DNA from: Branchiostoma floridae
Lineage: Eukaryota; Chordata; Leptocardii; Amphioxiformes; Branchiostomatidae
Reading direction: 5' to 3'
NCBI RefSeq assembly: GCF_000003815.2
Contig: NC_049982.1
Coordinates: 32,440,878-32,504,877, forward strand
DNA: 64,000 bases
Of the stretch, positions 1-64,000 are shown one piece after another. The number at the start of each line of letters is the position of its first letter. Position 1 is the stretch's first letter. A model generated the notes under the pieces. That model made no database searches. It had not been told where the DNA came from and worked only from the letters and a program-made list of their open reading frames with translations. The position numbers and the translations under genes were made by a program.

Positions 1-29
1 GTTGATATTAACGTCACCAGGGAAGATGA

Positions 30-215
30 TATGGAGTTTCAATCTTGAAAAGATCGCGGCCGGCTCCGGCCGATGAGTCTGATGATGACGAAGGTAGTGT
101 GAAGAGGAGACCTGACCAAGGGTCTCAACTTTTTGAGAGTTTTCCGTCCACTCTTTTCTCCCCGCCTGGGGAGGAGGTGGGGATAGGGGACTTTACGTCC
201 GCAGAGGATTCCTAG
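30..215 (+). CDS. LINE ORF1 C-terminal fragment
   Basis: An open frame runs from about base 30 to a TAG at 213-215, just 18 bases before the ORF2 start. The encoded tail is charged, with an ADESDDDEGS acidic stretch followed by KRRP and a proline/serine-rich end. It has no motif I recognise. Position directly ahead of ORF2 is what identifies it as the end of ORF1, the RNA-binding or chaperone protein of the element. A stop lies just upstream in this frame (27-29), and the other frame that is open at the left edge stops at 46-48. So either a frameshift or the true ORF1 structure lies partly outside the window. Confidence 0.45.
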   Translation, partial: YGVSILKRSRPAPADESDDDEGSVKRRPDQGSQLFESFPSTLFSPPGEEVGIGDFTSAEDS

Positions 216-233
216 TACATGTATATCATTCCT

Positions 234-3200
234 ATGGCTTGTACCTACATTGCTACCCTTAATGTCAATGGCATGAGGGATAGGTATAAGAGAAAGAGTA
301 TTTTTCAGCTCCTTCGTAGGGAGAGCTTGAGTTTATATGTCTGCAAGAGACTCATGCGGCCTCTCTGCAGGACGTGAGTTTATGGGAAAGTGAGTGGGGA
401 GGCCCTGCAGCATTTAGTCTGGGGTCTGCCAGATCCAGGGGAGTTGCTATTTTAGTTTCCCCCAGGTCGAACTTTTCCATTCAAAGCAAACAATGTGATT
501 CGGAGGGCAGAGTTGTGTCTGTTACTCTAAGTGATGGGGTGTCTTTTTTTAGAGTGATTTGCATTTATGCACCAAATGTCAGCACCGAAAGGGAGAACTT
601 CTTTGATTCTTTGCCCCCCTTTCTGTCGGGTAGAGTCCCCACCTTTCTGTGTGGGGACTTCAATTGTGTCCACAATCCAAGGTTGGACAAGTGTGGGGGC
701 GATCCGCGTGTGGGAAGTCGAGGAGCAGCTCGGCTGGCATCGATTGTCTCTAACAATTGTCTTGTTGACTCATGGAGGGTCCAACACCCTCTGGATAAAC
801 TTTTTACGTGGAGGCAACGCAGCCCGTATGTAGCTTGCAGATTGGACCGGATATATTCTTCGGACACTCTAGCCATTACAGACTTTAAGGTGGTCCCCTG
901 CCCAGAGTCGGACCATGATTGCTTTGTAGTCAAATGGGTGGTTCCCTCTTTAGGTGTGGGTCAAAGGAATGTCCTTTGGAAGTGCAATACTTCTGTCTTA
1001 AAGGACAAAGATTTCCTAGCGCACTTCAAATGGCAATATGAGAGGTGGAAGACTCTGCAACCTGGCTTCCCGGACTTGCGATCCTGGTGGGACAACATCA
1101 AGGGCAGGATCGCAAAGTTTTGTTGTGTTTACGGGAAGCGTCTGGCGCAACAGCGCAATGGGGACTTGTTTTCCCTGCGGCAGGAGCTGGCAGATACCAG
1201 TAATATTTTAAATGCTGGCACTCATGACCCTGCCTCTTTAGATAATTATTATGCTCTCAAAGCTAAGATCGCTGCCCTTGAGGAACAGCAGTGTCACGGA
1301 GCCTACATTAGGTCTCGAATCCAGGTTTTGAGCGAGGGAGAAAAATGTTCCTCCTTTTTTCTCCGAAAGGAGAAAAAGAGAGGTCGTGAGAAAACTTTGG
1401 CGAGCGTTCTCAATAGCCAGGGTGTATTAGTTACCGATCAAGCTGAGATCTTGTCGGTTTACCAGCAATTCTATGATAGACTTTTCACGGCTGAAACTAT
1501 TGACCCGTCAGCAATGGATAAGTTGCTGTCTCACATAAGCAGAGTCTTGTCCCCCGACCAGACTGCTTTCTTAGATTCCCCCTTTACTAAAGGGGACTTC
1601 ATGGAGGCACTAAAGGGCATGACCAACAACAAGTGCCCTGGGTCGGATGGGTTGCCCAAGGAATTCTATGTCGCTACCTGGGGTATTCTCGGCGACGACT
1701 TGTGTCATGTCCTCCTAGAGGGTCTGAGAGAGGGGTCGTTGTGCCCTTCTCAAAATCTTTCTGTTCTCACCCTTTTGCAGAAGTCGGGCGACCCGTCTGA
1801 CCCAAAGAACAAGCGGCCCATCTCCCTTTTGAACACGGATTATAAAATCCTGTCGAAGGCCTTGACCAACCGTCTGAAGACAGTAATGGCCACTCTCATT
1901 CACCCCGACCAGACCTGTTCAGTCCCCGGTAGGTCTATACATAACAACCTTACCTTGTTGCGAGATATTACTACATATGTCAACGATAAGAACTTACAGT
2001 GTACTATATTGTCTGTAGACCAGGAGAAGGCATTTGACAGGGTGAACTTTCAATACTTGCAGGCAGTGATGTACAGGATGGGGTTTGGGTCAGCCTTCAG
2101 GGGCTATATTTCTACTCTGTACAATGGGGCGGCGGGCTCAGTGCTAGTAAATGGCCAGCTTTCCGAACGGTTCTATCCGTCACGGGGAGTCAGGCAGGGT
2201 TGTTCCCTGTCTCCGCTTCTCTACGTATTGTCTCTGGAACCATTTTCACAGATGATCAGAGACAACAGCAATATACATGGTCTCTGCCTCCCTGGTGGGT
2301 CAGAGGTTAAGCTGTCCCAATACGCTGATGACAACTCGGCAGTATTGGTAGATGATGCGTCTATCCAGAATTTTGTAGATGATGTTTCCACTTACGAAAG
2401 AGGCTCTGGAGCACGCTTAAATAAAGGAAAGACGAAAGGACTGTGGCTTGGACGTTGGAGGGGTCGGACAGACTCCCCTGTACCCGGCATTGTTTTTGTT
2501 TCGTCCTTTTTGATTTTATTGGGCGAGGTGATCGGTAACGTGGACATGGCTGGTGAGAGCTGGAAGAGAAGAGCAGCGGGGTTCTACGCCGTTCTTCAAG
2601 CATGGTACTCAGCCCGGCTTTCGTTTCGGGGCAGAGCAGTGGTGATCAATGCGCTGGCGGCGTCCAAGCTGTATTACACAGCGATGCTTTTCGATTTGCC
2701 TGGAAGTGTGCTGTCTGAACTCAATAAGGCCCTCTTCCACTTTCTCTGGAGAGGAAAAAGTGAAATGGTTGCCCGCAAGTCAGTCTGCTTACCTGTCGCA
2801 GAGGGTGGCTTGGGCGTCGTCGATATTTCTCTCAAATGTAAATGCATGTTCCTTAAGTTCTTCTCCGCTGTAGTAAACGAATCTCTGGAGCCGCCGTTCT
2901 CCCGCTTGCCGAAGTACTGGTTAGGGTTTTTGCTTCGGCGCTTAAATCCCGCCACCTGGTCAAACCTACAACCCCATGCTCCGTCGGCTCCTCTGCAGTA
3001 CTCACGCATGCAGGGGTATGTAGAACTCTTTTCCAGAAGGGTGCCAAACTTCTCTTGGCAATCCTTTACTGTCACAGGTTCTTACTTTTTGCTCCAGAAG
3101 TCTGAGAACTTCGTGCACACTGTGGTTTCAAATAACCCTGGCCTTCCGTGGCCAACAATCTGGAGGAACGTGGATGGCAAGCTGTCCGAGAATAACGCCA

Positions 3201-3718
3201 AGGATACTGCGTGGTGGGCTGCACACTCGGCCTTTAAGGTTAAGGCTGTGTTGTGCTTTAAGTGGGGTTACACCAGAGACCCGAACTGCCCACGTTCAAC
3301 CTGTAATGGCATTGAGACAGTTCCACATATGCTATGGTACTGTGGCTCTGCTCAGCATGTGTGGCTATGGCTTAGCGGGTTCATCGCCAAATGGTTTTCT
3401 GTACCAGGTTTCAGTTGTGACCGTCAGACTGCTTTGTGGGGCCTACTACCCCATCTTCCGATACCGCCAGCTAAGATGCGTATCATCGCTTTCTTGGTCT
3501 GTATAGTTCGCCATTTCGTATGGCGAACGAGGTGCGATGAGACCTTTGGAGATAAGACCTGGACAGACAACGAGATAGTTGTCGCCATTAAACAGGCTGT
3601 GAAGTCCCGTCTTCAAATAGAGCATCGCCGTTTTGGGGATGAACTTTTTCTAGACATGTGGGGGGTAGGGAATAGGTGGGTAGTCGTGAGAGATGGCAAT
3701 GTGATGTTTAGATTCTAG
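234..3718 (+). CDS. LINE ORF2: endonuclease-reverse transcriptase, one frameshift
   Basis: The likely start is ATG 234. The first ~30 codons carry the endonuclease opening (TLNVNGMRD). The frame then shifts between about 318 and 332, and the rest is open from 332 to the stop at 3716-3718 (1114 codons counted from 374). Numbering from base 374, the endonuclease shows GDFN at residues 94-97 and the SDHD catalytic motif at 179-182. The reverse transcriptase shows AFDRV at about 553-557 and the YADD active site at 650-653. A C-terminal C-x4-C-x7-H-x4-C zinc-knuckle follows near base 3290. Together they nick target DNA and copy the element RNA at the nick. Only the frameshift near the N-terminus argues against activity. 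It could be an assembly or sequencing error, since catalytic residues are kept. Confidence 0.9.
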
Positions 3719-3829
3719 AAGTTTGTAGTAATTTGTAGAAGTTTGTAGTAATTTGTAGAAGCTTGTAGTAATTTGTAGAAGTTTTTGTAATTTGTAGAAG
3801 TTTGTAGTATTTTGTAGAAGTCTGTAGAA
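3717..3829 (+). repeat. 20-bp minisatellite at LINE 3' end
   Basis: About five to six degenerate copies of a unit close to TAGAAGTTTGTAGTAATTTG begin within the ORF2 stop codon. The array drifts in unit length towards its right end. Tandem tails of this kind are common at the 3' ends of non-LTR elements. Here the array directly abuts the coding sequence, leaving essentially no separate 3' UTR before it. Confidence 0.85.
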
Positions 3830-4595
3830 GTTTAAATTTTTTGTCGTGTTCCTGCAACGTCCTTTCAAGAAAGATAGATGTTTGTAACGTTATGTACCAT
3901 GGTTTAAGTGTTTTCAATCCAAACAAGTGACCGTAGGTAACATAGTCTGTGACGTCGGTCTGGTATATGTTGGTTGTTTTGTCTTCTTTGGTGTGTGACG
4001 TTGTGCTTATATCCTATATGATTCTTTTCATGGTGTTAGATATATCGTTGTATCTAAAGTTGCTTAATATTTCTGTGTCATGTGAATCTTACTAAACAGG
4101 TATGGATTGTGAGATAACATGTGGCCAAAGTCTAAAAGATATGGTGACGATAAGTAACCGGATGGTCTAATACACAGGCACATTCACACACAGACACACC
4201 TACAAGACCGACAGACAGACTGACAAACGCACCAAGTATTAACATGTTTCTGTTATGGGACCTTATGGACGTAATAATTATGAAGCACGGAATAGGACCT
4301 TGATGTTTCTTAGTCGAAGTCCGGGAATATAATATGGCTAAACTTCATTTGGGACGAGAATTCTTACACGCTTCATTGCAAACGGCGACAGGAGGCATTT
4401 GATTGACAGGGTCATTAGTGGAACATTAGATGTCGGTTCCCATGCCCCACATACGATAACACACAGCTGTTGATGATGAACTGTGCGAAGTTTTTAACTA
4501 GTGTGAAGCCATAAGGTAGCATGGCACAGTGTTAATGGGTGAATCCCGGGGTCCATGATGCTGGTACATAAAGTAGTACGGATTAACTTGTTGAA
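3830..4595. other. Non-coding, no recognised feature
   Basis: AT-rich sequence between the LINE and the tandem array. It contains a CA/GACA-rich patch at about 4172-4232. No convincing exon, RNA gene or terminal inverted repeat was seen. It may include LINE 3' UTR. Confidence 0.4.
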
Positions 4596-5445
4596 TAAGA
4601 GGTAGAAAGCAAACGCGCGTAAAATTGATGCACATATCGCGCATCTGCTTGACTCTATATACCCAATGTACCGCAACGGGCACCATATGCAGACATGGGC
4701 CAATACACTGTGAAACGTACAATTTGCAGGGGTGATTTCTGAAATTATTACATACATAATAAAAACAGCTGCCGAAAAAATAACCTGCCAAACCACAAAC
4801 GAATGCGACAACGGGAACATGCAGATATAGATGCGAACGCGCGTTACATTGACGACCAGAGAACATATAGATGCGAACGCGCGTTACATTGACGACCAGA
4901 GAACATCACGCATCTGCTTGCAATATCTCAATTACAGCATGACCCATATACAGGGGATCTGGACTAATACACCGAAAGATGAACATTTTGTAGGGGTGTT
5001 ATTTTTATTGCGTCCCTAATAAAACCAACTGCCGCAAAAACAAAACAAAAAAAAAACAACGTGCATCATCGTCAACCTCAGTGCAGATGACCTGCCAAAC
5101 AAGTCCGTGTGCTAACGGGAACATGCAGATACAGATGCGAACGCGAATAACTTTGACGATCAGGTAACACCACGCATCTGCTTGACAAATTCCAATGACA
5201 CCATGACCCACATACAGAGGATCTGGACCAAAACACCGCAAGACGAACAAATTGTAGGGGTGTTATTTTTATAAAATCCATAATAAAACCACCTGCCGCA
5301 AAAAAAAGTTCACGTGCATCATCGTCAACCTCAGTACAAAGGACCTGCCAAACCACATAGAATTCAGACAACGGGAACATACAGATACAGCTGCGAACGC
5401 GCGTAAACGTGACAAAACTAAAAGTCTGTCGACCAGAGGGTCTGG
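4596..5445. repeat. Diverged ~270-bp tandem array, three copies
   Basis: A module recurs with the order GCATCTGCTTGAC, a short spacer, AGGATCTGGAC, a GTAGGGGTGTTATTTTTAT block, CTGCCGCAAAAA, ACCTGCCAAACCAC, ACGGGAACATGCAGATA and GATGCGAACGCG. The GCGAACGCG block lies at about 4833, 5137 and 5394, giving a period near 260-300 bp. The copies are clearly diverged. Part of the same module is found again at about 32370-32465 inside the TIA1 gene, so the unit is also dispersed. Confidence 0.8.
4825..4904. repeat. Perfect 40-bp tandem duplication
   Basis: Bases 4825-4864 and 4865-4904 are two identical 40-bp units beginning ATATAGATGCGAACGCG. They lie inside the first junction of the 270-bp array. 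The identity indicates a recent slippage or unequal exchange in an otherwise old array. Confidence 0.9.
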
Positions 5446-6104
5446 TCACAGACTAATAAAAGAGAACTATCTACAAACGGCATGGGACACAAGGGTTGCC
5501 GACAACAGACGCCAACCTTTACAGCAGGTGTTTCACGATAACATCCCGGGAGATATCGTTTTATACGTTGAGGCAGACGACAAGTTCTGCTTATCTATGT
5601 AGGTTGACTTTATTAATTATTGCTGTTTATCAGAGGTGCCCAGTTCTAATTGTGTGTCACATTTCCACTTACCGTTGGGCAGCCGTCGAATATTTTTTTT
5701 TCGTTTGTTGCAGCGGTACGAGACAGCTGACGCGAGCCCGTCTCTTCTAATCGTACCGTATGGATAAAATATCTACCGGTACTTCACGACACGTTCCGGG
5801 AGACATCGGGAGAATCTCCGGGTTCATCTTTGAGGAGATCTGCGGTGCTCAAAACAGCAGACAGACGACTAGGCCTTTATATCAGGCATTAGACAAGGTA
5901 TAGAAGCTATGCATGTGTTGGTGGTATACAGGCTTTTCATTTAACGTCATCTACGCCATGTTGGATTACAGCGTACGTCTGTTAACCACATGAAGATGCT
6001 AGTGATTAATTCAATTACCCGTCAACATGGTCGTCGGAATCAGTATGACGGCATTGAAAAGCATGTATTCATGAGGAAAAATACTAGTTATATGTCGTCA
6101 TCAT
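5446..6104. other. Non-coding region with one diverged copy of the downstream module
   Basis: About 5633-5755 resembles the TCTAATTGTGTGTCACATT...GCAGCGGT...CAGCTGA block of the duplication to its right. This makes it a third, more decayed copy. The rest shows no feature I can support. Confidence 0.4.
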
Positions 6105-7348
6105 CAGATATTTGTAGGACAGCGGTCTTTGTCAAAAGACCATATTAATTAATTTTACAGTTTCAATTTCTACATAGGAACTCTGACAGCAGAAGTCGTG
6201 ACTGCAGAATCAGTGAACAGTTTTGAAGCACGGTTGGACCTGTGCTGGGGGAAGAAGGAGTACTGCGTGTGACAGGAAGGTGACACGACAGGCAGCAAAG
6301 CCTAATTCACCTAGGAATTCTGCAAGGTATCCCCCACAAGGTAAATGTTGACATTAGTAGTACTATTAGATATTCTAATTGTGTATCACATTCAACCAAT
6401 GGACAGTCGTTGAACCTTTCCTTGTTGTTGCAGTGGTGGTGAATCAGCTGATGAATGTCTATTTCTTTTAGCAAAATAATGTCTGGACGCACTAGGAGAG
6501 GAGCTGGATAAGGGAGGTGACAGGCAGCAGCGTCACTGAACGTGTTTCTTGACATCAGTTCATCACGTACAGCCAAGGAGGCACCAAGTCCAACACGTAG
6601 GGTGTTTTTCTGAATTCAGAGTAAAGCGTTTTTGGAACCATTCATACTGACCGTCATTACAGTAATTCTATTACGTAACTCTGCATGACTTCGGTTACCA
6701 TTTCCACTACTCGGTGGGGTATAAAGATATTTATTTGTAGGACAGCAGTCATTGTCAAAAGAACACATTCATCAATTCTACAGTTTCAATTTCTGTTTAG
6801 GAACTCTGACAGCAGAAGTCGTGACTGCAGAATCAGTGAACAGTTCTGAAACACGGTTGGACCTGTGCTGGGGAGGAAGGAGGATTACTGTGTGTGACAG
6901 GAGGGTGACACGACAGGCAGCAAAGCCTAAATCACCTAGGAATCCTGCAAAGCAGCCCCCACAAGGTAAATATTGATATTGTAGTATCAGAGGCTCTAAT
7001 TGTGTGTCACATTCAACCAATGGGCAGTCGTGAGCCTTTGCTGGTTGCTGCAGCGGTGGTGGTGAATCAGCTGATGAATGTCTGTTTCTTTTACCGAAAT
7101 CACAGCAAAATTCATGTCTGGACGCACTAAGGAAGAAGCTGGATAAGGAAGGTGCCAGGTACCAGCGTCACTTCTCGACATCAGTCCATCACCAAGCCAA
7201 GGAGGCACCAAGTCCAACACGTAGGGTGTTTTTCTGAATTCAGAGTAAAGCGGTTTTGGAACCCCTCATACAGACCCTCATTACAATTGCAATATTCTAT
7301 CACGTAACGCTGCATGACTTCAGTTACCATTTCCACAACTGGTGGTGC
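6105..7348. repeat. ~620-bp tandem duplication
   Basis: Copy 1 (about 6105-6727) and copy 2 (about 6728-7348) align over their whole length. Landmarks pair as ATTTGTAGGACAGC (6109/6734), GGAACTCTGACAGCAGAAG (6177/6799), CTAATTGTGT (6376/6994) and AACACGTAGGGTGTTTTTC (about 6592/7216). Each copy contains an acceptor-like and donor-like pair enclosing an open stretch. Divergence is moderate, with small indels. Confidence 0.85.
6801..6965 (+). other. Candidate 165-bp coding exon in duplicated unit (unproven)
   Basis: CTGTTTAG precedes base 6801 and GTAAAT follows base 6965. The enclosed 165 bp is open in one frame with phase 1 at both ends (symmetrical). It encodes a peptide with TLTAEVVTAESV and VTRQAAKPKSPRNPAKQ, the latter basic and proline-rich. 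The matching segment in copy 1 (6178-6340) is 2 bp shorter, which shifts the frame. I recognise no family. It could be a real duplicated exon with one dead copy, or chance. Confidence 0.25.
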
Positions 7349-7451
7349 ATAAAGGCGTCCCTGTGACCCTTTTAAATGTTTTAATTACATAATATGAAAA
7401 TGGCGTTAGTCTGCCCAGTCCTAATTGCTTGTTAATTTCACTTCCTTGCAG

Positions 7452-7690
7452 TGCGAAGTCACCGGGAAGGAGACATCTCTCAGCATCTTCCAGGATCAAC
7501 TACAGCTGAAATGGTGGGACTGATCCCGGTGAGAGGTTGTCTAATGCCAAGTTCGCCATCTCCACAGCCAGAAGGCCGGTGTTCATGTGTACGCTATACC
7601 AGAGGACCTGGAACTGTTAAGTTCTTACATATCTTACAAGGGTTTGATCGTTTAAAACGGAAGCTTCTTGCAGACAGGGGCTGGGATTGA
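7452..7690 (+). other. Candidate terminal exon compatible with 6801-6965 (unproven)
   Basis: CTTCCTTGCAG precedes base 7452. Read in phase 1, which is what the 6801-6965 segment would require, the sequence is open for about 79 codons to a TGA at 7688-7690. A GTGAGA donor-like site at 7529 offers an alternative exon end. AATAAA lies downstream at 8812 and 9210. No conserved domain was recognised, and transcript evidence would decide. Confidence 0.22.
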
Positions 7691-7865
7691 CTTGACATTG
7701 ACATGATAGGAAGTAAATGATCTGTGATGTTACATTCATAACTTACTGAGATTCCCTTTGTCTACTTGAGACATTGTCGGCAGGGCTGATCACAATCTTT
7801 TGGTTGGTGGCAAGGTGTTTGAGTGTGTTTTGTTGACACCCTGAGTGATGTTGTTGGTAGGTGGC

Positions 7866-8409
7866 TAGGGCATTTTGTGAGTGGGGGCATCTTTTGCACA
7901 CGGGACTTCAGCCCGTTTCTGTGGTGTACAGGCCCGGTGTGTGGCTGGTTTGGCTTCTGTGACTGTGTTGATGGCTGAGATTGTGTTCGGAGTTACTGCA
8001 AAGTTCAGTCCTTTGGAAAGCAGGGATTTCCTGGATCTGTTGGCTTGTGACGACTTGGGTTCTTCTACCACCTGTCGTCTTTTCTGCCTTGTGTGATGGT
8101 CTAGGGCCGGGAACCTACTAGTAGACCATTATATAAGATGCCCTGTGTCGTAATCTTGGCTCCCGAACCAAGACGACGGCACAGGGCCAGAGAAGAAGAC
8201 AGGTGGTTGAAGAGTGCAAGTTGTTGTGAGCTGACAGAACTGGGAGTTCTCGGTTCTCTGAAGGACAGAACTTTGCAGTAACTTCGAATGCAGTCTCGGC
8301 CATGGACATGGTCACAGAAACCGAATCGGCCATACATCGGGCCTGTATACCGCAGGAACAGGCTGAAGCGCTGTGTGTAGAAGTAGCCACTGCTCTCAGA
8401 ATGTCCTAA
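7866..8409. repeat. Long imperfect inverted repeat (~235-bp arms)
   Basis: Bases 7866-8099 and the reverse complement of 8174-8409 share an ordered series of blocks: CTTCAGCC, GTACAGGCCCG, TTTCTGTGAC, GTTACTGCAAAGTTC and ACCACCTGTC. The ~75-bp centre holds a tighter hairpin at 8140-8187, GCCCTGTGTCGT pairing with the mirror block ending CACAGGGC. The structure resembles a foldback element or an inverted duplication. I saw no clear target-site duplication. Confidence 0.75.
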
Positions 8410-9260
8410 CCCCCTACCAGCAGCATTACCCGGGGTGTCATCAAAATGTACTCAACACCTTGCCGCCTATCAATAGATCATGATTCTCTCCGCTGATAAT
8501 GCTTCAGGTAGACAGAGGGAATGGGACATTTCTAGGTTGACCCTAGAACTGAAACTACAATCACAAATCAAGTTACTTCCTGTCATGCCCCCAGCAGTCT
8601 GTATAAGAAGTTCTTGTTTTCATAGAATACAAAGTGTACAATTTTATAGCCATAAAGTATGTTATATTCCATAGATCAGCTTCACTAAGAGTTACGTATA
8701 GTTTTTTTCCAATATTGCTGGGTAAAATCCTCTGGTGTCTATATGGCGTACTGTAATTGTAAGCACCGGTACCTCTGAGCAAGTTACGTTGATTTGTTTT
8801 TCTATCAGCACAAATAAAAACTACTAGTAGTGTTTCTCATCTTCCTGAGTTAGGGACTGTTGCTTTTGCAGTGTCACACATTGTACGTACTGTGTTCTGA
8901 TGGCGTCTGGATTTGACTGTAGCCAGTAGTCATTGTTTAAAAAAATAATGCTATATACAGTACAGATTGACGTCTTGCATTCTTTCCATGTATTCTTTCC
9001 ATGAAGGCCTTTTGTTCTCACTTCATATTTCTTGTATTTCGTGGGTTTTCTAATACAATACTAGTCACCTTGTCATAGAAAGTCATATTGTCCAAGAAAA
9101 CTAAGATCAATAGACTTTTTCGTTTGGGTACTTGTAATCTATTTCTGTGATCAACGTTTGAAAATGTCAAGTACAACCTGACCAACATATTGTGCACTTT
9201 GTTTCCCCGAATAAAGAGTTTTAAACCAGGTGTTGTTTTCATTTCTTTGTTGTGTTTATA
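8410..9260. other. Non-coding; two AATAAA signals
   Basis: No gene or repeat recognised. AATAAA at about 8812 and 9210 on the + strand could serve an upstream transcript, but AT-rich sequence makes chance matches likely. Confidence 0.35.
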
Positions 9261-9374
9261 CTCTTCCAACAACCTAAACCTTAAGTGAAATGATACCCAA
9301 CTCAACCCACACCCATCCAACTGCCGAAAATGGATGGTCCCTCTCTCTCACCTCCTGAAGTTTGTGAAATAGAT
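9261..9374 (+). repeat. 115-bp direct repeat, left copy
   Basis: Nearly identical to 12648-12760: the shared block starts CTTCCAACAACCTAAACC and runs to GTGAAATRGATGG, with one indel and a few substitutions. The two copies bracket about 3.3 kb of repeat mosaic. High identity suggests a recent duplication or the two ends of a mobile segment. Confidence 0.85.
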
Positions 9375-12300
9375 GGTTCATCGGACTCCCTTACTTACCA
9401 GAAGCTGAAGATCATCAAATGAATGTGCCCTCTTCCTTTCCCAACATGTAAAACTGTCCCTCCCTTCCTGGCCCCTCACCTCCATATGAAATGGACAGTC
9501 CCTCTGTGTTGGAATCATTTGGTAGGTGTGCAGCGGTTGTAGAAAGGAAAGTCAAGTTCGAAAATGGTTAACCTGGGGGTTTTGCGATGGCGAAAATTCT
9601 TATCATTTACCAACTTAGTATAACAATTTGTTCTCATTAATCATTCAAATGAGGTCATTATTTGGCATATTTGGTTTTCATCAATATTCCTATCTTTCAC
9701 TTCTAGAACATTTAAGCTCAAACTTTGAAGCTCAGCTGCAGTATCGTAAGCAGTCGCTATGAGGCCCGTTATTGAACTTGATTTTTTTGTGACCCCCTAT
9801 CTATCCACAAAATATCATTAGGATCCATCAACAACGTCTCTAGTTATCTTGTATACAGACAAACGCACTTACGTACACAGCCCGATGCTGTAAGAAAAAG
9901 CCAGATCAACTATGTTCGAACTTGACCTTTCTTTTCACAAACGCTACACACCTGCCTAATAGCATTGAGATCCATCAACAACATCTCGAGTTATCTTGTT
10001 CACAACCAAGCGCACTTACGTACAAAACCAGCTACAGCACCGTAGGTAAAAGTCAGTTAAACCATTTTCGCACTTTCGACCTTTCTCTCCACAACCGCTA
10101 CACACCTGTCAAATATCCTGAAGATACACAAGCATCTTCTCGGGCGTACGCTGTCCACAAACAGGCGCACAAACTTTACAAAGCTGCAGTACCGTAAGAA
10201 AACGCTAGGTAAATTATATTCGACCTTGACTTACCTTTCCATAACCGCTACACACCTACCAAATATCACCAAGTTCCATCCACAACTTCTCCAGTTATAT
10301 GCTGGTAACCTACATACAGACCCAAAAAGTCCTAGCTCAACCGTTTCCATACCCTTCTTGACGAAGACAAAAAGTCCTGGCTCAACCGTTCCCATAAACT
10401 TCTGCCATTCTGGCGAAGACAATTAATGGTCCCTCTGTCTTGGGATCATTTCGTAGGTGTGTAGCGGTTGTAGAAAGGAAGGTCAAGTTCGAAATGGTTA
10501 ACCTGGGGTTTCCTATAGTATTATCAAAGTTGACCTTCCTTTTTGTTAACCCTACCCATCCACCAACTATCCACAACCGCTACTCAACAAATATAATAAA
10601 GATCCATCACACACCTTCTTGAGTTATGCTGACATACATACACACCCATACGGCAGCCATTCCAGCATGGCGCGCAACAGAAAACATGAACCTTTTTTGG
10701 CGATAGTAAAAATTCCTATCATTTACCAACATAACATTAAAGTTTGTACTCATTAATCATTCAAATGAGGTCCTTATTTGCATAATTGATATTTATCGAT
10801 ATTATCATCTTTAAGCTCAAACTTTGAAGCTCAGCTGCAGTATCGTAACCAGTCGCTATGAGGCCCATTATCGAACTTGACCTTCTTTCTTGTGATCCCT
10901 ACCTATCTATCCACCAAATATCATTAGGATCCATCAACAACGTCTCGAGTTATCATGCCCACAGCCAAACGCACTTAAGAAAAAGCAAGATCAACCATTT
11001 CGACCTTGACCTTTATTTTCACAAACGCTATACACCTGTCTGGCCTAATATCATTGAGATCCATCAACAACATCTCGAGTTATCTTGTTTACGCACTTGC
11101 GTACTAAGGAGGTTAAAATTTTTAACCTCCTTGTACGTACAAAGCCAGTTACAGCACCGTAGGTACGCCAGGTAAACCATTTTGTGTGTACAAGACCAGC
11201 ATTCGTGTTTGTAGAAGACCAGCTAGCATAACTTGAGAAGGCTTTGATGGATTGTATTGATATTTGGTATGTGGGTAGGTCTTGGTGAGACCTAGAAACA
11301 ATTAGATTTGGGGCCGCCCAGGAACTTGTTAGGGTACTGCAGCACCTAATTTGCATAATTGATAAGGAAATGCTATAATCACATTGTGGTAAATGGCAGG
11401 ATTTTTACTTGTGCCATTTGGAAGCTATGTTAAGGTAAACATCATTGAACATTAATTATGCAAATAAGGTCTTTCTTACCATAGATTGTGCATATCTGTT
11501 GTTTGGGGGGAATGATCAAGTAATATAATTTATGCAAAGGAGGACCTCATTTGCATAATTCATGACAAACATAACTGATACACCAATTGTAAAGTTCAAG
11601 ATAATTTTGCGAAGGTATGGGGTAGTGGAACGCTAGTTTATAATCATATTGTCGCTGCTTCTACAGAACCTATCACCGAAGCTGCTGATGCCTCATGCTG
11701 GCTACACAAGGTGCATGACATGCCGCTAGTATGCATGTATTAAGGAATTATTTCATAAGCACCCCAACCAACATAGAATCATAGAACTGAACAGAAAACT
11801 AAATGTAGCACAGTTTACTGCATCACATAACTGTATACTTCTTTCTAAAATGACTGAAAAGTGAAATCAGACTGCTGGTGTTCATTCCTGCTGGACTTGT
11901 AAACCCATCTAAAGCTGTTATTACTTCCATGGAGGTTATATTTTCACTAGCGTTTTCTGTGTGTCTGTGAACAAGATAACTCAAGAACGGCTGGATGGAT
12001 TGGCTTCATACTTGTTGTGTTGGTATGACAAAAGCTGGAAATAATTAGATCCCCCCTAGCGGCTTCCCTTGTTACTGCAGCGGAACTTCCAGTTTTGATA
12101 TCTCGCGTTCTAAACAGGCTATGGTCACGATTTATGAGGTGTTAAGCTTATAGCTCTTGCGATCAGCAAGAAGTGACGTGATTAGAGACTAAATTTGGAA
12201 TTGCAGGGGCATTTTTGTAAAAGAACATTCCGAAGAGGATATCTGAAGAAAGGAAAGACGGATTTCCATTATTTAGGGCATGCAGGTAGCTTAGGCTAAG

Positions 12301-12647
12301 GTGTACACAATGATATGCATGCTATGCAAATGGAGACTTAATTAGCATAATTAATGAGGAACGTATATAATTCCATCGTTTTCCATTGCTGGACTTCAAT
12401 TAATGTAACGCATGTAATTCATGACTGGTGAAACATGAACAGATATCAAACATTCAAATGAGGCACTAATTTGCATACTTAATGCAAAAATGGCAAAAGC
12501 GTATGATAAATGATGGGATATTTTACTTGTTACATGTGTAAGCTAATCAATGATGAACATTACCATTACAAATCATGTGAATGTATATGTCATTTGCATA
12601 ACATCTACGTATAACATCTATAAAAGCTCTTTATATTTCATGGAGGA
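9375..12647. repeat. AT-rich repeat mosaic with internal duplications
   Basis: Several blocks recur. GCTCAAACTTTGAAGCTCAG occurs at about 9717 and 10814. GGTGTGTAGCGGTTGTAGAAAG-like blocks occur at about 9525 and 10456. CATCAACAAC(A/G)TCTCGAGTTATC-like blocks occur at about 9824, 9974, 10933 and 11059. CGCTACACACCT occurs several times. The 9717/10814 and neighbouring pairs imply a ~1.09-kb duplication. A CATTTGCATAATT-type motif is scattered from 9640 to 12600. From about 11925 a unit begins TCCATGGAGGTTAT and includes AAGAACGGCTGGATGGATTGG; a related block lies beside the N gap at 18170. No gene was found. Confidence 0.7.
11106..11132. repeat. Perfect 27-bp palindrome inserted in a duplicated unit
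   Basis: AAGGAGGTTAAAA, one T, then the exact reverse complement. It interrupts a unit whose homologue at about 10009-10034 reads straight through (CGCACTTACGTACAAAACC). The flanks read CGTAC on both sides if the inserted part is taken as 31 bp. It looks like the fused terminal repeats of an element that has lost its interior. Confidence 0.85.
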
Positions 12648-12760
12648 ACTTCCAACAACCTAAACCTTAAGTGAAATGATACCCAACTCAACCCACACCC
12701 TCCAACTGCCGAAAATGGATGGTCCCTCTTTCTCACCTCCTGATGTGTGTGAAATGGATG
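12648..12760 (+). repeat. 115-bp direct repeat, right copy
   Basis: Partner of the block at 9261-9374, about 97 percent identical by eye. To its right, about 12760-12940, lies a short segment ending GTCATCCATACAATCAAAGCAACATGGCCTAA. That end resembles the terminus of the PIF/Harbinger-type element at 60881-61345. Confidence 0.8.
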
Positions 12761-13159
12761 GCATTATATGACATTAGTTGTATGTTTTTCGATTCTTTTT
12801 TTTTCAAACTATGGCACATATGCGCTCATTTTACAGCTGCATTGCACGATTCACAGTTACTGACAGTAGGGTCAAAAACATTTCGGAAATGGCCGAAAAA
12901 TGATGCCTGCGTCAATGTCATCCATACAATCAAAGCAACATGGCCTAATACAATGGTAACTATATAGTGCCTTTTATTGCATCGTAAAAAAACAATAAAT
13001 AACTTTCCCTTTCTCTGATTACCCTATCCATGATCGCAAAAATATTCCACTGACGACCAAACCACTTTCGATCCATCCAGCTTTCATTGACTTGTGAAAC
13101 AAAAGAAAAGCTGTTGTCTGTGGAATAGGATCTGACCACGTGGAAAGTTGACGCAACAC

Positions 13160-13246
13160 ACTTCCGGGAAATCACTTCCCACAATGCAGCAGTCGCGCAG
13201 GCGCAACACGTCTCTACGCGAGTAGTCCAATATCGTCGCCATGATG
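13160..13246 (+). promoter_or_regulatory. Core promoter of the TIA1-like gene: ETS, ZNF143-like, NRF1-like, YY1-like sites
   Basis: Four recognisable sites lie within 90 bp. ACTTCCGG (13160-13167) is an ETS/GABP site. TTCCCACAATGCAGCA (13176-13191) matches the ZNF143/Staf site. GCGCAGGCGC (13195-13204) is an NRF1 half-site pair with one change. GCCATGATG (13238-13246) resembles a YY1 site at a start. No TATA box was seen. This combination is typical of broadly expressed TATA-less promoters. It lies 108-194 bp ahead of the first RRM-frame ATG. Confidence 0.7.
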
Positions 13247-13260
13247 TCGGGGCCTGGCCA
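13241..13260 (+). other. Possible alternative first coding exon of the TIA1-like gene
   Basis: ATGATG at 13241 opens a short frame (MMSGPGQ). It ends at CAG|GTTGGG after base 13261 minus 1. The next candidate acceptor is TTTTCCAG ending at 13350. Splicing 13260 to 13351 would join the two in frame with AGT and then the ATG at 13354. That would add eight residues ahead of the MED start. The donor is weak (GTTGGG). The simpler model starts at 13354 within an unspliced leader. Confidence 0.35.
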
Positions 13261-13353
13261 GGTTGGGCCGTATTTTTGTGTCTTACCCTCTTTCTCTTCA
13301 CGTTTTCCTCCCTTTTAAACACTAACCTGAACAACTCTTTTATTTTCCAGAGT

Positions 13354-16300
13354 ATGGAGGATGAATCCCGCCCGCGTACCTTGTAAGTACAAAGTTTCCC
13401 GAACCGTTAGATTTGTTTCTTGAATTTTTGCGATGCGAGTTGATAAAAGTGTGATGTCGATGTGCCGGTCTTTTCTCTGTTCGCACGCCGTCCACTTAAA
13501 CCGGCTTTTCTCTCCCCCGTAACAACAGGTACGTGGGAAACCTCAGTCGTCAAGTCACAGAGCAGCTGATATTGCAACTGTTCGGAGCGATCGGTCCATG
13601 CAAGAGCTGTAAAATGATCTCGGAGGTAAGAGTGCCGTCCATGTTGGTGTGTATGTGTGACTGCCACCGAGTCATGCCACCTTTTCTTTACCCCCCGGAA
13701 AAAGTATAACTACAGGCTTGAATGCTTTTGTGATTTCTTACGACGATGTTTCCAATGTCAGAAGTGTGTAATGCCCGTGTTTTCTTTGTTCCAGCATGCC
13801 GGGAATGATCCATATTGCTTCGTCGAATTCTACGATCACAACCACGCTTCGGCAGCGTTAACGGCAATGAATGGCAGGAAAATAATGCACAAGGTAAGGG
13901 CCACTTCCTGTCTGGGACTGGACTCAAGTTCCGGTTCATCTTATCATGTAGATGATTCCCACACACAAAACTACACTCTGGTATTCATCATCTGTGTCAT
14001 TCATCCTGTTTACACCTTCTTTTGTTTCCTATTTTACTTTGGGATTCATGATATTTTTATGGGTCCCCACTGACAAAAAGGAGAACTAGCAGAAAATGTA
14101 GCATACATTAACATGTGCATGTGATATTTCTATCATTTGCACAAAATAAAAAAAAATGCAAAGCACTAGGGATGTGTTGAAGTTGTCTAAATGATTTTTG
14201 AGAGCTCTTGAAGAATATTTTACAGCATTTGCTGCATATATATATATATATAATATGACAGACTAGCATCTACACATGCCTACCCCCTCCCCAGAAGGAA
14301 GCTTTGGTTCACGGTTTCAAAGCAAAAATGCATGAACGTAAAACTTGTTATGTGGACCATCTCCAGTCAGTGGTTGTTAAATTCTGCAATAATGCGGACA
14401 CACAACAAAACAGTCTAACATCTAATAGAATTGGTTTAGTGTCATATTTCTTTATCAACATCAAGTCTATTGATCAAGAACCCGGGTAGGAAAATTTAAG
14501 TGTCTAGTTTACTGTGAGCTGGGAAAGTACTATACTTGAAATACTTCATGATTATCTGTTTACAGGTAAAGGATTTATTTATGTGTTTTTTTCTTCTATA
14601 TCCTGCTATGTTGTCTTACAGAATTTTCTATGCCGTGGCAAAATTACCAACAGCTAACCATGAAATTCTCATAATAACACTACTGGTACTACTACCATTT
14701 ACTGCACTTAAGTTCTTGAATTTCATAATGTGGTGTGGGGCTCTTTCCAGACAACTTGATATCAGTATTGCAAATATTCAGAAATGTTTGCGGGGGTTTG
14801 ATCTTTTCGGTTATCGCAGGGCTCGCTTAACAGCAAACTCCGACCATAGAGAAAATGTTTGTTCCATCTTTACCTTGCCTACCCAGTATCTGCTCTTAGG
14901 GGTGAAAGCACTCTGAAAGAAAGTGTTGAGAAGTCAACAATTGAAATGAAACAATAGATTGAAAGCAGAGCCCATGTGCAAATACAACAACAAGGAAATA
15001 CAGGGAAAGTTATATGGCTCCAAGGACAACCTTTACACAAGGTTGCACATAGTATCTTATGAGGCAATATGAGTCGGCAAGTTTCGGACTTCCGTGAAGC
15101 ATCAGATAAGGTGATTTTTTTTGAGAACAGGTGAAAAGTAACGCGTGCATGGATGTCATCCATAAAATCAAGTATGTGCGGCCTTAGATTAAGTTAGAAA
15201 AATGTTGTGTTTCCTGTTTCAGTCCTAGAAATATGGTCGGTAGGTAGGGGTTATCTTTATTTTATATTTTTAGACTTTGGCCAAACTTAAATGATACAAT
15301 AAAGTTATTAACGTAAAACTGAAATGCACAAGGACACAATTTTCCAATGTCAAACTTAAATTGTGTACGTAATGGTTTCAAGTCTGGATAAGTTTGTTTT
15401 TTTTAGTTAGTAATTTTACTTGAATAGGAAGCAGTCTGAATAAAAACTCTACCTAGAAACTTTGTGACTTGCTTACCCCAAAAAAGGCTAGGGTCGGCAG
15501 GTTTTTCTAGGGTAGGTGGGGAAACAGGAAACACAACATTTTTTCATGGGTCCTAGAAAAATTTTACCAGCAAGATTTTGCAAGCTCTGCCTGGAAATGG
15601 TGCATTCAAATGTGGACCAAAAAGTGCATGTAATTTACCCCCAAACATCCGTAAGCTTAATGTAGCCAGTATAATGGTAAATGGACACAGAATTTACAAC
15701 GTTACTGATTAATTTAGCATTTTAGTGAAAGATACCTCAAAGGAGTCCCTACAGAAAGGTCATAGCATAATAATTTGATAATGATACTTTCAAGTAGTAA
15801 CACAAGCAAGTTCAAATATATTTGCATCAGTAATTTGATACAATATTGATTTTTTTTCCCATGAAAATTGTGCTGCCAAAATAAATTACTCAAAATATGT
15901 CCTACGAAGTGTGATGTGTTCAGCCAAACAAATTTCAAGAGCAGCCCAATTTTGGTATAGTAACTGTTCCACATACATGTACAAGCTATAGTCAGCTCTA
16001 GTAGCAGACAATAGGCACCAGCAGGTATTGAATATGGTGGAATGTATATTGTGAAGGTGTGGAGGGCTCTTTGTCCTGCATGTCTGTCATGTAAATTGCT
16101 TTGAGTTTGAATGTATACAAGAAAGTTATGGTCAAGAATTCATCCTCATACATTGAATTGTCCCGTAGTGTTACAAGAACATCATCATCATTATCAAAAT
16201 GGCTTATGATAACAATGCATTGCAGACAATGACTGAATTGTGCTTTCTGTTGGTTTACATTATGTGCAATGTATTACACATTTTAAGTATATGCAGTAGT

Positions 16301-19300
16301 AGTAATATAATAATAAGGCTCGAAATACTTTTTGTGGATACCTACACTGGTGCATGTAAAGTTGAAAATAACCTGCACCAGACAAACTACAACGGCTGTA
16401 CCACTCAGAATTTTGGAATCAGACTAGAGTCTGTTAAGAAACCATTGCCATGATTATTTCTCTTATAGTATACTTCTCAGGTGGTTAAAGTCCATGCAGC
16501 TTGTAAAAAGCCACACACACCTACATCATATTTAAACCCAGTACATGGACCAGTGCAGGTTAAGTGCAGGTAGACATCAGAAATACCTGCACAGCTCCAA
16601 TTTTACCTGCACCTGCATGTGCAGATGGTATTTCGAGCCCTGTATTAAAATTGAAATAATGCATTGGCATTAAATTAGCTTCGGCATGCAAAAAGTCATA
16701 AAATCAATTGCTTTTATATAAGTTTGATACAAGTTTGATACATGTAAGTATGAGGCTAAGTTTTATATATTGTTTTATATGTCACACTTGTTGCTTTGTG
16801 TCAAGTTACTTAGTTTTCAACCACACTCATTTATATACAGGTTACACTTGCGTGGCAAATGTCTGTAGTATTTTGGTTTAATAGGAAGTTAGGCAGCAGT
16901 TAGGTTAGACCAAGCAGGTTTTGAATAAACCTCCTTGGTTTCTGTAAATGCATTTAACTTCGCAAGGATTTACTTTCTTGGTTGCGGTAAAATGCAGTGG
17001 TTTTAAGTTTGCGGTAGTGCCATAGACTGCAGTCTCATGCTATAATGGAAAAATGTTCTCTGTGGTTTTAAGTTCTGGCTGGTGTAGTCACCGCAAAAAC
17101 CGTGAATATAAAACCACCACGAACATTTCTGCTTTTACAGTAGTGTATGGCCCTATGTGGGGAACTTCAGGTATCGAACATCACGTAAAAAAGCCCAATA
17201 CACTAGGGCTGGGTATCGGTACAGCACACCGGTACAAAACCGTTTTTCTTATTGGACCGGTCTAGAAAAAAACGGACCTGACAAAATTAGGTGGACCAGA
17301 TGTTGGACCGATTAGAAAATTAACAGATTATTTTATCAGGCATTCACATGCTTTGGCGCTTGCAGGTGGAAGAAAATAACAAGAGTGAAGTAGAGTAGAG
17401 TTTATAGTAATTTCTACCAAGTTTTACAGCCAATCGTACAGGTGCAGTTAGCATTGTAGGATTTTAAAACGCCAGTGTAAGTCTAATACTCCACCTAACA
17501 GATTTCTTTGTAGTGAAATGGACCATTGGTATGAGTCATACTGAATCAGGTCCAGGTTCAGGTACGGACCTGGACCTGATCCTCTAGACCTGAACCAGAC
17601 CTGGACCTGGATTTTTGGTACTGGTACCCACCCCTACAATACACCTATTGAGAATAGTAACACAAAACAGTGTGTCTGACTGAAAATGGCCTCACTGCCC
17701 TACCGGCTATTGAAAAAGGTCACCTCGAGGTTGTCTTACCTTACCTAACCCCCTGTAGGGGTCATTGACCTTGGAATCATCACCCCATACATAATCTTGT
17801 GTCATGCACAGCTTTTCCGAAAGTTGATGTCTATGAGTATAATGGGCTGTTAATTGTTTGTAATTTCTGAGCTTTTTTACCGGATCTTGATAGGCACTTC
17901 CTTTTTACCTCCATGAAAAATGGAGGTCTTGATTTTTGGTGTCTGCGTACTCTCCAAGCAGAGGTTAGGCTCCGACTGTTTTTTAACGTTTGTTTCAGTC
18001 GTTTTTATCGGGCTTTCTATTTTGTCATTTTTCTTTGAGTACGCCAGCCAGTTAGGTNNNNNNNNNNNNNNNNNNNNNNNNNNNNNNNNNNNNNNNNNNN
18101 NNNNNNNNNNNNNNNNNNNNNNNNNNNNNNNNNNNNNNNNNNNNNNNNNNNNNNNNNATATTTTGGACCTCTGGATGGATTGTAATGATATTTGGTTTGT
18201 GGATAGAGACTGGTTATGGTCACTTTTTCCCCCTGGTGTGACATTGGTATTGCAGGAGAACTTGCAAAACTTTATTATAAATGAAGCTAATTACAGCCTT
18301 ATTTGCATAAGCGATAAGACAAGATGAAACAACAAATCTACAAATGCTCGAAATATTCAAGGAGGTGTGAGATCCAGGGATCTCCCCAGAATTTTTTTAG
18401 TATAGTGGAGGAGCTGGCAAAAATAACCCGAACCAACACGCTGCACTTTCATATAGTGGAGAGCCTCCATTATTCCATCCTCTGGGGAGGACTCTGTGGT
18501 CTCTGAACTCGTTTGCTACAGTTAGGATTTAAGCAATATTTTAAATTATAACTTCCTCAATTTTAATTAGAACAATTTTGTTACGTTTTTAGAATGAATT
18601 TGATATTTGTTTGTTTTCAGTAGAATTGTTTCAACAAATAGAAGTGTAATGCTGAGTTTTAAAAGACCTCTACACATATAACCAGCTGTTTATTGGTTGT
18701 TGTTAATATTTTAACAATTGCAGTTTCACCTGAATTCAAATCTTGAATTTCTATATATATGTCCACCTTTAGAATTTTACTAATACCGCACCAAAGCTGA
18801 AAGAATTTTACAATTAGAAATATACTACTGTCAATGTTTTATTTTGCATGTAAATTTTTGATAGCATGCAAAATTTTTTGGCTGTGCAGAATTTTGATAA
18901 TACTGTTAATTTATGTAAGTAGTTACATTAAGTTACATGTATCATGTGGCATCTTACAGACTAGATATGCCAGGCTGTGCCCCCTCAAAAATCAAACATA
19001 CTGTAAATGCATTTAAGTTTGCTGGAATTTAAATTCGTATTAGTGGGAAAATGGAGAGTTTACAATGGTTTTTTAAAAGTTTCCAGTAGCATCATAGGTA
19101 GTCACATAATGTAATGGAAGAATGTTTGCAGTGGTTTTGAGTTGAAGATAAAGTGGCCACCCAAAAAACTGCGAACATAAAACTACGGAGAACAGTTATA
19201 CATTTGCAGTACTTGATATAGTGTGCTTGACGTATAATACCTTGAGTGTACACTATATGTTATATACACTATGCATTTTGGTCAAATGTCCCCGTGAAGC

Positions 19301-22300
19301 AAATTTTGAGAGAAAAATTCTTAGATTTTGTGTCATAGTTAGATAGTTATCTTGAAAAGGTCCCCATTTGTATCTTTAATGGTGTCCTGACAGTCTGTTG
19401 GAATTGCCCCATGCACCATAGCGTTGGGGAGTTCCAATGCTAATGAATTGAAGCAGGTGGCGCGGTGCTGCCCATGTCATGTCAATATGTGTAGTGCCAG
19501 GCTGTGTTCCATCGATTGGATCAGTCCCATGCTTATGACGACCAATCAGACACTGACATGAGTATACCCCCGGGGGACCTGTTGTTGGAGTTAATTTGCA
19601 TGAGTGCTCACTCTACCGAGTGGCAGGGCTACCTTTCACACACCCTCCTCACAAAGAGACAACATTACGGGGAGCCATGACTAGTGCAGTGCAAACACAG
19701 ACAGTGAGTATGAGCTCGTTTTCTCTCAGAACCATGCCCATTCGCAGCCACTTGTACGTATGCACTATTCCGTATGGAAGGTACATTTCCGTACAAAGAG
19801 CGCCTTTTGAATGTTCGTAGCGTGCTTGGGCCCTAAAATATTGTCGGGACACAAAACCCATCAAGTTGATTAACTTTTAGCATCCCTCAATTGATTTCAA
19901 GAATGAGGAGTGGGTGTGTTATTCGCGAAATATATTTTAGAGCACAGGCTGTTGCATGTTTTTCGCTAAAATGGTCACTTTTTATACTTCGTTAACCATA
20001 AAATTCAACAGGAACACCATTCTTATGTTTTTGGGAGTTGTAAATTTCTGAAAATTTGTATCAACGTTTAATGAATTTCTTAAACTTCAAGTATATCTTC
20101 ATTTCACAAAGAATGGAAATATATCTTTTTGGAACAAAATTAGTGAAAGTACAAATGAAGCGTTATTTGGCTTTTTTTTATCATTTGCATCAATATTGAG
20201 TTGTAGAATAAATGATGTCCCATGGCACATGGGGCTGAGTCAGCACCTTTAAGCTGGCAAATGTACATTTAACTAATTAGATCTGGGGATGTGAAAAAAT
20301 GGGCCGCTTGGATCGTAGCTGTAAAACGTTGGACTGTTCTTGGTCCAGTCTAGCCAATACAAGAAATTGACATGGAGAAATTGAGCTTAGGCCAGTTGGG
20401 GCTTTTTTTTTACATACATCTGTACAGAAAATGCCTAATATCCTTTTTTCAAGTGTAGCATATTTTGCTGCAAGTATATCTAGCCTTGTATTTTATAGAA
20501 GTGGTCTCAGCTTAGAAACATACACATAGATGTACTGCTATGCACTGCTGGTGAAAAGAGGATGGCTGGGCGTCCTAGATGTATCCTCAAAACTGAAAAT
20601 TGATGAGATCGGAAAGAAAATTTCAATGCTTTCATTGATTTTGTTCACACTTAACTTAAATTGAGAGCCTTTAAATTCATCATTTTCTGCAAGTAGATCT
20701 TAGACCTAAGGAATTAAATTGGGGTGTCCTTAGCAGAGAATAGGAGAAATGTTTGGTAGTGCCAATGTCATTGTGCCTTGTGTAAGCAATGAAAGGCTTT
20801 GAATTTGGCTACAATGGCTATTACAAATAGTTGTGGTTCATGTGAAATTCCATTTGTTTTGTGCATTATCATTTGAATTTTGATTGTAAAAAAATTGTAA
20901 ATATTCTGCAGGGTTGGGCAAGTTCATTGGCCTGATTGCCTGTTGAAAGTAAAAGGGCTGATTGGGCAAGTGCTTATTGTTCTATCAGGGCTCGAAATAC
21001 TTTTTTCTGCATACCTGCACCGGTGCAGGTAACATTGGAAATGACCTGCACCATTCTGAATTTATGAAATATGGATCATACTAAAATTGTTGAGGAACCT
21101 TTGCTATTTTTTCTTTTATACTTAGTCAATGCAGCTAATAACAATCCACATACACCGACATCATAAGACATTTATGTAAAAAAAAACAGTACATGGACCA
21201 GTGCATGTTAGGTGCAGGTAGACACCAGAAATACCTGCACTAACTTGCATATGCAGGTGGTATTTCGAGCCCTGTCTATACTTGCCCGATGGGGCCAGTG
21301 AGATTTTTTTCCAGGTGACACCATGCACTTCTGTTTTAAATTGTTAAGCTGTATATTGTATCACTATGCGTTGAGTTTTTGCAAACATAACATTGGTGAG
21401 AATAAAGCATTGGTAGTGTAAAAAGAGTCTCTTTATTCAAAAAAGGTAATCCCTACCTATCACCCTAATTTTTTTCATCACTGTCAAACAGGAAACATTT
21501 TTTCGTAGGCCTATTTGCATCATAGGGTAGGTGATTTAAAAAAAATGAATATGTCAAACTCGGCTCTATTTTGTTTGTATTGATTTTATCCAGAAAGGTT
21601 TGCATAATTATTACACTCTTTTAATGTTTATTGCCCTGTTGACTCTTATTCCAATATGAATGGATTAAGCAGGTCCTTAAGCCATTTTTACAGCTAGGCC
21701 AGAAATCAGTTTGAAATGGGGGAGTCTAAATGGGAGTTATGGAAAAGCTGGATCCAATTTGAATGTACAGTATGTTTTATCGAAATCTGCGGTGTGAGCT
21801 AAGGTTGTTTGATAACCTCTGTACCATGAAGAGCAATTTAAAAAAAAAAACTCTGCTGTATGGATTAGCCCCTGCGAACAAGAACTTATACCGGTATGAC
21901 ACAGGATGCCATTGGGCAAGCAACAGTTGTTGTAATTAATAAGGTGCTGTACCACACCACATTCTAGATCTCGGTCATTGTCCATAAATTCTGCATTACC
22001 TGAAAATACTGCTACGGTACCTTTAATCGCCATTAGGACTTCAAAAGCTGTCAACATGCCAGAATTCAAAGTAATACATCAAAAAGTTCTCGAGTTGTAG
22101 GTGCAAACGCATGAATGGTAACAAAATAATATTATGAAGGTATCCTTGCTATATAAAAGCCATGTCTTCCAGCCGTATCTGTAACATGGTTCTTTGGCTC
22201 CAGTATGAAGACCATGCAGTCACTGGTTATTAGTCCCAACCAAGAACTGTCACAAACCGACACAACTGCCAACAATGTAGCCTGATTAAATCTCGCTTAT

Positions 22301-25300
22301 AGCAGCCCGACAAACATCCGCCGGCCCCCTAGAAGGGCCAGTTACAGCCCTGGACAGCGGAGTCTGTGTTACACAGACTACCAACAATATACAAAAGTCT
22401 CTGTTCCTTATGTTGTGTCTGTTATAAGTTGTTTGTATCACACGTAACCATTTCATCCTGCCCTGTACTACACACATCCACCACTTCCTGCTCTCCCATA
22501 TGGCGACAGATAAGACATTTGGAGTACTTCTTGTGGACAATAGCTGTGCTAGTGTGTGTGGACCGTGCCATGCTTCATTGTGATTTCCTTGGATCAACAT
22601 TTTGGAAAGGATCCTTCTTTCTATCTCTCATAATGATTTGTTGTTTGTTTGCAGGAAGTCAAAGTTAACTGGGCTACAACGCCAAGTGGAAATAAAAAGG
22701 ATACTAGTAGTAAGTACAGTTTTCCTTGTCTATTGACTAAAAACATGTTATCTTGGTGCGTTATCTAAGTTTTTGTTTGCATGATTCTCTGTCAGAAAGA
22801 TATTGTTCTGAAAGTACAATTTTCAGTGTTTTGTTTAGTTCATTATTGTGGATATTGCAGTGCAAATAAGTACTTCGTGACCCATGCTACCTTTGTTTAA
22901 TGACAACATTTGTCTAATGTCTGGCAACAGAAATATCTTGAGTATAAACCAAGGTGTATATACGTGCCAAGAGGAGTCTGTTTTCTATTTTATTTCTTTG
23001 TTTTGAATCAGAATGCAGTTAAGTGTTGTTTCCTAATTAAAATTCAGTGTGATGTATTTGACACTTGTTGCTGATATGTACATATGAATGTGAGCATGCA
23101 TATGTAAAACAAAATAAGCGTACTTCAATGTCATGTAAAGTAAAACAATACTCTCCTCAGATAATAATCTAAAGGTGGCTGGATATTGTATCGACAAGAT
23201 GTTTACAAAACTTCCAATGTTCTCTGAAGTTCTCTGGAGTAGAATTTGGCGTAGAATGCTCACAGAGCTGTATTGTTCTGATCACAGTTACATGTATCTC
23301 TTAAACACAGCGTCCTTGGTGACCAACAACCCCTGCTATCTTAAAAGATAAAATGCCCTACTGTGTATGACTAAGACTTGCAGCACCAGTCATGTATATA
23401 CTTTGTTACCCTTGGCATGTAGTGACTTCTATTTTGTTGTTTTTGTATAGTTCTAGATGCAATAACTTTGAGTTGTTGAAGAGTTTAATGCTGAATATAA
23501 CACATTTCCTACAAAAGCAATTTGGGGAAATATGTTTTAGAACAACTCCCTCAAAGAGACCGTGGTAGGTATAGTATATTGGTGTACTGTCTTCTATGTA
23601 TCTGATGACCCTACAAAATACTGTAACAGTAACAGTTTCAGTATGGAAGCCTTAAACTTGTTCTGTTCTAAGAACATGCATAATGATGTGAAGACTAGAA
23701 ACTGGATGATAGCAAGTTGCAGAAGAAAAAAGAACTGACGTCAGCATGTTTCTTCGTGTTTCAGACCACCACCATGTTTTTGTTGGAGACTTGAGTCCGG
23801 AGATTGACACCACAGATCTCAAGGCTGCCTTCGCTCCCTTTGGGAAGATCTCGTAAGGAATCTTCTAATCTAAGTTTTACGCATTTTGTCCTGCCATGTC
23901 ATGGATGAATATTTTTTTTACAGTGTGCACGTTAGTCAACTAGTTCTTCCATTTGCAGCAAAGTGGATGTGTATGGATTCTGGAAACCGTTTTAATGATA
24001 TTGTGTCTGAATATGAGGCCGGGTTCAGTCTACATGACTTATTTGTGGTGGCCAGCTACATGTACAGTACGTGTATACCTAACTGCCTTTGTTTTACTTG
24101 TGTACACGTACTATACATGTAGTTGGCTACCGCCATAGAATAGTCAATGACCAATATAGTATGCAGTAAACACCTTTTCTGTTAAAAGTTCTCTATTTGT
24201 TTTCTATATGGTTGAAGAAAGCTATTTCCAGATATGCAAATGAGACTATTGACATATCGGAAATTTAGAGCTTTTTGGACACATGGCCTAAGTGCAAAGC
24301 TGAATTATGATGCACAATGGAAATGATTCAACTAGCTCAATATGCAACTATATCTGGTGATCAAATTCAAGCCATATCATCGGTTAACATGTATACGGTT
24401 CCATAAAGGTAGAGACTGTGGTGCAAACTATACGACTGACTTAGGTGTATTGATTGTGTATTGTGAGAATGCACTCTTGTTTAAACTATACACATCTCAG
24501 GTCCCATTGTTTTTCTCCAATTGACAGTAGACTGTTGTACATGTCCACAGTAGTATAGAAAAGTTGTTCACAGGCTGATTATAAAGAAGCCCAAGAGTAA
24601 TGTAAAACTTACCAACAGTTAAGATTGTCCAGTATACTCTCTATGAATTGAATCATACACAGCCACACAGGACTATTGCCTAATACTCTGCATCAAACTT
24701 AAACTTTAAAGGATAAAACATCAAGTTATTATCCTTTTTTTTTTTTGAAGTAGTAAGTTACTGAGAAAACTGACCTTAAAAATTCTTAATGGTCATAACG
24801 TTAAGACGGTTTCTTGTAATTCATTGAGCCTCTTCTTTTTTCTATCTATTACAAGATTTTTAGATTTTTTTCCATTGAAATTTTGGACTGGTACATAAAA
24901 AGCGATTCAGGGCTGATTTTAGCACTCTAATTTCCTCTAACTTAGAGTCTAAGATATCCATGAAAGTGTGAACATCAAGCAACGGCCTAACAAAGAAAGG
25001 GCCTTTTATATTAATAATTAATTGTTTACTGTATCTGGTGAAACTTGTTTTTTTTGGGTGCTGAAAGGTAAGAATATACAATGATAGAAAGATACCGTTG
25101 TGATGACCGTTGTTTTTGGAGTGTCTTGACATGGGTGTTTTGTTGGAGTGCTTGACGACTGCTTTGTTTTAGCATATGTGTAGTTTTAGAACTCAAAACA
25201 TGCATGTTTTTTGTTCATGAATTATGATTCGAAAATTTTACAGACATGGGTATATTTTGTAATACATGTGTAATACATGAGTTAATGTTGTACTTTTTTT

Positions 25301-28300
25301 ATAGGGAAACGCTCTGTTTAAGACTTTTATAGTTTACACATGTTATGTCCACTAATACGTTCCTTATCTCAAACAGTTGTGGCCAACGTGCCACTGGTTT
25401 GATTTGGTTCTAGAAACTGTACAATATTGTTCTAATTGAGAATATGTATTAAGTTGTCTAGTCAAGTCCTTCGGAGTTTTATTTTTCTTTGCATTTTGAG
25501 TATTTTGACCCAAAAGTTTGTGGGTTGTCGTGCTAGCCAGGAATTAGGGACAATGACATAGCATTGACTATCTTAACTGTTGTAGTATGGGATGTGCCTC
25601 TTGTTGAGGTAAACCAAGAGGCTTTGTTATTTCATTTTTTTAATCTCATCTTAGTAAGAATCTATTCTGAGATGAAATAGCTGAAACAACCGACAAAGTC
25701 ATTTTGACATTGTCCTATTTTCTATAGATGTATATCATTTGATTCCTAATTTGCAAAAAAAAGAATATAGCAGCTCTAGTAATGAGACCAATTCCTCTTT
25801 CTCAATACCTTTGTAGGCTTTACTATCACTATATATGTTACTATACTTGTATTCAATCTTTGATTACAAATCGTTATCAACGAATTATGTAGTTTTCTTA
25901 GACTTGTCTTTAGAGCGATTCCTTTTAAAGCGCTCAATTTTTGCTATTTTCTGTTGTTTAAACTCCTATCATAGTATTTCTTGCTTCTATGTGTCGTGAC
26001 TTAACATGGCCTAAAACTGTTCTATTGGTCTTTCAAAATTGCAGAGGTTGAACCATTCGCCCCTATCGTATGAGGCGATACTGAGAACTCAGACAACCAC
26101 TGGCAACAAATAAAACGTGCATTGTGTTACCAGGCTACGTATGCCTTTTCATTCCTATTTTTATTATTTCATTCAACTTTCCAACTTTTCCATCAGCTGT
26201 GTCAGTTTGTAGTTGTTTAAATATTTCACAAGATGGGATCCTCCGAACTTTTGCAGGATGTGCATGGTTCAATGCTGTAGATACACCGTACCAATGCTAC
26301 CCTGTGTTGTTTTTGGTGTGTTAGTTATTACCTTTAGCAGTGTTATTGGTGAATTGTTTCATACCAACTTTCTGTTTCCACTATGTTCCTTTAAACTTTT
26401 CATTAAAAACTTTCAAAAGAACATTGTGGAACTTACCCCATCCAAAATACCGTTATGATTGATAGATTTATGAATATTTGTGTCTATTCTTATACACTTT
26501 ATTACAAGTGATAAGATTTTCGTATAGTTTCTTTGAGAGTAAACGTGTTGTCTAGATCGATAGCTGCACTACTCCTAGCGTGTTTTCTGTGGTAATTTTC
26601 CTATAAACCGTTGTATGTCCCTTGAGAAACGATCTCTTAGACCCAAGTGCACAGTTGCATGTTTAATTTCCTACCCATGTAAGTTGTAACCAGTTGCCAT
26701 GTGGTGTGTGAGAGAGACTTTTCCTTAGGTCAGTCAAGTTTTTTTTTAGACAATGGCTTGGAGTTAAGCTTTCGGCTGTGTGTTTGATAAATATCGGAAG
26801 CGTACAGGATGTGACCGTTGTTTTCTCCCGTTCCTGCACAGGGATGCCCGCGTGGTGCGTGACGCCCAGACGGCCAAGTCCAGGGGATATGGATTTGTTT
26901 CCTTTGTCAACAAAGTGGTACGTTTAGACAAACATTACCTCATGTACAGTACGACTGCAAATCTAACCTTTGCAACATCCAACCAAATCTGGATTACTGG
27001 TGTTTTTTGAAAGGCAGGGCATGGTATTTTTTTTTCAATTCTCCATGTTCATACCTTGATATGATGATATTGTTCATGATCTTTGTTATGTAAACAAAAT
27101 TGTTCGATGTTGGCACATCAGACATGTTGTTTGTTGATACTAGGGGTGAGTATCGGGACAGAAAATTCAGGTCCAGGTTCGGTTAAGGTCCAGAGGATCA
27201 GGTCTAGGACCGGATTTGAACCTGAACCTGATTGTCCGTAAAAACTTGTGAATGGGCGATACTCAAAACAATGGTTCATTTTGCTACAATAGAATCTGTT
27301 TGGTGTAGTAGCCAATTCCCACATGCTAACTGCTTCTATGTTTGACTAAAAACTATAAACTCTACTCTACTTTGTTGTTACTGTAATTCTTGATTTTATT
27401 GCGGTAACTTAATTTTAGCGTTTTTAGCGCCCGCTAGTCGAGCGCTAAATTTTCATTACGCGACTTTTTCATTACGCGAATTCACCACCGCCCCCCACCC
27501 TCTAATGTCGCGGCGCCGATTTCTGGTTTTGTTTATTATTTACTTAGTATATACGGTCACGATCTAACTCTTATCCTTTACAAAAACGTGCACACATTAC
27601 CCTAGTAATTCACACAGGAACAAGAAGTTCGTCGTTCTTCAAGAAATAAAACATATATTTAAATGGAAAGTTTGTCGTCATTTCTTTTACAAAATGCAGT
27701 GAAAGCATGCTGACGCAAACAACACAAATTCGTTACGAGCTGAGCTGCATATTTACCAATTGCGTATTTATCAATATTATTCTACGCTACGATTTAGAAG
27801 TTTGTCCATAAAATATACAAAACAGTTCCGAAGTTCACGTTGTGCTACGATGTTACACAAGACTTAGAAAATGTCCGCGTCATCTTAGCGTGCAGACAAC
27901 AACAGCAAAAATGAAAAAAAAAAAACAGAAAAAAAAACAAAGCCACTACGGAATATTTGGTGTAAATCTACGAATTTCTAGGCAGAAATACAGTCAAATT
28001 CATAGCGTCAAAGCCCAATATGTAAGGCGTGTTTTTTGTGAGCTACGAACAATTCGGAATTACAAGAATCCGCCGCCACCCAAGCGTACAAACAACAACA
28101 ATCAAGTTTCAAAATGGCGCCGACCGTGCGCCGCATGGATCTCACAAAATTATTTCTGCGGCGCCGCATCGAGGTCGACAACCTTCAAGTCTGGCGATGT
28201 TTTTCGTGTGTGAAAAGTTTGCGATCTTGTTCGTTCCATGGCGGGCGACTTCTTCCAGAAACGTCTTTTTGATCGAATGCGTGGCCGATTCGAGATTCGC

Positions 28301-31300
28301 TGACGTCCCTCACAAGTTTTCGCTACCAAATTTCGCAATCTTGGTCCTGCTTCCGGAGTATGGTGGTGGTTCCCGCTACGTTTTTTCTCGCTGTTCGCCG
28401 CCTGTATGGCTTTCTCGGCTTCCTTATTCACGACAGCAGTATCAAGTGGGCTGTTGTCGTCGTTGGGTCGGCTATGTCCGCCAAAATTTAGCGGGCCGCC
28501 GGCCGGCCAGAGTCGGCGGCCGTCAAGCGCGTTTTGAAATCACCGCGTCCGTAAGTTGTTTATTATTCAGAACCACACGCACCGCCGGCGTGTATGTTAT
28601 TTCTAGTCATGTATTTTTCGGACTTTAGGCATGTAAACTACCGAGGGTTTTGGTAATATTCATGCTATTTTTTCACACATCCGACTGAAAATTTAGCGCC
28701 TCCTTCACAACGCTAAAATTAAGTGACGCGAGTTACTCCATTTTCCCAAAAACGCTATAATTTCCAGACGCGAGAATTTCAAGAATTACAGTATTTTCTT
28801 GGGCCAGTAAGCCCAGAACATGACTGCCAATATAATGTGTTCATTTTCTAATCAGTCCAAAATCTGACTTATTTTTCTGGTCATTTTTTTGAAGAAAAAT
28901 GGTTTTGTACCGATCCCCATTGTTCTGTTCTGGTCCCCAGCTTTAGTTGATACTGCACTACTTGATCGTTCTTTTCAATCATCAACAGCAATTACACATA
29001 ATAAAAGTATGTATTTCAAAGTGTACAATCAACTTTGGTGGAGATCAGTTCTTTCTACAACTGCATAATAGATTCACCTTAAAGTTTTATATGCCATTGG
29101 ACCATGTGAAGCATTGATTAAGCTACCTTGTTTGTTACAGGATGCAGAAAATGCCATTGGGGCCATGAGTGGTAAGACATAGTTTTATATCATCCTGTCT
29201 TTTGTATTAAAAAAACAAAAAATACAGTAGATGGTATTGTGATAAAGTACAAACCACAGAGGCAAAAGTATTTTTGTATGAAAGTTATTGAATTGCAAAA
29301 CTCCAACATAAGAAAATACTGTAATCATGTTGTGTGTACTATTTTCATAGTGACCTCTTTGTGCGAAATCATTTCACGGTAAAAATTGCACATTTTCTGT
29401 CTTAAATACACCAGTGTACCCACTGTGAACTTAAAACAACCCAGATCTTAAGTTACTGTAGAATTAGTGTTTGTAAATTTCTGAACTACATGTAATGTAA
29501 CAAGTCTAGTAGATATGATTTGTTGTATTTCAGCTTCGGCGAATCATTTCATGCATACTATTTTTACTTGAGCTAAGGAATCATTGCTGTTTTGTCTCCA
29601 GGTCAGTGGTTGGGTGGCCGAGCCATCCGAACCAACTGGGCAACCCGTAAGCCCCCACCTCCAAAGTCAAACGAAGGTACAACTGGACGTATGTTACATT
29701 AATGCTTATTATTTCTACCATATACAAGGGTGATAGTTATTATTTAAGTTTGCATGTAAGCTTATTATTAAGACTTCACGTTGGCTTTAAGGCTATGTGG
29801 TGGGATGTAAGGCAATGCATGTCTCTTTTTATAATTACATATTAATAATTGCACTTAATTCTACCTCATATGATAAATTTGTCAGATTTCATTACATTTA
29901 TCACTTTTAATGACATAGGGTAAGCTAGCTGCCATGCTAGGTAGAAACGCATGGTCAGACATTGTTAATGGCACCTCATATGAGGATGAACTGAACTGAA
30001 CTGAACTGTAAGCAGCAGGAATAGGAAAGGCGTAGTAAGCTCCTTTTCCCTAAACTTTAAAAATTTTCTAAAATAGGAATTATTTGCCCTTTTAACTTGT
30101 GTGGTTCTCAGTAAAAATAGTTTATAGAACATCATTCACTTAGCTTGTGGAGTCCACCTTTAGCCAAGCAGTCCGTTTATTACTTCTATACAGTAATTTC
30201 ACCACATTTAGCAGGGCTCAAAATACTTTTTTCTGCATACCTGCACTTGTGCGGGTAACATTGATAATTACCTGCACCAGACAAATTTTACCTGCACCGC
30301 TCTGAACTTAGAAAGTATGGATCATACTAAAATTGGGGACCATTGCTACCGGTATTTTTTCTTTTATACTTCTTAGGTGGTAACAGTCAATAACAGCTAA
30401 TAACAATCCATATACACCTACATCGTAGGAGTCTTTTATGTATAAAACCCAGTACATGGCCCAGTGCAGGTTAGGTGCAGGTAGACACCAGAAGCACCTG
30501 CACAGCTCCAATTTTACCTGCACTAACCTGCATATGCAGGTGGTATTTCGAGCCCTGTTTAGTAGTTACTGCAGATGACAGAAGTATTTTGACAGTAGCA
30601 GGTGCTGAGTGTTCGACCTTCCGTTGCACAGGTCAGAAGCAGTTGTCCTACGATGAGGTATTGTGCCAGGCTAGTCCGACAAACACCACCGTGTACTGTG
30701 GGGGCATCACAAAAGGGCTGACAGGTGAGTCCCAGGTGTTCCTTGAACAGCTGAAACACTACATAAAGATTAGGACTTAGGACTGTACACCTATACCTGT
30801 AAAAATGTCAACTTGTTAAGTTAAGGTCATCAGTGTCGGTAGCTATCAACTTTTCCCAACATTTTCCACTACAACTGTTTTCCTTCTTCAGAATCATCTA
30901 TACCATTGTTGTTGTACCTGGCAGTTTTTCTAAGTACACAACCCTACAAAAAGTGTGACTTCCAAAAATGCCAGTCACAACTACTGAATGCCACCTGCTG
31001 CGCAATGCTTATTGCCTGGTCTAAAATGTCATACATGTATTGTTTTCCTTGCAGAGGATTTGATGCGCAACACATTTTCTAACTTTGGACCTATCCAAGA
31101 GATCAGGGTATTCCCAGAGAAAGGCTACAGCTTCATCAGGTTAGTGTTGTGTGGTTTTATGCCCATCTACAGAAGGACACTGAAACTATCCATTGCTGTA
31201 TTTTTTTTTGGGGGGGGGGGGGGTACCCCAACTGAAAGTGGGGTAGGTCATGCACTTGTCCGAACAGCACTTTCACTTGCCCTGGACAATAGGGCTAGTG

Positions 31301-33819
31301 GACTTGTCAAACCCTGAGAACTCTCCGCTGAGGGAGTTCTTTACTTCACCTCAGGACAGTTTCAGTTTGTACAGTCTTCGTCGGGAAGCATCTAGAAGTA
31401 AAACCAAGAGACATGAACTGTCATTTGCGCCCTGTTCTCTAAGATTATTGTACCACAATGCTAGTTAATCAGTAAAGATGGTTAATTCTATTATGTCTAG
31501 ATTTTAATTCGATTGCCGTCGAATTTTAAAAGTTGTGTTTATGCATTTAACTCAATTGTATCACTGACAAGCGATTCTGTGACTGATGGCGCATTTCATG
31601 TGTATTTTGTTTCTCATACTGAATATCACATGCCAAGTGAATCAAAAATAAATCTCTGAATCTGAAAAGAACATCAGTCAACTCTTGGACTTCTGTGACA
31701 TTTTTCACCCAGGTTCTTCTCCCATGAAGTGGCAGCCATGGCCATTGTTACAGTAAATGGAACACAGATAGAGGGACAAGCAGTCAAGTGCTCATGGGGC
31801 AAAGAGTCCAGCGACCCTATGAACCAGTACCAACAGGTAAAATCTAGAATCTCAACTACTCAGTGTAGTGTACCATATTGTCTCAATGGACCATTTTCAC
31901 ATACCCCAGTGCCTGCTGGGAAAAGAAAGGCACTTTGGGTAGCACGGAGGGCGGTACACTTTCTAGTGTGCCTAGTCTTGGATGTTATGTCCCCTGTGCT
32001 ACCCATAATGCCTCACATCTTCCAGCATGCAGTGGAAATTGTGAAAGGGTGTATTTTTTTTTTTAACCTTTATTTAACCTTGATACATCATTCGGCCTGA
32101 GCCGTTTTTCAAGATTTCAAGGGTGAGTGAGTTGTCCTCAGACGTTGTGTGTATGTAAAAAAAAGTGCTAAACAAGTTGTCACACCTAACCTTTAAGGTT
32201 TTGCATATCTCTGTATCTGTATCTATATAGCTGGTATAACCACCCTTCAATGTAACACACCAGCTACATGCAAACATTTGGCAGTATCTGGTTATATTAC
32301 AGCATCATGTTATGAATGTAAAACACTACTTCAGGTTTGAGACAGATACAAATTGACAAAATAAAAAACAAGAGTGGGACCAAACGACATACCAAACTAC
32401 ATGTGAATGCGGCAAAGGAATCATGAAATACCGTTGCGAACGAGGTTAACTACAATACTCCATCATGAGGTAACCCTCCAGCTTGGAGTTAAAAAAGGGC
32501 ATCTTGCAAATGTTCTGAAATGGATGATTCCCTTTTTACAGCAGGGATATGGAGGAGGCTGGGGTGGAAGTTATGGTAACATGTACGGTAACTACCAGGG
32601 TGCCTACTGGCAGTATCCTCAACAACAGTACATGATGGGAGGAGGAGGAGGGCAGCAAGGCTGGGCTGCTGGAAACTATCACCAGGTCAGGAAAACACTC
32701 AACACTGATCATTTACTGCGTATAATTGTAAAATTTGAGGTAATTTTTTAAAGGACAAGTTGTGAACGGTTTCAGGAATGGCTCATTCTGTATTGTATGA
32801 TTGTTATTCATTATTTGATCTCTTGACACTCTTGACTTGATCTGATTCTAACTCTGGAGCTGTGAAATATTTGACATGGCAGGATGCAATCTTTGTTGTG
32901 ATAACTTTACCACAAAGGAATGAGAATATATAGTTTTTAGCTTATGATTTCTGCAGTGCAGTTTCTATATGACCTGCCAGAGGGTGCTAGCTGTCTGAAA
33001 TCTGCCACATTGCTTGCTTGTATGCTGTACTCTACTGTGCCAGACACACGGCTAAAAGCTTATTTTTCAAACGAAATAGAGTAACCCAGACCCATACCTG
33101 TAATTTCCAAAATACCATCATTTCCCACGAGAAAGGCTTCTTACACTGATTTTAAGAAGCCAAGATGAATGACAGAAAAATGCACCCTCCGTACAAGCCT
33201 CTAATTGTGACTAGTGGTGCGTACCTAAAGCCTGGACTTGTAATTGGACCTAAAAATGTTTAGGTCCAAGTCCAGAAAAAAAACCTAAATGTCCGGGGCC
33301 AAGTCCGGACTTGCAAAAAGCAATCTGTCACTTATATTCCCTTTTTTGTTCTAAACCATCTAAAACCTTCCATAGACAGTAAAATTTGCACTGGAAAAAG
33401 ACAAAAAAACATTTTGTACTTACCCTGGCTATATAATTTGCATGTATTTTTCACATTGCATTTCACTTCATGATAACACGAAATTTATATGCACGATATG
33501 CACACCTCCCCTTCCAAAAAAAATTTTCTAGTGCACATAATATGCAATGATGGGTTCAGGTTCAGGTCAGTTCAGCTGAACCTTAACTGCTGGACCTGAA
33601 TCTGGACCTGAACATGAGTTTAGGTACGCAGCACTAATTGTGACCATTCCCTTACAGGGATGGAACCAGGGCTACAGTATGAGTGGCCAGATGGGCAACT
33701 GGATGGGGGGCGGACAGCAGCAGGGCTACGGGAACAGCCAGATGGGACAGCAACAGCCAGGCAACGGGATGATGCCCAGCCAGGGATACATGCAGCCCCA
33801 ACAGTACCAAACTCAGTAG
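13354..33819 (+). CDS. TIA1: TIA1/TIAL1-type RNA-binding protein, 13 coding exons, complete
   Basis: Exons: 13354-13382, 13529-13625, 13795-13893, 22655-22709, 23765-23852, 26842-26917, 29141-29171, 29602-29676, 30632-30724, 31055-31139, 31713-31836, 32542-32685, 33658-33819. All borders are GT-AG and phases agree, giving 1158 bp or 385 residues plus TAG, the usual length of vertebrate TIA1/TIAR. Three RRMs are visible: RRM1 (~8-83, LYVGNL and DPYCFVEF), RRM2 (~96-174, VFVGDL and SRGYGFVSF), RRM3 (~205-278, VYCGGI and KGYSFIRF). The last two exons encode a Q/G/Y/M-rich low-complexity tail (~285-385) ending YQTQ. The family binds U-rich RNA, promotes recognition of weak donor sites, represses translation and nucleates stress granules. 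One gene appears to stand for both vertebrate paralogues. Symbol choice between TIA1 and TIAL1 is arbitrary; PRTL near the start is closer to TIAL1. Confidence 0.95.
15197..15545. mobile_element. MITE-like element with ends GAAAAATGTTGTGTTTCC
   Basis: The left end (15197-15220) and the reverse complement of the right end (15521-15545) share GAAAAA(A)TGTTGTGTTTCCTGTTTC. The interior carries GGGTCGGCAGGTTTTTCTAGGG. Related fragments occur at about 44994-45066 (GGGTCGGCAGG, GGTAACAGGAAACATAACATTTTCTT) and about 21470-21545. No clean target-site duplication was found, so the superfamily is open. Confidence 0.65.
16314..16642. mobile_element. CAGGGCTCGAAATA-ended MITE, copy 1
   Basis: Starts TAAGGCTCGAAATAC (first bases mutated) and ends TATTTCGAGCCCTG-like. 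The interior is rich in CCTGCACC/GGTGCAGG words. Flanks are AT-rich (AATAA left, TATTA right), so the duplication is not clean. It lies in TIA1-like intron 3. Confidence 0.8.
16940..17142. mobile_element. CTGTAAATGCA-ended TA MITE, copy 1
   Basis: Ends are CTGTAAATGCATTTAA at left and CTTTTACAG-TA at right. The interior has the family's TTCGCGGT/ACCGCGAA words in decayed form (AACTTCGCAAGG, ACCACCACGAAC). Confidence 0.75.
17204..17636. mobile_element. hAT-type MITE with 8-bp duplication CAATACAC
   Basis: Starts TAGGGCTGGGTATCGGTAC and ends GGTACCCACCCCTA, so the termini are inverted repeats. CAATACAC lies at 17196-17203 and again at 17637-17644, a perfect 8-bp target-site duplication. The interior has ATTGGACCGGTC and GGTCCAGGTTCAGG words shared with the copies at 27141, 33212 and 59295. 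At 433 bp it has no coding capacity. Confidence 0.92.
18058..18157. other. Assembly gap (100 N)
   Basis: Exactly 100 N inside TIA1-like intron 3, the conventional length for a gap of unknown size. It falls in a repeat beginning near 17905 with ACCTCCATGAAAAATGGAGGT and continuing after the gap with GGACCTCTGGATGGATTG. Missing sequence is probably repeat. Confidence 0.95.
18999..19211. mobile_element. CTGTAAATGCA-ended TA MITE, copy 2
   Basis: Flanked by TA at 18999-19000 and 19210-19211. Ends are CTGTAAATGCATTTAAG and CATTTGCAG. The interior CGCG words have mostly decayed to TG/CA, as expected of an old methylated copy. Confidence 0.78.
20986..21274. mobile_element. CAGGGCTCGAAATA-ended MITE, copy 2, duplication TCTAT
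   Basis: CAGGGCTCGAAATAC at the left mirrors TATTTCGAGCCCTG at the right. TCTAT occurs directly on both sides (20981-20985 and 21275-21279). The interior holds GGTGCAGG words. Confidence 0.9.
24045..24133 (+). ncRNA. Candidate microRNA-like hairpin in TIA1-like intron 5
   Basis: A 34-nt left arm (24045-24078, starting GTGGTGGCCAGCTACATG) pairs with 24100-24133 around a 21-nt loop. By hand pairing there is one mismatch and several G:U pairs; the G:U pairs form only if the + strand (same sense as the host gene) is transcribed. Length fits a microRNA precursor. It may equally be a fossil inverted repeat; no family is assigned. Confidence 0.35.
27141..28945. mobile_element. hAT-type MITE with duplication GTTGATAC, split by another element
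   Basis: Starts TAGGGGTGAGTATCGG and ends TTGTACCGATCCCC...AGCTTTA. GTTGATAC flanks it at 27133-27140 and 28946-28953 (perfect 8 bp). Left part 27141-27378 and right part 28794-28945 match the short family copies. The 1.4 kb between them is a separate insertion. Confidence 0.85.
27379..28793. mobile_element. 1.4-kb CpG-rich element nested in the hAT-type MITE
   Basis: Flanked by TA on both sides, with ends CTGTAATTCTTGA and TCAAGAATTACAG. Similarity of the two ends continues imperfectly for about 75 bp (TTAATTTTAGCGTTTTT-like words). The central part, about 28040-28560, is far richer in CpG and GC than the surrounding introns. It contains AAAATGGCGCCGACC and several short open frames on both strands, including a lysine/arginine-rich one on the minus strand (about 28150-28431). 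No transposase motif was recognised. It may be non-autonomous, carrying captured host sequence. Confidence 0.7.
29985..30009. repeat. Short (TGAAC)n tract
   Basis: About four units of CTGAA in TIA1-like intron 8. It follows GCACCTCATATGAGGATGAA and looks like the tail of a degraded retroelement, but no body is recognisable. Confidence 0.45.
30212..30557. mobile_element. CAGGGCTCGAAATA-ended MITE, copy 3, duplication TTTAG
   Basis: Starts CAGGGCTCAAAATAC, ends TATTTCGAGCCCTG. TTTAG lies directly on both sides (30207-30211 and 30558-30562). Its right end is 74 bp ahead of the exon starting at 30632. Confidence 0.9.
31201..31223. repeat. T9-G14 homopolymer pair
   Basis: Nine T followed by fourteen G, then TACCCC, 62 bp after the exon ending at 31139. 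A G14 run can form a G-quadruplex and is also a common sequencing error site. Confidence 0.8.
31885..32050. mobile_element. Diverged inverted-repeat element next to TIA1-like exon 11
   Basis: CATTTTCACATACCCC...GGCACTTTGGGTAGCAC at the left mirrors GTGCTACCCATAATGCC...AATTGTGAAAG at the right. It starts about 50 bp after the exon ending at 31836. The duplication is not clear, so the class is open. Confidence 0.6.
32350..32470. repeat. Dispersed copy of the 4.6-5.4 kb tandem unit
   Basis: ACATACCAAACTACATGTGAATGCGGCAAAGGAATCATG...CGTTGCGAACG follows the same order as ACCTGCCAAACCACAAACGAATGCGACAACGGGAACATG...GATGCGAACGCG in the array. It lies in TIA1-like intron 11. Confidence 0.65.
32538..32544 (+). 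promoter_or_regulatory. NAGNAG tandem acceptor of TIA1-like exon 12
   Basis: The acceptor reads ACAGCAG|GGA. Use of the first AG includes a CAG codon (Q) at the start of the exon and use of the second omits it. Both keep frame. The choice adds or removes one glutamine at the entry to the low-complexity tail. Confidence 0.75.
33212..33636. mobile_element. hAT-type MITE with duplication ATTGTGAC at the last TIA1-like acceptor
   Basis: Ends TAGTGGTGCGTACCTAAA and TTTAGGTACGCAGCACTA are inverted repeats. ATTGTGAC lies at 33204-33211 and 33637-33644 (perfect). The interior shares GGTCCAAGTCC-type words with the other copies but the ends form a distinct subfamily. The right end is 21 nt upstream of the AG at 33656-33657. 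Confidence 0.92.
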
Positions 33820-36300
33820 CACTCAAGTCAACAACAACAACAACAACATCTTATGTTATGTTAGCATGAAAGTTCATCTGTTTTGGGTAGTTATTATAGT
33901 ACACAGCTAAAACTTTGATCTAAAAAAAAGTAACGCATTGAATTTTGGACTACTGCAGTCTTCCTCAGAATGCAATCATCTAGATCATTTGATATGAGCA
34001 ATTGGTCTATTGGCAAAATGAATTTCCAGGCACGTGTGACCAATTGCTGATGTCTCATGTTCGTATGTTCATGTTATTTTTGGACACTACAATTCTGGGG
34101 AGGGCTTCAGTCAGATGGTCTAAAATCTGATGTTGTATATTTGCACTGGAACAGAGTTTTAGCTGTGTACTGTATATATAACAACATCTTAAATGTACAC
34201 CTCAGCAGATCTCTCTCCTAAACTAAGCCCCCAACGGTTCATCCATCTTAGCTCCTTCAAATTAGTCCACCTTTAATGCTACTGTTTAGGCCATTTCATT
34301 GAGTTTCATTGTGCGTTTTTATCAGTAAATAATGATCATAAATCAGCAGGATTATGAACAATAAGGAAGATGTACAGATACATTATGATGACTATGTTGT
34401 ACTTTTTCAACAAAAACTTTGGAAGACTGATCGGTCCCATTCTTGTAGATAATGTCTGTGTTTTCAATCTGATCTGATCATTTTGGCTGACTTACTTGAT
34501 GGTACTTTAATTTGTTCTTGAGGCCTCAACTTGATTCAGATTTTATTAGTAGTTACATGTATCCCAAGCACTTTTGTCATCAAGAAGTTTTGCTTTGCTA
34601 ATGTGGAATAGTAACCATGGGTTCGAGCTGGTGTTAAGGCTTTGCTGCAGTATTGGTATTAAGTATCAGTAGTGGTGAGATGCCACTAGCTGATAACTGA
34701 TGGTAAAGTGCATGAGTGCCACAGGATAACTTGAAGATGATTTCATGTAACTGATTCACTCCTGATGGACATCTGACAATTATTTCAGCCGTGACACACA
34801 CACGGCAGAAATAATAGCCTCCGTAGAATTTGAATATTCAAGTGTAAGATAAAGTGTCCGAGTCTGTTCCACCCTTCGCCCCCCTTGTGTCCACGGAAGA
34901 GAACCATTTATTTAGAACAGACATTGTTAACCCAGCGGCTGCCGAGTTATTTTGACCTGTTGAACAGACGTCGTAGAAGCCAACCAGGGTGTCCTAAGTC
35001 GAGATAGCTCTCGTCTAAAAAAGCTTTTTTCACAACACAAAAGACTTGAGTGTGTATTTGTGTGTAGGCTGGGTTTTGCAAGACCATTTGCTGCACCACG
35101 TGTGGACAATGACTAAAACGTTTTGCTGTACAAAATTTTTGGAACTCCGCGGTTTCTCAAACTAAAGCTAGGAGGTCCCGTGTGTGCAAGTTTCTTTTGC
35201 CTTTCAATATTTTCACTTTTGTCATGTCACGATCATGAATGTTGTGAAAACACGTTTGATATACAACATTGATAAAAAAACATCTTATGTACAGTAATTT
35301 AAAAACCTGATAAAAACACTACAAGTAAGACTGATGAGACTGTAGTTTAAAAGTTAGATGACTGAGCTGTGTTTTCTCAGCAAGTTGTTGACATAACCCA
35401 AGAAAAAGACAACAAAATGTATATGATACTACAGAAGTTGTGGTGTCCTTGCGTGAGTCCTAATGCCGAAAACTGTTGATGTGACAGAAAACTTGCATGA
35501 TGAGTCATTTACTACATGTTCTGTCATCAGGGACACCCAAAAACTTCTTAACGTTGAGAGAGAAAACTCTTGGCTGTTCTACCCTTCCTAAGATGCCTGT
35601 TTGCAATGAGTTGGTAGGTTTTCATTCTTCAGACAAGTATATGTGACCCTAATTGCCAAACAGGAGAGCCTACCTTAACTTGCTCCCGTAATTCGTTTGG
35701 TTTTTTTTTTAAGAAGTTCATCAGCCAGTCTATGATTCCAATACGTGCTCACGACAAGTTTTCTTAAGTCATACATCTTGCTTGTACAGGCTTTACAGAA
35801 GTGTATGCTTGCTAAAAGAGGAGACATCCAGACAGGCCTTATAAAAAAAAAGATCTTTGGTACTTATAGAACATTTTGAAGCTGATTTTTATCCAAAGTT
35901 TCCCTTATATACATGAAGAGAAAATTGTAGGCATCAAATCCGACTGGAAGATATGTTGATGTGGTCAATGAGGCAAATGTAAAACTGTAGTGAGTAATTT
36001 ATATACTGTTAAGACGTGATCCTATTTTAGTATGAATGAAGTAAGTAGTAGACAACTTATAGTCAAGCTGTTAGTAGGTAGAGGTTAACAATAGTGATGG
36101 ATGTGGGTGTACAAAGGTATTCCTTCCTTTTATTATGATACACAATAAAGTATAGAGGGGTAAGAAGTAGATGGAACTGTTCCTGATTTAGTTCTGTGGG
36201 TTGGTTGGTGTAGTTGCTTGATTAGACGATAATCAGTCCGTGTGTAAACCAAGTAACATGGGGAGCGGCTGGTTTTGTAGGCGGGAAAAGAAGAAATAAA
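33820..36300 (+). other. Probable 3' UTR of the TIA1-like gene
   Basis: About 2.4 kb follow the stop with no recognised transposon, unlike the introns. This fits a retained transcribed region. AATAAA occurs at 36144-36149 and 36295-36300, either of which could be the polyadenylation signal. Stretches of T and ATTTA-like words are present. The exact end is unknown. Confidence 0.5.
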
Positions 36301-36514
36301 AAGAAATATGATTTCTACCCTTTGTCTTGTCAATGATTAATGATAGGATGTGTAAGAAAGTGTACCGGGGCTGTCTCCAGGACCCATCCTTCTGTTCAGG
36401 ATGGAAATTTCCTTTTTTTCATCCCATCTGTCACAAAAGTCTTAAATTAATGACATGAAACTTGAAAATATACTTTCATAAACTTAGAATGATATGTTCT
36501 GGGGTGTCTAAGTA

Positions 36515-37000
36515 TTCATACAATCCTTACAGGAAACATACAATCCTTATGCAATTCATACGATCCACTACTAAGAAACATATGATCCTTACGGAAAACA
36601 TACAATCCTTACGGAAATCATACAATCTTTACGGAATTCATACAATCCTTCCGCCACACTGGGCTGTGCTCTGTTACAGATTGATTCCTTTTCTTCAGCT
36701 AGTCTAGTGGTATAAAACACACGGATGTGTCACCCAATAAGTTGCCACTCATGAAGGTGGAGGTTTCAGGGCTTAGCAGGGTGGGATAATCTCAATATCG
36801 TTGGAAGAAATGCAAGTTCCGAGGCCGCCATATTGAATTAGTAAGGATCGTATGATTTCCATAAGGAACGTATGATTTCTGTAAGGATTGTATGTTTCTT
36901 AGTAGTGGATCATATGAATTCCGTAAGGATTGTATGTATCTTAGTACATGTATATCGTATGAATTCCATAATGATCGTTTGTTTCTCGTAAGGATTGTAT
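36515..37000. repeat. Foldback element with tandem-repeat arms
   Basis: The left arm (about 36515-36652) is a run of about six units close to CATACAATCCTTACGGAAAT. The right arm (about 36838-37000) has the same unit in reverse complement, about seven copies, as ATTTCCGTAAGGATTGTATG. A 185-bp spacer separates them. Each arm also holds one matching variant, ATCCACTACTAAGAAACATA and its mirror, in mirrored order. This shows the arms arose by inverted duplication. Confidence 0.88.
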
Positions 37001-37734
37001 ATAAAATACCCCCGATGTTCAACAAGGAAAATCAACAACATGGGCTTTCAAACAATAAGTTTGGACAGAAAAAAATGTAGTGCTGCAGACAGCCCTGAAA
37101 TGTACAATAAATGTTAACTTCAGTTAAGTTTGTAAAATGTTGAAAATATTTCCATATAGCAACTTATCAGCAAGCTGCCACAACTTTTGCAAACCAGGAG
37201 ATAAGGGATGGCAGACTTCACCCCCTAACCATACCACCCTGTGAGGCCAGTGAACACTAATGGAAATCTGTATTGGCGATAATGTATAAATAGTCAAGTT
37301 CAGGGTGTTATAATCTCATCTGTGAACATTCCAGATCGTAAGAACTCACCCCACACAGCAGCCCGCTATTTCAAGTGTCCAAAAGTCTGATTTTTTTAAA
37401 ATTTCGGCCAGCAGAAGGTCCCGCAGCCGTCAATTTTGCCGCCATCTTGGCATCACATGACCTCAAGTTAGGGACTGACCACTTTAAATTGAGGTCAGCA
37501 CAGGCTAAAAAAATAAACCAAAACACTGTTTTTTTGCCTAATCTGAACGTCTGCACCCTACACTGTCTCACCAATATGAAATTTCTCTTACATTTTCCTG
37601 CTACAAGTCAAAAATAGGCTAAAACACTGTATGGACTCATTTTGGGCCTTTTGCGGCTGCGTCAATTAGGGTCATTGCCCTGTGAGCCTTCCAGTCACAT
37701 AGAAAAAATTGCAGCACTGATCATGAGCATTTAT

Positions 37735-38150
37735 GGCAACCATTTTTTCTTGTTGGACCAGTCTGAAAAAAAATGGAGCTGAAAGCAATGAGCGGACTGG
37801 ATTTCAGGCCGAATGGAAAATAATCAGATTATATTGGCAGGGGTTTACATGTTTTGTAGCTTAACAGTCCAATAAAATAATAGGAATGAAGCTAAGGGTA
37901 GAGTTTATAGTCATGTCTGCCAAATTCCTACAGTCAAACTTACAGAGTTTACATGAAGACAGGATTTTTACATTTCAGTGGGACTTGGACACGCTGCCAA
38001 AAACTGTAGAAAACTGTTTTGAGTGTTGCCCATTCACAAGTTTCAATAATAAGGTCCAGGTTCCGGGCAGACTGGGCCCTGAATGCCCCTGATCCTCTGG
38101 ACTTGAACTGGATCTGAATTTTCTATCTGCATGGGTACCAACCCCTAGTT
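37735..38150. mobile_element. hAT-type MITE, decayed copy
   Basis: TTCTTGTTGGACCAGTCTG, GAGTTTATAGTCATGTCTGCC, CCCATTCACAAGTTT and GGGTACCAACCCCTAG match the family in order, but the left terminus is not recognisable. Confidence 0.75.
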
Positions 38151-38721
38151 TGTGTCTATATTAGGAATCACAGGAATAGACACACTATGGACGAAAAATG
38201 CTACGTCCCTCTTTAGGTGTAAAGTAAAAATACACATACACTAGAAAAGCAACATTAAAAAAAAAGAAAATCTTTCCTGTTGCCTTTTGTCAAGCTACTG
38301 GCACACAGTGACATACCATTTACTAGTAGGCTTGCACACAAAAAATGGCCACCCAACATCTGCTTTAATCTTTAACATTATTTATTCAACTGGAGTAATT
38401 CATCAAATTACAGAGATGTTACACTTTTGAATGAAAAAAAAAAAGAATTTGACATACATTGAAATATGCACAATCAGTGAAGTTATGTGCGTTTGATCAT
38501 TGAGGGCATAAATCATAACCGTTGGCCAAAATCTGTTGTATGGTCTTGGTATGACCAAGGAGGTTATACAAAATGTATAGAGACCAGATATGTCACACAT
38601 GTATGACACCACAAAGTAGTTATCAGTGAGACAAAACTTCGACTCCTGGGGGGCAAAAAGAAATGCTAGAAATGCACTACCCACAGTGGAGACACATATA
38701 AAACACCAGTAAGGAGAATCT

Positions 38722-39061
38722 TAGCCTGGTATCCAGCTTATATTATATATATATAATACTATACGTACAGTATATAATACTATTTGCGGAGAGAACAAGA
38801 GACAGGGGCTCGAGCTAGAAACACTAGTTCACCTATATTCGCGGGGTAACGTTTATCCGTTGTATTGAACCTCCTTGGGTATTTCGGGATATCAAGTCGA
38901 CGGACAGTGGTTTAAAACTGCAATACCTAACAGAAATGCAATTTGGAACCACTGTCTGTTCATCGACGTAATCCCTAAATTCCCTGTTTGGAGGTAAAAC
39001 GGATATAGGTTACCTCGCGGATAATGGTGAACTATCGTTAATACGGCTGGATACCAGGCTA
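38722..39061. mobile_element. TAGCCTGGTATCCAGC-ended MITE with 9-bp duplication
   Basis: The 16-bp terminal repeats TAGCCTGGTATCCAGC are a perfect inverted pair. Flanks GGAGAATCT (38713-38721) and GAAGAATCT (39062-39070) match at 8 of 9. The interior block GGGATATCAAGTCGACGG...CCACTGTCTGTT recurs at about 60400-60490. A 9-bp duplication suggests a Mutator-like origin, though that is inference. Confidence 0.85.
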
Positions 39062-39459
39062 GAAGAATCTTAGAGATATTATTCAGCCTGCTTCTGACAA
39101 GTAACAATTAAAAAACAACAACTGTTTGTCCTATCTAATGAAGGATAAATGTATCCACAGATTTGTAACCATTATTTTGCAAAACATTGAAAACATACAA
39201 GCTGCACAAGGAAGGACTAAATACATCCATTGTTGCTGGTGTCATATTCGTTCTCTCATAACGTCCTGTTTCAACAAAAATCTCCAGGTTTTATACATTT
39301 CCTCACTGGGAAATACAAATGCTACCTTGAAAGAAACTGAATACATTTCCTGGAACAGTGAGGTGCAGTACCATCCATCAGCTGAGCACCTGACAGGGTG
39401 ACTAACAGCTGTGGCACCTGGCAGGGTGAGTAACAGCTGTGACTCCTGCATGAGTCCAC

Positions 39460-39474
39460 ACCGGAAGTGACGTA
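39460..39474 (+). promoter_or_regulatory. ETS/CRE composite site in the RING-ligase promoter
   Basis: ACCGGAAGTGACGTA joins an ETS core (CCGGAAGT) to a CRE-like TGACGT. The first donor of the gene lies 146 bp downstream. The surrounding 39440-40540 region is GC- and CpG-rich relative to the rest. No TATA box was seen. Confidence 0.65.
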
Positions 39475-39620
39475 CCGGGTGGAGCCGGAAGAAGCCCCAC
39501 AGCCCCTCATCATCTGGTTGGTGAGAAGAGCACAGGGCACTCAAGACGACCCACAGCCACACAGGAGTTCACCCCGCAAAAACACTCTCTTCTCAGCCCT
39601 GTTCCGAGAGAACACTACAG
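39475..39620 (+). other. Probable 5' UTR exon of the RING-ligase gene
   Basis: A strong donor, CTACAG|GTACGT, ends at 39620. In the frame that would continue into the next exon there is a TGA at 39522-39524 and no ATG afterwards, so the exon is best read as leader. A second donor, GCACT|GTAAGT, near 40073 in a CpG-rich stretch could mark an alternative first exon. The transcription start is not determined. Confidence 0.45.
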
Positions 39621-40210
39621 GTACGTCGTTAGAATTGTGCTGGTTGATAGTAAGTAGGATTTAGCGAGTGGCGGAGAACACCGTGCCCGCGAAATACCGC
39701 TGCAGGCCCAGGGGGGCGAAGTGCTTTGTTTGCAGGACTTCTCTTCAGTGGAGGACAGGATCCCCGCATACCCAACAAGGCCGGGGGATTCAGGGTTTTT
39801 ATTCTGTCGAAAACTCACGACTGGGAGGGTTTTTCGTCACTGAATAGCACAGTTTGTTGAAGGTATGGTGTTTGTGTAAGCATATCTCGTCCGTGTGCGT
39901 GCACAGTATTTTTGTGTGGTGTTTTTTTGGGCCGGGAACAGAGAAGGACCTTGGCGGCGCTCGCGCGCTGCCTGCCGCTGCACCCCGAAAATGTAAACCA
40001 TACATACAACAACGAGAAGGTTTACCTTGGTTTCTGTTTTTTTTATCGGGACCAGGCGTTTGTACCTCCGCACTGTAAGTTTGTTAAGTTGAGATGTAGG
40101 TTAGTGGTGAGGTTACGGAGATGAGGTTGCGTTGTGAAACGTGTTTGTGTTTATTTCTTTGGCTGTAGGATCGGCAGGGAAGGGACTGCGAACTCGGACG
40201 GGCAGGAGGG

Positions 40211-53377
<13,167 letters not shown>

Positions 53378-54580
53378 CACGACGAGAAGCGCCATCTATC
53401 AGCCTTTCCACACAGCCATGTCGTGCAAGCGGAGACTTGTCGTGGGTAGATACCACAGGCTGCTCTCTCGCTGCCTGTACCCTTACGAAAAAACAAAAAC
53501 AGCTACTAACTGTACCCATATGCAATACTATGTACTAAGGCAAGCTCGACACCCAGCCTCAGCGAGCCAAGTGTCCTCTCCGGTACACACCCAGGTGATG
53601 ATTTAGACCTGAATAGCGGAAACCAATTGTTTGGTTTGCAAAGGCTTACAGAATACAGTCATTCTTGTGAATCTTGTTGGACCGGTTTGTTGTAGATTTC
53701 CAGAAGGATTTTGAATGGTAGGGGTCTGCTATATGCTAGATTCCATGTATTGTGGAACAAGTATGGAAAGCCCACAGTAGAGCGGAAACGTTGGTTTCAT
53801 TATTCGGGCTGAGGAAAACATTCCATTGATTTTCTGCAATACTATATAATTTTCTGTGAGTTAAAGAGCATTCATTAACGGTGTAATATTTAGGCACTAT
53901 ATGATATTATATAGTGGCTCCCTTGTTTTTGCAAAGGAAACATACCTCATTAACCCAACTATAGGCTTTAATGAATTAAGTTGAAAAATAAGGTGAGTGT
54001 AGCATTGTCTATGATGATTAATTGTTTGTAAACAATTGGGCTGCTTTCATATAAATCTACCTAGAGTAGTGTAGGATTTGTGTGAGATAGGGCAAGTATT
54101 GTTTTTTTAATGCTTGATGATATTTAGCCTTCCATATCAGCATGGATATATTTCATATGAGCGAAAAAAATATGAGTGTCATATCCTAACAAGTAATTTG
54201 AATGATGCCAACTGTGCTGTCCAGTATTACAGTCTTCTCTGGCTGCCAATGTTCCGTGCACTTTTCACATGTAGAAACCGACATTAACAAACAACAAAAG
54301 AGATGCCTTTTTTATAACCAAGGAATGGCTGGGTAGCTTAATATATATCTATCTATCTATAATGTATTATGTACATTGACTGGTACAAAAATATGTCTGT
54401 CTCTCTCTCTCCAAGTTAGAAGAAAAAGTGTTTTTTCTAGAAAATTTCCATGGAAAAGTGGTTGGTTGTGCAAACTTTCCCAGCGGAGGGAGCACCCGGG
54501 AATGAGCTTAAGTGTGAGTTGTGGTGATGTCAATGTTTTTTCAACTTAATAATAAATCCTAGGCAAGTTGAAACTCTTCT
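53378..54580 (+). other. 3' UTR of the RING-ligase gene
   Basis: No transposon is visible between the stop and an AATAAA at 54551-54556, so this span is read as the 3' UTR. A (CTAT)n patch lies at 54344-54360 and a (CT)n patch at 54394-54411. Confidence 0.6.
54551..54556 (+). terminator. Polyadenylation signal AATAAA, RING-ligase gene
   Basis: AATAAA about 1.17 kb after the stop, followed by a T/C-rich stretch (CTCTTCTTACTGGTCTCTTGTCTC) that could be the downstream element. It is the best-placed signal, but other AT-rich candidates exist. Confidence 0.5.
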
Positions 54581-55214
54581 TACTGGTCTCTTGTCTCATT
54601 CATGGCCATCTTGTGTGGCAATACATATTGTGAATGATTTCGGGGTGATGTGTCAAGGATAAGGTCTTTATTATATATGATCTACTGTAACAGCACAATG
54701 ACTTAAAACCATCCAGGCATGCACTACATATAATAGATGGAGTACAGTAAACAACAAAATTATGCATATCCCTCATAAATATGCTTTTTTATCAAGAATG
54801 AAATGTAATACTAACTTCACCTAAATCTGAATATATATATCCAGGATTTATAAAACAGGGCACAGGATGGATATATGCTATATACATATCAGTTATGCCA
54901 CCAGTAATGCAAGCGTGACAGGCTAACTACTATTTTTTTATGTTTCTGATTACCATGGTAGATAGAAGAACAAAATTGTCTTGCACTTGGCAAACTTAAG
55001 TTATGCGGAGTAGAATACTTTTGCTGTACGTTTAGTAATATTGTATTTACCTCTCAAGTAAGTTTTGTAATCATTTGACCTAAGATTACTCACAAATAGT
55101 ACAGGCATGAGCATTACACGTTGTTGTACAATCTGCAAAACAAGTACTTGGACCATGTCCTTTCATGGTTTAGAACACTTTTACACTTTCTTGTGTCTGA
55201 ATAATTTGATTACA
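54581..55214. other. Intergenic spacer between convergent genes
   Basis: AT-rich sequence with no feature I can support. Together with the SINE and a MITE it separates the ends of the RING-ligase and TRPC-like genes. Confidence 0.5.
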
Positions 55215-55590
55215 CATCATGATCATCAGTCGGCGTGCTTACACACGACAGGGTTATACCGCCCCTTACGGGGTGACATGCCCTTTCGCTGGCTAATTAC
55301 AAGACGGGGATGCGCCAGGTCTCCCGTCCAGGTGAATAATGTAAATCACCATGTGGCTTCTTTAACGTGCATGGGGTGTGACTCTCCACATAGACGGGAC
55401 CTCCATTTAACGTCCTATCCGAGGGACGGCCCTAGCCGAAGCTCGGTACTCATTTTCACCTGAGTAAAGTGAGGAAAGCCGTGTAAAGTGCCTTTCCCAA
55501 GGACACACGATCCGTGACAGGCAGCCGGATTCAAACCCAAGACCTCTCAGACCTCAGCCAAACAAGCTGCCGCTGCGCCATGCGGTCTCA
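55215..55590 (-). mobile_element. tRNA-derived SINE
   Basis: Read on the minus strand, the element begins with a tRNA-like head: an A box TGGCGCAGCGG (about 55570-55580) and a B box GGTTTGAATCC (55527-55537). A conserved-looking body follows with GACGTTAAATGGAGGTCCCG and GCACGTTAAAGAAG blocks. Such bodies are shared by SINEs across many invertebrate lineages. The 3' end shows a TGATGATCATGATG-like tail near 55215. The SINE lies between the convergent genes. Confidence 0.82.
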
Positions 55591-55906
55591 CTGTCTCTTA
55601 TTACACAATCATTAATTTATTCCCCTGAAGTTTCGGTGACCGTCTGTCACTTTCCTCAGGGCATCTGTAACTGTAAGCAGTGACATCTAGTGCTGCAGTA
55701 CAACTGGTTCACATTGTACTGCAGCACTAAGAAGTCACCGTACATCCATGTATGTAAATACATTTGTGACCGCATCTGTAACCATAAGCACCACATATAT
55801 TGTGAAGTCTACGGGTGACGGTAAAAGTGACACTACTTAGCTAAAAACACGAGCCATCACAAGGCCATGTTGCACTACTAGCTATGGAAAAAGTGTCATA
55901 CATTGT

Positions 55907-56244
55907 CAGGGCTCGAAATACCACCTGCATATGCAGGTTAGTGCAGGTAAAATTGGAGCTGTGCAGGTATTTCTGGTGTCTACCTGCACCTAACCTGCAC
56001 TGGGTTTTATACATTAGATATTATATCAGGAGTATATGGATTGTTATTAGCTGCATTGACTGTTACCACCTGTAAAGTATGAAAGAAAAAATAGCAATGG
56101 TTCCTGAACATGATCCGTACTTCCTAAATTCAGAGTGGTGCAGGTAAAATTTGTCTTGTGCAGGTAACATTGGTCTGGTGCAGGTAATTTTCAATGTTAC
56201 TTGCACCAGTGCAGGTATGCAGAAAAAAGTTATTTCGAGCCCTG
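55907..56244. mobile_element. CAGGGCTCGAAATA-ended MITE, copy 4, duplication ATTGT
   Basis: CAGGGCTCGAAATACC at left and TATTTCGAGCCCTG at right. ATTGT lies on both sides (55902-55906 and 56245-56249). It is in the opposite orientation to copies 2 and 3, and its end is only 87 bp beyond the TRPC-like stop codon, so it may be transcribed in that gene's 3' UTR. Confidence 0.92.
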
Positions 56245-56331
56245 ATTGTGGTCAGGTCAGCTACTATACTTCAACCATACAGGCTTACAGTATACAGTAT
56301 TTCATCCCACCCTGTTCACTTCCTTCGTAGT

Positions 56332-59300
56332 CTATCGTCTGATCTGAGCTTGAAGTGTCTCCAGATTTGTCTCCAGGGCAGCCTTGTTGCTCCTCAAACC
56401 TGTGAAGATGTCTTCCACCTCCTTCTTCAGACCCTTTGTTTCTTCCTCCACAGCTAGGAGATGAGTGTCCACTGCTATGTCCATGTCCTGGGGTGAAAAA
56501 CCATACAAAAATAAGGCAAGATTCTGTAACTGTCTATTATGCATGTTCAGTTTGTTAGAATCGACTATGTTTTGTTAATCATTGTTTTATTCACCTTCTG
56601 CATACAAAACCTAAGTTATGGCTTCCAACATTTTTATTTGACCTCTGATCTCCAACCTTCCCTCTGAGTTACCTCAGTTGATTTTGTTAGTTTTCTGTTT
56701 ACTCATTGTATAAGATTTGTTGCTTATGTTTTGTATTTATTGCTCGTGTATTGTAGGACTCCAGGAAGAATAGTGATACTACATTTAGTATCACTAATGG
56801 AGATCCAAATAAAACAAACAAACAAACAAACAGGTGTTTATCCGAAGGGAGTGTAGTCTGTGGCATGTCTGTGTGTGCCTCTGCAATTCTCGATGTGACA
56901 TATGTAAGGATATGAATATTTCAATCAAGTGGATATGTAAATATTTCAATCTTTAGCTAAAGCCTAGATATTTCAAAGTTGGTTGGTGGAAGTGTTGCGA
57001 AGCACTGTAGGTAAGGGGTTGAAGTCTGCCATCTCTTGATTACCTTGTTGCTGCAAGTTTCCCTTGATGTAAGAATTGTTTAGTTTTCTTGGCTACTTTG
57101 GTCTACCATTCAGTTCATCCTTGGAGAGGTGACACCAGTGACACATGTTCCTGTCCAGCATGATTGAACGGAGCTCTACCATTATCTACTTAAAATTCCC
57201 CATCAAATGTATTCACTCTTCACAGTCTATAAAATATAAGATACCATATTTAACGTTATTTACCTCTGCAAGAAGGTTATGGTTTAGGTTTTGGCCCAAC
57301 AGCAGCTGCAAATGAGGACCTTATTCACAAATCAAAGGGAAACCTTCGCAGCTTACATACAATATACTGTAAATGCAGAAATGTTCGCGGTGGATTAATG
57401 TTCGCGGTTTTCGCGGTGACCACTTCACCGCGAACTTAAAACCACCGCGAACATTTTTCCATTATGGTATTAGACTGCAGTCAATGGTGTTACCGCGAAC
57501 TTAAATCAACTGCGAAAAGTCCCTTTACGCACTACTGCGAAATTAAATCCCCGCGAAATTAAATGCATTTACAGTATCAGATGTAAAGGTTAACATTACT
57601 TAGCAGAGGTATGATGTTTCAGAACTCAAGATATTGCATGTGGCTTTTTTTTCTTAAAAGATTTAATTCTTAGTCCATACCTCGACGGACACATGACTCT
57701 GGAGTGTCTTCTGGTAGTGCGCAACCATCTGCCGCATGATGTCACTTACGTCAACTTTGTCTGCTTGAAATACATTACCCTCCCTGCACAAAACAAACAA
57801 ACATACAGAATGTGGGCAGTTTGTTAAACATCCAATAATTACAGAAGTTGGAATTAAATCTAGCTTTAATGAATGGAATGGCTCCAGACAATATAGGCTG
57901 AATACAAATGCCTGACTTAGTTAGCTTACAAAACTTATTTCATATTTCATGAGTGCTAAGAAAAAATCGTCTTGTTACGTGTTCTTTGGTGTCTTACAAG
58001 CAATCGGCCGTCTTGGTGTGCTTAGCGCTTCCTCATTTATTTTGAAAATATGCACGATAATGGAAAAGTCTATATGTATAGAGAATGCATGGGCAGGGTC
58101 TGCATGGGTGTAGTGAGTGTCATATGGTTTGTAAAACATACATTGTGTAATTCACCACAAATAGAATTCCATTGCTAAAAGGTTGACTGATCATGTATTC
58201 ATTGATGCATTATCTATTGGGAAATTTGGACACACCTACCCAAAGTAGCTTGACCATGCCTTCTTGGCCTTCTCTGCTTTACGTTTGTTGCACTGAAGAG
58301 ACAGAAAAGGGACAAGTAAACCAAACATTTTAAGTCAGTTTTTTTATACCAATAGACTCAACGGTCAACAACCTTTGTGTCACACTTAATAGTTTGATGT
58401 GTCTTTGCATTTGAAACAAATGTAGTGACACAGTGAAAAACAAAATATTTTTGTTGTGGGATGAGTTTGTAGTGTCACTGTAAAAGAACCTTAAGAAATT
58501 TGCAGCCATTCCCTTAGACTGCAAACATCTACGTACATTTGCTCAGTTGGAAGTAAAGAAATGAATACTGATGATGTAATAATTACCCAACGTCTGCAGA
58601 TGGTGGCATTACATGTGCAGGTCACTCGGGAACAAGTTTTTTTGCACCTCAACACTATGGGCTTTATACCCAGCCATACGAAATGGAGGATGTTGAATGG
58701 AACTGGAAGGTCTCTAATGTCCTGGTACTCAAGGATAAATCTGGCTCTGGCGTGTGTCCGTTGTAGTAGAGTTTTTTCCTGCAAGAGAAGTAAGTGTGAA
58801 TGAAAAGGGTAAATTGAAACCAAATTAAGACACCTGCAATGATTTGTATTTATTTGCTGGAACAGTTTGGTCATTTTGGTCATGTTTGCTGGAGCAGCCA
58901 GCAAAAAACATGTCTTTGGCAGTTCTTAGCTCTGATTGGTTCATGACAGAAGAAGAATATGCCAGCAAAAACAATATGTTTCCCCTTTGGGGGAAATATA
59001 ATAAGTTATTAACTGCTGTGAACACATTGACTGTTTGGGGCATGCCCTCAATTCTTTCGCAAGACTCCTATGATTGGAGTCTTGAGAATTTTGTACAATG
59101 AAGATTAAAGTACCAAACTACATAGGAAAAGATAGAAAGGCACCTTTGTGTAGCCTGTTAACCATACCATCAGGAGCTTTCCGCTATCTCTACTGTGCTG
59201 CGAGTGTAGGCAGATCATAAGCAGAAGCTGGGGTAATTTTGACGGGTTTGGGTAAGGGTCACTCCTAAGCCAACCAGCAGAGAATGGTGACCAGTAGGGC

Positions 59301-62300
59301 TGGGTACTGGTACAAAACCGTTTTGTCTTATTGGACCGGTCCGGAAAAACCGGACCTGAAAAAATTTGGTGTACCAGATGTTGGACCTATTGGAAAATTA
59401 ATAGATTATATGATCGGGGCATTCACGCGTTTTGGGGCTTACCGGTCGAAGAAAATAACAAGAGCGAAGTAGCATTGAGTCTATAGTCGTTTCTACAAAG
59501 GTTTACAGCTAACCGTACACACTCAGTTAGCCTTGTAGGGTTTAAAACGCCAGTTGGAGTCGAATACTCCACAAACAAATTTCTTCCTAGTAAAATGGAC
59601 CATTCTTTTTAATTTTGTCCATTCACAAGTTTTCACATACTGAATCAGGTCCAGGTCTGGACCTGGACCTGAACCGGACATGGACCTAAAGTTTCTGTAC
59701 CGGTACCCAGCCCTAGTGACCAGGTTACCTTTTGAGTCGTTGTGACACTGGACACCAGACGGACAATCAACAGACTGACCACCACCAGGTTGGTCAGTAG
59801 GAACACGGCCAGGAGAACCTTGCAGAGGATGTGAGTCGGCAGGTAACTACTCAGGAAAATGTTGTGTCGCTGGAGACCAAACACAGCCCACTGCAGGTTC
59901 AGGAACATAGCACTGATTCTAAGCAAAAATGAGAACACTGGAGTGAGACAAGTAGGTGATGAGGAAAAAACAATCTCTGGTCACTTCAGATGCTGGAAAT
60001 ATGAAACAATGATGCAAATGTGCTGAAGTATGCCCTATAGATTTGCTGCATTGTTTGTTGCTAGAAGATTATGAGTTCTGCTGGCAAAATGTTGCATTTG
60101 AGCACCTTTAAAGCTCTGCTCATAAGTTACCAGTAGCTCATGCTTTCACTGACACTGATAGACATGTGCATGGGAGACTTACCCTGTAAACTCATCAGTG
60201 CTTGTTGAATTGTTGGTCCAAAGTGCATTCAGACTGGTCAGGTTCCCACCTCCTGCACCAGTGTTGTACACTTTGGTCATCCCACTGGCAAAGGCCACAG
60301 AAACGAAAACTGAAATGTACAATTATACCACAGGTTATGTAATGTTATTTCTCCTTTATCTGTGGGGCAACCTACATCAGTTGTTTTTAAAAACAGGGTA
60401 TCCTAGGATATCAAGTCGATGGATGGTGGTTTCAATTTGCAATATTTTCCAAATGTTACAATTGAAACCACTGTCTGTTTACTTGATATCCCAAAATGCT
60501 CCATTTTTTAAAACAATGGATATAGGTTACCCTGCAGATAAAGGTGATCTGGCGTTACCCAAGGTATCATAAAAATTTTATTTCCTCGGTCATACGAACT
60601 GTACCAATTTCTTATAAGCAATGTTAGTACTCCTAAAAATACTTTTTGTTCCTTCAGCTATAATCAAAGCTATAACAGACATTAGAGACACATTTATGTG
60701 TGTGGCTTTGTTATTCAGCACCAAGGACAGGAGACATACTGGAGGTTTTCTTTTGTGAAGAAAAAGAATTTTTTATATATGCAAAATATTCTTCATAAGC
60801 AAACCTTCTAGCTTCTGTTCAGTAACCAAAATTGACATCATCAGCAGTAAAAGGAAGCCCTGTTACTTTAACTCTCATAAGGTCACAGCAAGTAAATTTT
60901 ATGGATTACATCAGCGCGCGCATTAATTTTCGCCTGATTTCAGAAAAAAAACAATAATTTTTTCTTCTGCAGGGATGGTCAACATGACGATTAAGTACCA
61001 AAATGAGCAAATATATTGTGTTGCAGCCTAATAATTGTAGTTGCAGAAGTGACACTTGCAAGGTTCCCAGGACTGTAGTAGTAGAAATGAAACTTATTGA
61101 ATTTGTTGGTGATGCCAGTCTACCACACTAGTTTCACTTCTACCACACCAGTACATGTCTTAAATACAGGAATGAATGCCTTGTTGGCTCTGATACCATT
61201 TTTTGTCCCTTTAATTCTTTTTACAAGTCATCACAACTTTATGGTGCCTATTTTTGAAAATCTAGCCATGTTGTTTTTTGGGCCCTATCGCACTATTTTT
61301 GCAGTCTGCAGAGGATGTCATCCATAAAATTTACTTGCTGTGGCCTAATTCCACTGGATGCCATAATACCACCACATGAGAAAAATAGTTATAGTGATTT
61401 AAAGAGATGTAACAATGTAGCATCAGTAATCCTGAGGTTTAAACACTTCTGATATTTAGGTGCTAAAGACAATCTTAAGAAGGCCTCTACAACACCTTTT
61501 TTTATGTGGTGGTATTATGAGAGTTCACGTTATGACTTTGTTATTCAGCACTAAGGACAGCAGCTGTACTGGAGGTTTTCTTTTGTGAAGGAAAAGTATT
61601 TTTGTTCATGTATGCAAAACATTCTTCATCAGTAGGCCACATCATTGCTATTCAGTAACCAAAACTGACATTTTTAATTGTTAGTTTCCAATGGAAGGAA
61701 ATTTGCAGGCCTGTAAACGCACTGCTAGGCCTGGCCCTTAGCTTAGGTTTGGTTCGGAATCTGTTTGCATGGAACAAAGACTGAACAAAGTACTAAGGAG
61801 CAGTTGTTGTAACTGATGACATTTCTCAGTCTTCCTAGTCTCTATTGGACTTGGTGAGCTGGACTAGTTACCACCTGCAATTCTTGTCTTCAAGGGAAGC
61901 TCATACCCTGCCAAAGACAATCATGTATCTTTCTGCTGTGCTACCGTGATGTCACAGAAGCAGTGGATTGTACATTCCTTGACAAAGACTGAAAATTTGG
62001 GTATGTCCAATTTTTGGGTGTTGGAAATTACAGTTCAACTTTTACCCAGAATGACTTCTACCAAGTTGAACACAGATGAACTTTAAAGTTAAATACATGT
62101 CTATCTGTTTTTCAAATCAAGGGTGAGATCTGGTAGAGACTATAATGCCTTCCCAACAAAAGAACACAATTTTAGAATAACATGCATACCAAGGAAACAA
62201 AACAATGTTTTGACCTACCATACACAGATATCAGGTACCCAACATCCTTCGCAACTGTCCACAGGGAATATTCCAGTGGCCCAAACGTGGCAGTGACATC

Positions 62301-63097
62301 CAAATAGCCAAGCAAACGGATGAAAACCATGATAGTACCGAGTGCCAAGAAGATTTGCGATATGACTGGTACATACCAGTTAATGGTTGAACTCACACCA
62401 GAATCATTCTGATAAGTTGCCCCAGTCACTTCTGCTGTAAGCATCCCTACTTGTAGCCCATAATGCAATAGAAGAAGGGCAAGATAGATGACGTCATGCC
62501 AGCTGGAGTGCACGTATGTACCCACATTTGTCGAAACGTGCAACTGCTTCACCTCAAAGATTGCGAACCCAACCCACAACAAGGCAATCCATCCATCCAC
62601 TGCTGCCCATCGCACTTCTAGTGAAAATGGGAGGGTACATTTAGCAGTGAGGAGAGATGCCAACACAACGTAAACGCACAAGTTGGTTGTGAATCGAATG
62701 TAGGGACTGTATCGGCAATGCTTTCCTAAGAATACGATGTAATACTTAAGCTTTCGTGAGAGATCCCGCAAAGTTGCATCTTGGTATATCCAGCGGAAGA
62801 TACTATAGACGATTCCGTAAGCTACCGCTACGATAGGCAGCAGCAAGGGAGACAAGAGGAAGACGAGCGGAATGAACCAGTGGCTGAGGGTTCCCGCGTT
62901 GTAGAAGGCCTCTCCGTACCAGAGCTCCTCGATGTGCCGCTGGAGGAAGGATGACTGGAGGAAGTGCGAGTGTTGATCCGACACAGCGCACCTGAGAAGT
63001 GCGATCCCATCCGCCTGGATCACGTGACGGGCCTCCATGAAACTGCTGCAGCTCTGCAGGAGGTCCTGAGACACCTGCTCACAACTTCGGGAAAGGC
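56332..63097 (-). CDS. TRPC-like cation channel, 3' six exons (N-terminus outside window)
   Basis: Minus-strand exons in order: 63097-62219, 60309-60183, 59918-59729, 58292-58240, 57783-57681, 56487-56332. All are GT-AG with consistent phases, about 502 residues to TAG. The first exon holds a TRP_2-like linker (HIEELWYG), then four or more hydrophobic segments (S1-S4) and ends at TFGPLEYSLW-VAKDV ahead of S5. The second and third exons hold S5, a pore turret with NLT and NNST glycosylation sites, a pore helix (FLNLQWAVFGL) and S6. The fourth has KAEKAKKAWSSYFGEG, aligning with the TRPC stretch after S6. The last two encode a helical, probably coiled-coil tail ending QIRR. TRPC channels pass Na and Ca downstream of phospholipase C. 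Here the TRPC LFW pore motif reads LQW and the EWKFAR TRP box is not kept. This is a divergent member; ankyrin repeats should lie beyond base 64000. Confidence 0.82.
56590..56833 (+). mobile_element. LINE 3' end fragment with (AAAC)n tail
   Basis: About 240 bp ending in a stem-loop (TAGTGATACTA 56771-56781 against TAGTATCACTA 56786-56796), then GGAGATCCAAATAAAACAAACAAAC. A stem-loop followed by a short tandem tail is typical of truncated CR1/L2-like LINE insertions. It lies in the last intron of the TRPC-like gene. Clade not determined. Confidence 0.65.
57365..57576. mobile_element. CTGTAAATGCA-ended TA MITE, copy 5
   Basis: TA at 57365-57366 and 57575-57576; ends CTGTAAATGCAG and TGCATTTACAG. 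The interior has TTCGCGGTGG, TTTTCGCGGTGACC and ACCGCGAACTT words. It is inverted relative to copies 1-4. In the TRPC-like gene, 105 bp from the exon ending at 57681. Confidence 0.9.
59295..59715. mobile_element. hAT-type MITE with duplication GTGACCAG touching a TRPC-like donor
   Basis: Starts TAGGGCTGGGTACTGGTAC, ends GTACCGGTACCCAGCCCTA. GTGACCAG lies at 59287-59294 and 59716-59723 (perfect). The interior matches the 17204-17636 copy almost throughout. Its right duplication overlaps base +6 of the minus-strand donor of exon 59918-59729. Confidence 0.94.
60350..60560. mobile_element. Internal part of the 9-bp MITE family
   Basis: AGGATATCAAGTCGATGGA, CCACTGTCTGTTTACTTGATATCC and GGATATAGGTTACC follow the order seen inside 38722-39061. 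Terminal repeats are not recognisable. Confidence 0.65.
60704..60850. repeat. Direct duplicate of 61533-61680
   Basis: Shares GGCTTTGTTATTCAGCACCA, ACTGGAGGTTTTCTTTTGTG and TTCAGTAACCAAAATTGACA with the block about 830 bp to the right. Both lie in the first in-window intron of the TRPC-like gene. The duplicated block flanks the Harbinger-type element. Confidence 0.75.
60881..61345. mobile_element. Second PIF/Harbinger-type MITE with TAA duplication
   Basis: GGTCACAGCAAGTAAATTTT at left mirrors AAAATTTACTTGCTGTGGCC at right; the repeats extend about 32 bp with two differences. TAA lies on both sides (60878-60880 and 61346-61348). It carries short interior words unrelated to the element at 46118, so it is a different family. 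Confidence 0.87.
61346..61527. mobile_element. Decayed TAATTCCACC-ended MITE
   Basis: TAATTCCACTGGATGCCATAA, ACAATCTTAAGAAGGCCTCT and ATGTGGTGGTATTATG follow the order of the complete copy at 63123-63315. The Harbinger-type element sits exactly at its left end. Confidence 0.65.
61533..61680. repeat. Direct duplicate of 60704-60850
   Basis: Right-hand member of the pair, with small differences. The remaining intron to about 62218 shows no recognised feature. Confidence 0.72.
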
Positions 63098-63122
63098 CTA
63101 GAAGATGTAACATACATTCGCT

Positions 63123-63315
63123 TAATTCCACCAGGTGTCATAATACCGCCACCTCAAAAAACATTGTTATAGAGGCCTTCTCAAGATTGTCTTCAACACC
63201 TTAACATCTGAATTGTATTACATTTAGGATATTTAACATTCGGTGTTCAAGACAATCTTGAGAAGGCCTCTAGATTAAAGTTTTTGAGGTGGCGGTATGC
63301 CACCTGGTGGAATTA
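63123..63315. mobile_element. TAATTCCACC-ended MITE with TA flanks, just upstream of a TRPC-like exon
   Basis: ATTCCACCAGGTGTCATAA and its extension to ACCGCCACCTCAAAAA mirror the right end; the arms also share ACAATCTTGAGAAGGCCTCT. TA lies on both sides. In minus-strand terms the element ends 26 nt ahead of the exon that begins at 63097, close to where a branch point is expected. Confidence 0.85.
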
Positions 63316-63436
63316 TGATAGTCAATGTTATGATGTGCAGAAGAAATAACTTGACAGTCAGCATCTAAACGCGGTTGGAGGAGGTTAGACGCGATTACAC
63401 GCATAACCAGACGCGGGTACACGCATATCTACACGC

Positions 63437-63535
63437 GATTTAATCGAAAATTGCACGACTTTTCATCACGATTTAACCGAGAATTGCACGACTTTTGATA
63501 ACGATTGAACCGAGAATTGCATGAGTTTTAATCGC
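63437..63535. repeat. ~35-bp tandem repeat, three copies
   Basis: Units of the form CGATTTAACCGAGAATTGCA plus CGACTTTTGATAA recur three times with a few changes. Preceded by ACGCGATT/ACACGCAT words of a similar style. Confidence 0.8.
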
Positions 63536-63627
63536 GTGCAGAGCGCGAGCGCAATATAATCGAGATTCGTACAGCAAATCTGTTTAACGTGCACCTGTTA
63601 TCATGGCCTTTAGTCATGTCTTGTTTG

Positions 63628-63682
63628 CTTTGGTCCTCTCCCGAAGGCAAGGTAGCGACCTTCGGGAGCAAACCAAAGCTAT
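63628..63682. repeat. Hairpin-forming inverted repeat
   Basis: GCTTTGGT...CTCCCGAAGG pairs with CCTTCGGGAG...ACCAAAGC around a 12-nt loop. Possibly the terminal structure of a repeat element starting here. Confidence 0.6.
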
Positions 63683-63689
63683 CAACATG

Positions 63690-64000
63690 CCCGTAGCCAG
63701 GATTTCGGTTGGGGGGGTTCTTTTTAGTACTAGTAAATGTGGGACCATCGAGCGCCGCAGGCGCGAGACTCACGCCGAAGGCGTGAGGTACCTAGGGGGG
63801 TCCGGGGGCATGCTCCCCCGGAAAAAATGAAATTTTGACCCTCTGAAACGCCATTTCCTGCATTTTGACCGTCAAAAATCGCTTGTGAAGTTTGATGGAA
63901 TTTCTATTAAAGGACAAGGCTTTGAGGCCAACTCCCTCGACATATTTTCACCATGTCCGACACCAAAGGCGTGAGGCGTCGCAATGGAGGTCCGGGGAAA
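63690..64000. mobile_element. End of a dispersed repeat (GTAGCCAGGATTT... GGGGGTCCGGGGGCATG)
   Basis: GTAGCCAGGATTTCGG, a G7 run, GGGGGGTCCGGGGGCATGC and TCCCCCGGAAAAAATG form a signature I associate with common marine-invertebrate repeats. A CGTGAGGCGTCGC...GGTCCGGGG block recurs at the window edge. Class unknown; it runs off the window. Confidence 0.5.

Follow-up and report, generated by a model that had tools for sequence, protein, structure and literature searches.

The terminal inverted repeats of hAT elements start with the consensus YARNG, and Ac-type members insert at targets of the form nTnnnnAn. Mobile elements can also contribute to splicing: in introner elements, and in Ds elements spliced as introns, element ends and target-site duplications supply splice signals. 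In dog PMEL, the Merle SINE and its target duplication occupy the 3′ end of an intron whose original acceptor is retained; the insertion moves the branch point further from the acceptor and alters splicing (PMC7349775, excerpts).

The insertion described here, a hAT-type MITE in the last intron of an amphioxus gene for the splicing regulator TIA1, resembles the Merle SINE in its position, its target duplication and its intact acceptor. It differs in that the predicted branch-to-acceptor distance is 20 nt both before and after insertion. Whereas introners and spliced Ds elements create a new intron, this MITE provides only a branch-point motif within an existing one. No earlier case of a transposon terminus forming a branch point was found in the titles and opening abstract lines of the open-licence papers matched on this subject, and the excerpts of PMC5802833 do not mention hAT.

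The analysed window is a stretch of 64,000 nucleotides from Branchiostoma floridae. A TIA1 model of 12 exons was assembled within it from homology and splice sites, and a single reading frame runs uninterrupted from RRM1 as far as the stop at 33819. The predicted protein contains three RRM_1 stretches (E 1.7e-59) followed by a Q-rich tail, encoded in one open frame that ends at the last exon, and its best matches among solved structures are the TIA-1 structures 2mjn and 5o2v. Taken singly, the final two exons, both low in complexity, show weak similarity to human TIA1 (E 0.091 and 0.36), so their placement relies on frame, order and splice sites. Taken together, the model supports the AG at 33656-33657 as the last acceptor of the gene. 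Features of the locus are summarized in Table 1.

Table 1. Features of the last TIA1 intron and of related elements in the window (positions refer to the window)
Feature	Position	Strand	Sequence	Details
Last TIA1 intron	32686..33657	+		972 nt, GT-AG; 539 nt without the MITE and one duplication
Old candidate branch-point heptamer, intact	33199..33205	+	CTCTAAT	A33204 lies 453 nt upstream of the acceptor G after insertion
Target-site duplication (8 bp), left copy	33204..33211	+	ATTGTGAC	Read directly and found by window scan
hAT-type MITE	33212..33636	.		425 bp; non-coding, with no stop-free stretch above 69 codons
Left terminal inverted repeat	33212..33229	+	TAGTGGTGCGTACCTAAA	Arm comparison; TAGTG start in 38/39 sister copies
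Right terminal inverted repeat	33619..33636	-	GCAGCACTA (+ strand end)	Arm comparison; CACTA end in 37/39 sister copies
AG in MITE end, bounding the AG-exclusion zone	33630..33631	+	AG	C>G at 33631 relative to the sister majority; common to L012 only
Candidate branch-point heptamer, branch A33637	33632..33638	+	CACTAAT	CACTA from the MITE, AT from the duplication
Target-site duplication (8 bp), right copy	33637..33644	+	ATTGTGAC	Read directly and found by window scan
AG of last TIA1 acceptor	33656..33657	+	AG	Direct read and exon assembly
Last coding exon of TIA1, through the stop codon	33658..33819	+		Single open frame across 12 exons; own match weak, E 0.36
Element with related ends and exact 8-bp duplication	17204-17636		CAATACAC	Window scan
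Element with related ends and exact 8-bp duplication	59295-59715		GTGACCAG	Window scan
Element with related ends and exact 8-bp duplication	27141-28945		GTTGATAC	Window scan

The junctions of the element were read directly as AGCCTCTAATTGTGAC/TAGT... on the left and ...GCAGCACTA/ATTGTGACCATTCCCTTACAG/G on the right, the right end lying 21 nt upstream of the acceptor's final G. The inverted arms span 18 nt with one mismatch (94% complementarity) and the two 8-bp copies of the target site are identical, a duplication length with which the sister copies agree. The window was scanned for exact 8-mer duplications combined with 14-nt inverted repeats (at most three mismatches) 120-2500 bp apart, and of the five pairs obtained two run into a stretch of N and three are elements, the TIA1-intron MITE among them. 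Its 8-bp duplication, its TAGTG/CACTA ends of the YARNG kind and its many similar copies in the genome, together with its short length and non-coding content, support its assignment as a hAT-type MITE, i.e. a non-autonomous hAT element. The short inverted repeats starting with TAGTG are part of this likeness, and no difference from such MITEs was found in ends, duplications, coding content or copy number.

Relatives of the MITE were sought in the whole genome (513,431,437 bases in 431 contigs). This search produced 426 first-look candidates, of which the best 40 were scored; all 40, including the TIA1 copy, are long matches, two of them slightly below full length. The other 39 copies, taken with their flanks, constitute the sister set, which comprises the best matches to the TIA1 copy and is not a random sample. 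Exact 8-bp duplications flank 33 of these 39 copies (34 when one mismatch is allowed), 38 start with TAGTG and 37 end with CACTA. The misses are L019 and L040, whose matches stop short and were assigned wrong ends, and L015, L035 and L045, which have no recognisable duplication. The sister-copy ends and duplications establish where the TIA1 copy begins and ends, and show that the CTA at its right end belongs to the MITE. An 11-bp duplication, CTAATTGTGAC, had been considered, CTA being present before the left ATTGTGAC as well; it was ruled out on the evidence of the 33 exactly duplicated genome copies, in which the repeated target is 8 bp long and the element ends with CACTA, and of two other elements of the window, with 8-bp duplications and CCCTA ends. 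In a third element (27141-28945) the duplication is likewise 8 bp, but the end is TTTA.

Pooled over both strands, the 33 exact duplications lean to S-T-Y-A-T-R-A-S, which recalls the target of Ac-type elements. The family is large in this genome, with perhaps hundreds of copies; the placement of the TIA1-intron MITE in it is new here. A mobilising hAT transposase partner would have TAGTGGTGCGTACC ends. Kinship to viral contigs was considered and rejected: the three matches to the terminal-repeat pattern all fall in one conserved stretch, and the 19 exact bases shared with the left end, none longer, are attributed to chance.

Divergence from the majority sequence of the other 39 copies amounts to 8.3% for the TIA1 copy versus 2.1-6.5% for the sisters, which makes it the most diverged of the 40; the value may be inflated, as this majority was built without the TIA1 copy and is weighted to younger copies, and as the alignment is gappy at about 33495-33515. 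Seventeen of its 35 substitutions are private, and its end branch in the tree of copies measures 0.07, the median being 0.022. The family includes two identical copies and further near-identical ones, which indicates that the family moved recently, while the TIA1 copy is probably old, judging from its divergence. By plain pairwise difference its nearest sister is L020 (8.2%; L012, 9.1%). In the midpoint-rooted tree its partner is L012, with which it shares changes, at a support of 91/88, below the firm mark. The C>G change at 33631 creates the AG at 33630-33631 and, if the pairing with L012 is right, would have preceded the insertion.

The branch point of an intron is expected downstream of the last AG that precedes the acceptor, or up to about 15 nt above that AG (AG-exclusion rule; PMC1431707, excerpts). 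For the last TIA1 acceptor this zone is CACTAATTGTGACCATTCCCTTACAG, starting after the AG at 33630-33631. It contains a single full match to nnyTrAy, A33637, which also remains the only one when 15 nt more are added upstream; the consensus is a mammalian one and not that of this animal (PMC8531310, excerpts). Among the adenosines of 33600-33649, A33637 alone has y3, T4, r5 and y7. Its distance to the acceptor G is 20 nt, within the range expected of branch points (about 15-45 nt from the AG, with no AG between), while 18 other AGs separate the old A33204 from the same G. Joining the flanks without the MITE yields CTCTAAT with the zone CCTCTAATTGTGACCATTCCCTTACAG and the candidate at the same 20 nt, so that the uninterrupted ancestral site, reconstructed in this way, would read CTCTAATTGTGACC. 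The assembly was also examined for an empty site in another haplotype or a paralogue, and none was found: the only full-length match of the downstream flank 33645-34200 is to itself, and three other matches cover 45-95 bases. Branch points pair with the U2 hexamer GUAGUA, and the calculated energy of this pairing is -2.7 kcal/mol for CACTAAT versus -0.9 kcal/mol for CTCTAAT. A33637 is our best prediction for the branch point of the last TIA1 intron.

The initial annotation had placed a hAT-type MITE 21 nt from the last TIA1 acceptor, a claim confirmed by the inverted arms, the exact duplication, the family and the exon model. Its reading of CACTAAT at the expected distance, across the MITE end and the duplication, and of CTCTAAT in the left flank proved correct. 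The proposal that the ancestor had CTCTAAT at the same place agrees with the joined flanks, at the same 20 nt, the reconstruction being given by the join itself. To call the motif "restored" by the MITE terminus is an overstatement, since the old motif was not lost.

The frequency of such motifs was estimated in two ways. As a background, 3760 AGs on the + strand of the window were scored, leaving out those with N within 100 nt upstream and those situated in the first 120 nt. Within the AG-exclusion zone, at a distance of 15-45 nt, CTAAY was found for 71 of them and YTRAY for 405, so the motif at the last TIA1 acceptor is above chance without being extraordinary. In simulated insertions the MITE was placed at 25 positions before each of the 12 TIA1 acceptors (n=300). 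YTRAY was formed across the right junction in 25/300 cases, with equal numbers in either orientation, and some YTRAY was present in the zone after insertion in 42/300. Given the fixed CACTA end, any insertion whose duplication starts with AY builds CACTAAY; such duplications occur in 3/39 sister copies, and in 7/66 over both strands of the exact ones. Junction motifs of this kind are uncommon in the family and not rare, and the initial description of the case as "rare" was overstated. The presence of CTA also just before the duplication, by which the old motif matched the new one, has a background of about 1.3% in the window. This rate applies unless selection has removed other insertions, and a single case cannot separate chance from selection.

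The MITE with its duplications folds far more strongly than 100 shuffled sequences (z -7.9), a behaviour typical of palindromic MITEs; the ends of two sister elements likewise pair. The mean probability of the repeat-repeat stem in nine stretches of differing length was 0.97, 0.97, 0.21, 0.01, 0.00, 0.21, 0.07, 0.54 and 0.97. It varies so widely with the stretch folded that no claim can rest on the stem. The terminal repeats are paired in four of the nine stretches (0.54-0.97), the stem form pairing CACTA, and A33637 is unpaired at a probability of at least 0.98 in all nine. Opening the CACTAAT heptamer costs 1.1, 7.5, 0.7, 1.4 and 0.8 kcal/mol across five stretches; for the heptamer of the joined flanks the cost is 4.1, 4.4 and 1.9 kcal/mol in three.

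We consider it likely that an old hAT-type MITE landed on the branch-point motif of the last TIA1 intron and that CACTAAT took over, with a nearly neutral outcome for splicing. The MITE would have inserted at the old motif, the last two bases of which, AT, are also the first two of the target 8-mer. Duplication of the target would then have put AT on both sides of the MITE, and the fixed CACTA end of the family would have supplied the rest of the motif on the acceptor side. CACTAAT, with A33637 as its branch adenosine, would act 20 nt before the AG, next to an unchanged short pyrimidine tract; with the motif replaced at the same distance, the insertion would have been nearly neutral. The high divergence and long end branch of the TIA1 copy are as expected if it has been carried for long.

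It is somewhat unlikely, by comparison with the above, that CACTAAT is incidental, i.e. that a weaker adenosine elsewhere branches and the insertion was tolerated because it spared the pyrimidine tract and AG. YTRAY is found in the zone of only one of the 12 TIA1 acceptors, the last one (3/12 with 15 nt more), so TIA1 needs no good motif, and with 11 acceptors lacking one in the zone it may not be needed at the last either. The looser TNA is present in the zone of 9/12 acceptors and, with 15 nt above it, of 12/12, at 40, 35 and 20 nt for the last. Given that the zones of the other introns lack such a motif, the adenosine actually used may be a weaker one in a different position; candidates are A33643 in TTGTGAC (14 nt, rather close) and a site immediately upstream of the AG at 33630. 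Nevertheless, no adenosine of 33600-33649 other than A33637 scores 4/4 on nnyTrAy, the sole one inside the zone with 3/4 is that at 14 nt from the AG, and the joined flanks give the last acceptor, the only one of 12, its motif even before insertion.

A harmful or regulatory effect of the MITE, with partial retention of the last intron and a differently ended TIA1, would be compatible with any branch adenosine and overlaps the other readings; we regard it as quite unlikely. The U2 pairing of CACTAAT is no weaker than that of the old motif and the TIA1 copy looks old, although the repeats bury CACTA in some folds and retention of the intron would add a short tail followed by an in-frame stop. 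A comparable case is the dog PMEL gene, in which a SINE at an intron-exon boundary alters splicing (PMC7349775, excerpts). Very improbable, in our estimate, is continued branching at the old A33204, whose motif is intact, with the MITE folded into a hairpin that would hide its AGs and bring A33204 near the acceptor. This has been proposed in yeast, where "downstream stems" are described for 21/88 introns (PMC12350175, excerpts), but 3′ ends differ between yeast and animals. The folding strength would suit such a hairpin, as would the stem probability of 0.97 in three of the nine stretches, one of which is the intron plus one base; against this stand values of 0.00-0.21 in five stretches, the strong folding expected of a palindromic MITE, the paired ends of two sister elements, and the better motif at a normal distance.

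The TIA1-intron MITE is an instructive single case and not a new kind of thing, and it says nothing special about TIA1. By extension, the family could act as a portable half branch point, its CACTA ends having replaced native branch points in many introns in either orientation, with TIA1 as one survivor in which old and new motifs coincide; we think this unlikely. If A33637 is used, the locus would be a clean natural test of a transposon landing on a branch point with splicing left whole, the signal coming partly from the MITE end and partly from the target duplication. It would then illustrate one route by which DNA transposons exchange splice signals and do not only break them.

The two sister-family MITEs of about 430 bp, relatives of the hAT-type element in the last TIA1 intron, display 77% likeness to each other. 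The outer portions of the 1805-bp element are similar to these sisters, in inverted orientation. No Pfam matches (E 0.05) were found for three open stretches within this element.

MITEs, MITE fragments and the element with related ends
Feature	Position	Location	Ends and duplication
Sister-family MITE	17204-17636		TAGGGSTGGGTAC-type ends, exact 8-bp duplication
Sister-family MITE	59295-59715		TAGGGSTGGGTAC-type ends, exact 8-bp duplication
Fragment of the same kind	near 37744-38147		
Fragment of the same kind	near 52618-52731		
1805-bp element	27141-28945	TIA1 intron other than the last	Related ends, exact 8-bp duplication GTTGATAC

Two further open stretches were distinguished. Visual inspection of the first, a frame of 1132 codons (320-3718), suggests an endonuclease and reverse transcriptase of LINE type. 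The second (62172-63137, minus strand; 321 codons), for which Pfam gave no matches at E 0.05, resembles by eye a TRP-type channel.

Within TIA1, the acceptor of the exon preceding the last one is a tandem TACAGCAG (NAGNAG; 32537-32544), through which one glutamine could be gained or lost in the protein.
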